In this document: positions 1 through 58,768 of the stretch, piece by piece
Position numbering within the stretch: position 1 is the first letter of the stretch
How the letters are laid out: each line of letters starts with the position of its first letter
From: Frankia nepalensis
GTDB lineage: Bacteria > Actinomycetota > Actinomycetes > Frankiales > Frankiaceae
Direction: 5' to 3'
Assembly: GCF_016786325.1 (NCBI RefSeq)
Contig: NZ_JADWYU010000090.1
Span: 1-58,768, forward strand
Length of the DNA: 58,768 nt
The notes under the pieces: generated by a model
What the model was told of the DNA's origin: nothing
Seen by the model: the letters and a program-made list of their open reading frames with translations, nothing else
Databases searched by the model: none
Translations under genes and position numbers: made by a program

Positions 1-306
<306 letters not shown>

Positions 307-1065
307 TCATCCGGTGGTGACGGCGCCGCTGGGGACCGTCCCGGCGGTGGGCACGTCTCCCACCTGGACGTCGATCATGCCGGCTGGATGGTCGGCGACG
401 ATCTCGTCGGCGGACTGACGGCCCGCCGTCGAGCCGTCGATGTTGAGGACGACCTGGTTGCTCGCCCTGTTCTGGCCGACGCCCCAGACACCTGGGCAGT
501 CCAGCGCCGGGCGCAGGGAACGCGCGGTGTCCTGCAGCTGGACCAGCGAGAACCTGGCCGTCGGGGAGAAGACCGCGGTGGGCAGGGGCGCCCGCCGCAC
601 GATCGCCTCGCCCATTCCGGAGGCGATGAGCTCGTCGGGCAGCTCGGCGAGCTGCCGTTCCACGGCCGCCACGAGCTCGGCGCTCGGCTCGCCGACCGTC
701 AGCACCGTGTACGTCCCCATGTCCTTGCTGAGCCAGCCGCCGTAGGTCGTCGGGAACTCCAGCGCCAGCTCCTGGTCGGCCCGTTCGAACGGGCCGAGGG
801 CGTCAAGTGGCAGCGGGTCCGGCACCGGGCGCGGCGTGAAGCCCGGCTCGCCCAGGCCGGGCACGGGCCCGGTGGCCTCGGGCTGGACCGTGGGCTCCGG
901 GAACGTGTCGGGATCGCAGATCCTTGCCTTGGTGGACGCGGCCGGGCTCGCGCCGACCGCCGCGGGTGCCGCGGACTCGGACGCGCCCGCGCAGCCGGCG
1001 ACCGCGACGACCGCGGCCATCGCCACGACAACCGTCAGCCGGACGTGGGCCGGGGGAACAGCCAT
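307..1065 (-). CDS. Putative secreted lipoprotein of unknown function
   Basis: The 252-residue product begins with a positively charged segment, a run of Val/Ala and a lipobox-like VAGC about 20 residues in, so it is probably exported and lipid-anchored on the outer face of the membrane. The mature part is Ala/Pro-rich at first and then a compact alpha/beta region with a conserved-looking DCPGVWGVGQ stretch. The ORF is open further upstream, but the ATG at 1065 is chosen because GGGAGGG lies just before it and the signal sequence then starts at once. I do not recognise a family. It follows the large kinase gene on the same strand, separated by a strong hairpin, so it is probably transcribed on its own. 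Confidence 0.6.
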   Translation of the reverse strand: MAVPPAHVRLTVVVAMAAVVAVAGCAGASESAAPAAVGASPAASTKARICDPDTFPEPTVQPEATGPVPGLGEPGFTPRPVPDPLPLDALGPFERADQELALEFPTTYGGWLSKDMGTYTVLTVGEPSAELVAAVERQLAELPDELIASGMGEAIVRRAPLPTAVFSPTARFSLVQLQDTARSLRPALDCPGVWGVGQNRASNQVVLNIDGSTAGRQSADEIVADHPAGMIDVQVGDVPTAGTVPSGAVTTG

Positions 1066-1175
1066 TCGCCCTCCCAGAGAATGCGCGGAATCAATGTCGC
1101 GCCTTTGGACGGATGCTCCGCGACGATGGTTCCGTGTTTCTGGCCGCCAGTCACGTGGCGCTGAGACCACACACC

Positions 1176-1219
1176 GATCAGCGACGGCCGGCCCGCCGCC
1201 GGGCCGCTTGTCGCTGATC
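1176..1219 (-). terminator. Nested hairpin downstream of the kinase-GGDEF gene
   Basis: GATCAGCGAC (1176-1185) pairs perfectly with GTCGCTGATC (1210-1219), and inside it GGCCCG pairs with CGGGCC. It lies about 100 bases after the stop codon of the minus-strand gene ending at 1315. There is no T tract, which is common for actinobacterial terminators. Confidence 0.5.
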
Positions 1220-1314
1220 ATGAATTGTCGGAACGTTGTTTCTCGGAGTGGCGGCTCGTCGCCCTCGGGAGCGTCGGGACGGGCGGTGTTCTCGGGCACA
1301 TCCGTGACCGTCAG

Positions 1315-4300
1315 CTATCGCGGCGCGGGGGGTGGAAGTGTCGCTTCCACCCGGTTGCGGCCGCCGTTCTTGGCCCGGTACAGCGCCGCGTCGGCGCGTT
1401 CGACGAAGGTCGTCGGGTCGTCGTCGGGGGTGGGGGTGGTCGCGGTGACGCCGATGCTCACGGTGACGACGTGGTGGGTGGCTGGCGGGTGTGGTTCGGC
1501 GAGCTCCGCGACGGCGATGCACAGGCGCCGAGCCAGCTGGGCCGCGGCGTCGGTGTCGGTGCCCGGCATCACGACGGCGAACTCCTCGCCACCGTAGCGG
1601 GCGGCGAGGTCGGTGGCGCGGGTGTTGGCGGCCAGACAGGTGGCGACCCGCCGCAGGCAGCGGTCGCCGGCGGTGTGTCCGAAGTGGTCGTTGTAGAGCT
1701 TGAAGTGATCGATGTCGATCATCGCCAGGGCGAGGGGCGCGCGCTGGAGCGTGGCGCGGTGCCATTCGACGTCGAGGACCTCGTCGAGGCGTCGCCGGTT
1801 GGCCAGTCCGGTGAGCTGGTCGGTGACCAAGAGCTGTTCGAGTCGCTGGTTGGCGGCGGCGAGTTGCTCGGTGCGTTCGGCGACCTTGCGTTCCAGGGAG
1901 GCGTAAACCTGGGCATTGTCGAGGGAGGCGGCCAGCTGCCCGGCGATGAGCATGATTCCTTCGAGGCGTTCGGTGGTGAACGCGCCGTGGATCATCCGGT
2001 TTTCCAGCAGCAGCATGGCGCGTAGCTCGCCACCGATCATGATGGGTATGGCGAGCAGGGAGCAGCGGTCCAGGTCGGCGAGGTAGGGGTCGCGGCAGAA
2101 CCGGTCGTCGCGGGTGGCGTCGTCGGCGACGACGGGTTCGTGGGTGCGTTCGGCGTAGCGGATGACTGAGGGCGGGAGCAGGCGCCGGCAGCCGGCCTCG
2201 CGGAGTGAGACGGTGCCGGTGTCGCCGGCCGGCACCGACCAGTCGCGCCGCTCCTTGTCGCGTAGCAGGAGGTGGACGCCGGTGGCGCCGGTCATGGCCG
2301 ACAGGATGCCGACGACCCTGGCCCGCAGGCCTTCGACGCTGGTCTCGGAGCTGAGCGCCTGGGAAGCGGCGACGACGCCGAGCAGGTCGATGGTGCCGGT
2401 GGTGATGGTGGAGCGGCGGGCGGAGGGCCGGGCGGATGGTCGCGTGGCCGGCTCCCCGCCGGCGGGTTCGGCTCGTAGCGTCGGGTGGGCCCAGTCGAGC
2501 TGGCTGACCTTCGCGGTCGCGCCCCAGTCCAGGTACTGGCGACGGGCGGCGGCGAGCAACGCGCTCCCGGCTGCCGCCATGCCGTGGGCGAGGTGGAACC
2601 GGGCGGCGCGTTCGAGGATCAGTGCCCGGTGCCACGGGCGCGCCCGCGCGGAGGCCTCGCACTGTGCCACGTCGAACGCGTACGCGGCCTCGCGGAAGTC
2701 GCCAGCTGCCCAGGCCCGCTCCGCCTCCACCAGGCGCAGCAGGTGCAGGAAGTTGACCGGCGCGTCGGCCGCCCGCCCGGCCAGCCAGGCGACCTGCTCG
2801 TCGAGCTCGGCCAATATCGCCTCGCGCCGGACCATCTCCGTAGTGGTGCGGGCCTGCCAGGTCAATGCCATGGCCCGCAGCAGGTGCGCCCTTGCCACTA
2901 CATAGATCCCTTCGACGAACGGCAGCAAAGGCATGACGGCTTCCGCGTGCTGGGCAAGCTCGGCCGGACGATCGAGGATGGCCGCGGCGAGGGCCCGGTT
3001 GAGATGCGGATAGGCGGCCGTGAGCGGGTTGACGGCCAGCATGCTCAGTTGGGCCGCCTCGTCGGCCGCTGAATCCACGGCCTCGCCGCGCAGTACTCGT
3101 GCCAGCCGGCGCCAGCTCCGGAACACCTCCCCCGATCGTCCGTCGCCAATACGTGCGGCGAACGCCAGCGCTTCGTCGACCTCGGCGGCCAAGGCGTCCA
3201 GCGATGGTGCGCAGTCCAGCAGGTCGTCCAGCAGCACGCAGTGGGTGAAGGACGCGTTCTGCAGGTTGCCGTTCTGGACAAGTCCTTCCAGCACGCGGCG
3301 CGCTTCGGACACGTTGTCCTCGAGCGGGTCGAACCAGTGACCGGTACCGGCCACGTACAGGAACCGCGCCTGCAACATGTCCGGTTCGAAACCGGATGCC
3401 CGATCAACCGCGAGGATCCGCCGCAGGATGCGATACCCGGTGCGATAGTCCTGCCGGCGGACGCTGGTCACGAACGTGGCATGGCCGGCCGGGCTGAGCA
3501 GGGCGGGATCCGGGCCATGCCGTGCCCACATCCGCAGCGCCTGCACGGTCAGCCAGGCCATGATCGCCTGATCGGAGAAGTACGCCGCGGGCAGGAGAGA
3601 GTCGACAACCCGGAAGGCGTCGACCTTCGAGCGGTCGGTGATTCTCGGCCGGCGTAGATCGTCGGACTCGCTGGTCTGGTCGATCCACCGATAGACCGCG
3701 TCCAGCCCACGGTCGATCTCCTCGTCGAGGTCCTCCCGGTCCGGGACGGCCAGGCCGATCTGGCGCAGCTGGTCGAGGCCGAGCCGAATCGCCTCGTCGG
3801 CGCGGCCCCGGTTGGTGATACTTCTGACCTGTACCACCGTGGCGGCCGTGCGCCCGGCCGGGTGGGTGCACAGCCGGCAGATGGTCTGGTAGACCTCGTC
3901 GGCCTCCTCCAGCCGGCCGAGGCCATAGAGGGCGGCGTGCCGGCCCGTGTGGGTCGCGATCAACTGGTCGGTGTCGGTCGGGTCGATGAGCGCTACCGCC
4001 GCGGTCAGGAACCGCTCCACCAGCGGGTAGTTGCTCAGTAGCCGCGCCTCATGGGCGGCGCGCCGGAAGAGTTCCGCCACCAGCCGCTGCTCGGCGGGGG
4101 CGCGCACGGCGTCGGCAACGGGCAGGTACTGTGCTGCCGCGGCGGTGAAGAACTCGTCGTGGCCGGCCAGACGGCGGGCCAGGCGCAACCGCTCGGCGCG
4201 TAGCGCCTGCGAGCTCAGGCCGCGCAGGACGGACTCCCGCGTCCGGTCGTGGTGGAACCGCACGCCGGGCCGGCCATCGGACTCCAGTACCAGCAGGCCG

Positions 4301-6225
4301 TCCGCGAACGCGGGGGCGAGTCGCCGCTCGACCTCGTCCCCTGGTAGCGCGGTCGCGGACTCGAGGAGGTTCAGCTCCACCTGGCTGGCCAGGCTCGCCA
4401 TCACCTCCAGCACCTCCCTGGTGGCCGGCGGCAACGTGGCCACGTGGGCGGTCAGCAGTTCGGTCACGTCCACGCGCTCCAGCCGGCCGCGCAGCGCGGA
4501 CCGGTCCCATCGCCAACCGCCGTCGCCGGGGACCAGGACGCCGTCGTGGCGCAGCGCGCCCAGCAGCTCCACGGTGTCGTACGGGTTGCCTCCGGTCGAC
4601 GGCGCTGTCAGCCGCGCCAGCTCGGCGGCGGGCTCCGGGGGCAGGCGCAGCAGGTCGGCCACCATCTCTGCCTGACCTTCCGGCGTGAGGTTGCCCAACC
4701 GCAGGTGGCACGGACCGTCCGGCTGCCGCCAGCGAACCAGCAGCGGCGCCAGCGGATGAGCGGCGTCCACCTCGCTCTCCCGGTACGCGCCGACCAGCAA
4801 CAGCCCCTCGACCTGCTCCGCACCGCCGAGGATCAGGTCGACGAAGCCCAGCAGCATACGCCCGGCCCACTGCAGGTCGTCGATGAAGAACACCACCGGC
4901 CGTCTGCGTGAAGCGACAGCTCGCAATGTCTCCACCGCGAGACGCCGCGTTCGCGCCTGCACGGTCATCGGGTCCCCCGGCTCCGGGGGCACCCTCAGCA
5001 ACGTCGCGAACTCCGGGACGACGGCGGCCGCCAGTCCGGCGCTGGGTCCCAGCGTGGGCAGGAGCCGCTCCCGAAGCTGGACCAGGTCGTCCTCCGGTTC
5101 GGCCAGCAACAACCGGCCCAACGCCCGGAACGCCTGCCGAGCCGCGTCATACTCCTGGTCACGGCGATACTGGTCGAACTTGCCCGCCACGAACCAGCCG
5201 TCGCTGCCGGCCACGATCGGCCGCAGCTCGTTGACGAGCGAGGTCTTGCCCACCCCCGGCGCTCCGCTGACGAGGAGCCCACGACAGCGGCCCGCCATCG
5301 CGTCGGTGAACACCGCGCCCAGCTTTCCGATCTCCTCCTCGCGCCCGGCCAGCCGGGACGGCGTCAGGATCCGAGCCGCAACGTCGTGCTCGCCGGGATG
5401 TACCGGCGCGCCGCGGCCCAGCAGGGCGAGATCGTGTACCAGCCCGTCGGCGCTCTGGTAGCGATCGTCCGGCTCCTTCTCCAGCAGGTGCATGATGATC
5501 GCCGACAGGCTGGCCGGCGCCGCCGGGTTCGCGGCCGACGGCGCCACCGGCACCCGCGCGAGCTGGTCGTGGATGATCCGCAGCGGGTCGTCCGTGCCGA
5601 ACGGCGGCGCGCCGGTCGCCAGCTCGTACAGGGTGGCCCCGAGCGCGTACAGATCGGCCCGCGCATCGACTGGGCGGCCGGTCCGGCCGGTCTGCTCCGG
5701 CGCCAGGTACGGCAGCGTCCCGACGATCTCGCTGTGGTGGACGAACCCCGGCTGGACCGCCGCGAAGGTGGTGGCCAGAGCAAAGTCGATCAGAAACGGC
5801 GCGCCCTGCTCCCCGCTGACCACGATGTTCGCCGGGTTGATGTCCCGGTGCACCACACCCCGCTGGTGCATCCTCGCCACGGCGCGCGCGAGCGATCCGG
5901 CCAGATCGACCAGCTCGGCCTGATCGAGCGGCGTCGTCCGCTCGGCCAGCGCCGTGCCACCGACGTCGGCCAGCAGAATCGACCCCGGGCACGGCGGCAT
6001 ATCGGCCGCCAGCTGCGCGACCCCCTCGACCCCGGACAACCGCTCGAGAATCTCGACCTCATGCCGCCACCGTCGCGCTGCGTCAGGGCCCAGCGGTTCC
6101 TTCCGGATCACACTTCCGGACGGGAACATCAGCCGAGCGACCCGGGTCCGCGCCGTCTCATGCAGCAGTTCCCCTTGCGCCGCCAACGGCGGATCCCGGC
6201 TCGGTGCCGTTCGCTGGAAACCCAT
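1315..6225 (-). CDS. Ser/Thr kinase - AAA ATPase - GAF - diguanylate cyclase fusion
   Basis: A 1,636-residue multidomain signalling protein. Residues about 30-270 form a Hanks-type kinase: HRDINPAN (126-133) is the catalytic loop, the DFG motif reads DFA (147-149), and the APE motif is in YLAPEQTGRTGR. Next comes a PknK/MalT-like ATPase with P-loop GAPGVGKT (about 321-328), then a long helical TPR-like middle, a GAF domain near 1290-1440 and a C-terminal GGDEF domain with GGEEF at about 1545-1549. An RxxD inhibitory-site motif (RATD) sits five residues before GGEEF, so product-inhibited c-di-GMP synthesis is expected. No membrane segment is evident. The family is known as kinase/ATPase/sensor fusions, usually ending in a histidine kinase; here the output is GGDEF. 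The start at 6225 (MGFQRT) is a choice; the frame is open to 6348. The DFA variant may lower or alter metal binding. Confidence 0.85.
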   Translation of the reverse strand: MGFQRTAPSRDPPLAAQGELLHETARTRVARLMFPSGSVIRKEPLGPDAARRWRHEVEILERLSGVEGVAQLAADMPPCPGSILLADVGGTALAERTTPLDQAELVDLAGSLARAVARMHQRGVVHRDINPANIVVSGEQGAPFLIDFALATTFAAVQPGFVHHSEIVGTLPYLAPEQTGRTGRPVDARADLYALGATLYELATGAPPFGTDDPLRIIHDQLARVPVAPSAANPAAPASLSAIIMHLLEKEPDDRYQSADGLVHDLALLGRGAPVHPGEHDVAARILTPSRLAGREEEIGKLGAVFTDAMAGRCRGLLVSGAPGVGKTSLVNELRPIVAGSDGWFVAGKFDQYRRDQEYDAARQAFRALGRLLLAEPEDDLVQLRERLLPTLGPSAGLAAAVVPEFATLLRVPPEPGDPMTVQARTRRLAVETLRAVASRRRPVVFFIDDLQWAGRMLLGFVDLILGGAEQVEGLLLVGAYRESEVDAAHPLAPLLVRWRQPDGPCHLRLGNLTPEGQAEMVADLLRLPPEPAAELARLTAPSTGGNPYDTVELLGALRHDGVLVPGDGGWRWDRSALRGRLERVDVTELLTAHVATLPPATREVLEVMASLASQVELNLLESATALPGDEVERRLAPAFADGLLVLESDGRPGVRFHHDRTRESVLRGLSSQALRAERLRLARRLAGHDEFFTAAAAQYLPVADAVRAPAEQRLVAELFRRAAHEARLLSNYPLVERFLTAAVALIDPTDTDQLIATHTGRHAALYGLGRLEEADEVYQTICRLCTHPAGRTAATVVQVRSITNRGRADEAIRLGLDQLRQIGLAVPDREDLDEEIDRGLDAVYRWIDQTSESDDLRRPRITDRSKVDAFRVVDSLLPAAYFSDQAIMAWLTVQALRMWARHGPDPALLSPAGHATFVTSVRRQDYRTGYRILRRILAVDRASGFEPDMLQARFLYVAGTGHWFDPLEDNVSEARRVLEGLVQNGNLQNASFTHCVLLDDLLDCAPSLDALAAEVDEALAFAARIGDGRSGEVFRSWRRLARVLRGEAVDSAADEAAQLSMLAVNPLTAAYPHLNRALAAAILDRPAELAQHAEAVMPLLPFVEGIYVVARAHLLRAMALTWQARTTTEMVRREAILAELDEQVAWLAGRAADAPVNFLHLLRLVEAERAWAAGDFREAAYAFDVAQCEASARARPWHRALILERAARFHLAHGMAAAGSALLAAARRQYLDWGATAKVSQLDWAHPTLRAEPAGGEPATRPSARPSARRSTITTGTIDLLGVVAASQALSSETSVEGLRARVVGILSAMTGATGVHLLLRDKERRDWSVPAGDTGTVSLREAGCRRLLPPSVIRYAERTHEPVVADDATRDDRFCRDPYLADLDRCSLLAIPIMIGGELRAMLLLENRMIHGAFTTERLEGIMLIAGQLAASLDNAQVYASLERKVAERTEQLAAANQRLEQLLVTDQLTGLANRRRLDEVLDVEWHRATLQRAPLALAMIDIDHFKLYNDHFGHTAGDRCLRRVATCLAANTRATDLAARYGGEEFAVVMPGTDTDAAAQLARRLCIAVAELAEPHPPATHHVVTVSIGVTATTPTPDDDPTTFVERADAALYRAKNGGRNRVEATLPPPAPR

Positions 6226-6475
6226 CTGCCCACCCCACGCCCTGTAACCCGCGGCCCACCTCCCCAGCCTTCCCGCGAGCATGGCGACGCAACAGGACGA
6301 CCGGGTGGACTCAGCTCGAGACGAGCCGGAGGTGACAGCGGCCAGCACCCGTCAGGGCTCACCCGTCACGATCAGCGGCGTCCGCCGAATGGCTTCCCGC
6401 GGGACACCCCCGGGGACGTCGCCGTCCCGGTGGTGGGACTGGTAGGTCGCGAAGGGCGACTCGGCCCGTCGTTGT
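6226..6475. other. Intergenic region between ABC exporter and kinase fusion
   Basis: About 250 bases between two minus-strand genes. It should hold the promoter of the kinase fusion but I could not pick a convincing -35/-10 pair. No gene seen. Confidence 0.4.
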
Positions 6476-8356
6476 CTACTGGTGCGGGGATGGGCGGACG
6501 CGGGTGTCGGACCAGGCGGTCCAGAGAGCGGCGTAGGGGCCGTCGGCGGCGCTGAGGTCGTCGTGGGTGCCGGTCTCGGCGATCTGACCGGCGTCCAGGA
6601 GGACGACCTGGTCGGCAATGGCGGCCTGGGTGAGCCGGTGGGCGACGACGATCGCGGTGCGCCCGGCGAGCGCCCCGGCGGCGGCGGTCTCCAGGACGCG
6701 GGCGCCGGCGCTGCCGGCCTCGGCGGTCGCCTCGTCGAGGATCGCGACCGGCGGGTCGGCGAGCACGAGCCGCGCGAGCGCGAGCTGCTGGGACTGGGTG
6801 GCCGTGAGCCGGTGGCCGCCGTCGCCGACGACCGTCGCCAGGCCCTCGGGCAGCCCTTCCACCCAGCCGCGCGCGCCGACGGTCTCCAGCGCCGTGAGCA
6901 GCGCCGCGTCGTCGGCGTCGGGGCTGGCCAGGCGCAGGTCGTCGGCGAGCGGGCCGGCGAACACGTGCACCTCCTGGGTGACCAGGACGACCGACCGCGG
7001 CGTGCCCGCGCCGGGCGCGGACGCGGCGGGGTCCGCGCCGCCGACGACGACCGCGCCGGCGGTCGGGCGGTGGATCCCGGCGATCAGTTTCGCCAGTGTC
7101 GTCTTGCCCGCGCCGCTCGCGCCGACGAGCGCGACCGTGGTCGACGCGGGAACGGTGAGCGTGACGTCACGCAGGACGTCATGCCCCTCGACGTAGGCGT
7201 GCCGCACCCCGTCGAGGCGGACGGAACCGTCCGCCTCCTCGCCGAAGCCTGTCGCGCCCGCCCCGGCCCCCAGCGGCCCGTCGGCGGCGGCGGGTTCGTC
7301 GGGGTCGGCGAGGTCGGCCACGCCCACGAGCCGGGCGAGGCTGGCGGTGGCCTTCTGAGCCTCGTCGACCAGGCTGAGCGCGGTGTTGATCGGGGTGAAC
7401 AGGTTGTGGAAGTAGAGCGCGGCCGCGGCCGCGGTCCCGATCGTGACCGTCTCCGCGCGGACCAGGAAGAAGCCGACGACCAGCACCGCGGTCAGGCCGA
7501 CGTACTCGGCGACGTTGAGCCGGCCGAAGAAGCGGGTCGACAGCCGCGAGCCCTCGAGGATCAGGTCCACCGCGGCTCTGGAGCGGCCGCGCACCCGCTC
7601 CAGGTGGTCGTCGCCGAGCCGGAAGGCGCGGACCGTGTCCGCGCCGCCGACCGTGTCGATCAGCTGCTGCTGGCGCTCACCCTCGGCGATCCGCTGGCGG
7701 CGGTAGAGCGGGACCGCGTCCCGCCGGTACCAGCGCACGGTCCACCACTGGATCGGCGCGGCCAGCAGCGCCGCGAGCAGGAACCGCCAGTCGAGCACGG
7801 CGAGGCCGCCGAGCGTCAGCAGGATCGCGAGCCCGGAGCGGGCAAGCGCCGGCAGCGCCTCGCGGGCGCCCTCGGCGACGACCGACACGTCGTTCGTCAC
7901 CCGGGACGTGAGGTCGCCGGACCCGGCGGCCTCGACCCGCTCCAGCGGCAGCCGCAGCACCCGGGCGACGAACCGCTCGCGCAGCGTCGCGAGCATCCCC
8001 TCGCTCACCCGGGCGACGAGCATCAGGCCGTAGGCGGTCGCGACCGCCTGCACGGCGGCGAGCACCGCGAGCAGCACTATCGGCCAGGTCAGCGCGCTCG
8101 ACGGCCGCTGGTCGGTCACCAGGTCGATCAGATGGCCGAGCACCGGGGCGATGATGATCCCAGCGGCCGTCGCCGCGGTGACGACCAGCAGCGCGAGCAC
8201 GGCGAGCCCGATCCGGGGCCGCAGCAGCGCCCGCACCGCCCGCCAGGTCTCGGCGCCGGTCGCCGTCGGCAGCGGCGCCCGCCCGCCGCCGGGCTGGGCA
8301 GTCGCGTGCGCGGCCTGGCCCGCCGGCTCGGCCGCGGCCACTTCCGTGCCGGTCAC
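6476..8356 (-). CDS. ABC exporter half-transporter, subunit with intact Walker A
   Basis: A 626-residue type IV ABC half-exporter: membrane domain with about six helices (residues 45-330), then a nucleotide-binding domain. Walker A GASGAGKTT (412-420) and Walker B AILDEA (about 538-543) are intact, but the signature motif is replaced by LTATQSQQ (517-524). The partner encoded just upstream has the reverse pattern, so the two should form a heterodimer with one competent and one degenerate ATP site. The GTG start overlaps the partner's TGA by four bases, indicating translational coupling. An iron-box-like site upstream of the pair and the siderophore-type formyltransferase across the divergent promoter suggest hydroxamate siderophore export or handling; multidrug export is the alternative. 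Confidence 0.85.
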   Translation of the reverse strand: MTGTEVAAAEPAGQAAHATAQPGGGRAPLPTATGAETWRAVRALLRPRIGLAVLALLVVTAATAAGIIIAPVLGHLIDLVTDQRPSSALTWPIVLLAVLAAVQAVATAYGLMLVARVSEGMLATLRERFVARVLRLPLERVEAAGSGDLTSRVTNDVSVVAEGAREALPALARSGLAILLTLGGLAVLDWRFLLAALLAAPIQWWTVRWYRRDAVPLYRRQRIAEGERQQQLIDTVGGADTVRAFRLGDDHLERVRGRSRAAVDLILEGSRLSTRFFGRLNVAEYVGLTAVLVVGFFLVRAETVTIGTAAAAALYFHNLFTPINTALSLVDEAQKATASLARLVGVADLADPDEPAAADGPLGAGAGATGFGEEADGSVRLDGVRHAYVEGHDVLRDVTLTVPASTTVALVGASGAGKTTLAKLIAGIHRPTAGAVVVGGADPAASAPGAGTPRSVVLVTQEVHVFAGPLADDLRLASPDADDAALLTALETVGARGWVEGLPEGLATVVGDGGHRLTATQSQQLALARLVLADPPVAILDEATAEAGSAGARVLETAAAGALAGRTAIVVAHRLTQAAIADQVVLLDAGQIAETGTHDDLSAADGPYAALWTAWSDTRVRPSPHQ

Positions 8357-10188
8357 GCGAGCACCGCCGTCCGGTAGTCGTCGCGCGCGTCGACGAGGTC
8401 ATGGTGGGTCGAGTCCGCGGCGACCGCGCCGTCCGCGATCAGGACGACCCGGTCGGCGACGTCGAGCAGCGCCGGGCTGGTCGTCACGAGCAGGGTGGTG
8501 CGGCCCGCGCGCAGCGACCGCAGGCCGGCGGCGACCCGGGCCTCGGTGACGGCGTCGACCGCCGTCGTCGGGTCGTGCAGGACGAGCACGGGAGCGTCGG
8601 CGGCGAGCGCCCGGGCGAGCGCGACCCGCTGGCGCTGCCCGCCGGACAGCGCCTGGCCGCGCTCGCCGACTCCGCTGGCGGCGCCGTCGGGCAGCGCCGC
8701 GCAGACCTCGTCCGCCGCCGCGGCGGCGAGCGCGCGCTCCAGCCAGGCCGCGCGGTCCGCGCCGCCGCTCGCGAACCTCGCCGCCACGGCGGCGGCGACG
8801 TTGTCCTCGACGGTGCCGTCGAACAGGTCGGCGTCGTGGGCGGCGACGAGGATCGCGCCGCGGGCGGTGGCCGGGTCGAGCAGGGTGAGGTCGACGCCGT
8901 CGAGCGCGACCGCGCCAGCCGCCGGGTCGGCTTCGCGGCCGAGCACCGCGAGCAGCGCCGTGGCGGCTGCCGGGTCGGCGGTGACGACGCCGACCATCGT
9001 GCCCGCCGCCACGGCGAGGTCCAGGCCGGCGAGTGGGCCGTGGGTGACACCGCGCAGCTCGAGGCGTCCGCGTACCGGCGTCGCCAGCGCGGCGGGCGGG
9101 TCCGTCCCGGCGGCCACCGCGGGCGGGGCGGCGAGGACCTCGGCGACCCGGTGGGCGGAGGCGCGGGCCATCACGTACTCGCCGTTCGCGAAGGCGAGGA
9201 TCCCCAGCGGCGCGAGCTGGAACTGGGCGAGGCCCACGGCCGCGACCAGCTCACCGACGCTGATGCTGCCGGAGAGCGCCAGCCGGGCGGCGACGAGGGC
9301 GACGACCGTCAGGTACACGCCGGTCAGGCCGAGCAGGCCGCCGAAGTTCCAGCCGCGGGCGGCGGCGGCGCGCACGGCCGCGCCCCGGGCCTCCTGGCTG
9401 GTCAGCCGATAGCGGGCCAGCGCGGCCGGCTCCGCGCGCAGGCCCTTGAGGACCCGCAGGCCGCTGACCAGGTCGGCGGCGACGCCGGCGGCGAGCCCTG
9501 CCCGGTCCTGCTCGGCTCCGGCGCGCCGCTCCAGCGGGCCGGCCAGCAGCTGGGCGCCGATGATCAGTGGCAGCACCGCGCCGAGCACGGTCAGGCCGAG
9601 CAGCGTCGACATGCGGAACAACGCGACGCTGGTCACGACCATGCCGGCGAGCGCGGCGAGCGCCATCGGAATGACCATGTTGACCGTGCCGACCCGCCTG
9701 GCGTCGCTCGTCGCGACGTTCACCAGCTCACCGGCGAGCCGGCCGGCCGCGGCGCCGCCGGCCGGGGAGAGCACCCGGTCGGTCAGCCGCAGCCGCAGCT
9801 CGTGGGCGGCGTGCTCGGACGCGGCCTCGCCGAGGCGTGCCGCGAACCGGTAGGACAGCGACAGGACCACGAACACGCCGAGCAGCACGGCGAGCCAGCC
9901 GAGCAGCGCCCCACCGTCGCCGTTCGCGACGGCCCGGTCGATGATGACGCCGATGACGATCGGGACGCTGGCCTCGCCGCCCTGGTAGGTGATGCCGAGC
10001 AGGGATGAGCCGAGGATGCGGCGGCGCTGGCTGGCGATGGCGCCGGTCAGCAGCTCGGGCCCGGTCGGGCGCGCGGGCGCGGTCGGCGTGGGCGTGGCCG
10101 GCGCCGGCGCGGCGTCGGGCCCGGCCCGCTCGGCACCGGCGACGTCCAAGGGCACGGCGGTGCCGTCTCCCGCGGTTGCCTCGGTCAC
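8353..10188 (-). CDS. ABC exporter half-transporter, subunit with degenerate Walker A
   Basis: A 611-residue half-exporter. A disordered Ala/Pro N-terminus of about 45 residues precedes a six-helix membrane domain (about 55-335). In the ATPase domain the Walker A position reads TADPAAATA (about 403-411), with no GxxGxGK lysine. The signature LSGGQRQ (514-520) is perfect, and the Walker B region reads LVLHDPTTAVD, without the catalytic glutamate. It therefore supplies the signature motif to the ATP bound by the partner at 6476-8356. First gene of the two-gene unit; the GTG at 10188 is the start with only a modest ribosome site. The coelichelin cluster of Streptomyces also contains two exporters of this type next to a related formyltransferase (established knowledge), which supports a siderophore role by inference. 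Confidence 0.85.
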   Translation of the reverse strand: MTEATAGDGTAVPLDVAGAERAGPDAAPAPATPTPTAPARPTGPELLTGAIASQRRRILGSSLLGITYQGGEASVPIVIGVIIDRAVANGDGGALLGWLAVLLGVFVVLSLSYRFAARLGEAASEHAAHELRLRLTDRVLSPAGGAAAGRLAGELVNVATSDARRVGTVNMVIPMALAALAGMVVTSVALFRMSTLLGLTVLGAVLPLIIGAQLLAGPLERRAGAEQDRAGLAAGVAADLVSGLRVLKGLRAEPAALARYRLTSQEARGAAVRAAAARGWNFGGLLGLTGVYLTVVALVAARLALSGSISVGELVAAVGLAQFQLAPLGILAFANGEYVMARASAHRVAEVLAAPPAVAAGTDPPAALATPVRGRLELRGVTHGPLAGLDLAVAAGTMVGVVTADPAAATALLAVLGREADPAAGAVALDGVDLTLLDPATARGAILVAAHDADLFDGTVEDNVAAAVAARFASGGADRAAWLERALAAAAADEVCAALPDGAASGVGERGQALSGGQRQRVALARALAADAPVLVLHDPTTAVDAVTEARVAAGLRSLRAGRTTLLVTTSPALLDVADRVVLIADGAVAADSTHHDLVDARDDYRTAVLA

Positions 10189-10305
10189 CCGGTCACCCGT
10201 CCCACGAGGTCCTCCGCTGGTCGTGTGTGCTGGTCGCGCGCGTCCACCGGTGCCGCGAGGGGCCGCCGCGGGTCGCCCCGCGGTAGGAACGGCCGCGCTG
10301 GACGC

Positions 10306-10324
10306 AGGGGTGAGGTTAACCTAA
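10306..10324 (-). promoter_or_regulatory. DtxR/IdeR/DmdR-like iron box
   Basis: On the minus strand the 19 bases read TTAGGTTAACCTCACCCCT. Against the Streptomyces-type iron box as I remember it (TTAGGTTAGGCTCACCTAA) 14 of 19 positions agree, including the whole first eight. The site is about 120 bases before the ABC exporter start and about 175 before the formyltransferase, so Fe2+-loaded repressor could shut off one or both. Confidence 0.55.
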
Positions 10325-10410
10325 GTCGCCCTGTTCGGGAGGAGGCCGACATGCCGGTCGTGCGCGTCGCGCGCTGGCGCCACGGGATCGAGCAGCCGGA
10401 GCGGAATGGC

Positions 10411-10440
10411 TTGACACCTTGATGGACCCGCCAGAAGGAT
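10411..10440 (+). promoter_or_regulatory. Candidate sigma-70-type promoter for the formyltransferase gene
   Basis: A perfect TTGACA at 10411-10416 is followed after 18 bases by AAGGAT (10435-10440), a passable -10. It ends about 57 bases before the ATG of the gene at 10498. Rare as such exact -35 hexamers are in this GC-rich sequence, the -10 is weak. Confidence 0.45.
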
Positions 10441-10497
10441 CATTGGGCCCTGCCTGACCCTGGGCTGGGCGCGCTCGACTCCAAGGAGCTTCGCGTC

Positions 10498-11445
10498 ATG
10501 CGTGTCGTCATGTTCGGTTACCAGACGTGGGGGCACCGGACCCTGCGGGCGCTGCTCGACTCGCGCCACGAGGTCACCCTCGTCGTCACCCATCCACAGA
10601 GTGATCAGCCATACGAGAAGATCTGGTCCGACTCGGTGGCGGACCTCGCGGAGGAGAGCGGTGTTCCGGTGGCGATCCGTTCCCGCCCGGACGACGACGA
10701 GCTGATGGACCTGCTCAAGGCGGCCGCCCCGGACGTCATCGTCGCCACCAACTGGCGTACCTGGATCCCACCGAAGATCTTCGGCCTGCCGCCGTTGGGC
10801 ACGCTGAACATTCACGACTCGCTGCTGCCGGCCTATGCCGGCTTCTCTCCGTTGATCTGGGCGCTGATCAATGGTGAGCGGGAGGTCGGGGTGACCGCCC
10901 ACATGATGGACGAGACCCTCGACGCCGGTGACATCGTGCTGCAGCGCGCCGTCCCGGTCGGCCCCCGGGACACGACAGCCGACCTGTTCCACAAGACGCT
11001 CGCGCTGTTCGGCCCGATCACCGTCGACGGCCTGGCGCTCATCGAGTCCGGCCGCACCGAATGGGTGAAGCAGGACCGGTCGAAGGCGAGTTTCTTCCAC
11101 AAGCGGTCCCTGCGGGACAGCCTCATCGACTGGACCTGGACAGCCGAGGAGCTCGACCGGTTCGTCCGGGCGCTTTCCGACCCGTACCCGAACGCCTTCA
11201 CCTACCGGAACGGAGAGCGGGTCCGCGTCATCGAGGCCGACATCTCCGACGGCATCTACGGCGGCACCCCCGGCCGGATCTTCATCCGGGAGGGCGACGG
11301 CGTCGTCATCGCCGCCGGCGCCGAGGCCCGCCGCGGCCGCGGCCACGGCCTGCGCATCAGGCGCGTCCGGCTCGACGACGGCACCGAGCTCGCCGCCCCC
11401 GACTACTTCACCACCATGGGCGGCTACCTCACCGACCGTCCCTGA
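10498..11445 (+). CDS. Hydroxyornithine formyltransferase-like protein (CchA-like)
   Basis: The 315-residue product has the formyl-tetrahydrofolate transferase fold: N-terminal Rossmann-like MRVVMFGYQTWG, a central LNIHDSLLPAYAGFSP segment containing the catalytic Asn and His, and HMMDETLDAGDIV where the catalytic Asp lies; a C-terminal Fmt-like domain follows, with YGGTPGRIFIREGDGV. From memory it is much closer to CchA of coelichelin biosynthesis, which formylates N5-hydroxyornithine, than to methionyl-tRNA formyltransferase. A good AAGGAG lies ten bases before the ATG. It stands alone: no ornithine monooxygenase or NRPS is in the window. It is divergent from the exporter pair and near an iron box, so iron-regulated siderophore assembly with partners elsewhere is the likely job. 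Confidence 0.8.
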   Translation: MRVVMFGYQTWGHRTLRALLDSRHEVTLVVTHPQSDQPYEKIWSDSVADLAEESGVPVAIRSRPDDDELMDLLKAAAPDVIVATNWRTWIPPKIFGLPPLGTLNIHDSLLPAYAGFSPLIWALINGEREVGVTAHMMDETLDAGDIVLQRAVPVGPRDTTADLFHKTLALFGPITVDGLALIESGRTEWVKQDRSKASFFHKRSLRDSLIDWTWTAEELDRFVRALSDPYPNAFTYRNGERVRVIEADISDGIYGGTPGRIFIREGDGVVIAAGAEARRGRGHGLRIRRVRLDDGTELAAPDYFTTMGGYLTDRP

Positions 11446-11903
11446 ACGCGGTCCGGCGGCACCGTCAGCCGGCCTGGCGGTAGCCCGTGCCCCACGGTCG
11501 TCCCCGCGGATCTCGACGGGGCCGCCGAACCGCCGATTCGCGCGCACATCCGCCGATCATGAGACGTCGCGAGCCCCGCTTCGTTTCTTGATCATCGGTT
11601 CTGTGTGGTGCTCGGTGATTTCCGCCCGTCGTGTCCCTGGATTCCGCGCACATCTGGTGATCTACGGGCCGGAGCGGGGTGGGATGGGGCGGGCTGAAGA
11701 TCACCAGTTGTGTACGCGGATCCGCGTTCCGGGATCCGTCCGAAAGATCTGTGAGCGCCGGATCGGTGCTTCTGGGCGGCGAACCACCAGGCCCGGTGCC
11801 GGTGACCTGGTGTGACTCGCGAAAACCCGGCGGTTTCTGGCGTGCCGTGCAGTGGAGTCGTCGGTCCACTGCACGGCGCCGTGGGCCCTCGGCGCGGGCG
11901 GAG
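11446..11903. other. Intergenic region with no gene
   Basis: About 460 bases between convergent genes. Two imperfect direct copies of a CGCGCACATC-containing segment occur near 11537 and 11645, each followed by a GATC-containing stretch, and two ATCAT-type inverted elements flank 11560-11600. Apart from the terminator near its right end I see no coding potential. Confidence 0.5.
11845..11876 (-). terminator. Perfect 12-bp hairpin after the TerD-VWA gene
   Basis: CCGTGCAGTGGA (11845-11856) and TCCACTGCACGG (11865-11876) are exact inverted copies around an eight-base loop, 28 bases downstream of the stop codon at 11904. A strong candidate intrinsic terminator for the minus-strand gene. Confidence 0.7.
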
Positions 11904-13391
11904 TCAGCCGACGATGCCGGCGGCGCGGGCGGCGGACAGCCACAGCGGGAACTCGGCGAGGAGCTGGTCGTAGAGCTCGGCGTCGGTGAGCGCGCGCGGG
12001 TCGCGTCCGGTCGCGAAGAAGCCGGCGTTGTCGACCACGCGGCCGGCCAGCGTGTCCAGCTTGGACAGGAACTTCAGCTGGCGGGCCTGGCCGAAGCCGA
12101 CGAACTGCCAGAAGATCGGGAGGTTGCTGGTCTGCCGCAGCAGGTCGGTGGCCTGGCGGCGGTCGAAGGGGGCGCCGTCGGTCTGGAACACGACGAATGC
12201 CGGGTGGCCGTTCCAGTTCGCGCGGTGGTGCTCCATGACGGCCCGCATGGCCGGGACATAGTTGGTGCCGCCCCACGGGAGCTTGGCCTGCAGTGACTCG
12301 ATCCGGCCGTGGTAGTCGGCCAGGCCGATCTCGTCGACCAGGTTGACCTCGTGGGAGAAGAACACCAGGGGTACGACGCCGTCGTCGTCGAGATTGGCGG
12401 ACAGGCCGAGGACCTGCTCGGCGAGCCGTTGCATGGTCCCGTTGCGGTAGTAGCCGGACATGCTGCCCGAATGGTCCATGACCAGGTAGACCGCTGCCCG
12501 CTGCCCGGAGACGCCTTTCTTCCGCAGGCTGACTCCGGCCTCCTTGTACAGGCTGACCAGGCCGGGCGCCGTCCGTTGGACCTTCTCGAGACTGAGCGCG
12601 GGCGTGTCCCCGCTGGCGGTGCCGGAGGCGGGCGGCGCGCTCGCTCCCCACCGGTCTGGCGTCCCCTGGCCGGGATCTCCCGGCCAGGGAGCGGGCGCCG
12701 GCCGCCAGGGCGCGGAGGTAGCCGGAGGCGGGGGAGCCGGCGGGCCTGGCGGGGCTGGCCGCCGGCCGGCAGGAGGGGGAGCGGCCATGGCCGGGTGGCC
12801 GACGGATGCCGGCGGGGCTGCCGGGCCGGGCGGGGCTGGCGGGGCGGCTGGCGACGGGCCGACGGGGCGCGCCGAGGTCTGGGCGGGGGTGCCGGGGTCG
12901 TCGACGACGATGCCGAAGTCGGAGGCCAGGCCCGCCAGGCCCGTGGCGTAGCCCTGGCCGACGGCGCGGACCTTCCACTGGTCGTTGCGCCGGTAGATCT
13001 CGGCGAGCAGGACGATGGTCTCGCCGTGGGTCAGGGCCGGCGGGGCGAACGCGAACCGGCTGGCACCATCGACGATCTCCACTGTCGGGGTGCTCGCCGC
13101 GTCGAAGACCGCCGTCGCGCGTGCCGCGTCGATGCTCGCGGTCACGACGACCTTGGCGACGGTCGCGGGTATCCGGGTGATGTCGACGGTGACGGTGGCG
13201 CCGTCGAGGCGCACACCGTCCTGGGCCGGATGGTTGAAGAACACCAGGTCGTCGTCGCCGCGGACCTTCCCGGCCGCGGTCAGCAGCACCGCGGACACGT
13301 CGATCGCCCGGCCCGCCGCCGTCACCGTGGCGCTGACCGGTCCACCCGACAGCGGAGCGTTCCCACCTGGCGTCAGCTGGGTCGTCCCCAT
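11904..13391 (-). CDS. TerD domain - VWA (TerF-like) fusion protein
   Basis: The 495-residue protein has an N-terminal TerD domain (about 1-170): an L-x-P-GGN start, the DDLVFFNHP acidic calcium-site segment and the HGETIVLLAEIYRRNDQWKVRAVGQGY core. A Pro/Ala/Gly linker (about 170-285) joins it to a von Willebrand A domain (about 300-495) with the metal-site motif DHSGS and the TerF-like QFVGFG and LPWGGTNY segments. TerD proteins bind Ca2+ and belong to the tellurium/stress-resistance (ter) systems thought to act at the membrane. No other ter gene is adjacent. ATG 13391 starts directly at the TerD domain. Confidence 0.88.
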   Translation of the reverse strand: MGTTQLTPGGNAPLSGGPVSATVTAAGRAIDVSAVLLTAAGKVRGDDDLVFFNHPAQDGVRLDGATVTVDITRIPATVAKVVVTASIDAARATAVFDAASTPTVEIVDGASRFAFAPPALTHGETIVLLAEIYRRNDQWKVRAVGQGYATGLAGLASDFGIVVDDPGTPAQTSARPVGPSPAAPPAPPGPAAPPASVGHPAMAAPPPAGRRPAPPGPPAPPPPATSAPWRPAPAPWPGDPGQGTPDRWGASAPPASGTASGDTPALSLEKVQRTAPGLVSLYKEAGVSLRKKGVSGQRAAVYLVMDHSGSMSGYYRNGTMQRLAEQVLGLSANLDDDGVVPLVFFSHEVNLVDEIGLADYHGRIESLQAKLPWGGTNYVPAMRAVMEHHRANWNGHPAFVVFQTDGAPFDRRQATDLLRQTSNLPIFWQFVGFGQARQLKFLSKLDTLAGRVVDNAGFFATGRDPRALTDAELYDQLLAEFPLWLSAARAAGIVG

Positions 13392-13602
13392 GGCGACATC
13401 GCCCCCTGATCGGTCGATACTGCGCGGGGCATCCTATGGGCTCGCGAGCGTGGGGGCCTCGTGAGCTCGGATTCGGGGGCGGCGAGGGGCGGCCGATCGC
13501 CGCGACGCCGGCCGATCGCCGCGACGCCCGCCCACCACGACCGCGCGCCCCGTCGCCGGCCGCCCTGCCGGTTCGCTGGCGAAGGTCAGGCTCTCGGCCG
13601 GG
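13392..13602. other. Intergenic region with short tandem repeat
   Basis: Contains two adjacent copies of a 19-20 base unit built on GGCCGATCGCCGCGACGCC at about 13490-13530. No gene seen. It should hold the promoter of the TerD-VWA gene. Confidence 0.4.
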
Positions 13603-14934
13603 TCAGGCCGGACAGAGGGTGAGGTCGCCGGAAGGGGCGCGGATGACGCGGGTCGCGTGGGGGCGGCTCACGCGGTCCAGGGTTTCGGCGAGCCAGATGG
13701 CGTCGCCGGTCGCGGCACGTTCGAGCCGCAGGCGGCGGGTTCGCAGGAGGGTCAGCCGTGCATCGAGGAGAGTCCCGGTACTCGCGTCGACCACGACCGT
13801 GTAGAGGGGGCGAAGGTCGTCGCGGTAGGACTCGTGGCCGGTGATGCCCTCGTAGTCGTCGATGAAGTCGCCGCAGCCATAGAGAACAAGGCTGTCGCGG
13901 TAGATCTCGACGGGTCGCGGATGGTGCGACGAGTGGCCGTGGACGACGTCGACCCCGCCGTCGACCAGCCCGTGCGCGAGCCGGATCTGGTCGTCGTCGA
14001 CGTCGTATCCCCAGTTCGAGCCCCAGTGGATCGAGACGACGACGACGTCTCCGGGCCGACGGGCCGCGGCGACCCGGGACAGGATCGCGTCGGCCTGCGT
14101 GTCGGCATCGGCTTGCCAGGGCGGCGCCAGCAGCGCGACGCCTGGCCGCGTGGCCGTCGCCGCCCAGTCCGGCGGCACGCCGCTGGTAGGCGCCGCGCAC
14201 GCGAGCACCAGGACCCGGCCCCGGCCCCGGCTGCCCGCGGGTACGGTCACCGGGCGCCAGGCCTCCTCGGCGTCGCGGCCGGCGCCGGCGAAGGCGATCC
14301 CGGCGGCTGAGAGCGCCTCGAGGGTGTCGACGAGGCCGCGCCGGCCGAAATCGAGGACGTGGTTGTTGGCGAGCGAGCAGACATCGGGCCGGCCGGCGGC
14401 CAGGCAGCCGAGGTTGTCCGGGCTCATCCGGTAGTGGACCGCCTTGTCGGGCGCGAAGTCGTCGACACGGGTGACGCTGGTCTCCAGGTTCATCACCCGG
14501 ACTGCCGCACCCCGCCGCCCGGGCGCGTGGGCGGCCAAGGCGACATGGCCCCACTCGCGACCAGCTCGCTCGTGATCAGCCAGCGTGTCGGTGTCGGCCA
14601 GGACGCCGGCGTCGGGGTGGGCGTTGGCGTCGGCTCCGGCGTCGGCTCCGACGCCGACGCCGACGCCGACGCCGGTGTCGGCCAGGGCGCTGGTGTCGGC
14701 GTCGGCCAGGGCGGCGAGCGCGTCGCCCCAAGGCCAGCGGTCGTCGACCGGGCGGGGGATCGGGCCGCTTGCGTGCTCGGCCAGCGTCACGTAGTCGCGC
14801 GCGTCCTCGATGCACACCTCGGTGATCCGCGGGTCGCCGGGGTGCGCGAGGATCTGGTCGACCCCACGCCCCAGCATCACGTCGCCGCACAGGCACAGCG
14901 TCACGGAACCTTCGGTAGCCGGTCGGACGCTCAC
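13603..14934 (-). CDS. CapA family (PGA_cap) metallophosphatase-like protein
   Basis: About 443 residues. It has the hallmarks of the CapA/PgsA fold: GDVMLGRGVD near the N-terminus, NLETSV, SLANNHVLDFG, VVVSIHWGSNWGYDVDDDQ and the HGHSSHHPRPVEIY histidine cluster followed by LVLYGCGDFIDDYEG, all typical metal-ligand positions of calcineurin-like phosphatases. Family members help make poly-gamma-glutamate or act on related envelope substrates, but no capB/capC is here, so the substrate is unknown. A low-complexity insert (repeats of Gly-Val, Asp-Ala; DNA about 14590-14720) splits the front of the domain. The GTG at 14934 is chosen because VTLCLCGDVM follows closely; longer starts are possible. 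No signal peptide is visible. Confidence 0.82.
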   Translation of the reverse strand: MSVRPATEGSVTLCLCGDVMLGRGVDQILAHPGDPRITEVCIEDARDYVTLAEHASGPIPRPVDDRWPWGDALAALADADTSALADTGVGVGVGVGADAGADANAHPDAGVLADTDTLADHERAGREWGHVALAAHAPGRRGAAVRVMNLETSVTRVDDFAPDKAVHYRMSPDNLGCLAAGRPDVCSLANNHVLDFGRRGLVDTLEALSAAGIAFAGAGRDAEEAWRPVTVPAGSRGRGRVLVLACAAPTSGVPPDWAATATRPGVALLAPPWQADADTQADAILSRVAAARRPGDVVVVSIHWGSNWGYDVDDDQIRLAHGLVDGGVDVVHGHSSHHPRPVEIYRDSLVLYGCGDFIDDYEGITGHESYRDDLRPLYTVVVDASTGTLLDARLTLLRTRRLRLERAATGDAIWLAETLDRVSRPHATRVIRAPSGDLTLCPA

Positions 14935-15006
14935 AGTTCCAACGCTACGCGCCAACGGGTGCCCACTCGGGCGCGCGGACGCTGGCCGCGCTGGCGGGAC
15001 GCGCCC

Positions 15007-15058
15007 GTCATACCTGGTGGTCGTGAGTTGTCCCCGAATCGTGACCACCAGGTATGAC
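15007..15058. repeat. Perfect 16-bp inverted repeat, 20-base loop
   Basis: GTCATACCTGGTGGTC (15007-15022) is exactly complementary in reverse to GACCACCAGGTATGAC (15043-15058). It lies between two minus-strand genes, about 180 bases after the monooxygenase stop codon and 75 before the CapA start. It may be a terminator, a regulator site or a mobile palindrome. Unusually for a terminator here it is not GC-extreme. Confidence 0.6.
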
Positions 15059-15234
15059 AGGCGACCCGACGACGCGGGGTACTTTCGGCACGTTGCTGCT
15101 ACCTCGTGGGTGTTCGCCCCGCCGGCCGCGCTCGTGGGGCCAAGATCAGTCAGACGGGGCGCGCCGTCAGCGACGCGGAGCGTCTGATCTCTCGGCTGTC
15201 GTTCTGGTACGGACGAACGCCGCTGGATGCGGTA

Positions 15235-16275
15235 CTAGCTGAGCCAGGTGCGGAGCTGCTCGACGAGGGCCACCCGGGAACGGTGGTCGGCGGCGAGCGG
15301 GGTGACGGTGAGGGTGGTCGCGCCGGCGTCGGCGTAGGCGGCGAGCTTCTCGCGGACCTGGGTCGCCGGGCCGATCAGCGCGGTCGCGCGCAGCAGTTCC
15401 TCGGGGACCGCGGCCTCGGCTTCCTTCTTCTTCCCGGACAGGTAGAGGTCCTGGATCAGCTCGGCCTCCTTCTCGTAGCCGTAGCGCTGGGCGAGGCTGT
15501 TGTAGAAGTTGCGACCCTTCGCGCCCATCCCGCCGATGTAGAGAGCGAACATCGGGCGCATGAGGTCCAGCAGGCCGTCGGTGTCGTCGCCGATGGCCAG
15601 CGGGGCGGACACGATGACGTCGAGCGGGCCAAGCTCCGGGTCGCGCCTCGCCTTGCCGGCCGCGAGCGACGAACCCCAGACGGCGGTGGCCTTCTCCGGG
15701 TGGAAGAACAGGGGCTGCCAGCCCTCGGCGACCTCGGCCGCCAGTTCCACGTTCTTCGGGCCGATCGCGGCGACGAAGATCGGGATGCGGGGTCGGACCG
15801 GATGGTTGATGAGCTTGAGCGGCTTGCCGAGGCCGGTGCCCTGCTCGGGCGGCAGCGGCAGCGTGTAGTACTTCCCCTGGTACTGGACCGGCTCGCGCCG
15901 CCATACCGCCCGGCAGATGTCGATGAGCTCCCGGGTCCGGCCGAGCGGCGCGTCGTAGGGGACGCCGTGGAACCCCTCGATCACCTGCGGCCCGGAGGCG
16001 CCGAGGCCGAGGGCGAACCGGCCGCCGGAGACGTAGTCCAGCCCGGCGGCCGTCATCGCGATCAGGGTCGGCGTGCGGGTGTAGATCGGCAGGATGCCGG
16101 CGCCCAGCTGGAGCCGCTCGGTCCTCGCCGCGAGGAAACCGAGCTGGCTGACGGCGTCGAACGAGTAGGCCTCCGCGACGAACACGATGTCCAGCCCGGC
16201 CTTCTCGTAGTCCGAGAGCTCGGCCACCGCCTCGGTGAACCCGCCGCTGTAGGACAACTGCATCCCGATCCGCAT
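15235..16275 (-). CDS. LLM-class (luciferase-like, probably F420-dependent) oxidoreductase
   Basis: The 346-residue protein fits the bacterial luciferase-like TIM barrel: MRIGMQLSYSGGF start, AEAYSFDAVSQLGFLAARTERLQLGAGI, YTRTPTLIAMTAAGLDYVSGGRFALGLGASGPQVIEG, PIFVAAIGPKNVELAAEVAEGW and a C-terminal LIGPATQVREKL. In actinobacteria such proteins commonly use F420 to oxidise or reduce small organic compounds; the substrate here cannot be inferred. Length is standard. Starts at ATG 16275 and stands alone on the minus strand. Confidence 0.85.
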   Translation of the reverse strand: MRIGMQLSYSGGFTEAVAELSDYEKAGLDIVFVAEAYSFDAVSQLGFLAARTERLQLGAGILPIYTRTPTLIAMTAAGLDYVSGGRFALGLGASGPQVIEGFHGVPYDAPLGRTRELIDICRAVWRREPVQYQGKYYTLPLPPEQGTGLGKPLKLINHPVRPRIPIFVAAIGPKNVELAAEVAEGWQPLFFHPEKATAVWGSSLAAGKARRDPELGPLDVIVSAPLAIGDDTDGLLDLMRPMFALYIGGMGAKGRNFYNSLAQRYGYEKEAELIQDLYLSGKKKEAEAAVPEELLRATALIGPATQVREKLAAYADAGATTLTVTPLAADHRSRVALVEQLRTWLS

Positions 16276-16409
16276 CCGGCCCGCCTTCCATCCGCGCCCG
16301 CGCCGCCGGCCCGGCTCCGGGCCGTGACGGTGTGCCGACCGTCAGCCTAGGCCGTCCCGCCCGCTGATGACGTTCGTCGCCGCCGTTCGTCGGGCTCCGC
16401 CTGCGCGGA

Positions 16410-16620
16410 CGCCGACGGCGAGGCGGACGCCGAAGGCGATGAGGACGAGGCCGGTGACCGGCCGACCCAGCGGCGAACTGGCGCCGGTCTCGGAGCGTGA
16501 CCAGCGGGAGCGTGGCCAGGGCGCGGGAGCATGATCCGGGCCAAGGAGCGGATGCCGGTGAGCGTCGCGCCGCCAACGAGCGGCAGCGACGTCGCGGCCA
16601 CTCCAGGTCGTTGGTTGTCG
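16410..16620 (-). pseudogene. Degraded LysE-family exporter C-terminal fragment
   Basis: Read on the minus strand with frame changes, this stretch resembles the last third of the intact LysE exporter at 18521-19138: a TSL-LGG-like piece, then RRWV followed (after a frameshift) by VTGLVLIAFGVRLAV. The alignment is clear at the DNA level near the 3' end and fades upstream. No intact frame remains. Confidence 0.55.
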
Positions 16621-16754
16621 TGCGCGGCGAGGTCTCGTCCTCCGCGCGCCTGCCGTGGTCTGTCTGCGGGGTCTGTCCGACTTGGATACTGTTGGGTGAG
16701 GTAGTGTCCGAGTCGACAGTGGCAGAGACTTCCTGGGGAGGGGGCATTACCGTG

Positions 16755-16766
16755 CTGTCTAGACAG
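16755..16766. promoter_or_regulatory. Perfect palindrome upstream of toxin-antitoxin genes
   Basis: CTGTCTAGACAG is a perfect 12-base palindrome 28 bases before the antitoxin start. Antitoxins of the Phd/YefM class bind such sites with their toxins to repress their own operon, so this is a candidate operator. Confidence 0.45.
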
Positions 16767-16793
16767 GACAGATCGGTTGGCCGGGAGGTCTGT

Positions 16794-17087
16794 GTGCGTT
16801 GGCAGGTCCAGGAAGCCAAACAGCGGTTCAGCGAGATGCTGCGTGCCGTGACCCGTGAAGGTCCCCAGACGATCTCTCGGCACGGCCAGGATGCCTTCGT
16901 CGTCATCGACATCGACGAATATCGCCGGTTGACTGGGCGACAGCGTGACCTGAAGTCAATCCTGCTGGGCCCGCCGTACTTCACGGACGAAATGTCCGCA
17001 ATCATGGATGAGATTGAGCAGGACAGGCGGGCGGACGAGCCGCGGCCTGTCGACCTTCCCCACGCGGGAGGGGGCCATGAGCAGTGA
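16794..17087 (+). CDS. Phd/YefM-type antitoxin
   Basis: The 97-residue product begins VRWQVQEAKQRFSEMLRAV and continues ISRHGQDAFVVIDIDEYRRL, the standard Phd/YefM DNA-binding fold. The C-terminal half (ILLGPPYFTDEMSAIMDEIEQDR) should be the toxin-neutralising segment. GTG 16794 is chosen because GGGAGG sits five bases before it; an in-frame GTG at 16752 behind another purine-rich stretch would add 14 residues. The stop overlaps the toxin's GTG, so the pair is co-translated. The pair lies between LysE fragments, in keeping with recent insertion. Confidence 0.85.
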   Translation: MRWQVQEAKQRFSEMLRAVTREGPQTISRHGQDAFVVIDIDEYRRLTGRQRDLKSILLGPPYFTDEMSAIMDEIEQDRRADEPRPVDLPHAGGGHEQ

Positions 17088-17500
17088 GCTTCCTGCTTGA
17101 CACGAACGTCGTCTCCGAGACGCGCAAGAGTCGCCCGGACGCCGGCGTCGTCGACTGGATCGGCTCTGTCGGTGCCGACCACCTACACCTGTCGGTGCTT
17201 ACCCTCGGCGAGATCGAACGGGGCGTTGCCCAACTGCGCCGCCGCGGCGACGACCGCCAAGCCTCCTCGTACGCCGTCTGGCTTGCCTCCCTGACCGAAG
17301 CGTTCGCTGGGCGGATCGTGCCTGTCTCGTTGGAGATCGCTCGCCGCTGGGGGCAGACCGGCGGAATCAACCCCGGTTCAACGGTGGACGCCCTGCTCAG
17401 CGCCACTGCCCAGGCGCACGGCTGGACGCTGGTAACCCGCAACGTCAAGGACTTCGCGTCGCTCGACGTGCCCATACTCAATCCGTTCACCGGCACCTGA
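17084..17500 (+). CDS. vapC: VapC-type PIN-domain toxin
   Basis: The 138-residue PIN domain starts SFLLDTNVVSE with the first catalytic Asp and Asn-containing motif. It has LGEIERG (catalytic Glu) and near the end STVDALLSATAQAHGWTLVTRNVKDF (third and fourth acidic residues). PIN toxins are Mg2+-dependent ribonucleases that cut tRNA or rRNA when free of antitoxin. The GTG start overlaps the antitoxin stop by four bases (GTGA). The antitoxin is Phd/YefM-like rather than VapB/AbrB-like, a common mixed pairing. Length is normal and all key residues are present, so it should be active. Confidence 0.88.
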   Translation: MSFLLDTNVVSETRKSRPDAGVVDWIGSVGADHLHLSVLTLGEIERGVAQLRRRGDDRQASSYAVWLASLTEAFAGRIVPVSLEIARRWGQTGGINPGSTVDALLSATAQAHGWTLVTRNVKDFASLDVPILNPFTGT

Positions 17501-17545
17501 CGGCCACGGGCACGGGCAGCTGACCTGCCGCGTGCTTCCGGAGTT

Positions 17546-17584
17546 TCAGGGCTCGACGGCCATCCCGACGCCGAAGGCGATGAG
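17546..17584 (-). pseudogene. LysE C-terminal tail fragment (13 codons)
   Basis: On the minus strand this encodes LIAFGVGMAVEP and a stop, matching the last residues of the intact LysE protein (LIAFGVRMAVEP). It begins immediately after the TAG of the gene at 17586-17984, so that gene interrupts a former LysE copy whose N-terminal piece lies at 18100-18222. Confidence 0.7.
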
Positions 17585-17585
17585 G

Positions 17586-17984
17586 CTAGGCTGTGATCTT
17601 GTAATTCTCCAGTGGCAGCGTGAGCGCGGCCCCGTCGCGTCCGTGCACGGTGATCGTGCCATCTTCGGCGAAGGCCACGGACTTCTCGAACGCGCCTGGA
17701 AGGTCGTACCTGAGGTCGGTGAACGGGCTGGCGTAGGCAGCCACCCGAGGGGCAGTGGAGGTGCCCATCCGGTGGAGCACCCACAGTTCGCCGTGCTCGG
17801 AGCCGTCGGCGCGGAGCTGCACGCAGTAGCCGGTGCCTTCGCCGGCCAGGGACGGGTCACACACCTCGGCCACGATCCGGGGCGCGCCGTGTTCCCCCGC
17901 GATGGAGACCACGGCGACGCCGAGCAGCGTCAAGACGACGCCGACGACAAGCCCCACCGCGCCGGCGCTCACCAGCTTCCTCAT
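17586..17984 (-). CDS. Small membrane-anchored protein of unknown function
   Basis: About 132 residues: a short basic start (MRKL), one hydrophobic helix of about 22 residues (AGAVGLVVGVVLTLLGVAVV), then a predicted extracytoplasmic beta-rich domain with two cysteines (EVCDP and GYCVQLR) that could form a disulfide. I do not recognise the family. It sits exactly between the two halves of a broken LysE gene, so it probably arrived with a small insertion. ATG 17984 is preferred over the one at 17999 because it begins at the charged residues preceding the membrane segment. Confidence 0.55.
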   Translation of the reverse strand: MRKLVSAGAVGLVVGVVLTLLGVAVVSIAGEHGAPRIVAEVCDPSLAGEGTGYCVQLRADGSEHGELWVLHRMGTSTAPRVAAYASPFTDLRYDLPGAFEKSVAFAEDGTITVHGRDGAALTLPLENYKITA

Positions 17985-18099
17985 GCCGCCATCCTGCATC
18001 CGACGCCTCGGTTGTCATTCGGCCAGGCCCCCAATCCTTCTGGGTTCCAAGGCCCCGTGCGACCAAGATCGGACCGGCGGCTGTCGAGTCAGGGTTCGA

Positions 18100-18222
18100 C
18101 GCCCGCGCCGCGAGCCGAGGCCCGCCCGCCATCAGGTTTCGCGCCACCACCAGCGTGTCCGGCTCCGGCATCAGCACGACGAGCACGGACGCGACCGCGA
18201 ACGTGGTAACCGCGACCAGCAT
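18100..18222 (-). pseudogene. LysE N-terminal fragment (about 41 codons)
   Basis: Starts with an ATG and encodes MLVAVTTFAVASVLVVL, then PEPDTLVVARNLMAGGPRL, about 85% identical by eye to the N-terminus of the intact plus-strand LysE at 18521. It then leaves the family abruptly at about 18100. The bases just upstream of its ATG also resemble those upstream of the intact gene, so promoter and gene start were duplicated in inverted orientation. Confidence 0.75.
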
Positions 18223-18520
18223 CCACCGAGGCTAAGACGCCAGCCCGCGCTGGCGGAACCGAGTCTTGCCTGGCCGGGTCCGGCGGCGCCGGGTCGTGGC
18301 TCGTCGAGTGCTCCGCGCCGGCCCGCACCCGGTGGCTGGCCAGCCGGTCAGCCCGACCCATACCGAACCATGGCAGCTGGCATCACGGAGACGGGTCTGC
18401 CTTGTATGGCGGCAGGACGTGAATGGCCTCAACAAGCGCTTCGGCTAGGTTGACGTGCTCCAGCAGTGGCTTCCTATTCCATCGGTACCGCCTGACGGAC
18501 TGGCGTCCTAGTCTCGTCGA
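18223..18520. other. Spacer between inverted LysE copies
   Basis: About 300 bases. The two ends are inverted relatives of each other: CTGGCGTC-TTAG-CTCG before the minus-strand fragment and CTGGCGTC-CTAG-CTCG before the intact gene. The centre shows no gene. Promoters for both directions probably lie here. Confidence 0.5.
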
Positions 18521-19138
18521 ATGCTCGTCGCCGTCACGACGTTCACGGTCGCGTCCGTGCTCGTCGTGCTGCTGCCAGGCCCGGACACCTTGGTTGTGAT
18601 CCGTAACCTGATGGCGGGTGGGCCACGGCTCGGTCTGCGGGCTTCGCTCGGCGCGATGACGGGCCTGGCCGTCTGGGTGGTCGCGGCGGCGCTCGGTCTG
18701 TCGGCCCTGCTGACCGCGAGCCATGACGGCTACCTGGCACTACGGATCGTCGGCGCGGCCTACCTGTGCTGGATGGGGTTCGCCACGCTGAGGGCCAAGC
18801 CCCACAGCTCCCCTGACGTCGTGGCCGAGCCTCGCCGGAGTCTGATCGGGACCGGGTACACGGCCGGCCTGCTCACGGACCTGCTCAACCCGAAGGTCGG
18901 GGTCTTCTTCGTCAGCTTCCTGCCCAGCTTCATCCCCGAAGGCGCCCCCGTCGTCTGGACGTCCCTACTGCTCGGCGGGATCTTCGTCGTCCTGACGGCC
19001 GTCTACTACGGCGCGCTGCTCGCCCTGTCGGGCCCGGTCATGCGCTGGATGGCCGACGGTCCCGTCCGCCGCTGGGTCGACCGAGTCACCGGGCTCGTCC
19101 TGATCGCCTTCGGCGTCCGGATGGCCGTCGAGCCCTGA
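18521..19138 (+). CDS. LysE/RhtB family amino-acid exporter
   Basis: The 205-residue protein has the six-helix LysE pattern: N-terminal helix SVLVVLLPGPDTLVVIRN with the family P-GP-x-D motif, then GASLGAMTGL-like second helix and YLCWMGFATLR. LLTDLLNPKVGVFFVSFLPSF is the strongest family signature, and the protein ends GLVLIAFGVRMAVEP. LysE/RhtB proteins export amino acids or related small molecules by exchange with protons. Length is normal. It is the only intact member among four LysE-derived stretches within 3 kb. No LysR-type activator is adjacent. Confidence 0.88.
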   Translation: MLVAVTTFTVASVLVVLLPGPDTLVVIRNLMAGGPRLGLRASLGAMTGLAVWVVAAALGLSALLTASHDGYLALRIVGAAYLCWMGFATLRAKPHSSPDVVAEPRRSLIGTGYTAGLLTDLLNPKVGVFFVSFLPSFIPEGAPVVWTSLLLGGIFVVLTAVYYGALLALSGPVMRWMADGPVRRWVDRVTGLVLIAFGVRMAVEP

Positions 19139-19254
19139 GCCACCTCCGGTCAGCCAGTCAGGTTCGCGCGAGACGGAGTCACGCGGTCACCAGGCGACAG
19201 GCGCGTGATCGACACGGATCGTGACCTCGAACCGTTGTATGCAAGAGCCAGCTG
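19139..19254. other. Short spacer after the LysE exporter gene
   Basis: About 115 bases with no gene and no clear hairpin seen. Confidence 0.3.
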
Positions 19255-19443
19255 ACGCGCTCATCCGACCAGGTGGGCGTTCACCTCACCGGCCATCCCG
19301 CCGTCGCCATCCCGGTGGGCGCGACCGGCGCGGGTCGGTCGGCCTGCACCTGGCCGCCCGGCCGCGAGGCCGACCTGCTCGCCGCCGTCCTGGCCAACGA
19401 GCAGCCCCTCCCAGTCGCCGCGTCCGCCCCGCCGGCCCTCTAA
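19255..19443 (+). pseudogene. Amidase-family C-terminal remnant
   Basis: In one frame it reads VGVHLTGHPAVAIPVGATG and, after about ten codons, GREADLLAAVLANEQPLP before a TAA at 19441. A second frame bridges them with VGLHLAARP. Joined, these match the end of amidase-signature enzymes (TGHPA-x-PVG, GLPVGLxL-x-RPG, E-LL). At least two frameshifts are needed and the catalytic N-terminal part is absent, so it is a relic. Confidence 0.5.
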
Positions 19444-19519
19444 GATCCCCACAGTTTGCGGTGATGCCCCCATTTGGGAGTGGCTGACCGGTTTCCACTG
19501 TGGGCGAGGACAGGACGGC

Positions 19520-21142
19520 ATGACGGCTGGCGTCACACCGATGGACGACACATCTCCGTCTTCGGGGCCGGTGGTTCCCGCGGGCGGGCAGTCCGACGCG
19601 TCGCTGACCACCATGCCCCCCGTCGGCCTGCCCGCCTCCGGCGATGCCTCCTCGGCCGGTGGCGGGCGGCCTTCCTCGCCCGTGGCCGGCGCGGCCGGCG
19701 CGTCACCGGCCGAGCAACTGTGGCCGGTGCCCGAAGGCCAGCCCGCCGGACAGTCGCCACCTGCCGTCATGACCTGGGTAGTCCCGGAGAGCCCGCCCGT
19801 CGCCGCGGCCGCGGGGCAACAGCGGCCGGTGCCCGCGCCTGGCACCGGCCACGCGGCGGCGCCGGGCGGGCCGCTGGGGGCAGCGGCGTCTGGTCGGGCC
19901 CGCGGGCCGGGTGGCCGGCGTCGTCCGTGGCTGGTGGGGTTCGTTGTCGGCATGGTCATCGTGCTCGTGGCCGCCGGGGTGGTCGTCGGCGTCGACCTGC
20001 GTGACCGGGAGGGCTCCTCAGGGGACGCGGCCGCAGCGCCCACGGCCCCGGAACGGACGACCGCCGCGCCGACGCCCAGCCCCACGCCGGCCTACGATCC
20101 GGTGCCCCTCGGGGAACCAGGCCCCGCCTACTCCGGCGAGACGCTGCCGATCCGGGGCGGGCTCAGGCCCGAGTACGTGTCGGTGCGCCGGGACGGCGTG
20201 CTGTACATATCCGGGTACTCCTTCCGCGAGGCCACGGTCTACCGGATCGACCCGGACGGCACCGTCGCGCAGATCATCGGCGACGAGGCGGTGGCCTCCC
20301 TGGGTGTGGCGTCCCCGGCGGCGGTGTCCGGCGCCGGGCAGGTCGACTGGGACGACGCGGGCAACCTGTATGTCCCGGACATCAACGGCTATCGCATCCG
20401 CAAGATCGACACTGCCGGCGTCGTCACCACCGTGGCGGGCATCGGCCTGTACGGGTACTCCGGCGACGGCGGCCCCGCGGCGCAGGCGCGGATCGGCCGG
20501 ATAGAGGACGTCGCGGTGCTCGGCGACGGCACCATCTACTTCGGGGACCTCGACAGCAACCGGGTCCGCCGAATCACGCCCGACGGGATCATCACCACGG
20601 TGGCCGGAACCGGCGAACCGGGCTTCGCCCGCGGCCCGGCGAGCGCGACGGCCACCGCGCTCGGCGGGCCGAACACGATCGAAGACGCCCCCGACGGCAG
20701 CATCTACTTCACGAACATCGGCAGTGGCACCGTCCAACGGGTCAGCCCCGACGGCCGGCTCACCACCGTTGCCGGCAGCGGCTACTGGGACACGAGCGCC
20801 GACGGCCGTTCCGGCGAGGGCCGTCGGGCCACCTCATCGGCGGTGATGCTGAGCGTCCCCAGCCTCGGGCTCGGCCCCGACGGTTCCCTCTACCTCGTCA
20901 GCCCCAGGCGCGCCAACGTCCGGAAGGTCGGCCCGGACGGGATCATCCGGACGATCGCGGGGACCGGCGGCGAGGGCGCGGACGGCGACGGCGGACCGGC
21001 GACGGCGGCGACGTTCCTGCAGCCCCGGGCGGTGGCCGCCGACGTGACCGGGGCGGTCTACGTCGTCGACGGCGGGAACGTCCAGGTACGCCGGATCGCG
21101 CCCGACGGCACCATCACCACCATCGCCAGGGCCTCGAGGTAA
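19520..21142 (+). CDS. NHL-repeat membrane-anchored protein
   Basis: The 540-residue protein has a Pro/Ala/Gly-rich cytoplasmic N-terminus of about 130 residues, one membrane helix (about 135-157, LVGFVVGMVIVLVAAGVVV), a Thr/Pro linker and a C-terminal NHL beta-propeller (about 200-540). The propeller shows at least five repeats of the type GNLYVPDINGYRIRKID / GVVTTVAGTG, with GDGGPA segments. Such propellers bind proteins or surface polymers; no enzyme motif is seen. The frame is open at ATG 19520 with other in-frame starts downstream (ATG 19541), so the exact start is uncertain. It stands alone. Confidence 0.82.
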   Translation: MTAGVTPMDDTSPSSGPVVPAGGQSDASLTTMPPVGLPASGDASSAGGGRPSSPVAGAAGASPAEQLWPVPEGQPAGQSPPAVMTWVVPESPPVAAAAGQQRPVPAPGTGHAAAPGGPLGAAASGRARGPGGRRRPWLVGFVVGMVIVLVAAGVVVGVDLRDREGSSGDAAAAPTAPERTTAAPTPSPTPAYDPVPLGEPGPAYSGETLPIRGGLRPEYVSVRRDGVLYISGYSFREATVYRIDPDGTVAQIIGDEAVASLGVASPAAVSGAGQVDWDDAGNLYVPDINGYRIRKIDTAGVVTTVAGIGLYGYSGDGGPAAQARIGRIEDVAVLGDGTIYFGDLDSNRVRRITPDGIITTVAGTGEPGFARGPASATATALGGPNTIEDAPDGSIYFTNIGSGTVQRVSPDGRLTTVAGSGYWDTSADGRSGEGRRATSSAVMLSVPSLGLGPDGSLYLVSPRRANVRKVGPDGIIRTIAGTGGEGADGDGGPATAATFLQPRAVAADVTGAVYVVDGGNVQVRRIAPDGTITTIARASR

Positions 21143-21216
21143 GCGCGGGCCACCGCGCCCTGCCGCGTTCGACTGGTTTTCCGCCCGGGCCGCGCGACAG
21201 CCTGTGTTCTCGCCGG

Positions 21217-21918
21217 TCAGCCGCGCCCGGCGGCCGGCGCGGGGGTGAAGGCCGGATCGCGGCCGATGAAGCCCAGCAGGCGCGTCTGGGGGTCGGCCTC
21301 CGGTGGAACGTCCACCCGGGTGCCGTACTGGCCGGAGCCTCGGATCACGTCCTCCATCGGCTCCATGCCGGCCAGCAGGACCGCGCACAGGCCGGGGTCG
21401 AGGCGGTCGTCCTGGCCGGTCGCGCGGGACAGGTCCCAGGTGTGCATGAAGATGTCGACCGTGTAGAACTGGTCGATCGCGCCGGCGAGCGGGAGCTCGC
21501 CGATGTGCGGGTTGCGCAGGAGGCGCCCCGCCGTCGCCGGGTCGTCGAGCAGGCGCTGGACGGCGTCGGCGTGCACCCGCCAGGCGGCGACGGGGTCGTC
21601 GTCCGCCGAGGGGCCGCGTTCCAGCTCGAGGCCCGTCCCGGCGGCCAGGAAGCCGGGGAACCACTCGCACAGGTGGCGGACGACGTCACGCGCCGCCCAC
21701 TCGGCCACCGGGGTGGGCATGTCCCAGTCCCGGGTGCCGAGCACCCGGTCCGTGAACGTCGCGGCGATCAGCCGGTGGCGCTCGGCCGGCTGGTCGGCGA
21801 GCGCGACCAGCCGACCGTCGCGCTCGTCCGGTGGCCGCGCCGTCGCCGCCGTGGCGGTCGTGTCGGTCGCCACCGCGTCCGCCGTGGCGGTCGCCGCCGG
21901 CGTCCCCCCGTCCGGCAC
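21217..21918 (-). CDS. TIGR03086-like / DinB-fold maleylpyruvate-isomerase-type protein
   Basis: About 233 residues. After a low-complexity Ala/Thr leader come RLIAATFTDRVLGT-x-DWDMPTPVAEWAARDVVRHLCEWFPGFL, then a long helical region with FYTVDIFMHTWDLSRATGQD. The H-x2-E/W and DIFMHTWDLARA patterns are typical of the mycothiol-dependent maleylpyruvate isomerase N-terminal (DinB/MDMPI) fold, with His residues binding a metal. Actual substrate unknown. The GTG at 21918 directly abuts the stop of the AHSA1 gene, so it is the third gene of an ArsR-led operon. Confidence 0.75.
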   Translation of the reverse strand: MPDGGTPAATATADAVATDTTATAATARPPDERDGRLVALADQPAERHRLIAATFTDRVLGTRDWDMPTPVAEWAARDVVRHLCEWFPGFLAAGTGLELERGPSADDDPVAAWRVHADAVQRLLDDPATAGRLLRNPHIGELPLAGAIDQFYTVDIFMHTWDLSRATGQDDRLDPGLCAVLLAGMEPMEDVIRGSGQYGTRVDVPPEADPQTRLLGFIGRDPAFTPAPAAGRG

Positions 21919-21919
21919 C

Positions 21920-22402
21920 TCAGACCTCGCCGCTGGCGAGCAGGGCGTCGAGCTTGGCGTAGCCCTGCTCGATACCGACCTCCATGCCGCTGCGCAGCCA
22001 GGCGTCGCGGCCCTCGAAGCTCTCGACGAGGGACTGGGCGTGCAGGCGGGTGCGGCCGTCGCCGAGGTCCTCGAACCACAGGGTCTCCAGCGCGACCCCT
22101 TCGGGCTCGCCCTCGAAGGTGAAGGTCTGCACGAGCCGATCGGGGCGGACCTCGTGGAAGCAGCCGCGGAAGCTGAACTCGGCGCCGTCCCGGCCGGCGA
22201 CGTAGCGCCAGCTCCCACCGGTGCGGGCATCCCAGTAGTCGATCCGGGTGTCCATGCCGTCCGGGCCGACCCACTGGGCGAACAGCTTCGGGTCCGTGTG
22301 CACGCGGTACAGCTGCTCGGGGGTGGCGGCGAAGTCGCGGGTGAACCGAATGATCGGCACGTTCGGGTCGGCTTCGATGGCGACGGTCGTGGTCGTGGTC
22401 AT
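21920..22402 (-). CDS. SRPBCC / AHSA1-domain protein
   Basis: The 160-residue protein is an AHSA1-type START-like domain: IIRFTRDFAATPEQLYRVHTDPKLFAQWVGPDGM at the N-terminus, then TGGSWRYV, FRGCFHEVRPDRLVQTFTFEGEPEGVALETLWFEDLGDGRTRL and a C-terminal helix MEVGIEQGYAKLDALL. Such proteins bind hydrophobic ligands in a helix-grip pocket. They are very often paired with an ArsR-type regulator, as here: the ATG overlaps the regulator's stop (ATGA). Confidence 0.88.
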   Translation of the reverse strand: MTTTTTVAIEADPNVPIIRFTRDFAATPEQLYRVHTDPKLFAQWVGPDGMDTRIDYWDARTGGSWRYVAGRDGAEFSFRGCFHEVRPDRLVQTFTFEGEPEGVALETLWFEDLGDGRTRLHAQSLVESFEGRDAWLRSGMEVGIEQGYAKLDALLASGEV

Positions 22403-22785
22403 CAGGCGCTCTCCTTCGTAAGGTCCGGATTGTCGGCCGGCGGTGTCTCGTCGCCGTCCGCGGCCTCGCTGTCGTTCATGGCGGCGAGGAGGGCGTCGAG
22501 GCGGCGGTAGCGCTGCTCCGCCTGTCGGTGGTAGCGCTCCAGCCAGGCGGTCGCGAGGTCGAAGACCTGCGCCTCCAGGTGGACCGGGCTGCGGTGGCCG
22601 CCGCTGTTCCGGCTGACCAGGCCGGCCTGCTCGAGCACCTTCAGGTGCTTGGAGACCGCCTGCACGGAGACGTCGTAGGGCGCGGCCAGGTCGCCCACGG
22701 TCGCGTCGCCGTCGGTCAACCGCGCGACCAGGTCGCGCCGCGTCGGATCGGCGAGCGCCGCGAACACCCGGGAAAGCTGGTCCAC
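22402..22785 (-). CDS. ArsR-family transcriptional regulator
   Basis: A 127-residue winged-helix protein: VFAALADPTRRDLVARLTDGDATVGDLAAPYDVSVQAVSKHLKVLEQAGLVSR followed by a wing and HLEAQVFDLATAWLERYHRQAEQRYRRLDALL. It has no metal-binding ELCVCDL cysteine motif, so it is the non-metal ArsR type that is paired with AHSA1 proteins. GTG 22785 is chosen because GAGGAAAC precedes it directly; a longer start at 22821 would run through the operators. It probably represses its own three-gene operon through two identical palindromes just upstream. Confidence 0.88.
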   Translation of the reverse strand: MDQLSRVFAALADPTRRDLVARLTDGDATVGDLAAPYDVSVQAVSKHLKVLEQAGLVSRNSGGHRSPVHLEAQVFDLATAWLERYHRQAEQRYRRLDALLAAMNDSEAADGDETPPADNPDLTKESA

Positions 22786-22799
22786 GTTTCCTCGACTCC

Positions 22800-22861
22800 T
22801 CAACCAACTGGTTGACGACAAGGCTAAGTCGATCGCCAGCAGATGTCAACCATCTGGTTGA
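22800..22861. promoter_or_regulatory. Two copies of a 16-bp operator for the ArsR operon
   Basis: TCAACCA-AC-TGGTTGA at 22800-22815 and TCAACCA-TC-TGGTTGA at 22846-22861 are perfect 7-2-7 palindromes differing only in the two central bases, with centres 46 bases apart. They lie immediately before the ArsR start and most likely bind that regulator. Confidence 0.75.
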
Positions 22862-22873
22862 GAAGTCTGGATG

Positions 22874-22990
<117 letters not shown>

Positions 22991-23176
22991 GCGGGGGACG
23001 CTCACCGCCGCTCACTCGCCCAGCCGCTGCCCGCGTGTGGCCCTCGGCGAACAGTGCCGGCCCGCTCGGCCACCTGGTCCGGACACCCGTCGAACGGGTC
23101 GAACCGTCCGAGCCGGAGCGGCTCCGGGCCGCCGGGGAGCTGGGCCGTCGACGGCGTCAGGGGCGGCGCGGGCGGC
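22991..23176. other. Spacer downstream of the VWA gene
   Basis: No gene seen. It separates the VWA gene's end at 23177 from the repeat tract. Confidence 0.4.
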
Positions 23177-23875
23177 TCACAGCCGGTACGCGATCGTTGA
23201 GATGATCTCCTTGATGTCGACCTCCTCGAGGCCGTTCCCGGCCCGGGAGGGAGCGTGCAGGGTGTCGTCCCAGTCGTCGGCGATGTCGGTCCACGGCGGG
23301 TCGGCGGGCGCGAACAGCACGAGCTGTTTCGCCGAGGCGTCCATCAGCGCGGATGTGCTGGCCTCATGGCCCCACTGGGCGAACAGCTCGTCGAAGTCCT
23401 GGGCGATGTGCTGGGGGTAGTGGGAGCGAGCTTTGGACTTGTGCTTGCCGAGTGGGTGCGCCGCCGCGTCGGTGAACATGACGATGACGTGCCGGGCGCG
23501 CGGCAGCTCGCGTTCCCAGGGTGCCTGGATCGCCAGCGCCAGTGCCTCCAGCGCCGATTCCGGCGCGTCACCGCCACCGGTCGCGCGCAGGGCACCCACG
23601 AACGTCTTGAACGGGCGCGCCGCCCGGGGGAGTACGAAGAACTCCGACTCCTGGATGGCGTCGTCCGCCCGGTCCCCGAAATCCCGGAAGGCGATGACCT
23701 TCACCCGAAGCTGGCCCAAGGACTTGCCCTTCGCGGCGATCTCCTCGGTGAGCCGGCTGTGGAAGGTCAAGGCATCTTTCTTCACCGTCTCAATGATCGA
23801 GGCCATGCTGCCGGTCACGTCGATGCACAAGACGATGTCGATGGCGGTCGGCGGGATTTCCTTGGGGAGGCTCAT
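23177..23875 (-). CDS. VWA-domain protein
   Basis: The whole 232-residue protein is a von Willebrand A domain: IDIVLCIDVTGSM carries the metal-site D-x-T-G-S variant, RVKVIAFRDFGDR the second part, GGGDAPESALEALALAI the third and VIVMFTDAAAHPLG the central strand. There is no signal peptide, so it is cytoplasmic. It is related in fold, but not closely, to the VWA half of the protein at 11904. A partner such as a MoxR ATPase or kinase is not adjacent. ATG 23875 follows GAAGGAATCCGGAG. Confidence 0.82.
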   Translation of the reverse strand: MSLPKEIPPTAIDIVLCIDVTGSMASIIETVKKDALTFHSRLTEEIAAKGKSLGQLRVKVIAFRDFGDRADDAIQESEFFVLPRAARPFKTFVGALRATGGGDAPESALEALALAIQAPWERELPRARHVIVMFTDAAAHPLGKHKSKARSHYPQHIAQDFDELFAQWGHEASTSALMDASAKQLVLFAPADPPWTDIADDWDDTLHAPSRAGNGLEEVDIKEIISTIAYRL

Positions 23876-24420
23876 GCTCCGGATTCCTTCTGGTCGGGGC
23901 GGCGGTCAGGCTGCTGTCCGGGGAAGGGCGATCGGCGGCGGACGATGCCGGGCGACGTCGGACGCGGGCGCGTGAGCGGCGGGCCGGGTCTCGTCCCGGT
24001 CGGAGGCGGGCGACCGAGGGCTCGTGGCGACCGGCTGACTCCGGGCCGCCGACGGGACCGTCGGGCGTGACCCCTCGAGACATGCTGAGCACGCGGTGAC
24101 GCCACGCCGCCCGTGGTGTCGCGAAGTTGATGCGTTCCGGTACGGCGCGGCGGGCCGTGGCCGGGCCGGGCCCTCCCGGCGCTGGACGGTCCAGAGCGGG
24201 GCCACTAGCCTGGCGGAGGTTAGCGGGCGCTAACTAGTGGGCCGTCGTGGGACGGGGTGGCCCGGCCCGGGCGACTCGGGAGGCGACGGCGAGCGCGAGC
24301 GGGGTCCGTCCGTCGCCGAGGCGATGGACGGGGAGCGATCAACGAACGGAGGTCACTTCCGAGGGGCGAGGAAGCGGCCGTAGCGAGCGAAGCGACGGAG
24401 TGAACGGAGAACACAGAGCG
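23876..24420. other. Long intergenic region upstream of the CoA-transferase genes
   Basis: About 545 bases between divergent genes. It contains the palindrome at 24219-24234 and no convincing gene; frames present on both strands are low-complexity Arg/Pro/Ser shadows. Confidence 0.5.
24219..24234. promoter_or_regulatory. TetR-type operator upstream of the CoA-transferase operon
   Basis: GTTAGCG-GG-CGCTAAC is a perfect 7-2-7 palindrome about 190 bases before the first CoA-transferase gene. Its form matches operators of TetR-family lipid-catabolism repressors in actinobacteria (from memory). No TetR gene is adjacent. Confidence 0.6.
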
Positions 24421-25167
24421 GTGGACAAGGTGGTGGCGGCCGCGGCCGACGCGGTGGCGGACATCGGCGACGGAGCGTCGCTGGCGGTCGGCGGGTTCGG
24501 CCTGTGCGGCATTCCGAGCGCGCTGATCGACGCGCTGTACGAGGCCGGCGTCTCCGCGCTGCGGACGGTCAGCAACAACTGCGGCGTCGACGGCTGGGGC
24601 CTGGGCGTGCTGCTGCGGGCCGGCCGGATCGCGCGGACCACCGGCTCCTACGTGGGGGAGAACAAGGAGTTCGAGCGGCAGTTCCTCGCCGGGGAGCTCG
24701 AGGTCGAGCTGGTCCCGCAGGGGACGCTCGCCGAGCGGCTGCGCGCCGGCGGCGCCGGCATCCCGGCGTTCTACACCCCCGCGGGCGTGGGCACCCAGAT
24801 CGCCGAGGGCGGTCTGCCGCTGCGCTACGACGGCCGGGGAGGGGTGGCGCTCGCCTCCGAGCCGAAGGAGACGCGGGCGTTCGACGGTGTCGAGTACGTG
24901 CTGGAGCGGGCGATCGTCTGCGACTTCGCGCTGGTGCACGCCTGGAAGGGCGACCGGCACGGCAACCTCGTCTACCGGGAGAGCGCGGCGAACTTCAACC
25001 CGCTGTGCGCCGCCGCAGGGAAGATCACGATCGCCGAGGTCGAGGAGCTCTACGAGCCGGGCGAGCTCGACCCGGCCGAGATCCACACTCCGGGCATCTT
25101 CGTGCAGCGGGTCGTGCACGCCCCGGGCGTCGAGAAGCGGATCGAGAAGAGGACGGTGTCGGCGTGA
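24421..25167 (+). CDS. scoA: 3-oxoacid CoA-transferase subunit A
   Basis: A 248-residue CoA-transferase alpha subunit: [22 protein letters not shown] contains the family GGFG-x-CG-x-P motif, followed by [68 protein letters not shown] and [22 protein letters not shown]. With subunit B it moves CoA from succinyl-CoA to a 3-oxoacid such as acetoacetate, feeding ketone-body or fatty-acid breakdown. GTG 24421 is chosen from the domain boundary; the frame stays open upstream to 24247. Its stop overlaps the GTG of subunit B. Confidence 0.88.
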
Positions 25168-25805
25168 GCCTCACGCGTACCCAGTTGGCCGCCCGGGTCG
25201 CCCAGGAGCTGTCCGACGGCCAGTACGTCAACCTGGGAATCGGCCTGCCGACGCTGGTGCCGAACTACCTGCCCGACGGCGTCACCGTGGTCCTGCACAG
25301 CGAGAACGGCGTCCTCGGCGTCGGCCCGTACCCGGTCGAGGACGCCGTCGACCCGGACCTCATCAACGCCGGCAAGGAGACCGTCACCGTCCTGGCGGGG
25401 GCGTCGTTCTTCGACTCGGCAGCGTCATTCGGCATGATCCGCGGCGGTCACGTCGACGTCGCGGTCCTTGGCGCGATGCAGGTCGCGGCCAGCGGCGACC
25501 TGGCCAACTGGATGATCCCCGGCAAGATGGTCAAGGGCATGGGCGGCGCCATGGACCTCGTCCACGGCGCGCGGCGGGTCATCGTGATGATGGAGCACGT
25601 CGCCAAGGACGGCAGCCACAAGCTCGTCGAGACCTGCACCCTGCCGCTGACCGGCAAGGCCTGCGTGCACCGGGTCATCACGGACCTCGCCGTGCTCGAC
25701 GTCGTCCCCGGCACCGGCTTCGTCCTGCGCGAGCTGGCCCCGGACGTCACCGTCGACGAGGTCCGCAAGGCCACCGGCCCCGAGATCACCGTCGCCCTGG
25801 ACTGA
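25164..25805 (+). CDS. scoB: 3-oxoacid CoA-transferase subunit B
   Basis: The 213-residue beta subunit reads [54 protein letters not shown] carries the catalytic glutamate that forms the enzyme-CoA thioester. [24 protein letters not shown] and the [19 protein letters not shown] segment are also standard. Length is normal. It is translationally coupled to subunit A through GTGA and followed by a strong terminator, so the operon has just two genes. Confidence 0.92.
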
Positions 25806-25812
25806 CTCACCA

Positions 25813-25856
25813 GGAAGGCCGACACCGGCGGCGAAAGCCACCGGCGTCGGCCTTCC
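25813..25856 (+). terminator. Strong terminator after the CoA-transferase operon
   Basis: GGAAGGCCGAC-ACCGG and CCGG-CGTCGGCCTTCC form a stem of about 15 pairs around a GCGAAAGCC-type loop, beginning eight bases after the stop codon of subunit B. It could also serve the convergent aldo/keto reductase gene ending at 25898. Confidence 0.8.
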
Positions 25857-25897
25857 CGCTTCCCAGCGCTGGCGTCGGCCGGGAACCGGCCTGACGA

Positions 25898-26836
25898 TCA
25901 GGCGGCGGCGGGCGGCTGGGGCAGGGCGGCGAGGTCGGCGGGGGTGAGCTCCCAGGACGCCGCCGCGGCGTTGGCCGCGACCTGCTCGGGCCTGGTCGCG
26001 CCCGCGATGACGGACGAGACGCCGGTCTGGGCCGCGAGCCAGGCGACGGCCAACTCCAGGATCGTGTGGCCGCGCTCGCGGGCGAACGCGGTCAGCTCGT
26101 CGATGTAGGCGAAGTTCTCCGGGGTCGCCGCCTGGGCGAAGTACGGCGCCGAGGCCAGCCGGGTGCCCTCCGGGAACGGCTGACCGGCCGCGTACTTGCC
26201 CGACAGCAGCCCGGAGGCCAGCGGGAAGTACGGCACGATGCCCATGCCCGTCTTGACCGCCGCCGGCGCGATCTCCGCCTCGACGGCGCGGTTGAGCAGG
26301 CTCCACTCGATCTGTGCCGCGGTGAAGGCCGCGATCCCGCGCTCGGCGGCGAACGCCGCCCGTTCCTCGATCTCGGCGGCGGTCACGTTCGAGCAGGCGA
26401 GGTGCAGCACCTTGCCGGCGCGGACCAGCTCGTCGAGGGCCTCCATCGCCTCGGCGTTCGAGCCCTCGACATCGACGAAGTGCTGGTAGTAGACGTCGAT
26501 CCGGTCGGTGCCGAGCCGGCGCAGGCTGCCCTCGCAGCCCTCGAGGATGCGCCTGCGCAGGATGCCCGGCGCGTAGGGCTCGCCCTTCGGGCGGCGCATC
26601 ACCTTCGTCGCGATGACGGCCTCGTCGCGGCGCGCGCCGAGCGCGGCGCCCAGGAACTCCTCCGAGCGCCCCCCGCCGTACATCTCGGCGGTGTCGAAGT
26701 GGGTGATCCCGGCGTCGAGCGCCGCGCGCACGACGACCGCGCTCGCCGCCGCGTCGATGCGCATCCCGAAGTTGTTGCAGCCCAGGCCGACGACGGACAC
26801 GGCGGGTCCCGTCGCGCCCAGCGGTCGCGTCCGCAT
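25898..26836 (-). CDS. Aldo/keto reductase
   Basis: The 312-residue NADPH-dependent (alpha/beta)8 barrel shows the catalytic tetrad in order: Asp and Tyr in HFDTAEMYGGGRSEEFLG, Lys in VIATKVM and His in DVYYQHFVD. The C-terminal NADPH-binding part includes GVSSVIAGATRPEQVAAN. It reduces aldehydes or ketones, but the specific substrate is unknown. It starts at ATG 26836 and is divergent from the kinase at 26976, with a perfect palindrome in its promoter region. Confidence 0.9.
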   Translation of the reverse strand: MRTRPLGATGPAVSVVGLGCNNFGMRIDAAASAVVVRAALDAGITHFDTAEMYGGGRSEEFLGAALGARRDEAVIATKVMRRPKGEPYAPGILRRRILEGCEGSLRRLGTDRIDVYYQHFVDVEGSNAEAMEALDELVRAGKVLHLACSNVTAAEIEERAAFAAERGIAAFTAAQIEWSLLNRAVEAEIAPAAVKTGMGIVPYFPLASGLLSGKYAAGQPFPEGTRLASAPYFAQAATPENFAYIDELTAFARERGHTILELAVAWLAAQTGVSSVIAGATRPEQVAANAAAASWELTPADLAALPQPPAAA

Positions 26837-26873
26837 ACATCCTCCAGAAAGGTGCCAGTTCCCGACGGGAGAC

Positions 26874-26888
26874 TATGGCGTCGCCATA
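26874..26888. promoter_or_regulatory. Perfect palindrome in the divergent promoter region
   Basis: TATGGCG-T-CGCCATA is a perfect 7-1-7 inverted repeat 38 bases upstream of the aldo/keto reductase ATG. It overlaps where its -10 region would lie, so it may be a repressor site. A second hairpin, GGCGCCCG/CGGGCGCC, follows at 26892-26911. Confidence 0.45.
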
Positions 26889-26975
26889 TCCGGCGCCCGC
26901 CGACGGGCGCCGCGCCGCGGATCCCCACAGATCCGACATGTGAGAGGATCACCCGGTGAGCACCGGGGGGTCACG

Positions 26976-29441
26976 ATGGGCATCGACGTGCGCGGGGCGC
27001 GGGCTGACGGCACCGCATCCGCGACCGTGACGCCACCCGACGGCACCTCGGCGCCGGCCGGCCCACCCACCGCGCGGACGGACGGCGCCGGCCAGCCCGC
27101 GCCGGCCGAGCCGGCGGACACCGCGAACGAGCCGGGTCGGACAGCGCCGACCGTCCAGCCAGGCGAGGCAGAGCGGCCGGGCGAGGCAGAGCGGCTGGGC
27201 GAGGCAGAGCGGCTGGGCGAGGCAGAGCGGCTGGGCGAGGCAGAGCGGCTGGATGATCCGGACCAGCCCGAGCGGTCGGCCCCGGCCGCGGTGGCGCCGG
27301 GTGGCGCGGCGGCCGGGGCGGGCATCGCGGGGCCGACGGCGGCCGGCCACCCCGGGTTCTCGCTGGGAGACCTCCAGATCGGGGAGCTGCTCGGGCGGGG
27401 CGCGACCGGCGAGGTGTACCGGGCGGTCGGCCCGGACGGCGCGGTGGTCGCGGTCAAGCTGCTGCGGCCGGAGCTGGCCGACGAGCCACAGGTGGTGGCG
27501 CGGCTGCTGCAGGAGTGCAAGGTGGTCGCCCGGATCGCCGACCCGCACGTCGTGCCGATCCGCCACCTCGTCGCCGAGGGCGACCGCGTCGGGATCGTCA
27601 TGGAATACCTGCCCGACGGGGATCTGCGCGGCCTGGTGCGGCGTGTGGGCGCCCTTGCCCCGGCCGACGCGTCGCGGCTGACCTGGCAGGTCCTGCTCGG
27701 CCTGCGCCGCGCGCACGAGGCCGGTGTGGTGCACCGCGACGTCAAGCCGGAGAACATCCTGCTGCGGGGCACGGACGTCGCACTGACCGACTTCGGGATC
27801 GCCCGCCAGCTCGAAGGCCCGGCACTCACCCGCAGCACCGGGCTTCTCGGCACGCCGGCCTACCTGGCCCCGGAGCTCGCGGAGCACCAGTCGACGACCC
27901 CCGCCGTCGACGTCTACTCCGCCGGTTGCCTGCTCTACGAACTGCTGACGGGGCAGCCGCCGTTCGTCGGCGGACCGGCCGTCGCCGTCCTGCTGCGCCA
28001 CATGAACGAGGCGCCGACCCGGCCACCGGGCCTGCCCGACCGGCTGTGGGACCTGCTCGCGGCGATGCTCGCCAAGCAGCCCCAGCGGCGCCCGACCGCG
28101 GCCCAGGCGGCGGACACGCTCGTCGCCCTCGCGTCCCTGCTCACCGGCCTGCCTGCTCGGCCCACGCCGCCGGCACCCGCCGCCCAGGCGGGCTCGACGT
28201 CCCAGCCGAACGCGACGCCCCAGGACTACCGGACGCCGTCGCTCCCGTCCGCGCCGACGGCCGGGCCGCCCCCGGGATCCGGCCAGCCCCCGGCGCCGGA
28301 GCCGCCCCCGGCGCTCGACCCGCGCGCCACCCGTACCAGCGGGCCGCGAGGCCCGTACGCGCGCACGCCTCCGGGCTCGGCGGCCTGGCCGGGCGCCGGG
28401 GCCCCCGCGCCGGCTGCCGGGACGGCGGACGGGCCGGACGCCGACGAGGCCGACGTCAACCGGACCCGCACCAGCGCGCCACGGCCCGGCGCCTGGTCAC
28501 CGGGCGGCCCGCGCCCGGTGGTCCCCGCGGCACCCCGCCGCGGGTTCTCGCGCCGCGCCGCGATCCTCGTTCCCGTCGCGGTGGTCCTCGTGCTGGCGCT
28601 GGTCGGCACCGTGCTCGGGGTCGTGCTGCGCGACTCGCGGCGGGCCGTCCTCGCCGGCGACGCGTCCGCGGTCACCGCCGCCCCGTCCGGCGCGCGGAGC
28701 GCCGACGGGAATGACCAGGCCGCGCCGCCGGGGAAGGCCCCGGGGCCGACCGGCCCGACCGGCCCGAGCGCGACGCCCACCTCGCCGCCGGCCCCGGCGG
28801 GCCCCGGCGTCATCGGGACGCCCTCCCAGGCGGGATCGGAGCCGCCGAGGACGAGCGCGCCGCCGCCGGAAGCGGCCCAGCCACCGGCGCAGGCGCCCCC
28901 GCCGGCGCGGCCGTCGCTGACGGCCGTCGCGAGCTCCGGCGCCGTCCTGCTCAAGATCGGCCAGCCGTCCGGTGGCCAGGTCACCGGCTACCGCGTCAAC
29001 GGCACCGGACTCCCCACCCGGACCGTCTCCTCGGCTGGCCAGGTGATGATGTCGGTGCCGGACTGCGACCCGCGCTCGTTCACCGTCACCGCCGTCGGCC
29101 CTGGCGGGACCGTGGACTCGGCCCCCATCGAGGCCGTGGGATGCGTGCCGCCCGGCTCGGTGACCGGGGTGACGGCCACGGTCGACCAGTTCGCGGCCGA
29201 CGGCTCCGGCCAGGCGATCATCCGCTGGTCCGCGCCCGCCGACCTCGGTGGCGCCACCAGCGTCGACTACATCGTCACCATCACCCCGGCGTATCCGGAC
29301 TACGCGCCGTTCACCAGGACGGCCGCCGACACGGTCTTCTACCACTGCATGCCGGCCGGCCGCTGCCCCGAACGCGTGACCTCCGTCCAGGCCCGCACCT
29401 CCGTGGGCCTGGGGCCCAAGGTCGCGGTCCCCAGCTACTGA
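26976..29441 (+). CDS. Membrane Ser/Thr protein kinase with extracellular FN3-like domain
   Basis: An 821-residue PASTA-less Hanks-type kinase. After about 115 low-complexity residues, including five tandem GEAERL-type hexapeptides, comes the kinase domain (about 130-395): LGRGATGEVYRAV glycine loop, VVAVKLL lysine, VVHRDVKPENILL catalytic loop, DFGIAR and GTPAYLAPE. A Pro-rich juxtamembrane stretch with RAT/RT-rich possible phosphosites follows, then one membrane helix near 530-550 (AAILVPVAVVLVLALVGTVLG) and an extracellular Pro/Ala linker. The C-terminal domain of about 170 residues has FN3-like strands and Cys pairs. It likely senses something outside the cell and phosphorylates Ser/Thr targets. 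ATG 26976 is the chosen start. Confidence 0.85.
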   Translation: MGIDVRGARADGTASATVTPPDGTSAPAGPPTARTDGAGQPAPAEPADTANEPGRTAPTVQPGEAERPGEAERLGEAERLGEAERLGEAERLDDPDQPERSAPAAVAPGGAAAGAGIAGPTAAGHPGFSLGDLQIGELLGRGATGEVYRAVGPDGAVVAVKLLRPELADEPQVVARLLQECKVVARIADPHVVPIRHLVAEGDRVGIVMEYLPDGDLRGLVRRVGALAPADASRLTWQVLLGLRRAHEAGVVHRDVKPENILLRGTDVALTDFGIARQLEGPALTRSTGLLGTPAYLAPELAEHQSTTPAVDVYSAGCLLYELLTGQPPFVGGPAVAVLLRHMNEAPTRPPGLPDRLWDLLAAMLAKQPQRRPTAAQAADTLVALASLLTGLPARPTPPAPAAQAGSTSQPNATPQDYRTPSLPSAPTAGPPPGSGQPPAPEPPPALDPRATRTSGPRGPYARTPPGSAAWPGAGAPAPAAGTADGPDADEADVNRTRTSAPRPGAWSPGGPRPVVPAAPRRGFSRRAAILVPVAVVLVLALVGTVLGVVLRDSRRAVLAGDASAVTAAPSGARSADGNDQAAPPGKAPGPTGPTGPSATPTSPPAPAGPGVIGTPSQAGSEPPRTSAPPPEAAQPPAQAPPPARPSLTAVASSGAVLLKIGQPSGGQVTGYRVNGTGLPTRTVSSAGQVMMSVPDCDPRSFTVTAVGPGGTVDSAPIEAVGCVPPGSVTGVTATVDQFAADGSGQAIIRWSAPADLGGATSVDYIVTITPAYPDYAPFTRTAADTVFYHCMPAGRCPERVTSVQARTSVGLGPKVAVPSY
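27155..27252. repeat. 18-bp tandem repeats inside the kinase gene
   Basis: About five copies of GAGGCAGAGCGGCTGGGC in a row, keeping the reading frame and encoding GEAERL hexapeptides in the unstructured N-terminus. Copy number could vary by slippage without breaking the frame. Confidence 0.85.
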
Positions 29442-29718
29442 CCTCGGCTCCCTACAGACCGGCGGCGGGCATGCCGAGGTAGCGGGGCACCTCGCGGCCC
29501 GCGGTGGCGCCGCCCCTGCCGACCGGCCTACGGTCAGCGGTCGAACGCACCGGCGCTACCTGCCGGATGACGCCGGATCACGGCCAGGCCGCGGTGGAAC
29601 AGTCAGGACGAGCCGATCACCAGCGGCAGGGCGGGAGCCGGGCAACCGCCCGGCGCCGGGAAGCACGGCAGGTCGGCGACTCGCGGCGGGGCACGGCACC
29701 GGACCAGGAGCGTGGGAC
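29442..29718. other. Intergenic region between kinase and stress-protein genes
   Basis: About 280 bases with no gene. It should hold the promoter of the universal stress protein gene. I looked for a DosR-type GGGACTTnnGnCCCT box and did not find a convincing one. Confidence 0.4.
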
Positions 29719-30663
29719 ATGAGCAGCTCGATACGCATTCTCGTCGGGGTTGATGGCTCGGTCGGATCGGAGGCGGCACTGCGGTGGGCGCTGCGCGAGG
29801 CCGCGCTGTGGTCCGCCGTGAACGGCGCCACCGGGACGCCGACCGTGACCGCGCTGCTGGTCTGGAGCCCGGACGGACTGCCCAGCGGCGTGCTGCGCGC
29901 CGCCGTCCACGGCGACCACGACGGGCTCACCCAGGCCGCCGCCGACATGCTGGAGCGGACGATCAAGCGCGTCGGGGAGCCGGCGGCGCCGGTCGAGTTG
30001 CGCCGGATCGTCCGCGAGGGCGATCCGGTGTCCGTGGTCACCAGCGTGGCCAGGGACTTCGACATGCTGGTGGTCGGCGAGCGCGGCCATGGCGCGCTCC
30101 ACCGCCTCACCGCCGGCTCCGTCAGCCAGGGGATCGTGCACCACGCGCCGGTGCCGGTCGTGGTCGCCCGGCCCCCGAAGGACGACGGGACGCCGGTGAC
30201 CGAGGGCGAGCGCCGGCCCGTCGTCGTCGGGGTCGACGGATCGGACCTGTCGCTGGCCGCGCTGCGTTGGGCCGCGCACGCGGCGGCGGTCCGCAAGGTG
30301 CCGCTGCGGGTGGTACATGCCTGGGGCGGCTACGACCCGATGTACGCCGAGGTGATGGTCATGGCGCAGGCCTCGCTGGTCAAGCAGGCCTCCGACATCC
30401 TCGACCAGGCGGTCAAGCTCGGCCTGGACAGCGCGCCCGGCCTCACCGTCGACTCGGTGACCTCGCCGGACTCCGGCGTGCGCGCCCTGATGCGCGAGGC
30501 GCACGGCGCCCAGCTGCTCGTCGTCGGCAACCGGGGCCACGGCGGGTTCGCCCGCCTCCTGCTCGGCTCCGTCAGCCACCAGTGCGTCCTGCACGCCGCC
30601 TGCGACGTCGCCGTCATCCGCTCCGGCACGGCTCCGGCGCCCACGGAGGCGCCCGCGCGGTAG
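29719..30663 (+). CDS. Universal stress protein with two USP domains
   Basis: The 314-residue protein is a tandem of two UspA folds. Domain 1 starts IRILVGVDGSVGSEAALRWALREA and contains the ATP-site GERGHGALHRLTAGSVSQGIVHHAPVPVVV. Domain 2 starts VVVGVDGSDLSLAALRWAAHAA and has GNRGHGGFARLLLGSVSHQCVLHAACDVAVI. Both G-x2-G-x9-GS nucleotide motifs are intact, so ATP binding is expected. Tandem USPs of this kind belong to the DosR hypoxia regulon in mycobacteria; the DosR-like regulator lies next door, convergent, which fits a low-oxygen or starvation role (inference). Confidence 0.92.
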   Translation: MSSSIRILVGVDGSVGSEAALRWALREAALWSAVNGATGTPTVTALLVWSPDGLPSGVLRAAVHGDHDGLTQAAADMLERTIKRVGEPAAPVELRRIVREGDPVSVVTSVARDFDMLVVGERGHGALHRLTAGSVSQGIVHHAPVPVVVARPPKDDGTPVTEGERRPVVVGVDGSDLSLAALRWAAHAAAVRKVPLRVVHAWGGYDPMYAEVMVMAQASLVKQASDILDQAVKLGLDSAPGLTVDSVTSPDSGVRALMREAHGAQLLVVGNRGHGGFARLLLGSVSHQCVLHAACDVAVIRSGTAPAPTEAPAR

Positions 30664-30756
30664 GGCACCCTGGGCCGGGCTGCCCGGATGACTTCGATGT
30701 ACCGGGACCGGATCACCGCGGCGCCGGCTCCCATCGCGGCCGGTGAACCGCGAGGG

Positions 30757-31392
30757 TTACTTGTCGACCTTGGTGGCGAACACGGCGGCCTGGGTGCGGC
30801 TGGTCAGTTCCAGCTTGACCAGGATCGAGGAGACATAATTCTTGACGGTCTTCTCTGACAGATGGATGCGGGTCGCGATCTGCCGGTTCGTCAGGCCCTC
30901 GGCCACCAGGTGCAGGATCTCGCGCTCCCGGCCGCCCAGGGTGGCGAGCTTCGGGTCCTGCGTGGGCCCCTCCCGCAGCCGGATGAGGACCCGCTGGGTC
31001 ACGGCCGGGTCGAGCAGCGAGCGGCCGGCGGCGATCGTGTGGATCGCGCCGATCAGGTCCGTTCCCTTGATCTGCTTGAGCAGGTAGCCGGCCGCGCCGG
31101 CCATGATCGCCGAGAACAGCGCGTCGTCGTCGTCATAGGACGTCAGGATGAGGCAGCCGATCTCGGGGTGGGCCGAGCGGATCTCGCGGCAGACGTCGAT
31201 GCCGCTGCCGTCCTCCAGCCGGGCGTCGAGGACGGCCACGTTCGGCGCGACGATCGGGATCCGGCGCAGCGCCTCGGCCACCGTCGCCGCCTCGCCGACG
31301 ACCTGGATCTCACCCGTGTCCTCGAGCATCTCCCGGATGCCACGACGGACGATCTCGTGGTCATCCAGGAGGAACACCCGCACCCCGCTCAT
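30757..31392 (-). CDS. DosR/NarL-family response regulator
   Basis: The 211-residue regulator has a receiver domain starting VRVFLLDDHEIVRRGIREML (acidic DD), with phosphoacceptor Asp in VAVLDARLEDGSG, Thr/Ser in LILTSYDDDD and Lys in GYLLKQI. A LuxR-type HTH at the C-terminus reads LGGREREILHLVAEGLTNRQIATRIHLSEKTVKNYVSSILVKL. The SEKTVKNYVS recognition helix and layout are close to mycobacterial DevR/DosR. ATG 31392 is chosen by comparison with DosR; a start at 31422 would add ten residues. No histidine kinase is adjacent. It flanks the H2 operon, so it is a candidate regulator of both the USP gene and the hydrogenase. Confidence 0.88.
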   Translation of the reverse strand: MSGVRVFLLDDHEIVRRGIREMLEDTGEIQVVGEAATVAEALRRIPIVAPNVAVLDARLEDGSGIDVCREIRSAHPEIGCLILTSYDDDDALFSAIMAGAAGYLLKQIKGTDLIGAIHTIAAGRSLLDPAVTQRVLIRLREGPTQDPKLATLGGREREILHLVAEGLTNRQIATRIHLSEKTVKNYVSSILVKLELTSRTQAAVFATKVDK

Positions 31393-31637
31393 GATCGACA
31401 CTTTACAGCCATCAGTGGACATGCGGACACCCCGGGTGGGCGTGCCGGGGCGGATTGTCCGGTCCGTCACCCCAGGTGGGCCCCCGCCTCCGGTTCTGGC
31501 GCCGCCGGCCCGCGATGCCGCGGAACCTCGGATACGAGGGCCTCGTCCGGAAAGTCGAGATCGGGCCGGCGCGCGCTGGCCCCGGGGCTTCGGGCGCGTA
31601 CCGCCCGCGCCGCCGGCGCCGCCCGCGCGACGGTCGG
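31393..31637. other. Intergenic region upstream of the response regulator
   Basis: About 245 bases between two minus-strand genes. No gene seen; presumably it holds the regulator's promoter. Confidence 0.35.
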
Positions 31638-32165
31638 CTAACGGCCCAGCGCCTCCTGGATCGCCTGGACGCGCAGGTGATCGAGCCGGTCGGCCTGCCG
31701 GGCCGCTCGGTCGACGAGCGCGTCGAACTCGGCGGGATCGAGGCCGAGCTCGGCGTCGCGTCGCGCGATGGTGGCGAGGGTCACCCAGCCGAGCCGCTTG
31801 CCCTCGACGCCGAGCCGCAGCGCCTCCAGCTCGACCACGGAGCTCAGCGGGGAGCTCGCCACGAGCCGCCCGTTCGACTTCGCGCGCGCGACCAGCTCGG
31901 CCAGCCAGCCGAGCGCCACCTTGTAGCGGCGGCGCGTGATGCCCAGCCGGTCGAACAGCGCGAGGAAGGCCGCCCGGTCCGCCTCGATCTCCTCGGCGAT
32001 CGAGGCGACCGCGGGGCCGACGGGCAGCGCGCGATGCCGGCGGGCCATTCGTCGAGCAAGGCCCAGACCCGCCGTCGACCCCGCGAGGTGGTCGTTCAGG
32101 TAGATGCCGAGGAGCCGTTCGGCGCTTGGCCGGCCACGGACGCCGGCGACAGTCGTAGCTTGCAC
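31638..32165 (-). CDS. Conserved all-alpha (ferritin-like?) protein of unknown function
   Basis: About 175 residues, nearly all predicted helix: RLLGIYLNDHLAGSTAGLGLARRMARRH, then IAEEIEADRAAFLALFDRLGI, KVALGWLAELVARAKSNGRLVASSPLSSVVELEALRLGVEGK and WVTLATI, ending with a last helix. I recall this as a widespread actinobacterial family with a four-helix-bundle look, sometimes compared with ferritin-like proteins, without an assigned function. Glu and Asp in the helices could bind metal. GTG 32165 is preferred because AAGGA lies nine bases before it; a TTG at 32171 is the alternative. It is divergent from hypA across a 400-base control region. Confidence 0.6.
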   Translation of the reverse strand: MQATTVAGVRGRPSAERLLGIYLNDHLAGSTAGLGLARRMARRHRALPVGPAVASIAEEIEADRAAFLALFDRLGITRRRYKVALGWLAELVARAKSNGRLVASSPLSSVVELEALRLGVEGKRLGWVTLATIARRDAELGLDPAEFDALVDRAARQADRLDHLRVQAIQEALGR

Positions 32166-32577
32166 GATCAATCATCCTTCGGGTGCTCGTGAGGGCGGCC
32201 GGTCCGCGCGCCTGGTCCGGTGCGTCGCGGCCTGGAGATCTCCCGCGCGCCGGCGTCCTCGTCGTCGCGGCCGGGGCGGTCGGAAATCCGCCCCGACACC
32301 GCCGTGAGTTCCTCACGGTCACCAGTACCCGAGCCCGGCCGACCCAGGGATTGTTTTTCCCGGAACCCGGCGGGTGAAATCGGCGAACCGTCGACACGAT
32401 TTACCCGGCCATGTGGCCAACTGGTACGGGAATCGCCGGGCCGGCTCGACGCGACTCGCTCGGCGTCTGCCGTTACCTTGTGTGCGCGAGCTGGCGGTCG
32501 TGGACGATCACGGAGGCCGTCAGGAAAGCACGTCGGCGGGAGTCACCGGGAGGCCTCCGTGCGCACGCGGACCGGCC
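32166..32577. promoter_or_regulatory. Control region upstream of the hydrogenase cluster
   Basis: About 410 bases without a gene. It holds a perfect palindrome CCGTGAG-TTC-CTCACGG at 32302-32318 and a ten-base palindrome GGAGGCCTCC at 32549-32558, 20-29 bases before hypA. The latter covers the only Shine-Dalgarno-like bases near the start. The region presumably contains the main promoter of the hydrogenase operon; no sigma-70-like pair was convincing. Confidence 0.5.
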
Positions 32578-32913
32578 ATGCATGAGCTTGCTGTGACACA
32601 GGGCATTGTCGAGATGATTGTCGACCGGGTACGGGATCGGCGGGTCCTGGCGGTGAACCTCGCAATTGGCCAGATCTCGGGCGTGGCCCCCCACGCCATC
32701 CGTTTCTGTTTTGACCTGGTCGCCGCCGGCACCGTGGTCGAGGGCGCGCGCCTGCATATCGACACTCCGATCGGCCGGGCGCGCTGCCGAAGCTGCGGCC
32801 TGGACGACCTCGTCGTCGAGGCCCCGATTCCTCTTTGCGGTTGTGGCAGCGCCGACCTGGAGGTGACCAGTGGCGACGAGCTGGTGGTCACCTCGGTAGA
32901 GGTGGCGGTGTAG
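32578..32913 (+). CDS. hypA: HypA nickel-insertion protein
   Basis: The 111-residue HypA starts MHELAVTQGIVEMI; His2 is the nickel ligand, which fixes the ATG at 32578. The zinc domain has CRSCG and, 13 residues later, the second pair as LCGCG, spaced C-x-C rather than the usual C-x2-C. HypA takes Ni2+ with HypB to the hydrogenase large subunit. There is no good ribosome site at the normal distance. It is the first gene of the plus-strand hydrogenase cluster. Confidence 0.92.
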   Translation: MHELAVTQGIVEMIVDRVRDRRVLAVNLAIGQISGVAPHAIRFCFDLVAAGTVVEGARLHIDTPIGRARCRSCGLDDLVVEAPIPLCGCGSADLEVTSGDELVVTSVEVAV

Positions 32914-32994
32914 CGGGCGGGGCGGGCCGGCGAGGCGGGCCGACCGGGCGGGTCGGCGGGCGGTGGACACGGCGCAGGGGAGAGGCGGGAACAG

Positions 32995-33975
32995 GTGTGC
33001 GTGACCTGCGGGTGTGGCGGCCACGCCCAGTCCATGATCATTGGTTCCGGCTATCCGGTGTCCGATGCCGCGGGCGAACGCGAGCAGCCGGCGCCGGCTC
33101 ATCACGGGCATGCCGACCATGCCGACCATGCGGGCCATGCCGGTCCTGCTGACCATGCCAGCCATGCCGGGTCCGTGGAGCGTCGGCTGGGCGTTCCCAC
33201 GGGCCGCGCGCCGGCCGACGCGCACCTGGTCGTCCTCGAGGAGCGCGTGCTCGCGAAGAACGACGCCCTCGCCGCGTCCAACCGCCACCGGCTGGCGCGT
33301 CACGGCATCCTCGCCGTGAATGTCATGAGCTCCCCTGGCGCCGGGAAGACCGCTCTGCTGGAACGCGCCGTCCGTGAGCTGGGCGCCGACTGGCCGGTCG
33401 CGGTCATCGAGGGTGACCAGGAAGGCGCGCTCGACGCCGACCGGATCAGGGCCAGCGGCGCCCCGGTGGTCCAGGTGAACACGGGCGACGGCTGTCATCT
33501 CGACGCGGAGATGTTCGACCGGGGCCTGAGCGCTCTCGGCGCCGCTCCCGGGACGCTCGTCTTCGTCGAGAACGTCGGCAACCTCGTCTGCCCGGCGCTC
33601 TTCGACCTCGGCGAGGGTGCCCGTGTCGTGGTGATGGCGGTGACCGAGGGCGAGGACAAGCCGGTCAAGTACTCCCGGATGTTCGCGTCGGCGGACCTCG
33701 TCCTGATCAACAAATGCGATCTCCTTCCGCACGTGGACTTCGACCTGGCGGTCTGCGAGCGGCGACTGCGCCTGGCCAGCCCGCGGGCCGAGATCATGCT
33801 GGTCTCCGCGCGGACCGGCGAGGGCCTGGCCGCCTGGTACCACTGGCTTCGTCACCGCGGTGGCCGCCAGGCGCGGGCTTCGGCCGGCCTGGCGGCGTCC
33901 CATGACCCGCCCCTGGGCGACGCGACGCGCGCGTCGCCGGGCTTCGCGTCAGCCGTCGAGTCCTCAACGCCCTGA
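32995..33975 (+). CDS. hypB: HypB nickel-storage GTPase
   Basis: The 326-residue HypB starts MCVTCGCGGH, carrying the CxxCGC high-affinity nickel motif, so GTG 32995 is certain. Residues about 36-57 are His-rich (eight His in HHGHADHADHAGHAG and beyond) for nickel storage. The GTPase core has P-loop SPGAGKT (113-119), EGDQEGALDADRI, the metal-site GDGCHLD and NKCD. It ends in a disordered tail of about 40 residues after GLAAWYHWL. It hydrolyses GTP while handing Ni2+ over with HypA. Confidence 0.95.
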   Translation: MCVTCGCGGHAQSMIIGSGYPVSDAAGEREQPAPAHHGHADHADHAGHAGPADHASHAGSVERRLGVPTGRAPADAHLVVLEERVLAKNDALAASNRHRLARHGILAVNVMSSPGAGKTALLERAVRELGADWPVAVIEGDQEGALDADRIRASGAPVVQVNTGDGCHLDAEMFDRGLSALGAAPGTLVFVENVGNLVCPALFDLGEGARVVVMAVTEGEDKPVKYSRMFASADLVLINKCDLLPHVDFDLAVCERRLRLASPRAEIMLVSARTGEGLAAWYHWLRHRGGRQARASAGLAASHDPPLGDATRASPGFASAVESSTP

Positions 33976-33986
33976 ACGGAGCAGAC

Positions 33987-34052
33987 ATGCGCCTCGCACC
34001 GAGATGCGGTGTGGCAAGGGTGGCCGGCGCGGCCACGGCGGAGCGCTCGTGA
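33987..34052 (+). CDS. Possible 21-codon leader ORF
   Basis: An ATG behind GGAGCAG encodes MRLAPRCGVARVAG and seven more residues; its TGA overlaps the GTG of the next gene (GTGA at 34049-34052). It may exist only to couple translation between hypB and the following gene. Chance is a real alternative at this length. Confidence 0.3.
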   Translation: MRLAPRCGVARVAGAATAERS

Positions 34053-35653
34053 TCCCCGACCTCGGCACCGAGAGCGCCACCGCGCCCGCGGCCGACCCGG
34101 CCGCGCCGCCGCCCGGGTTCGCCGCGGCGCTGGCGGTCGCCGACGCGGTGCTGTACGAGGGCTACCTGCTGTACCCCTACCGTCGATCGTCCGGCAAGAA
34201 CCGGGTGCGCTGGCAGTTCGGCGTCCTCATGCCGAGGCCGTGGGCCGAGGCGAACGGCCTGCCCACCCCCACCGTCGCGGGCTCGTCCGACTCGTGGCGT
34301 CAGCAGACCGAGTGCCTGGTGGAGGCGTCCCCGGGCGCCGTCGTCCATGTCCGCCTGCGCTTCCTGCACCTGCAGCACCGCTCGGTGCGCAGACGGGTCG
34401 GGCAGGACGAGTTCGCCGAGGTCGACGAGGCGTGGAGTGGTGATCGTCGGTACCTCACCTTCGACGAGGCCGTCGAGCGGGAGGTCGACCTCGCGGTCGA
34501 GCTGGCCGAGCTGACCGCCGGGCCGTGGCGGCACGAGGTGGTCTGGCCGGCCGCCGAGTCGGTCGAGCCGCTCGATCGCGACACGAGGATCGCCCGATGC
34601 CAGCAGCCGGTGTCCGGGCTGATCCACCTGTCGGCGCGGGCCGCCGACACCCCCTTCCCGGCGTGGCGGCTGCGTCTCGTCACGGAGAACACCGCGACGG
34701 ACCTGGCCACGGACACCCCCCGCCCGCTGGCCCTGCGCCGCGCGCTGCTCGCCACGCACTCCCTGCTCGGTGTGCGGGGCGGGAGGTTCCTGTCGCTGCT
34801 CGACCCCCCGGCCTGGGCGGAACCGGCCGCCCGGGCCTGCGAGAACCTGCACACGTTCCCGGTGCTGGCGGGGGCTGACGACCGCGGCGACGGCGGCGGC
34901 GACGTCGTCCTGTCGGCTCCGATCATCCTTCACGACCACCCGGGGGTCGCCCCCGAGAGCCCGGGCGACCTGTTCGACGCGACCGAGATCGACGAGATCC
35001 TCTCGCTGCGGACGTTGACGCTCACCGAGGAGGAGAAGCGGGAGGCCCGGGCGACCGACCCGCGGGCGGCCGAGATCATCGACCGGGTCGAGCTCATCCC
35101 GGACGACGTCTTCGCGCGCCTGCACGGCGCCGTCCGGTCGCTGCGTCCGGTGCCGGTGCCGGTGCCGGCACCGGCGCCGGCGCCGGTGGCGGTGGCGGCC
35201 CGCACACCGGGGGCCCAGCCGCCGCCCGCCTCGTCGCCGGCCGCCCCGAACTCGTCGGCGCGCCTGCCGCGGCCGTCCGCGCCGGAGCCGTCCATGGCTC
35301 GGCCGCCCGCGCCGGCCTGGTGGGACCCGGAGGCGGACGCCGCGGTCTCGCCCGACCGCGAGTCCGTTGTCGTCGACGGCGCGCGGGTGGCGAAGGGGTC
35401 CCGGGTCAGGCTGCGGCCACGCGGGCGCGGCGGTGACGCGCAGGACATGTTTCTCGACGGCCGCGAGGCCATCGTCGAGGGCGTCTTCCGAGACGTCGAC
35501 GACGCGCGGCACCTGGCCGTGATCCTCGTCGACGATCCGGGCGCGGACCTTCATCGCTGGTACGGGCGCCACTACTACTTCGCCCCCGACGAGGTCCAGG
35601 TCGTCCTCCCGCCCGACGGCGGGGCGGCGCCGGCCGGAAGGCCAGCGCGTTGA
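34049..35653 (+). CDS. Uncharacterised hydrogenase-cluster protein (534 aa)
   Basis: A 534-residue cytoplasmic protein without membrane segments or known enzyme motifs. The N-terminal 380 residues hold conserved-looking pieces: AVADAVLYEGYLLYPYRRSSGKNRVRWQFGVLMPRPWAEA, QQTECLVEASPGAVVHVRLRFLHLQ, QQPVSGLIHLSARA, FLSLLDPPAWAEPAARACENLHTFPVL and IILHDHPGVAPESPGDLFDATEIDEILSLRTLTLTEEEK. A Pro/Ala linker (about 370-440) leads to a C-terminal SH3/KOW-like beta domain (GSRVRLRPRGRGGDAQD and ILVDDPGADLHRWYGRHYYFAPDEVQVV). I recall similar proteins in other actinobacterial group 1h hydrogenase loci but no function. GTG 34049 overlaps the leader ORF; an in-frame ATG at 34004 is possible. The TGA overlaps the next gene's TTG. 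Confidence 0.75.
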   Translation: MIPDLGTESATAPAADPAAPPPGFAAALAVADAVLYEGYLLYPYRRSSGKNRVRWQFGVLMPRPWAEANGLPTPTVAGSSDSWRQQTECLVEASPGAVVHVRLRFLHLQHRSVRRRVGQDEFAEVDEAWSGDRRYLTFDEAVEREVDLAVELAELTAGPWRHEVVWPAAESVEPLDRDTRIARCQQPVSGLIHLSARAADTPFPAWRLRLVTENTATDLATDTPRPLALRRALLATHSLLGVRGGRFLSLLDPPAWAEPAARACENLHTFPVLAGADDRGDGGGDVVLSAPIILHDHPGVAPESPGDLFDATEIDEILSLRTLTLTEEEKREARATDPRAAEIIDRVELIPDDVFARLHGAVRSLRPVPVPVPAPAPAPVAVAARTPGAQPPPASSPAAPNSSARLPRPSAPEPSMARPPAPAWWDPEADAAVSPDRESVVVDGARVAKGSRVRLRPRGRGGDAQDMFLDGREAIVEGVFRDVDDARHLAVILVDDPGADLHRWYGRHYYFAPDEVQVVLPPDGGAAPAGRPAR

Positions 35654-36258
35654 CCGCCCAGCCGTCCGGTCTGACGGGCGCGGGACCGGCGCCGACGCGG
35701 GGCCCGGGCACCGGCGGGCCGAGAGCGCCGAGGGTCCTCGTCGCGGGGATAGGCAATGTGTTCCTCGGCGACGACGGGTTCGGCGTCCAGGTGGTCCGGC
35801 GGATCGCCCGCGGCCCGGTCCCTGACGGGGTGGACGTCGTCGACTACGGGATCCGCGGTGTCCATCTCGCCTACGACCTGCTCGACGGCCGGTACGCGAC
35901 GGTCGTGATGGTGGACGCGGCGCCGCTCGACGGGCCTCCCGGCACCCTCGGCGTGCTGGAGGTCGACACCGCTGCCCCGCCCGCCGACACCGCCGCGGCG
36001 GGCGTGGGCGGTACCACCCCGGGCTTCGACGCCCATGGGCTGCACCCCGAGGCCGTCCTCGCGCTGTTGCGCGGCCTCGGGGGGCACATCGACCGCGTCC
36101 TCGTCGTCGGCTGCCAACCGGCGGCGCTTGACGAGGGCATGGATCTCTCGGAGCCCGTTCGAGCCTCGGTGGATGCCGCCGCGCGCCTGGTTCTGCAACT
36201 GGCCAGGAACGAGGTGGCCGCCCTGGCGGGCGCCGAAGAACGGAGGAACGCGCGATGA
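35650..36258 (+). CDS. Hydrogenase maturation endopeptidase (HyaD/HoxM type)
   Basis: About 202 residues. The peptidase M52 core starts RVLVAGIGNVFLGDDGFGVQVVRRI. The GIGN-x-LGDDG-x-G motif has Asp where many relatives have Glu as the first nickel ligand; further parts are VVDYGIRGVHLAYDLLDG, VVMVDAAP (second acidic ligand) and DAHGLHPEAVL (His ligand). It should clip the 22-residue tail of the large subunit after nickel insertion. The TTG at 35650 overlaps the preceding stop; a disordered N-terminus of about 28 residues results. The stop overlaps the small-subunit ATG (ATGA), a tight coupling with its substrate operon. Confidence 0.9.
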   Translation: MTAQPSGLTGAGPAPTRGPGTGGPRAPRVLVAGIGNVFLGDDGFGVQVVRRIARGPVPDGVDVVDYGIRGVHLAYDLLDGRYATVVMVDAAPLDGPPGTLGVLEVDTAAPPADTAAAGVGGTTPGFDAHGLHPEAVLALLRGLGGHIDRVLVVGCQPAALDEGMDLSEPVRASVDAAARLVLQLARNEVAALAGAEERRNAR

Positions 36259-37352
36259 CCACCACTCCTACCACCACCGAGGCCGCGGCCGCGTCGGCTC
36301 CGCGTGGGTTCGACGAGATGACCATTCTCTGGATCTCGGAGGGGATGAGCTGCGACGGCGACACCGTCTCGATCACGGCGGCGACGCAGCCGGCGATCGA
36401 GGACGTGCTGCTGGGCCTCGTGCCGGGTCTGCCCACGGTGCACCTCCACAACAAGGTGCTGTCGCCGACGCTCGGCGGCGAGGAGTTCCTCGCCCCGTTC
36501 CGCGCGGCGGTGAACGGTGACCTCGCCCCGTTCATCCTCGTGATCGAGGGCTCGATCCCGAACGAGAACATCAACGGCGACGGGTACTGGACCTCGTTCG
36601 GGAACGACCTGATCACGGGCGAGCCGCTGACGCTGAACTGGTGGATCGACCGCCTCGCGCCGCAGGCGTGGGCGGTCGTCGCGATCGGCACCTGCGCGGC
36701 CTACGGCGGCATCCACGCGATGGCCGGCAACCCGACCGGCTGCATGGGCCTGGCCGACTACCTCGGCTGGGACTTCAGGTCCGCCGGCGGGCTGCCGATC
36801 GTGAACATCCCGGGATGCCCGGTGCAGCCCGACAACTTCATGGAGACCCTGACCTGGGTGCTGTACCACGCGGCCGGCGCCGCGCCGCCCCCGCCGCTGG
36901 ACGACCTGCTGCGCCCGCAGTGGCTGTTCGGCAGGACGGTGCACGAGGGCTGCGACCGGGGCGGTTACTACGAGCAGGGCGACTTCGCCCGGGACTACAA
37001 CTCGCCGAAATGCCAGGTGATGATCGGCTGCTGGGGCCCGGTGGTCAACTGCAACGTGCCGAAGCGCGGGTGGATGGGCGGGGTCGGCGGCTGCCCCAAC
37101 GTCGGCGGCATCTGTATTGGCTGCACCATGCCCGGATTCCCGGACAAGTTCATGCCATTCATGGACATGCCGCCGGGAAGCAGCATCTCCGCGACGCTCA
37201 CCAAGCCATACGGCGCGCTCATCCGGCGATTGCGCGGCATAACGAACACGACGGTCAACAAGGAGCCGCGGTGGCGGCACAACGGCCCCGAGCTGACGAG
37301 CGGCTACGATCCTCGCTGGCGTCCGGACGGACGGGCGAGCAAGGTTCGATAA
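36255..37352 (+). CDS. hhyS: [NiFe]-hydrogenase small subunit, group 1h type
   Basis: The 365-residue electron-transfer subunit has no Tat signal, so it is cytoplasmic or peripheral. The proximal cluster motif reads SCDGD (Cys33, Asp36) in place of C-x2-C, joined by Cys147 (IGTCAAYGG) and Cys188 (IPGCPV). This 3Cys-1Asp cluster is the hallmark of the actinobacterial-type hydrogenase of Ralstonia (established knowledge). The distal cluster uses His230, Cys233, Cys253 and Cys259; the medial one Cys266, Cys280, Cys287 and Cys290. Together with the large subunit it oxidises H2, in relatives at atmospheric concentration and in the presence of O2. The electron acceptor is not encoded here. Confidence 0.93.
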   Translation: MTTTPTTTEAAAASAPRGFDEMTILWISEGMSCDGDTVSITAATQPAIEDVLLGLVPGLPTVHLHNKVLSPTLGGEEFLAPFRAAVNGDLAPFILVIEGSIPNENINGDGYWTSFGNDLITGEPLTLNWWIDRLAPQAWAVVAIGTCAAYGGIHAMAGNPTGCMGLADYLGWDFRSAGGLPIVNIPGCPVQPDNFMETLTWVLYHAAGAAPPPPLDDLLRPQWLFGRTVHEGCDRGGYYEQGDFARDYNSPKCQVMIGCWGPVVNCNVPKRGWMGGVGGCPNVGGICIGCTMPGFPDKFMPFMDMPPGSSISATLTKPYGALIRRLRGITNTTVNKEPRWRHNGPELTSGYDPRWRPDGRASKVR

Positions 37353-37421
37353 CGCGGTCGGAAAGGCGAGGGCTGTACTGCCTCAAGTACGCAGGACTCC
37401 TTCCACCCGGAAAGGCCCGAC

Positions 37422-39218
37422 ATGGCGGCGAGAACGACTCAGCGCACGGCGGCGGCACCATCGTCCCAGCTCGTCGAGATGGCCTGGGATCCGATCACCC
37501 GTATCATCGGCAACCTCGGTATCTACACGAAGATCGACTTTGCGAACCGGCGCGTGGCCGAATGTCACAGCACGTCGTCGCTGTTCCGTGGCTATTCCAT
37601 GTTCATGAAGGGCAAGGACCCCCGGGACGCCGGCTTCATCACCAGTCGCATCTGTGGCATCTGCGGCGACAACCACACCACCTGTTCGGTATACGCGCAG
37701 AACATGGCCTACGGCGTGAAGCCGCCGCCGCTGGCCGAGTGGATCATCAACCTGGGTGAAGCGGCCGAGTACATGTTCGACCACACGATCTTCCAGGACA
37801 ACCTGGTGTTCGTGGACTACTCGGCGGCGATGGTGGCCCAGACGAACCCCAGCGTGCTGGCCCGCGCCGAGAACACCCAGGCGCCGGGCGCGGGAATCCA
37901 CGGCTACCGCACCATCGCCGACATCATGCGGTCCTTCAACCCGTTCGAGGGCGACCTCTACAAGGAGGCGCTCCAGGTCTCCCGGGTCACCCGCGAGATG
38001 TTCTGCCTGATGGAGGGCAGGCACGTGCACCCTTCCACGGTCTATCCGGGCGGGGTGGGGACGATGCCCGAGCCGTCGCTCATCACCGACTATCTCAGCC
38101 GGCTGATGTCCATCCTCGACTTCGTCAAGAAGTCCGTGGCGATGAACAACGACGTCTTCGACTTCTTCTACGCGGCGCTGCCGGGCTACGAGGAGGTCGG
38201 CCGGCGGCGCGTGCTGCTCGGCTGCTGGGGTGCCTGGCAGGACCCGGCCGTCTGTGACTACCGGTACCAGACCATGTCCGAGTGGGGCCGGTCCATGTAC
38301 GTCACCCCCGGCATCGTGGTCGACGGCGAACTGATCACCACCAACCTCGTCGACATCAACCTGGGCATCCGGATCCTCCTTGGCAGTTCCTTCTACGGCG
38401 ACTGGGTGAACGAGCAGCCCTTCGTCACCCACGACCCGCTCGGCAATCCGGTGGACATGCGCCACCCCTGGAACCAGACCACGCTGCCCGAGCCGCAGAA
38501 GCGGGACTTCGACGGGAAGTACAGCTGGGTGATGAGCCCGCGCTGGTTCGACAGGCGGACCGGCGACCACCTCGCGCTCGACACGGGCGGCGGCCCGTAC
38601 GCCCGGCTTTACACCACCGCGCTCGCTGGCCTGGTCGACACCCCGTACGTCACCTCGACGGGGAACAGCGTCCGGATTTCGCTCCCGAAGAGCGAGCGGC
38701 TGCCCGCGACGACGCTGGAGTGGAAGATCCCGCCGTGGTCGAACGCCATCGAGCGCAACCGGGCGAGGGTCTACTTCGTCGCGTACTCGGCGGCGATGGC
38801 CCTCTACTTCGTGGAGCGGGCGCTGGAAGGCATCCGCTCCGGTGACACCCGGGTGTTCACCGACTTCGACGTGCCCGACGAGGCGATCGGCTGCGGATTC
38901 CACGAGGCGGTCCGCGGGGTCCTGTCCCACCACATGGTGATCCAGGACGGGAAGATCGCCAACTATCACCCGTACCCGCCGACGCCGTGGAACGGCAGCC
39001 CGCGCGACAGCTACGGCACGCCAGGGCCCTACGAGGACGCCGTCCAGGACATGCCGATCTTCGAGGAGAACGGCCCGGACGACTTCAAGGGCGTCGACAT
39101 CATGCGGGCGGTCCGCAGCTTCGACCCCTGCCTGCCCTGCGGCGTGCACATGTACGTCGGCAACGGGCGGACCATCACCCACCAGCATTCACCGATGCTG
39201 GGCGCCCAGCATGGCTGA
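37422..39218 (+). CDS. hhyL: [NiFe]-hydrogenase large subunit, group 1h type
   Basis: The 598-residue catalytic subunit starts near WDPITRIIGNLGIYTKIDF. L1 motif RICGICGDNH gives Cys78 and Cys81; L2 motif DPCLPCGVH gives Cys570 and Cys573, the four ligands of the Ni-Fe(CN)2CO centre. Behind His576 is a 22-residue tail (577-598) for removal by the endopeptidase. GDNHTTCSVYAQNMAYGVKPPPLAEW is typical of group 1h. Starts at ATG 37422, 69 bases after the small subunit, with AAGGCCCGAC as a weak ribosome site. Its last eight bases overlap the NifU-like gene. Confidence 0.95.
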   Translation: MAARTTQRTAAAPSSQLVEMAWDPITRIIGNLGIYTKIDFANRRVAECHSTSSLFRGYSMFMKGKDPRDAGFITSRICGICGDNHTTCSVYAQNMAYGVKPPPLAEWIINLGEAAEYMFDHTIFQDNLVFVDYSAAMVAQTNPSVLARAENTQAPGAGIHGYRTIADIMRSFNPFEGDLYKEALQVSRVTREMFCLMEGRHVHPSTVYPGGVGTMPEPSLITDYLSRLMSILDFVKKSVAMNNDVFDFFYAALPGYEEVGRRRVLLGCWGAWQDPAVCDYRYQTMSEWGRSMYVTPGIVVDGELITTNLVDINLGIRILLGSSFYGDWVNEQPFVTHDPLGNPVDMRHPWNQTTLPEPQKRDFDGKYSWVMSPRWFDRRTGDHLALDTGGGPYARLYTTALAGLVDTPYVTSTGNSVRISLPKSERLPATTLEWKIPPWSNAIERNRARVYFVAYSAAMALYFVERALEGIRSGDTRVFTDFDVPDEAIGCGFHEAVRGVLSHHMVIQDGKIANYHPYPPTPWNGSPRDSYGTPGPYEDAVQDMPIFEENGPDDFKGVDIMRAVRSFDPCLPCGVHMYVGNGRTITHQHSPMLGAQHG

Positions 39219-39876
39219 CCCGCGCGGCGGCTCCGCGGGTGCGCTGGCACCTGGTCCGCCCGGCCCGCCCGGCCCGCCCGGCCCGCCCGGCCCGCCCGGC
39301 CTGGCCGACCCGGCCGCGCCGGCCGGTCCCCAGCGGCTCGACGACGAGGCCGTGCGGGAGCGCCTCGCCCAGGTCGACGGGCTGCTGGAGCAGCTCGAGC
39401 GGGCACCGGGGCCGACGGCCGAGCTGGCGCTGGGCGCGGTGTCCACGCTGCTCGAGGTGTACGGCGAGGCGCTGGCCCGGGTGAGCGCCCACGCCGCGCG
39501 CGTGCCCGACGTGCGGGCCGGCCTCACCGCCGACGAGCTGATCGCCCACCTGTTCGTCCTGCACGAGGTCCATCCGGACTCGGTCGAGCACCGGGCGGGC
39601 CGCGCGCTGGAGTCGCTGCGCGCGGGGCTCGCGGCGGTGGGCGCCGAGGCCGAGCTGCGCGGGATCGAGAGCGGCGCGGCGACGGTCATGGTCCGTCACG
39701 AGGGCGGCTGTGGCGCCGCGACGACCGCGGCGGCGATCACCGAGGCGGTCCGCGACGCGGTGCTGGCCATGGCGCCGGAACTGTCCGAGGTCCGCGTCAC
39801 CGTCGGCGCGGCCCAGGCGCTGGTCCCGGTCGACTCGCTGCTGCGCGGGCCGACGGCCCTGGAGTCGGCACGGTGA
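39211..39876 (+). CDS. NifU-like domain protein lacking the CxxC motif
   Basis: A 221-residue protein. The first 40 residues are a collagen-like run of Gly-Pro-Pro triplets; residues 45-120 form a helical bundle (AVRERLAQVDGLLEQLERAPG, LTADELIAHLFVLHEVHPDSVEHRAGRALESLRAGLAAVG). The C-terminal 80 residues have the NifU C-terminal (Nfu) fold: AELRGIESGAATVMVRHEGGCGAATTAAAITEAVRDAVLAMAPELSEVRV. Where Nfu proteins carry C-x2-C for a transferable [4Fe-4S] cluster there is GGCG with one Cys, as seen in some homologues of these loci as I recall. It may aid Fe-S delivery to the small subunit or serve another scaffold role. Overlaps its neighbours at both ends. Confidence 0.78.
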   Translation: MADPRGGSAGALAPGPPGPPGPPGPPGPPGLADPAAPAGPQRLDDEAVRERLAQVDGLLEQLERAPGPTAELALGAVSTLLEVYGEALARVSAHAARVPDVRAGLTADELIAHLFVLHEVHPDSVEHRAGRALESLRAGLAAVGAEAELRGIESGAATVMVRHEGGCGAATTAAAITEAVRDAVLAMAPELSEVRVTVGAAQALVPVDSLLRGPTALESAR

Positions 39877-40751
39877 TCGTCGACGTGGGCCGGGGCGCGT
39901 TCGGCATGGGCGCGGGCATGGGCATGGGTGTCGGCGCCGCCGCGCCCGCCGGCCCGGCCGGTGTCGCCCGGCCCGGCCCGGCGCCCGGCACCGGTGGAGG
40001 CGCGGACGCGGGATTCGGGCTGGGGGCCGCCGACGGCGCGCTGCGCCGCGCGGCGCGCCGCTCCCGGTACGCGGACGCGCGCGGCTCGTCGGCCTCGGAG
40101 CGTTGCCACCTGTGCGCGGTGCCGTTGCCCGAGCCGCACCGGCACCTGCTCGACGAACAGGACACCCGGCTTCGCTGCGTGTGCCAGGCCTGCGCGCTGC
40201 TGTTCGAACGGGACGCGGCGGGGCGCGGCCACTACGTCCTCGTCCCACGCCGGCGGCTGGCCCTGCCCGGTTTCTCTCCGGGCACGCTGGGGATTCCGGT
40301 CGGCCTGGCCTTCTTCGTCGTCCAGCCGGACGGACGGGTCGTCGCGCACTATCCAAGCCCGCTCGGAGTCACCCACGGGGAGGTCGATCCGGCCGTCTGG
40401 GCCGAGGCGCGGGCGCGCTGCGCCGAGGTGGGCACGCTGAAACCGCTGGTCGAGTCGGTGCTGGTGAACACGGCCAAAGGTGCCAATGAGCACTGGATAG
40501 TCCCGATTGACTTCTGTTATCGGCTTGTCGCCCTCCTGCGGGCCGAATGGAAAGGAATGTCCGGAGGCAGCACGGTGTGGCCGGCGATTGACGAACTCTT
40601 CGGCACGCTTGCCCCCGGCCAGGCCGCTGCCCGCCCCGCGCTCGCGGACCGGAGCGCGGATCGAGGTGCCGGTTCGGCGCCGCGCGGGGCACATCCTTCC
40701 TGGCACGACACCTCCGTCCGCGCGGACGTCCCCGCCAGGGCGGACACCTGA
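39873..40751 (+). CDS. DUF5947-like hydrogenase accessory protein
   Basis: A 292-residue protein. A Gly/Met/Ala-rich start of about 50 residues is followed by ERCHLCAVPLPEPHRHLLDEQD and LRCVCQACALLF, two cysteine groups (C-x2-C and C-x-C-x2-C) that could bind zinc or an Fe-S cluster. Then come VPRRRLALPGFSPGTLGIPVGLAFFV, VVAHYPSPLGVTHGEVDPAVWAEA and a C-terminal IVPIDFCYRLVALLRAEWKGMSGG. I recognise it as DUF5947, which I know only from actinobacterial hydrogenase clusters. A rubredoxin-like or assembly role is possible. GTG 39873 overlaps the NifU-like stop. Confidence 0.72.
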   Translation: MIVDVGRGAFGMGAGMGMGVGAAAPAGPAGVARPGPAPGTGGGADAGFGLGAADGALRRAARRSRYADARGSSASERCHLCAVPLPEPHRHLLDEQDTRLRCVCQACALLFERDAAGRGHYVLVPRRRLALPGFSPGTLGIPVGLAFFVVQPDGRVVAHYPSPLGVTHGEVDPAVWAEARARCAEVGTLKPLVESVLVNTAKGANEHWIVPIDFCYRLVALLRAEWKGMSGGSTVWPAIDELFGTLAPGQAAARPALADRSADRGAGSAPRGAHPSWHDTSVRADVPARADT

Positions 40752-40767
40752 GAGGAAAGGAGTGGCC

Positions 40768-40977
40768 ATGGCCAGCATCCGGGTGGGCAGGCCCGACGTG
40801 CCCGTCGACATCTCGGCGCACACCCCAGGCGTCCCGGAGGGCAACGCGACGGGCAACTACGAGAAGCAGCGCGGCCATCACCTCGACGGAACGGCCGACG
40901 CCCGCCGCTCCACCGGCATCAGGCCGACCCGGCGCGACCCGATTCTCGACGTGATGCCGAACCTTCCGCCGGGCTGA
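40768..40977 (+). CDS. Conserved 69-residue hydrogenase-cluster protein
   Basis: A small, soluble, apparently unstructured protein: MASIRVGRPDVPVDISAHTP, then GVPEGNATGNYEKQRGHHLDG, and ending DPILDVMPNLPPG. An excellent GAAAGGAG sits before the start; GTG 40762 in the same frame would add two residues. Family unknown to me, though I recall similar short reading frames in other group 1h loci. Codon use and ribosome site support a real gene. Confidence 0.65.
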   Translation: MASIRVGRPDVPVDISAHTPGVPEGNATGNYEKQRGHHLDGTADARRSTGIRPTRRDPILDVMPNLPPG

Positions 40978-41072
40978 CCGGCGAGCGCCGGCCGGGGCCG
41001 CCCCGGCCGGCGCGGACATTCCCGGCCAAACGGGAACCAGACACGCAGGAGTCAGACGCGAAGGAGGACGCT

Positions 41073-41183
41073 GTGCGGAAATCCCTGATGGTGGCCGCGC
41101 TCGCGGCGACCGGCGTCACCGCCAAGATCGCCTGGGACGAGCTGCCGGCGCTGCGCCGTTACCTGAAGATCCGGCAGATGTGA
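41073..41183 (+). CDS. DUF6893-like 36-residue peptide
   Basis: MRKSLMVAALAATGVTAKIAW continues DELPALRRYLKIRQM. This is one hydrophobic helix followed by a basic tail, so probably a single-pass or peripheral membrane peptide. It matches my memory of the DUF6893 small proteins found next to actinobacterial hydrogenases. AAGGAGGACGCT precedes the GTG. Its TGA overlaps the GTG of hypF. It might anchor the soluble hydrogenase to the membrane or to quinone-linked partners (inference). Confidence 0.7.
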   Translation: MRKSLMVAALAATGVTAKIAWDELPALRRYLKIRQM

Positions 41184-43870
41184 CCACGTCACCCGCGGGC
41201 CCCTCCTCGGCGGCGCGACAGCCAGCCGCCGGGTCAGCCACGGCCGGCTCACCCATGGCCGGCTCACCCACGGCCGGGTCAGCCACGGCCGGGTCAGCCA
41301 CGGCCGGGTCACCCATCCCCGCGCCGCCCGGTTCGACGCCCGCCGCCGTGCCGGCCAGTCCGGTGCCCACCCTCGTCGCGCCCGCCGGCCCGGCCGCGGC
41401 GGCCGAGGCCGGCGCGCCGGCGGAGACGGCCGGGTCGGCCGGCGCGCGGGTGCGCCATCGGTTCACCGTGTACGGGGTCGTGCAGGGGGTCGGCTTTCGG
41501 CCGTTCGTCCATGCCACGGCGACCGGCCTGGGCCTGGCCGGTTCGGTGCGCAACGACAGCGCGGGCGTCCAGACAGAGGTCGAAGGCCCGTGGGAGGCCG
41601 TCGAGGAGTTCGGGCGCCTGTTGCGGGAGAACGCGCCACCGCTCGCCCAGATCGAGCGGGTGACCGTCGACGCGCTCCCGCCACGCGGTGAGCGCGACTT
41701 CACCATCGCCCCGTCCGGGCCGGCCGCGGCCGGCCGAACGCAGGCGCCCGCCGACACCGCGACCTGCGCCGAGTGCCTGCGGGAGCTGGCGGACCCCGCG
41801 GACCGCCGCTACCGGCACCCGTTCATCACCTGCACCCACTGCGGGCCGAGGTTCACCATCATCACCGACCTGCCCTACGACCGGCCGGTGACGACGATGG
41901 CCGGCTTCCCGATGTGCGCCGACTGCGAGCGCGAGTACACCGACCCGACCGACCGGCGGTTCCACGCGCAGCCGATCGCCTGCCCGGCCTGCGGTCCCCG
42001 GCTGGAGTTCCTCGCGCCGGACGGCCGCCGGGCAAGCGGTGACGAGGAGGCGCTCGCCGGCGCGGCGCGGCTGCTCGCGGACGGCGGCGTGCTCGCGGTG
42101 AAGGGCATCGGCGGCTACCACCTGGCCTGCCTCGCCACCGACGAGGCGGCCGTCGCGACGCTGCGCCGCCGCAAGCGGCGAGGCGACAAGCCCTTTGCCG
42201 TGATGGCCGCCGACCTCGCGACCGCGCGGGGGATCGTCGAGCTCGACGACGCCGAGACCCGCCTGCTGACCAGCCCGGCCAGGCCGATCGTGCTGGCCAG
42301 GCGCCGCGCCGACCCGCGCCCCCGGCCGGCGGACGCGGTGGCGCCCGGCAACCCCGACCTCGGGCTCATGCTGCCCTACACCCCGGTCCACCACCTCCTG
42401 TTCGGCCCGCGGCCGCGAGGGGCCGGCGACGCGGGCCTCCCCGGCATCGCCGTGCTGGTGATGACCTCCGGCAACCTCGCCGGGGAGCCGATCGCCGCCG
42501 ACGACGCCGACGCGGCGCGGCGGCTGGCCCACCTGGCCGACGGCTGGCTGCGCCATGACCGTCCCATCCACATCCCGTGCGACGACTCGGTGGTCCGGGT
42601 CGTCGACGGCATCGAGGTCATGGTCCGCCGGTCCAGGGGCTACGCGCCGTTGCCGGTCCGGCTGCCGTTCGCCGTCGCGCCGACGCTCGCGGTCGGGGCC
42701 GACCTGAAGAACTCCTGCTGCCTGGGCTCCGGCCGCTCCGCCTGGCTGTCCGGCCACGTCGGCGACATGGACGATCTCGCGACGCTGGCCGCCTTCGACG
42801 GCGCCGTGACCCACCTGGAGCACCTGACGGGCACGCGGCCGCTCCGCCTGGCCGCCGACGCGCATCCCGGATACCGCTCGCGGGCCTGGGCGACGGAAAG
42901 ATCTCGCGCCCGGTCCGCGCGGACCGACGGGCGGCCCGCCCCCGACTCGCCGGCCCGGCCCGTCCGGTTCGTCCAGCATCACCACGCGCACATCGCGGCG
43001 GCCATGGTGGAGCGCGGCCTGGACGGAACGACGCCGGTCATCGGCTTCGCGTTCGACGGAACCGGATACGGCACGGACGGAACCGTCTGGGGCGGTGAGG
43101 TACTGATCGCCGACTACCTGGGGTTCCGGCGGTTCGCCCATCTCGGCCATGTCCCCCTGGCGGGCGGCGACGCGAGCGTCCGCCGTCCCTACCGGATGGC
43201 GCTGACGCACCTGGCCGCAGCCGGGATCGCCTGGGAGCCCGACCTTCCGCCGGTGGCGGCCGCCCCGCCGAACGAGCGCGAGGTGCTCGCCCGGCAGCTG
43301 CGCGGCGGGTTGGGCGTCGTCCCGACCTCGAGCGTGGGCCGGCTGTTCGACGCGGTCAGCGCGTTGCTCGGCGTGCGCCAGACCGTGGACTTCGACGCGC
43401 AGGCGGCGATCGAGCTCGAGGCGCGGTCCCGCGGCGCGACGGCGGACGGGCGGCCATACCGCTTCGAGCTGCGCGAGCCCGCCGCGGCCGGCGGGCCTCT
43501 GATCGCCGATCCCGGCCCGGTGGTGCGGGCCGTCGTGGCGGACTGGCGTGGCGGCGTCGACGTCGCCACCGCCGGCGCGCGGTTCCACGAGGCGCTCGTC
43601 GCGCTGGTCGTGACGTTGGCCCAGCGGGCCCGGCGCGACCTGGGGCTGGAGACGGTCGCCCTGGCCGGCGGCGTGTTCCTGAACGCGCTGCTGCTCGCCA
43701 GCGCGAGACGGGCGCTGCTGGGGGCGGGTTTCGACGTGGTGGTCAGCCGGAGCGTGCCGCCGGACGACGGGGGCCTGGCGCTCGGCCAGCTCGTCGTGGC
43801 GGCCGCCGGCGACCGACTGGAGCGAGAGGCACGGCCGGCGGGACCGGCCGTGGCGGACAGGAAGAGGTGA
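41180..43870 (+). CDS. hypF: HypF carbamoyltransferase
   Basis: An 896-residue HypF with an unusual Ala/Gly/Ser-rich N-terminal extension of about 85 residues built from AGSPTAGSATAGS-like repeats. Then: acylphosphatase domain (RHRFTVYGVVQGVGFRPFVHA), zinc-finger pair (CAECLRELADP, CTHCGPRF, CADCEREYTDP, CPACGPR), YrdC-like domain (VLAVKGIGGYHLACLATD, KRRGDKPFAVM) and Kae1-like domain with VQHHHAHIAAAMVE and FAFDGTGYGTDGTVWGGEV. It converts carbamoyl phosphate and ATP to carbamoyl-AMP and loads HypE, starting synthesis of the CN ligands. The GTG overlaps the preceding peptide's stop. Confidence 0.95.
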   Translation: MTTSPAGPSSAARQPAAGSATAGSPMAGSPTAGSATAGSATAGSPIPAPPGSTPAAVPASPVPTLVAPAGPAAAAEAGAPAETAGSAGARVRHRFTVYGVVQGVGFRPFVHATATGLGLAGSVRNDSAGVQTEVEGPWEAVEEFGRLLRENAPPLAQIERVTVDALPPRGERDFTIAPSGPAAAGRTQAPADTATCAECLRELADPADRRYRHPFITCTHCGPRFTIITDLPYDRPVTTMAGFPMCADCEREYTDPTDRRFHAQPIACPACGPRLEFLAPDGRRASGDEEALAGAARLLADGGVLAVKGIGGYHLACLATDEAAVATLRRRKRRGDKPFAVMAADLATARGIVELDDAETRLLTSPARPIVLARRRADPRPRPADAVAPGNPDLGLMLPYTPVHHLLFGPRPRGAGDAGLPGIAVLVMTSGNLAGEPIAADDADAARRLAHLADGWLRHDRPIHIPCDDSVVRVVDGIEVMVRRSRGYAPLPVRLPFAVAPTLAVGADLKNSCCLGSGRSAWLSGHVGDMDDLATLAAFDGAVTHLEHLTGTRPLRLAADAHPGYRSRAWATERSRARSARTDGRPAPDSPARPVRFVQHHHAHIAAAMVERGLDGTTPVIGFAFDGTGYGTDGTVWGGEVLIADYLGFRRFAHLGHVPLAGGDASVRRPYRMALTHLAAAGIAWEPDLPPVAAAPPNEREVLARQLRGGLGVVPTSSVGRLFDAVSALLGVRQTVDFDAQAAIELEARSRGATADGRPYRFELREPAAAGGPLIADPGPVVRAVVADWRGGVDVATAGARFHEALVALVVTLAQRARRDLGLETVALAGGVFLNALLLASARRALLGAGFDVVVSRSVPPDDGGLALGQLVVAAAGDRLEREARPAGPAVADRKR

Positions 43871-43876
43871 GGGCGC

Positions 43877-44295
43877 GTGTGTCTGGCGGTACCGGGCCGG
43901 GTGGTCCGGACATTCGATCGCCGGGGGACGCCGATGGCCGAGGTCGACTTCGGCGGCGTCCGCAAGGACGTGTGCCTGGCGTACCTCCCCGAGGTCGCCG
44001 TCCACGACTACGTGATCGTGCACGTCGGCTTCGCCATCCAGCGCCTGGACGAGCGCCGCGCGCTGGAGACGCTTGCCGAGTTCCGGCGCTTCGGCCTGCT
44101 CGACGAGGAGTTCGCCGACCCGTTCACGGCCGGTGACGAGGGTGCGGCCACCGGGGCCGGCGCTTCCGGTGCCGTCCCGGGCGACCTGCCCGATCAGCGC
44201 CAGGTCGCCCGGGCCGACGACCAGCACGGGGATCGCCCGGCGGGGCGCTCTCCTGAGCTCGCCGGCGGGCGGACAGACGAGAGGGCGGTCAACCC

Positions 44296-44299
<4 letters not shown>
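43877..44299 (+). CDS. hypC: HypC hydrogenase chaperone
   Basis: The 140-residue product starts [10 protein letters not shown]; Cys2 is the iron ligand, which fixes GTG 43877. [39 protein letters not shown] is the standard OB-fold core. Usual HypC proteins are 75-95 residues; here about 50 extra disordered residues follow ([13 protein letters not shown] and on). The gene's last four bases overlap hypD. HypC holds Fe(CN)2CO with HypD and delivers it to the large subunit. Confidence 0.93.
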
Positions 44300-45401
<1,102 letters not shown>

Positions 45402-45405
<4 letters not shown>

Positions 45406-46478
45406 CCGCCGAGACGGTCGATCCGGCGGCCTGGAGCTGCCCGGCGCCGCTGCGGGACTCGCCCACCGTCGTGATGGGGCACGGCGGCGGCGGCGCCCTG
45501 TCCGCGGAACTGGTCGAGCATCTGTTCCTGCCCGCCTTCGGCGCGGCGGGGGCGACGGAGCTCGACGACTGCGCCGTGTTCGCCGTGGGATCAGCCAGGC
45601 TCGCCTTCTCAACGGACTCCTACGTGGTGCGCCCGCTGTTCTTCCCCGGCGGATCGATCGGCGAGCTGGCAGTGAACGGCACGGTCAACGACCTGGCGAT
45701 GTCCGGTGCCAGGCCGCTGTGCCTGTCGACGGCGTTCATCCTCGAGGAGGGGACGCCGCTGACGGACCTCGCGCGGATCGCCACGGCCATGGGTGAGGCC
45801 GCCCGTGCCGCCGGGGTGCGCCTGGCCACGGGCGACACCAAGGTGGTCGACGCCGGCCACGGCCACGGTGTCTTCGTCAACACCGCAGGGATCGGACTGA
45901 TCCCCGACGGTCTGGACATCCGCCCCGCCCGGGTCCGGCCAGGGGACGCCATTCTGGTCAGCGGCGACGTCGGCGTGCACGGCGTCGCCGTGCTGAGCTG
46001 CCGAGAGGGCCTCGAGTTCGGCACGACCCTTCAGAGCGACACCGCGCCCCTGCACGACCTGGTCGCGGCCATGCTCCACCCGGGCTCGCCGGACGCCCGG
46101 GCCGACATACATGCCCTGCGTGATCCCACCCGCGGCGGTCTCGCGGCCTCGCTGAACGAGATCGCGCGCGCGGCCGGCGTCGGTGTCGACCTCGTGGAAC
46201 GGTCGATCCCGGTGCCTGCGGCGGTCGCGGACGCCTGCGGCATCCTCGGCCTCGATCCGCTCTACGTGGCGAACGAGGGCAAGCTGGTCGCGTTCGTCGC
46301 GCCCGGTGACGCCGACCGGGTGCTGGCCGCCATGCGCCGCCACCCGAACGGCCGGGGCGCGGCCCTGATCGGAACGGTGGTGGCCGAGCATCCGGGCCTG
46401 GTGGTCGCCCGGACGGCGTTCGGGGCGACCAGGGTCGTGGACCTGCCTCTCGGCGAGCAGCTTCCCCGCATCTGCTGA
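45402..46478 (+). CDS. hypE: HypE cyanide-ligand synthase
   Basis: The 358-residue HypE reads [25 protein letters not shown], then [43 protein letters not shown], and ends GEQLPRIC. The C-terminal Cys of PRIC is carbamoylated by HypF, then dehydrated with ATP to a thiocyanate that supplies CN to iron. Length and PurM-like motifs are normal. GTG 45402 overlaps the hypD stop. Last gene of the cluster. Confidence 0.96.
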
Positions 46479-46489
46479 CGAGCGGGGGT

Positions 46490-46562
46490 GCCCGAGGACG
46501 GGGTGGCGCCTACCCCTTCACTGTGGCGCCCACCCCGTCACCGTGGCGCCTATCCCGTCAGG
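46490..46562. repeat. Three 20-bp direct repeats and hairpin after hypE
   Basis: GTGGCGCCTACCCCTTCACT (46503-46522) is followed by two variant copies (46523-46542, 46543-46562). GGGGT-GGCGCC-TACCCC at about 46500-46516 is palindromic and could end the hydrogenase transcript. The third copy overlaps the stop codon of the convergent gene at 46550. Confidence 0.65.
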
Positions 46563-46972
46563 GTGAAGACCTTCGAGAACGACAGCGAGCACCCGCCCGC
46601 GTTTTCGGTGACGAGGACCTCGTAGGGGCCGGGCGGCGTACTGGCATGGGCGGCGAAGCTGGTTGTCCAGGTGCCCGTGTCCGACACGGTTGGCTCTTCT
46701 ATCGGGTTATCCCCGGGCCCGCGGAAGATGGTGCCTGGAGGGGCGGATTCCGAGGTGCCTACCAAGATGTGGGCGGTCGAGCCGGGTACCCAGCCAGATC
46801 CCGTGACCTGAACCAAGGTCCCGGGCGGGGCCGCGTCCCTGCTGAATCCGAACGACGGCGTCGGGCAGGCCGCGGCTGCCGCCGGCCGCGCCGCCGCGGG
46901 GATGAGCCCCAGAGCGCACGTCGCGACGACGGACATCAGCCTGAATCTCTGACCCAGCATGTTGGTCGCCAT
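46550..46972 (-). CDS. Small secreted Ig-like protein
   Basis: The 140-residue protein has a signal peptide (RFRLMSVVATCALGLIPAAARPAAAAA, cleavage after an Ala-x-Ala) and one beta-rich domain: CPTPSFGFSRDAAPPGTLVQVTGSGWVPGSTAHILVG and TGTWTTSFAAHASTPPGPYEVLVTENAGGC. It resembles short IPT/Ig-like cell-surface domains of actinobacteria; two Cys could form a disulfide. Function unknown. ATG 46972 follows GGGAGGTG at a good distance. Confidence 0.68.
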   Translation of the reverse strand: MATNMLGQRFRLMSVVATCALGLIPAAARPAAAAACPTPSFGFSRDAAPPGTLVQVTGSGWVPGSTAHILVGTSESAPPGTIFRGPGDNPIEEPTVSDTGTWTTSFAAHASTPPGPYEVLVTENAGGCSLSFSKVFTLTG

Positions 46973-47196
46973 GCGGACACCTCCCGCAAGCTGCCGTAGG
47001 TCACCCTCGGCACCCGAGCTGACACGCAGAGCGTTCCCATGTTTGCTCTATGTATGTCGAGCCCGGGAACCCGCTTGGCGCCGAACGAGGTCGCGCTGGC
47101 GGGGTAGTCGACCGTCCGTGACGTCCCGCGCAATCCGAAGCACACCGGCGCCTTGGTGCTCAAGTGGGCCCGGATGGAGCGGTGGGATGCCCGACG
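46973..47196. other. Intergenic region, no gene seen
   Basis: About 220 bases between two minus-strand genes, presumably with the promoter of the secreted protein gene. No clear terminator for the azoreductase gene was found. Confidence 0.3.
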
Positions 47197-47832
47197 TCAG
47201 GCGGTGGCGCGGATCTTGACGCTCTCGGCGGCGGCGGCGCGGGAGGCGTGGAAGAGGTCCACGAACTCGGCGAGCGCCGGGTTGCGGGTCGACAGGGTCA
47301 TCTCGACGTTGACGAACTCGACGTCGCCCGCGCCCAGGGCCTCCAGCATGTGCGCGACATACGGAGAGACGTGGTCCCAGCCCTCCTTCGGCGTGCCCGG
47401 GCCGTAGGAGCCGCCCTGGGTCGTGACGACGGTGACCTTCTTGCCGCCGAGCAGGCCCGGAGTGTTCGCGTCCGCGACCGTGACGCCCGGGACGATCAGC
47501 CAGTCGAACCACGACTTGAGCTGCGTCGGGACCGACCAGTTGTACATCGGGGCGGTGACCAGCACCTCGTCGGCGGCCGCGACCTCGCCGATGTAGGCCT
47601 CGCGGGCCTTGACGGCCTCGGTCTGCTCGGGTGAGCGCTGGTCCTCGGGGGTCATCCCGGCCGAGACGCCGGTCCAGTCGAGGTGGGCCGGCGGCGCCGC
47701 GGCGAGGTCGCGGTAGGTCACCACACCGTCGGCGTTGGCCTCCTGCCAGGCGGCGACGTACTCGCGCGCGACGGCGCGGGAGACAGACATGTCGCCGGTG
47801 AAGCTGGAGTCAAGGTGCAGCAGGTGGGTCAT
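47197..47832 (-). CDS. FMN-dependent NADH:quinone/azo reductase (AzoR-like)
   Basis: A 211-residue flavodoxin-like enzyme: THLLHLDSSFTGDMSVSRAVAREYVAAW carries the FMN phosphate loop, VTAPMYNWSVPTQLKSWFDWLIVPGVTV is the AzoR signature and VVTTQGGSYGPG the second FMN-binding segment. It reduces quinones and azo compounds with NAD(P)H and helps with thiol or electrophile stress. ATG 47832 is taken from the domain start. It is divergent from a MarR regulator. Confidence 0.88.
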   Translation of the reverse strand: MTHLLHLDSSFTGDMSVSRAVAREYVAAWQEANADGVVTYRDLAAAPPAHLDWTGVSAGMTPEDQRSPEQTEAVKAREAYIGEVAAADEVLVTAPMYNWSVPTQLKSWFDWLIVPGVTVADANTPGLLGGKKVTVVTTQGGSYGPGTPKEGWDHVSPYVAHMLEALGAGDVEFVNVEMTLSTRNPALAEFVDLFHASRAAAAESVKIRATA

Positions 47833-47907
47833 CTGGCACTCCTTGGGGAGGGCGGGGCGGGTGGCGCCGGGGGCGCGACCCATGGTCGGCTATTGAGCAG
47901 ATCGTCT

Positions 47908-47918
47908 ATCTGACAGAT
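47908..47918. promoter_or_regulatory. Candidate operator 1 between azoreductase and MarR genes
   Basis: ATCTG-A-CAGAT, a perfect 5-1-5 palindrome 76 bases from the azoreductase ATG. The flanking bases are TCT and TAG. A plausible MarR site. Confidence 0.4.
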
Positions 47919-47943
47919 TAGCGGCTGCGACGCTCATCTTAAA

Positions 47944-47958
47944 CACCGACGGTCGGTG
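47944..47958. promoter_or_regulatory. Candidate operator 2 or hairpin before the MarR gene
   Basis: CACCGAC-G-GTCGGTG, a perfect 7-1-7 palindrome ending 25 bases before the MarR GTG. It could be the regulator's own operator. Confidence 0.5.
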
Positions 47959-47982
47959 GGTGTTCCGGGGTAGGGTGATCCC

Positions 47983-48576
47983 GTGACGCAGATGACCGGT
48001 CCGGGCCAGGCGGTAGCCGCCGGCCCCTGCGTCCCGACGCCGGAGTCCGTCTGCGAGGCGCAGGTCGGCAGCGACGTGGCGAAGGAGCTCGGCTGGCTGG
48101 TCGGCCAGATCCAGCACGGCTACCTGACCGCCGCCACCCGCGCGGTCGACGAGGTCCCCGGCGGCCTGCGCGGGGTGTACGTGCTCGGCGCCGCCATCCG
48201 CGGCGACGCGCCGAACCAGATCGAGGTCGCCCGCCGGTTCGGGATCGACCGGACGGTCATGGTTCATCTCATCGACGACCTGGAGAAGGCCGGCCTGGTC
48301 GAGCGGCGTCCCGACCCGGCGGACCGGCGCGCCCGCATGATCGTCGGCACCGACCGCGGCCGGGACGCCCACGACGCCGCGCAGGCCCGGCTGCGTCGCG
48401 TCGAGGACCACGTGCTCGCGCCGCTGGGCCCCGACGAGCGGGCGGCGTTCACCGCGATGGCCCACCGCGTCGTGGCCCACCTGATCTCGCTCGACCCCAC
48501 CCAGGCCGAGTCAGCCTGCCAGGCCGCGTCGAGCCAGATCGACACGCACGTCCCGCGCCCGGGGGCGAAGGGCTAG
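47983..48576 (+). CDS. MarR-family transcriptional regulator
   Basis: A 197-residue winged-helix protein. A 30-residue leader with two Cys (PCVPTPESVC) precedes the domain: GGLRGVYVLGAAIRGDAPNQIEVARRFGIDRTVMVHLIDDLEKAGLVERRPDPADRRARMIVGTDRGRDAHDAA, the MarR HTH and wing with the DPxDRR signature. It probably senses electrophiles or quinones and controls the divergent azoreductase. The cysteines could be redox sensors (inference). Confidence 0.86.
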   Translation: MTQMTGPGQAVAAGPCVPTPESVCEAQVGSDVAKELGWLVGQIQHGYLTAATRAVDEVPGGLRGVYVLGAAIRGDAPNQIEVARRFGIDRTVMVHLIDDLEKAGLVERRPDPADRRARMIVGTDRGRDAHDAAQARLRRVEDHVLAPLGPDERAAFTAMAHRVVAHLISLDPTQAESACQAASSQIDTHVPRPGAKG

Positions 48577-48601
48577 GGCGGCCGGTCACCGGCCGCGGCG
48601 T

Positions 48602-49480
48602 TCAGGCCGGCCCGCCAGCTCCGTCCTCGGGGTCCGGCGGGGCGGCGGCGGGCCCGGTGGCGAGGCCGACGACATCCTCCAGGCTCAGCCCGTCGTCGAA
48701 GTGGTCGAAGCAGGCGGCGATGAGAGCCAGCGCGGCCGTGCCGAGCAGCGAGGTGCGCCGCTCGTGGTCGATCACCCCGTCCTCGGGCTCGACCAGCAGA
48801 CGCATCTGCATCCCTTCGGAGCAGGCGGTAAGGATGTAGTTGAGGTCCGCGATGGTCAGGCCAGGGCGGACCTTCAGGCCGCGGGCGGCGGCGGCCTTCT
48901 CGTAGGCGTCCTGCCAGGCCTGCGTGCTGATCTGGTACATCTGGCGCATCGTGGTTCGCGCGATCTCGTCGCGCGCGGCCATGGCGGTACCGATCAGCTG
49001 CGCCCGCAGGGCCGGGCTGCGCAGGCTGACGACGAGGTCCTCATAGCCGGCGTCATGGACGGCACGCGCGACGTCCTCGGCGTCGGCCAGCCGGTCGCGG
49101 GCGCCGGCCGTGCGGTCGACGAACTCCTGCCAGTGCGCCCCGCGCAGGACATAGGCGAGCACGTCGCGGATGTAGTCGGGCTGGTAGGGCCAGCGGTCGC
49201 GGAAGGTGCCCTCGGAGCCGCGCAGCCGCCCGCCCTTGGCGACCTCGTCGATGACCGTGCGCTGCGACAGCCAGCGGAACAGCGGCCGGTCATCGGTGTC
49301 GCCGTCGTCACCTGGCCCGAGCTGGGTGTCGATCAGCCGCCGCCCCGCCTCCAGGTACTCGCGCGTGAGCTCGTCGTTGGCCAGCGTCTGCCGGCCCGCG
49401 TCCGTCTTGCGCCGGGCCGCGCGCATCAGGCCGGTCAGGATCAAGGACAGGTCCTCGTCGGGCGCTTCCGTCACCGTCAC
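48602..49480 (-). CDS. TetR-like regulator (tentative)
   Basis: A 292-residue, mostly helical protein. The part VIDEVAKGGRLRGSEGTFRDRWPYQPDYIRDVLAYVL resembles a degenerate TetR helix-turn-helix (G-x-x-x-GTF-x-x-x-W/F). A C-terminal ligand-binding-like region (RTTMRQMYQISTQAWQDAYEKAA, LTIADLNYILTACSEGMQMRLLVEP) ends in a disordered acidic tail. In typical TetR proteins the HTH is at the N-terminus; here about 65 residues precede it. GTG 49480 follows GCGAGGTGT. The regulon is unknown. It might act on the efflux pump nearby. Confidence 0.5.
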   Translation of the reverse strand: MTVTEAPDEDLSLILTGLMRAARRKTDAGRQTLANDELTREYLEAGRRLIDTQLGPGDDGDTDDRPLFRWLSQRTVIDEVAKGGRLRGSEGTFRDRWPYQPDYIRDVLAYVLRGAHWQEFVDRTAGARDRLADAEDVARAVHDAGYEDLVVSLRSPALRAQLIGTAMAARDEIARTTMRQMYQISTQAWQDAYEKAAAARGLKVRPGLTIADLNYILTACSEGMQMRLLVEPEDGVIDHERRTSLLGTAALALIAACFDHFDDGLSLEDVVGLATGPAAAPPDPEDGAGGPA

Positions 49481-49800
49481 ACACCTCGCCGGAGCCAAGG
49501 GCATCTACCACACCGGCAGAATCCTAGCAATGGTGCTGACCGGTCATGGCAGACATCCTCGGATTCGCGAGGTCGCGGGTTCGTGCACGGCCGACGGAGG
49601 ACAGGTCTCCGAGGCTGGCCCGGTGAATCGGACTAGTACAGGCTTGGCACCGGTGCCGGGCACGGCGGGGGGCGTGCCGGCTACCGGGCGTGGGGGACGC
49701 CCGGGAGGCTGTCGAGGGCGTCGTTTCAGACCTTCACGGGGGGGAGGTCTGAAACGGCGCCCTCGACGGCGAGAAGCTCCGGTCCCGGCCGATCGCCGGG
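49481..49800. other. Intergenic region with a 23-bp hairpin
   Basis: About 320 bases. Apart from the inverted repeat at 49711-49767 I see no gene or other structure. Confidence 0.5.
49711..49767. repeat. 23-bp inverted repeat, one mismatch, 11-base loop
   Basis: The left arm 49711-49733 begins GTCGAGGGCG and ends CAGACCT; the right arm 49745-49767 is its reverse complement except at one position. The loop is TCACGGGGGGG. This is the longest perfect-type palindrome in the window. It lies between two minus-strand genes. It may be a terminator for the gene remnant at 49801 and the efflux gene, or a mobile palindromic element. Confidence 0.75.
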
Positions 49801-49905
49801 TCAGAGCCGCGGCAGCGCGGCCTCGGTCGTCACACCAGGCCCGAAGGCGATGAGGACGGCGTGGTCGCCCGGCGCCGGCCGGTCCCGCTCGTCGCCCGTC
49901 GGCAT
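49801..49905 (-). pseudogene. C-terminal scrap resembling a type III polyketide synthase
   Basis: The minus strand encodes GDHAVLIAFGPGVTTEAALPRL and a stop. The AFGPG-x-T-x-E-x-x-L-L/P-R ending is typical of chalcone/stilbene-synthase-like type III PKSs, where GFGPG lines the active site. The rest of such a gene is missing; the frame runs upstream into the efflux gene only as a shadow. It is likely a relic truncated by arrival of the efflux locus. Confidence 0.4.
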
Positions 49906-49928
49906 CCGCGCACCACGGCGCGCCACGA

Positions 49929-51353
49929 TCAGCCCGAGCGTTGCCGCAGGCCCCGGGCGACGAGCAGCGCACCGACGAGCACGACGGCGGCGTCCACGGC
50001 GATGGCCAGCCGCAGGGCGGAGAGGGAGGCAAGGCCCCCGGCGGCGATGGCCACGGCGCTCATGACCGGCACGCCGAGGGCGATGGCGACCTGCTGGGTC
50101 ATCGTCGCGACGCCCGTGGCCAGGCCCTGCTCGTGGTCGGGCAGCCCGGACGTGGCCGCCACCATGAAGCCGACGATCGCGCAGACGTGCCCGATTGCCC
50201 CGACGAAGGTCGTGACGGCGACCAGCCACAGCGAGCCGGTCGTCTCCCCGACGAACACGAGCAGGCCAGTCAGCGCGGACTGGACGACGAGACCGCCGAC
50301 GAGGGCGCGGCGCACCCCGAACGCGGCGGTCACCCGCGGCCCGACGACACCGCCGATGATCGCCCCGGTGCCCATCGCGACCAGCATCAGGCCCGTCTGG
50401 AGCGGGTTCAGGCCGAGGACGTGCTGCAGGTACATCGTCAGGAGGAACACCAGCGCCGGCTCCATCGTGAACGTGACGAACCCCGCCGCGTTGCCCCAGC
50501 CCACCGCGCGCCTCGCCAGGATGGTGACCGGCACCAGCGGATGTGGGTGGCGCCGCTCGGCGGCCCAGAACGCGACGAGCAGCGCGGCGGCGGCCAGCAG
50601 GCAGCCCAGCGCCCACGGGTCGGCCGCGCCGTTCTCGCCCAGCCGGGTGGCGCCGTACACGAGAGCGAGCAGGCCCGCCGTGACGAGCGCGGCGCCCGGG
50701 AGGTCCAGCCTGGTCCGCTCCCTCGCCGCCGGGTCGGCCAGCACGAACGGCGCCACCGCGACGACGATGGCGGCGATCGGCACGTTGATGAGGAAGGCCC
50801 AGCGCCAGCTCGCGACGTCCGTGAGGACGCCGCCGAGAATCGCGCCGCAGGTGAACCCGGTGGACATCATCACGCTGTTCAGCCCGAGCGCGCGCTGGCG
50901 CGCCGGGCCCTCCGGGAACGTCGTGGTCAGCAGCGACAGCGCCGCCGGGGTGACCGCGGCCGTCGCGAGCCCCTGTGCCGCCCGCGCCGTGAGCAGGAGC
51001 GCCGGGCTGGTGGCGAGGCCTCCCAGCAGCGAGGCCAGGCCGAGGGCCGCCATGCCCACGAGGAAGACCCGCAGCTTTCCGACGTAGTCGCCGACGCGGC
51101 CGAACAGGAGCGTGAACCCGGCGGCGCACAGCGCGAAGGCCGTCGCGATCCACTGCGCGTTCGCGTCGGAGAACCCGAGGCTCGTCCCGACGGTCGGCAG
51201 TGCCACGTTCAGGACCGAGAAGTCGACGGCGAGCGTGAACTGGGAGGCCAGTAGCAGCACGAGCACGAGAAGCTGGCCACGTGTCGTGCGCGTCGCGGCG
51301 GCGGGGGGCGCCAGTTCTGGCTGTTCCTGTTCGGCGGAGGTCAGAGTGGTCAC
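49929..51353 (-). CDS. MFS drug-efflux transporter (DHA2, about 14 helices)
   Basis: The 474-residue antiporter starts with GQLLVLVLLLASQFTLAVDFSVLNVALPTVGTSLGFSDANAQWIATAFAL, motif D1 of the DHA2 family. Motif A is GRVGDYVGKLRVF and motif C-like GLNSVMMSTGFTCGAILGGVLTDVASWRWAFLINVPI. It exports drugs or toxic metabolites with proton uptake. GTG 51353 is the start. It is divergent from an XRE/MmyB regulator, which probably controls it. Confidence 0.9.
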   Translation of the reverse strand: MTTLTSAEQEQPELAPPAAATRTTRGQLLVLVLLLASQFTLAVDFSVLNVALPTVGTSLGFSDANAQWIATAFALCAAGFTLLFGRVGDYVGKLRVFLVGMAALGLASLLGGLATSPALLLTARAAQGLATAAVTPAALSLLTTTFPEGPARQRALGLNSVMMSTGFTCGAILGGVLTDVASWRWAFLINVPIAAIVVAVAPFVLADPAARERTRLDLPGAALVTAGLLALVYGATRLGENGAADPWALGCLLAAAALLVAFWAAERRHPHPLVPVTILARRAVGWGNAAGFVTFTMEPALVFLLTMYLQHVLGLNPLQTGLMLVAMGTGAIIGGVVGPRVTAAFGVRRALVGGLVVQSALTGLLVFVGETTGSLWLVAVTTFVGAIGHVCAIVGFMVAATSGLPDHEQGLATGVATMTQQVAIALGVPVMSAVAIAAGGLASLSALRLAIAVDAAVVLVGALLVARGLRQRSG

Positions 51354-51461
51354 GTGGTCACGGTGCGCCCGCGCGCCGGCGTCAGCGACAGCCCTGCGCC
51401 GGCACCCCTGCGCGTGCCTACCACTGGCAGGGACACCCAGGGTTTCGCGCCGCCGGGCAGC

Positions 51462-52295
51462 ATGGAGGTCATGGCCACCGAACTCGGTGAGTTCCTGCGC
51501 ACCCGGCGGGCCGCGGTCAGCCCCGCGGACGTGGGGCTCGTCTCCTACGGCGCGCGGCGCGTCCCCGGTCTACGCCGCGAGGAGCTCGCCCAGCTGGCCG
51601 GGGTGAGTCCGACCTACTACACGCGCCTGGAGCAGGCCGACCACCACAACGTCTCCGACAGCGTCCTCGACGCGCTCGCCCGGGTGCTCGCGCTGACCGA
51701 GCACGAACACGAGCACCTGCGCCGCCTGGCCCGCCCCGCGCCCCGGCCGGTCCGGCGCCGCCGCGTCGAACGCCCGCGACCGGCGGCGTTGGGGCTCATC
51801 CGCGCGGCGCCCGGGCCGGCGCTGCTCGTCGACCACCGCAACGACGTGCTGGCCTGGAACGCGCTCGGCCACCGGCTGCTCGGTTTCGGCGACCCGTTCG
51901 ACGCGCCCGACGACGTCCGCAACCGGCCGAACTTCGCCCGGATGTTCTTCCTGACCCCAGCCGGGCGTGACCTGTACGCCGAGCCCGACCAGGTGGCCCG
52001 GCAGATGGTGGGTTTCCTGCGCTACTCGTCCGGCCTGCATCCCGACGACCACGAGCTGAGCTGCCTGGTCGGCGAGCTGGTCCAGCGCAGCGACCAGTTC
52101 GCCGCCCTGTGGGCCAAGCACCCCGTCCTGGACTGCGGCCACGGGGTGAAGAAGTTCCAGCACCCGCTGGTCGGGCGCCTCGACCTCGCCTACGAGGCGA
52201 TGCCCCTGCCCGACAGCAGTCACCGCATGTTGCTGTACCACGCCGAGCCCGGTACGCCCGCGGCCGACGCCCTGACGCTGCTCGCCCGGCGCTGA
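51462..52295 (+). CDS. XRE-family regulator with MmyB-like ligand domain
   Basis: About 277 residues. The N-terminal HTH reads LGEFLRTRRAAVSPADVGL, then RRVPGLRREELAQLAGVSPTYYTRLEQADHHNVSDSVLDALARVLALTEHEHEHL. The C-terminal MmyB-type PAS-like domain has PALLVDHRNDVLAWNALGHRLLG, NFARMFFLTPAGRDLY, SGLHPDDHELSCLVGELVQRSDQFAALWAKHPV and KKFQHPLVGRLDLAYEAM. ATG 51462 or 51471 (MATELG) may start it; the GGAGG between them is too close to the second. It likely represses the divergent efflux gene. Confidence 0.88.
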   Translation: MEVMATELGEFLRTRRAAVSPADVGLVSYGARRVPGLRREELAQLAGVSPTYYTRLEQADHHNVSDSVLDALARVLALTEHEHEHLRRLARPAPRPVRRRRVERPRPAALGLIRAAPGPALLVDHRNDVLAWNALGHRLLGFGDPFDAPDDVRNRPNFARMFFLTPAGRDLYAEPDQVARQMVGFLRYSSGLHPDDHELSCLVGELVQRSDQFAALWAKHPVLDCGHGVKKFQHPLVGRLDLAYEAMPLPDSSHRMLLYHAEPGTPAADALTLLARR

Positions 52296-52411
52296 CGGCC
52301 GGGACGCCCGGCTCCCCGGCCGCCCGGCCGACACCCGGTCCGGCGTGCGGGCGCGGGCCGGACCGATGTCTCCGGCGCGCGCGGCGGCGTCGAGGCCCGG
52401 TGACGCCCGCG
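52296..52411. other. Short spacer between convergent genes
   Basis: About 115 bases, GC-rich, with no gene and no clear single hairpin. Confidence 0.3.
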
Positions 52412-53257
52412 TCAGCGCTTGCGCGCGAGGCCGCCGTAGACGTTGACCTGGGCGTCGGTGGCGCTCAGGTCGGTGTCGGCGTCCGGCCGCCAGCGGTGGA
52501 CGACCTGGACACCAGGCTCGAGCAGTTCCAGGCCGTCGAAGAAACGGCCGACCTGGGCGCGGGTGCGGGTCTGCAGCGGGATTCCCCGCGCCCGGTAGAT
52601 CTCCGTGACCTGCGCGGCCTCCTCCGGGGCGAAGTCCGGGGTGACGTGGGTGATCGCCAGGAAGCTGCCCGACGGGAGGGCGTCGAGATAACGGCGCAGC
52701 AGGCCGGCCGGGTCGTCGGAGTCCGGGATGAAGTGCAGGATCGCGATGACCGAGAGCGCGACCGGCTCGCCGAGGTCGAGGGTCTCCAGCAGCGTCGGCG
52801 AGTTGAGGATCTTCTCGGGTTCACGCAGGTCGGCGTCGATGTAGGCGGTCCTGCCCTCGGGCTTCCCGACGAGCAGGGCGCGGGCGTGGGCCAGCACGAT
52901 CGGGTCGTGGTCGGCATAGACCACCCGGGCGTCCGGGATGATGCCCTGCGCGATCTCGTGCAGGTTCGGGGAGGTCGGGATGCCCGTGCCGATGTCGAGG
53001 AACTGCCGGACGCCGACCGCCCCGGCGAGGTGGCGGGCGACGCGGTGCAGGAAAGCCCGATTGGCCAGCGCGGAGATCCGCGTGTTGGGGCCCGACTTCA
53101 GAACGAGCTCGGCGGCCTCCCGGTCGGCGGGGTAGTTGTTCTTGCCGCCCAGGAAGTAGTCGTAGACGCGCGCCGAATGAGGCACGTCCGTCCGCAGTTC
53201 GACCGGGTCCACCTTGGCCACCGCGTCGTCCCAGTGAAGTCTGGGTCTCTCGGTCAC
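52412..53257 (-). CDS. SAM-dependent methyltransferase (Methyltransf_19 / DUF574 type)
   Basis: The 281-residue protein matches a family expanded in streptomycetes and Frankia: VPHSARVYDYFLGGKNNYPADREAAELVL near the N-terminus, then FLDIGTGIPTSPNLHEIAQ (SAM-binding GxGxPT), RVVYADHDPIVLAHARALL and AILHFIPDSDDPAGLLRRYLDALPSGSFLAITHVT. Substrate unknown; such genes often lie beside XRE regulators, as here. GTG 53257 starts the conserved VTERPRLHWDD. Confidence 0.88.
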   Translation of the reverse strand: MTERPRLHWDDAVAKVDPVELRTDVPHSARVYDYFLGGKNNYPADREAAELVLKSGPNTRISALANRAFLHRVARHLAGAVGVRQFLDIGTGIPTSPNLHEIAQGIIPDARVVYADHDPIVLAHARALLVGKPEGRTAYIDADLREPEKILNSPTLLETLDLGEPVALSVIAILHFIPDSDDPAGLLRRYLDALPSGSFLAITHVTPDFAPEEAAQVTEIYRARGIPLQTRTRAQVGRFFDGLELLEPGVQVVHRWRPDADTDLSATDAQVNVYGGLARKR

Positions 53258-53643
53258 GCGGGAACTCCCGACATTGCTCGCCGTGCACGGATGGACGCGG
53301 CTCTCCGTGACTGTCGAGGGTGTCCGCGCCACCCGTCCGCGGGGGAGAACCTGAAGTATCCGCAGCTTAGCCAGCCAACGGGGGACACCGGCGGGCCCGG
53401 TGGCGCCCCTGGCGGGCCCTGGTCCCAGGACCAGCGGTTATGGCGACTGTGTCATTATTGTGGCGTCGATCACTCGTTTGTGGGACGCCTGCTGGCAGGC
53501 GGTCCGACGGGCGAGCGCCTGAACGACCCGCGGCGTCGGGCGCGTCGCGTCGAGTCGGTCGAACGCGACCGCGCCGGGCGACGAGTCGGGTCGACGAGTC
53601 GGGTCATGGCCCGCCGGTGGGCGAAGCGGCCTAGGGTCCGGGT
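53258..53643. other. Intergenic region between divergent genes
   Basis: About 385 bases. A 13-base unit GACGAGTCGGGTC is tandemly duplicated near 53580-53606, just before the next gene. The less GC-rich stretch TGTGTCATTATTGTGGCG near 53450 may hold promoter elements. No gene seen. Confidence 0.4.
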
Positions 53644-54690
53644 ATGTGTGACGACGACTCGTCGGGTGTGTCCGCCGCCGTTCCACGGCCCGCGGCTGGC
53701 GCGGCCGTCGACCCGGTGTCCTTGGCCCCGGTGGACGAGGTCGTCATCACCACGCTGGTGGACAACACCTTCGACGCGCTGCTGCCGGGGGACGACCGGG
53801 TGACGCGGGCCCCGATCCGGGCCGGGCTGGCCGAGGCCCCCCAGTTCGAGGACGGGCTGACCACGGTGGGGCTGCGCGCCGAGCACGGGTTCTCGGCGCT
53901 GGTCCGGGTCCGTCGAGGCGACACGGTCACCACCCTGCTGTTCGACACCGGTGTCTCGCCCGACGGAATGGTCAGCAACGCCGAGCGGCTGGGCATCGAC
54001 CTCGGTGACATCCACGGCGTCGTGCTCAGCCACGGTCACTTCGACCACGCGGGCGGACTGGCCGGACTGGCCGGCCGCCGTGGGGTCCGCGGCCTGCCGA
54101 TGACGGTGCATCCGCTCGTCTGGACGCGCCGGCGGCTGGCGCCCCCCGGCCTCGACCCGGCGGCGCTGCCGACGCTGAGCAGGCGCGCGTGCGAGTCGGA
54201 AGGGTTCGAGGTTATCGAGCGGCGGATCCCGTCGCTGCTGGTCGACGGCAGCGTACTGATCACCGGTGAGGTCGACCGCGTGACCGACTTCGAGCGCGGC
54301 ATGCCGCCCGCGCACCAGGCCTGGGACGGCGCCGGCTGGCGCCACGACCCCCTCGTGCTCGACGACCAGGCGCTCGTCGTGCACGTCCGGGGCAGGGGCC
54401 TGGTGGTGCTGACGGGGTGCGGGCACGCGGGTGTGGTCAACATCGCGCGGCACGCGCTGCGGCTGACCGGGGTCGACCGGCTGCACGCGCTGATCGGCGG
54501 CCTGCACCTGAGCGGGCCCGCCTTCGAGCCGGTCATCGCGCCGACCGTTAGCGCGCTGACCGGGATGGCGCCTGATCTCGTGGCCAGCGCGCACTGCAGC
54601 GGCTGGCGAGCCCAGCACGCGCTGGCCACGGCGCTCCCGGCGGCCTGGGTGCCCAGCAGCTCGGGCACGTCGTTCCGGCTCGCCGCCTGA
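53644..54690 (+). CDS. Metallo-beta-lactamase-fold hydrolase
   Basis: A 348-residue MBL protein: VVITTLVDNTFDAL, TTLLFDTGVSPDGMVSNAERLGIDLGDIHGVVLSHGHFDHAGGL (the HxHxDH metal motif as HGHFDH), a mid-insert, LVVLTGCGHAGVVNIARHA (third ligand His), HALIGGLHLSG and VASAHCSGW (last His). This layout is that of the archaeal-type, DHPS-associated MBL subfamily. Two metals are expected; the reaction is unknown. Start at ATG 53644. Confidence 0.85.
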   Translation: MCDDDSSGVSAAVPRPAAGAAVDPVSLAPVDEVVITTLVDNTFDALLPGDDRVTRAPIRAGLAEAPQFEDGLTTVGLRAEHGFSALVRVRRGDTVTTLLFDTGVSPDGMVSNAERLGIDLGDIHGVVLSHGHFDHAGGLAGLAGRRGVRGLPMTVHPLVWTRRRLAPPGLDPAALPTLSRRACESEGFEVIERRIPSLLVDGSVLITGEVDRVTDFERGMPPAHQAWDGAGWRHDPLVLDDQALVVHVRGRGLVVLTGCGHAGVVNIARHALRLTGVDRLHALIGGLHLSGPAFEPVIAPTVSALTGMAPDLVASAHCSGWRAQHALATALPAAWVPSSSGTSFRLAA

Positions 54691-54756
54691 TTGCCCGTCG
54701 CCGCCAGCCGGCGCCACGGGTAGGTGCCTAGCGGACTGGTTGCTTCCTGGTAATCA

Positions 54757-56457
54757 TCAAACGGCCGACTCCGTGACCTGGCCGTCCTCGACGTGCAGGC
54801 GGCGGGTGACGTGGACGGCGTCGAGCATGCGGCGGTCGTGGGTGACCAGCAGCAGCGTGCCGGGGTAACCGTCGAGGGCGGCCTCGAGCTGCTCGATCGC
54901 GGGCAGGTCGAGATGGTTGGTGGGCTCGTCGAGGACCAGGCAGTTCACGCCGACGGCCTGCAGCAGCGCGAGGCCGGCCCGGGTGCGCTCGCCGGGGGAC
55001 AGGGCGCCGGCCGCGCGGGTCATCTGGTCGGCGCCGAGGCCGAACTTGGCGAACAGGGTGCGCACCTCGGCCATCGCCCAGCCCGTGACGCGCTCGGCGA
55101 CGGCGAGCGTGGTCTCCTCGCCGCGGAAGCGTTCCCTGGCCTGGTCGACCTCGCCGAGGCGCACCCCGGAGCCGAGCGTCGCCGCGCCGGCGGCCAGCGG
55201 CACCCGGCCGAGCAGGGCGGCGAGCAGCGTCGACTTGCCGCCGCCGTTCGGCCCGGTGATCACGATCCGGTCCGCCCAGGAGACGGTGAGATCGACGGGC
55301 CCGAGCCGGAACCCGCCCGCGCCGGGCGCGTCGCCACCGGCCGGCCCGCCGTCGGGCAAGAGGACGGAGGACGGGTAGGCGACGACCGCGCCGGCGAGCG
55401 TGGCGACGACGTCGCCGGAGCGGGGAGCGGCGGCGATCGTCATGCGCAGCTGCCACTCCTTGCGCGGCTCCTCGACCTCCTCCAACCGGCCCAGCTTGGT
55501 CTCGAGGTTGCGGACCCGCGACGCGCTCTTCGTCGCCGCCTCGATCTTGTAGCTGCGCACCGACCGGTCGTTGTCCGGGACCTTGCGCTTGGCCCGGATC
55601 GCGCCGCGCACCGACTGCTCGCGCTGGCGCTGCACCTGGGCGACCAGGTCCGCGCGGGTGTCGGCGAACTCCTCGTAGCGCTCGCGGGCGTGCCGGCGGG
55701 CGAGGTCCCGGCCTTCCAGATAGGCGGACCAGCCGCCGGCGTACTCGGTGACGTCGCGGCGGTGCTGGTCGATCTCGGCGACGCTGGTGATCGTCCGGTC
55801 GAGGAACTCGCGGTCGTGGCTGACGACGACGAGCGCGCCGGAGATCCCGGCGACGAAGCGCTCCAGCCGCTCCAGGCCGTCGAAGTCGAGGTCGTTCGTG
55901 GGCTCGTCGAGCAGCGTGATGTCGAAGCGGGACAGCAGCACGGCGGCCAGCGAACCGCGGGCGGCCTGCCCGCCGGACAGCGCGGTCGTCGGCTCGTCCA
56001 GCGCGCCCGGCGGCAGGCCCAGCTCGGCGCAGACCTGCTCGGCGCGCACGTCCAGGTCGGCGCCGCCGATCGCGAGCCAGCGCTCCAGCGCCGAGGCGTA
56101 GGCGTCGTCGGCGCCCGCGCGGCCGGCCGTCAGCGCCTCGGTCGCCTCGTCGAGCGCGGCCTGGGCGACGGCCACGCCGGTGCGCCGTTCCAGGAAGGCG
56201 CGCAGGGTCTCGCCGGGGCGACGGTCCGGCTCCTGGGGGAGCAGGCCGACGTTCGCGGACGGCGGGGACAACTCGACCCGGCCGGCGTCGAGCGCGGCCT
56301 GGCCGGCCAGCGCCCGCAGCAGCGTGGACTTGCCCACGCCGTTGGGCCCGACGACCCCGATCCGGTCGCCCGGCGCGACGGTGAGCGAGACGCCGTCGAG
56401 CACGACCTGCCCACCACGCACGACGGACAGCTCGGAGGCGACAAGGGTGGCGGACAT
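54757..56457 (-). CDS. ABC-F family ATPase
   Basis: A 566-residue soluble protein with two ABC domains and no membrane segments. First domain: Walker A GPNGVGKST, signature LSGGQAARGSL, Walker B ITLLDEPTNDLD. The linker (about 240-340) is long and charged with RQREQSVRGAIRAKRKVPDNDRSVRSYKIEAATK. Second domain: GPNGGGKST, LSPGERTRAGL and CLVLDEPTNHLD. ABC-F proteins act on ribosomes, some protecting against antibiotics (Msr/Vga/OptrA type), others tuning translation. The second signature LSPGE is common in the resistance-related group. ATG 56457 or GTG 56478 could start it. Confidence 0.9.
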   Translation of the reverse strand: MSATLVASELSVVRGGQVVLDGVSLTVAPGDRIGVVGPNGVGKSTLLRALAGQAALDAGRVELSPPSANVGLLPQEPDRRPGETLRAFLERRTGVAVAQAALDEATEALTAGRAGADDAYASALERWLAIGGADLDVRAEQVCAELGLPPGALDEPTTALSGGQAARGSLAAVLLSRFDITLLDEPTNDLDFDGLERLERFVAGISGALVVVSHDREFLDRTITSVAEIDQHRRDVTEYAGGWSAYLEGRDLARRHARERYEEFADTRADLVAQVQRQREQSVRGAIRAKRKVPDNDRSVRSYKIEAATKSASRVRNLETKLGRLEEVEEPRKEWQLRMTIAAAPRSGDVVATLAGAVVAYPSSVLLPDGGPAGGDAPGAGGFRLGPVDLTVSWADRIVITGPNGGGKSTLLAALLGRVPLAAGAATLGSGVRLGEVDQARERFRGEETTLAVAERVTGWAMAEVRTLFAKFGLGADQMTRAAGALSPGERTRAGLALLQAVGVNCLVLDEPTNHLDLPAIEQLEAALDGYPGTLLLVTHDRRMLDAVHVTRRLHVEDGQVTESAV

Positions 56458-56533
56458 GGCCCCATTGTGCTCGCTCACGCGCACCGGCCGGCGGCGCCGC
56501 CGGGAGAGTGGGGCCGATGACGAGGCGCCGGTG

Positions 56534-56959
56534 TCAGGGAAGGCGCAGGCGCCAGTCGCCGTCGGGGACGAGCGGGCGCCCGGTCGTGGCGGCGGCCTCG
56601 CAGAGGTAGCCGAGGACGCGGCGGCCGTCGGCGAGGTCCACCCAGCCGAAGCCGAGCGGGGGAGCCGTCTCGAGCAGCAGGTCGGCGATCGCCGGGCGGG
56701 GCAGCAGCCACAGCTCGCCCGTGGCGCTGGTGGTGACGGACGGGTCGCGCACCAGGCCGGGCCGCGCCGGCTCGCCGCCGAGGTCGTGCAGCCGGTAGCC
56801 CGGGGCGGTCCGCGCCCGGCCGAGCGGGCGGGCGTCGTGCCGGCTGATCCGCCCGTGCGCCGGGAAGCCCGCCATATGTGCCCCGACCACCAGTAGCGGG
56901 ACGGCGGACCCGGGCGCGGCGGCCGGGCTGGCCTGGGACGCTGCGGTCACGTCCGGCAT
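56534..56959 (-). CDS. Free-standing allophanate hydrolase C-terminal-like domain
   Basis: The 141-residue protein reads PLLVVGAHMAGFPAHGRISRHDARPLGRARTAPGYRLHDLGGEPARPGLV, then GELWLLPRPAIADLLLETAPPLGFGWVDLADGRRVLGYLCEAAA. These are the motifs of the gamma-glutamylcyclotransferase-like domain at the C-terminus of AtzF/allophanate hydrolases, here without the amidase part. It may act as a decarboxylase-like step (role proposed for this domain) with a separate amidase. ATG 56959 is chosen. No urea carboxylase gene is present. Confidence 0.72.
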   Translation of the reverse strand: MPDVTAASQASPAAAPGSAVPLLVVGAHMAGFPAHGRISRHDARPLGRARTAPGYRLHDLGGEPARPGLVRDPSVTTSATGELWLLPRPAIADLLLETAPPLGFGWVDLADGRRVLGYLCEAAATTGRPLVPDGDWRLRLP

Positions 56960-57027
56960 GGTCGCACCATGTCTCCAGCCGGGTCCCACCGCGTCCCTGG
57001 CCTCGTCGTGCTTCGTCCCGCCTGACG

Positions 57028-57062
57028 CCGAACGGCCCGCCGCGGGGCGACGGGCCGTTCGG
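57028..57062. terminator. Perfect 12-bp hairpin between the AtzF-C-like and binding-protein genes
   Basis: CCGAACGGCCCG (57028-57039) and CGGGCCGTTCGG (57051-57062) are exact inverted copies with an 11-base GC loop. It is about 75 bases beyond the binding-protein stop codon on the minus strand. Confidence 0.65.
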
Positions 57063-57074
57063 TCGGAAGGGACA

Positions 57075-57114
57075 TGCCCGGGCGAGGTGGCCGCGAGGCC
57101 ACCCCGCCCAGGCA
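57075..57114 (-). terminator. 18-bp stem-loop directly after the binding-protein gene
   Basis: An 18-base arm (TGCCCGGGCGAGGTGGCC) pairs at 16 positions with 57097-57114 around a GCGA loop. It lies 24 bases after the stop at 57138, with a second hairpin behind it, forming a tandem terminator. Confidence 0.75.
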
Positions 57115-57137
57115 CCGTGGGTTAATACCGGACGGGG

Positions 57138-58472
57138 TCAGTCCGGGATCGGGTCGTTGCCGAGGACCTTGTACTCGGACGGCTGGCCCTTGTCGTCCAG
57201 GGTCGTCACCAGGCCGCCGAGGACGCAGACCGCGGGGTGCTCCGGGTCGGCCTTGCCATTGCAGCGGAAGTTGATCCCGCCGGCTCCTGGCAGTTCCGTC
57301 TCCTTCATCCCCTTGATGGTCGCCGTGATGGTCTCGGGCGTGACATCACCGGTCATGCCCTCCAGCGACGCCCGGAGGCCGGCGGTGATCATGAACATGA
57401 TCATGCCGTCGTTGTTGCTGAGGTCGATGTCCTCGCCGTAGGTCTCGGCCACCGCCTTGTACAGCAGCATCGACGGGTTGTCGGTCCCGAGCGGCGCGCT
57501 GGCGGAGATGGTGATTCCCTCCAGCGTGTCACCGGACACCGCCTTGCGGGTGGCGTCGGTGATGCACTGCGAGATCGAGCTGATCGTCCCGGTGAAGCCA
57601 ACGGACTTCAGGCCGTTCATCGCGCTGATGCAGAACGAGTCGTTTCCGATGATGAACACCTCATCGGAGTCGTTCGAGATGACCTGCTGCATCTGCGGGG
57701 TCATGTCGGCGGTGCCCGGCGCGATGCGGATGAGCTCGTAGCCGATGCCGGCCTTCTCGAACAGCCCGGGCGCGACCTCCTGCGCGGAGTGCAGGGCGGC
57801 CGGAACGTCGATCACGACAGCCGTGACCTTCTTGTTGCCCTGGTCCTTCGCGACCTGAATCGGCAGATCGATGACAGGGAACGTCGGGTTCCCCAACGAG
57901 AATGTCGTCTGGCTGGCGAGCAGCCCGGGCTCGCCAGAACCGTAGAGCATGACGGGAATCTTCGCGTCATTGAGTGGTTCCCAGGCGGTCACAACGACAC
58001 CCGAGGTGCCAATCAGCACCGCGGCGACGTCATTGTTGACCATCTCGTTGCCGCAGTCGGCGGCCTTCGACGGGTCGTTCAGGGTCTCGCAGGTGACCAA
58101 CTCGATGGGCCGGCCGGCGATCCCGGACTGGTGCTCGTTGATGTACTTCGCGGTGGCCTCGGCCACCTCGTTCTGGACGGTCAGGTCCGCGACCTGGCTC
58201 GCCCCGTCAGTGATCAAGCCGATCTTGACGGGCGCGCCGCTCGCCTTGGCGACCGGGCCAAGAATCTCGTTGGCGCTCGCCGAGTTGGTCGCCGGAGTGC
58301 TGGTGCCGTCACCGTCGGAGTCGCCCGAACAGGCCGAGACGAAGGCCAGGCTGGCGGCCAGGGTGGCGACGGCGGCCAGCTTTAAGCCGGTCGGCCGGGT
58401 GCCGGCGAGCGTGGGTGAGGCGGCCCGGCGCGGCCCCGCGGGCCGCTGGCCGGACAGGCTCCTGATGCGCAT
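57138..58472 (-). CDS. Periplasmic-binding-type lipoprotein (branched-chain amino acid family)
   Basis: The 444-residue type I solute-binding protein begins with a basic leader, a hydrophobic stretch (LKLAAVATLAASLAFV) and lipobox SAC, giving a lipid-anchored protein. The mature fold resembles LivJ/K: VKIGLITDGASQVADLTVQNEVAEATAKYINEHQSGIAGRPIELVTCETLNDPSKAADCGNEMV, then AAVLIGTSGVV, IPVMLYGSGEP, VTAVVIDVPAALHSAQEVAPGLFEKAGI and DEVFIIGNDSFC. It binds an amino acid, amide or other small ligand. No permease or ATPase genes are in view; they could be elsewhere. ATG 58472 follows AAGGGGAAAC. Confidence 0.88.
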   Translation of the reverse strand: MRIRSLSGQRPAGPRRAASPTLAGTRPTGLKLAAVATLAASLAFVSACSGDSDGDGTSTPATNSASANEILGPVAKASGAPVKIGLITDGASQVADLTVQNEVAEATAKYINEHQSGIAGRPIELVTCETLNDPSKAADCGNEMVNNDVAAVLIGTSGVVVTAWEPLNDAKIPVMLYGSGEPGLLASQTTFSLGNPTFPVIDLPIQVAKDQGNKKVTAVVIDVPAALHSAQEVAPGLFEKAGIGYELIRIAPGTADMTPQMQQVISNDSDEVFIIGNDSFCISAMNGLKSVGFTGTISSISQCITDATRKAVSGDTLEGITISASAPLGTDNPSMLLYKAVAETYGEDIDLSNNDGMIMFMITAGLRASLEGMTGDVTPETITATIKGMKETELPGAGGINFRCNGKADPEHPAVCVLGGLVTTLDDKGQPSEYKVLGNDPIPD

Positions 58473-58768
58473 GTTTCCCCTTGTCGTCGGACGTGGCATG
58501 GTGCCATGGACGCCGACCCGACCGAGCACCGCTCGGCTCGCGAGGTGATGCGCCTCGGTTGCCTGCCCACTCGGGTACGACGTGCGACCGAGACGGCCCA
58601 AGGCCGGCAGGCGGCAACTGGGCAATCTCGACACGGTGTCGCAAGTGAATACTCGCTTGTGAGCTGCGTCAACCGATCGTCCCCATTGTGGCGTATACGC
58701 CGGCCAGGGGGCCAGGCCAGGGTACCCGCGCCCCGCGCCCCCTGGCCCGCCCGAGGGCGGGCCAGGGG
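58473..58768. other. Region upstream of the binding-protein gene, window end
   Basis: About 295 bases with no gene. A GCGTATACGC palindrome is at 58691-58700. The control region of the binding protein should be here. Confidence 0.4.
58739..58768. terminator. Perfect 14-bp hairpin at the window end
   Basis: CCCCTGGCCCGCCC (58739-58752) and GGGCGGGCCAGGGG (58755-58768) are exact inverted copies with a two-base loop. Probably a terminator of a gene lying beyond the window edge. Confidence 0.7.

Follow-up and report, generated by a model that had tools for sequence, protein, structure and literature searches.

In the genomes sampled, ORF534, a 534-residue protein encoded in the maturation module of a Frankia nepalensis hydrogenase cluster, goes with only one class of [NiFe] hydrogenase, the group 1h-like enzymes. 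We put at about even the chance that it is a soluble, class-specific assembly or maturation scaffold for these (HofG/HhyL) hydrogenases, a reading based on its co-occurrence and co-inheritance with the enzyme, its position beside the protease or small-subunit gene, and the absence of any recognisable motor, Fe-S motif or, in the protein studied here, membrane span. A scaffold role is also suggested by the predicted shape of one part of the protein, which resembles the framework of a DNA helicase that defends against viruses. As far as can be seen, what this work adds to the initial annotation is the restriction to one hydrogenase class, the existence of two cluster arrangements and the DrmA-like domain.

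The gene occupies positions 34049 to 35653 on the plus strand of the window, by which we mean the whole 58,768-nucleotide stretch of DNA analysed. It starts with a GTG preceded by GGAG, translates without internal stop into 534 residues ending in ...LHRWYGRHYYFAPDEVQVVLPPDGGAAPAGRPAR, and closes with a TGA, so that its initial description as a real gene lying between hypB and the hydrogenase protease stands. The overlap claimed with the protease gene is likewise there and measures 4 nt, provided that the protease starts at the TTG at 35650. The cluster reads as follows.

32578 to 32913, plus strand: hypA (PF01155; start, MHEL, picked by eye)
32995 to 33975, plus strand: hypB-type GTPase (PF02492)
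34049 to 35653, plus strand: ORF534, accessory protein (GTG start, TGA stop)
35650 to 36258, plus strand: hydrogenase maturation protease (TIGR00072, 106.9 bits)
36255 to 37352, plus strand: hydrogenase small subunit
37422 to 39218, plus strand: hydrogenase large subunit, group 1h-like (C-terminal extension after DPCLPCGVH)
39211 to 39876, plus strand: NifU-domain protein at the HhyE position (Pfam match slightly under the cut-off)
39873 to 40751, plus strand: DUF5947 protein (PF19372)

Genes for HypF, HypD and HypE follow downstream of the DUF5947 gene. ORF534 shares this module with the Hyp maturation proteins and the HupD-type protease but matches no Hyp or protease family: TIGR00072 (the HupD/HycI hydrogenase protease family) is matched by the next gene and not by ORF534, and the HypC/HybG signature is absent from the Pfam and NCBIfam matches of ORF534 and its homologues. 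The window protein itself has no match in Pfam or in NCBIfam (0 families at E up to 0.1), and across 50 homologues Pfam returns scattered weak matches only, the best at E 0.0061 and the commonest family in 4 of the 50. Since its homologues are 40-76% identical to it, the earlier picture of a conserved, unnamed protein that sits inside the maturation module and is no known maturation factor is borne out. As for the neighbours, the translation of the DUF5947 gene (39873-40751), read by eye, contains two CxxC motifs, CHLC and CQAC, which suggests a possible metal site. The open reading frame at the HypC position (43867-44136) has no Pfam match, is overlapped by another frame (43877-44299) and is called hypC as a candidate only. 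Upstream of the cluster lie genes for a LuxR-type response regulator (30757-32397, minus strand), a universal stress protein (29719-30663, plus strand) and a Ser/Thr kinase (26613-29441, plus strand), which are perhaps connected with dormancy or redox control of the hydrogenase.

The identity of the enzyme is given by its large subunit, which scores 1045 bits against HofG of C. necator (PDB 5aa5) and no more than 157 against the next solved hydrogenase chain, and is therefore group 1h-like; HofG belongs to the actinobacterial-type hydrogenase of C. necator and to group 1h (formerly group 5). With a HofG-like large subunit, a group 2a (Huc) cluster is ruled out. The protein ends in DPCLPCGVH plus a short extension, and such C-terminal extensions of [NiFe] large subunits are of the kind cut off by a maturation protease. 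In four annotated plasmid records, the gene before the large subunit (L002:9193-10248, L003:7113-8201, L004:6891-7946 and L005:7266-8345) is labelled “hydrogenase expression protein HypE”. Our small-subunit query matches all four, and the L002 copy matches the small-subunit Pfam families; the label is a shared misannotation of HofK/HhyS.

Relatives of ORF534 were found by tblastn in 12 plasmid records, from Streptomyces and relatives, Mycobacterium, Methylocystis and Cupriavidus, and a scan confirmed at least 554 in genome contigs; phage records, queried with the L005 homologue, gave no match. Four plasmid genes annotated “hypothetical protein” belong to the family, namely E6A55_RS32540 on C. 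necator pHG1, CNQ36_RS33000 in Streptomyces, AN480_RS29655 in Mycobacterium and F7D14_RS21650 in Methylocystis: they are 40-52% identical to the window protein, keep the same cluster company and lie beside the protease. Their clusters, all 1h-like, run SSU-LSU-NifU-type-DUF5947-DUF6084-ORF-protease (two of the four records label the NifU-type gene “hypothetical”), whereas the window runs hypA-hypB-ORF-protease-SSU-LSU-NifU-DUF5947 and DUF6084 was not found in its genome.

For comparison of loci, the window was joined to the 80 closest of the at least 554 relatives. At 79 of these 81 loci a large subunit is present, in some cases cut by contig ends; the two loci without one (L045 and L049) retain DUF5947, DUF6084 and the protease on contigs only 6.9 and 3.2 kb long. 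Because these closest relatives may be a biased sample, 149 Actinomycetota genomes were searched with the ORF profile and the large subunit. ORF534 was found in 19, and the 1h-like large subunit (at least 61% identity) in 20, these being the same 19 plus a single genome, G049, whose contig stops directly after DUF6084, where ORF534 is expected. The large subunit is split over two contigs in G035 and cut by a contig end in G094. In G093, G094 and G110 all or part of ORF534 falls on a different contig from the large subunit, at contig ends. ORF534 is absent from all 26 genomes whose [NiFe] matches are exclusively of other kinds (identity of the nearest, 41-45%). Two genomes, G114 and G137, have a 1h-like large subunit in pieces only (120 and 83 residues, 60-62%) and lack ORF534. 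The association has a Fisher p of 4e-23 over the 149 genomes, or 3e-21 if these two are counted as positives (ORF534 in 19 of 22), both values ignoring the relatedness of the genomes. ORF534 is located with the 1h-type large subunit and distributed like the 1h class. Homologues common in genomes without hydrogenase genes, which the initial annotation had named as evidence against a hydrogenase function, were looked for and not seen, since all 19 gene-bearing genomes carry the 1h-like enzyme. In G114, short pieces resembling the small subunit, the large subunit and HypE adjoin each other (L103:7381-8234) in a genome with no ORF534 match, an apparent remnant of a 1h cluster. According to one report, Methylacidiphilum fumariolicum SolV, itself a user of a 1h enzyme, does not encode the hypothetical proteins found in the Hyd-1h operon of a different species (PMC7174314), and ORF534, which could be one of these, may not be universal among 1h users.

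The 1h-like clusters come in two ARRANGEMENTS, type I and type II. Among the window and the best 80 of at least 554 relatives, type I (40 loci) has DUF6084, with ORF534 following the structural genes, and type II (41 loci, including the window) has no DUF6084, with ORF534 ahead of them. One branch of the large-subunit tree parts 41 type I from 35 type II rows (SH-aLRT 100), and the ORF tree, which has several long type I branches, parts 48 type I from 42 type II rows (SH-aLRT 99). Since both trees split into types I and II, ORF534 and the catalytic subunit have been inherited together. The large-subunit tree has 76 rows, remaining from 92 loci plus the window after 10 without a large subunit and 7 truncated ones were left out; the ORF tree has 90, leaving out L001 (a duplicate of the window), L053 (truncated), L021, L069, L078 and L092 (not delimited by our script), and L093 and L099-L102 (fetched later). 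DUF6084 is ruled out as a fixed partner of ORF534 for the window genome (G000, 96.8% complete), where a search found 0 copies; the same search was positive in the other 7 of 8 genus genomes. Only a type II cluster was found in the window genome. Three genus mates (G001, G003 and G005) have a type II ORF534 and a second, weaker ORF match near a DUF6084 match, and probably carry two isozyme clusters, one type II and one type I, both 1h-like.

One-to-one co-inheritance with the catalytic subunits also speaks for a permanent part of the mature hydrogenase with a structural or docking task, tying the enzyme to its partners or to the membrane, a role of the sort that HucM plays for the group 2a enzyme Huc. 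The same reading would accommodate the modular, scaffold-like plan of the predicted structure and the position of ORF534 directly before the small-subunit gene, which is found, with no protease between, in 19 type II loci among the best 80 of at least 554. Nevertheless, we hold such a subunit to be unlikely: the window protein has no membrane span, and the C. necator enzyme (AH) was reportedly purified by Schaefer and colleagues in 2013 as two subunits. Moreover, the Thermomicrobium roseum 1h enzyme ran slightly under the size expected for (HhyLS)2 (PMC6776052).

Of the 40 type I loci in the same set (window plus best 80 of at least 554), 38 have the protease directly 3′ of ORF534, as do 9 of the 41 type II loci, and it is in the same place in L069, L078 and L021, where the script did not delimit the ORF534 start. 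A possible protease start codon falls within 5 nt of the ORF534 end at all 47 delimited loci of this set, the start codons being script-chosen and the count standing without a chance estimate; this closeness is consistent with translational coupling. In the four annotated plasmid clusters the overlap is 4 nt in three, and in L004 the annotated protease start is about 126 nt downstream. Adjacency to the protease is not obligatory, since no protease was detected within the fetched flanks of 30 of the 41 type II loci (window plus best 80 of at least 554). Ten of those type II genomes were searched and all contain a protease, which in nine apparently lies about 2 kb past the hypF-side flank and about 12 kb from ORF534 (contigs matched by coordinates), and hence, to judge from the matching coordinates, probably in the same cluster. 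The type II loci in which the small-subunit gene directly adjoins ORF534 (19 among the best 80 of at least 554), together with the NifU-type and DUF5947 genes of the cluster, might instead indicate a factor that acts with the NifU-like and DUF5947 proteins on the small subunit or its Fe-S clusters and has no part in large-subunit cleavage. We consider this decidedly unlikely, given that 88 of 90 homologues are without CxxC and that the type I ORF534 sits beside the protease, away from the small-subunit gene.

The domain plan of ORF534 is a predicted one. An AlphaFold2 model built on a 50-row alignment (the window plus 49 of the 80 loci, chosen for spread, with truncated and overlong sequences excluded) has a mean pLDDT of 77.8 and a pTM of 0.63; residues 23-365 modelled alone reach 81.6 and 0.78. 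A second alignment used 47 of the 50 rows, the other three lacking the cutting motif. The parts are as follows.

34139 to 34228, plus strand: residues 31-60, ADAVLYEGYxLYPYRxSxxKNRxRWxFG (conservation 0.84-0.92, core of low confidence)
34298 to 34918, plus strand: residues 84-290, predicted beta domain like DrmA about 149-425 (block pLDDT 81-98)
34949 to 35131, plus strand: residues 301-361, conserved acidic segment, predicted helical, APESPGDLFDATEIDEILxLRxLTLTxEEKxEARATDPRA...LHG (partly low confidence)
35132 to 35356, plus strand: residues 362-436, variable Pro/Ala-rich flexible linker
35357 to 35608, plus strand: residues 437-520, acidic domain, predicted SH3/KOW/PetP-like

The model has a helix at 24-39, a conserved peptide of low confidence at 40-53, and helices at 308-361 with low confidence over 301-313; the linker stretch 364-436 varies from 2 to 141 residues across 90 homologues (median 42). 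Conservation is highest in blocks 31-60 and 301-340 (0.81-0.92, against 0.46-0.66 for the beta-domain blocks), but these have a pLDDT of only 37-73, so that they may be peptides that become ordered upon a partner, residues 31-60 being a likely partner-binding peptide; alternatively, the low pLDDT could come from a shallow, narrow alignment. Cys264 is near-invariant (88 of 90 homologues) and a second Cys column is occupied in 77 of 90; just 2 of the 90 contain a CxxC. The window protein has a maximum 19-residue hydropathy of 1.41, and no hydrophobic or membrane span was found in it.

The SH3/KOW-like C-terminal domain noticed at the outset reappears when the model is compared with known folds, at Z 6-8 to SH3-like domains (DSIF KOW, PetP, ribosomal, tudor and nitrile hydratase beta), a common fold whose predicted likeness implies no function. 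This domain is acidic in all 90 homologues (median net charge -5, range -12 to -1), and the helical segment has a median net charge of -8. An adaptor passing electrons from the hydrogenase to the respiratory chain could be read out of the fold, which recurs in PetP and also in one chain each of photosystem I and of photosynthetic complex I (presumably PsaE and NdhS). A comparable part has been proposed for two neighbours, since HhyE and the PHG067 homologue MSMEG_2717 are discussed as electron acceptors in PMC6883350. Against this, ORF534 has no Fe-S motif, and the SH3 fold is so common that ribosomal, tudor and KOW domains score alike; we regard the adaptor as very improbable. Of the functions guessed at in the initial annotation, a scaffold or chaperone is still the best idea, and an adaptor that would transfer electrons through an Fe-S centre of its own is unsupported and rejected, because CxxC is present in only 2 of 90 homologues. 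HhyE/HucE, the NifU-type protein, resembles ORF534 in being an accessory gene of 1h clusters conserved with the hydrogenase, and differs in having CxxC motifs, which ORF534 is without; deletion of hucE or hhyE alone is reported to lower H2 oxidation and deletion of both to abolish it, and a maturation role of HhyE is left open (PMC6883350).

The beta domain is where the likeness to DrmA, the DISARM helicase, resides. Taken from the full model it aligns to DrmA 149-423 at Z 11.2 (183 aligned, 4.4 A), and on its own at Z 10.4 (190 aligned, 4.6 A; next unrelated row 5.2), the overall range being Z 10.3-11.2 over 183-198 residues, for predicted models only; in the comparison of the domain alone the aligned DrmA range extends from 150 to 957, and some strands may pair beyond the N-terminal half. 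Foldseek gives probabilities of 1.00 and 0.97 with TM-scores (query length) of only 0.25 and 0.31, and by E-value it places several unspecific InvG rows above DrmA; the secretin/InvG and herpes gB rows were rejected as unspecific (TM 0.05-0.17). With PADLOC, 25 of 50 homologues match one family only, the DrmA model PDLC02573 (E up to 10, best 1.5e-7). Of 10 homologues run singly against this model 8 match, with the best stretch in the N-terminal part of the model, within positions 76-310, and E from 2.3e-6 to 0.014, as against 0 of 5 reversed pieces. For the window protein itself PADLOC gives no match, and for the L002 homologue Specificity_I (E 0.012) comes slightly ahead of DrmA (0.014). PDLC02573 is one of several DrmA models in PADLOC, and the DrmA sequences L130 and L132 match its helicase part only. 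A profile-profile comparison by hhalign of 24 ORF rows with the N-domains of 13 DrmA or DrmA-like rows (two not annotated DrmA) gave 0.2% probability, with reversed controls at 0.5 and 0.8%, and repeated attempts to find sequence homology to canonical DrmA yielded nothing above controls or noise. A genome search with the DrmA model returned mostly helicase C-terminal matches and no close PDLC02573 member, so that an intermediate sequence is missing. The link to DrmA is thus one of predicted structure and one PADLOC model, which the profile-profile comparison does not confirm: the fold resemblance of the modelled beta domain is well supported, and common descent with the DrmA N-terminal region is plausible but unproven. 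A PurS match seen with a 5-row profile (E 0.047) vanished with the 50-row profile (0 matches).

Although the predicted beta-domain fold is shared with the N-terminal half of DrmA, ORF534 lacks the helicase motor and keeps a hydrogenase neighbourhood. It is ruled out as a DISARM gene, since no Pfam helicase (SF2) match was found in 50 homologues and no DrmB (DUF1998) lies beside it, both flanking genes being hydrogenase genes. That DrmA is a DNA helicase, and that KOW and ribosomal proteins appear among the SH3 matches, could point to a nucleic-acid-binding or co-translational factor, but the SH3-like domain is acidic in 90 of 90 homologues, the helical segment has a median of -8, and no motor is found in the 50; this we think scarcely probable at all. 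In the DrmA structure paper, Bravo et al. call the N-terminal half a “structural chassis” and report the region to be without significant structural relatives (PMC9142583). We offer tentatively, at rather less than even odds, the idea that the chassis of a DISARM/YprA-type defence helicase and a 1h assembly scaffold come from one domain, which here, motorless, with an invariant-peptide tip and a tethered SH3, builds a hydrogenase, making ORF534 a previously unrecognised class-specific maturation factor.

If ORF534 is an assembly scaffold, peptides 31-60 and about 301-340 would dock on the immature large subunit, the small subunit or both, becoming ordered upon binding, and the beta domain would serve as the rigid chassis. 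The tethered SH3-like domain might then recruit a second client, whether the protease, a Hyp protein or a neighbouring accessory protein, and the nickel-loaded precursor of the large subunit, or the dimer, would thereby be presented for C-terminal cleavage and dimer assembly. A permanent, loosely bound subunit would give the identical genomic pattern.

The initial annotation’s word “undescribed” holds in that our literature search found no paper studying ORF534, although the 2013 paper by Schaefer and colleagues about the C. necator hydrogenase may discuss it; it holds less well in that accounts of 1h clusters mention such genes, four CDS “of unknown function” beside hhyL in methanotroph clusters (PMC12319191) and the “conserved hypothetical” proteins hhaABC of T. 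roseum (PMC6776052). No paper was found that has both “DrmA” and “hydrogenase” as whole words. Widespread as it is, this helper protein has apparently gone unstudied. The primary sink in the hydrogen cycle consists of soil bacteria oxidising H2 from the atmosphere, with group 1h among the enzymes responsible (PMC6883350, PMC8027828), and the way in which these enzymes hand on electrons is called unresolved (PMC6883350). A DrmA-like fold in ORF534 would give a second context for a region reported in its structure paper to be without significant structural relatives (PMC9142583). Since it follows the 1h class and, in the genomes sampled, no other [NiFe] match, lies in the maturation module and has a scaffold-like plan, ORF534 is a direct experimental target.
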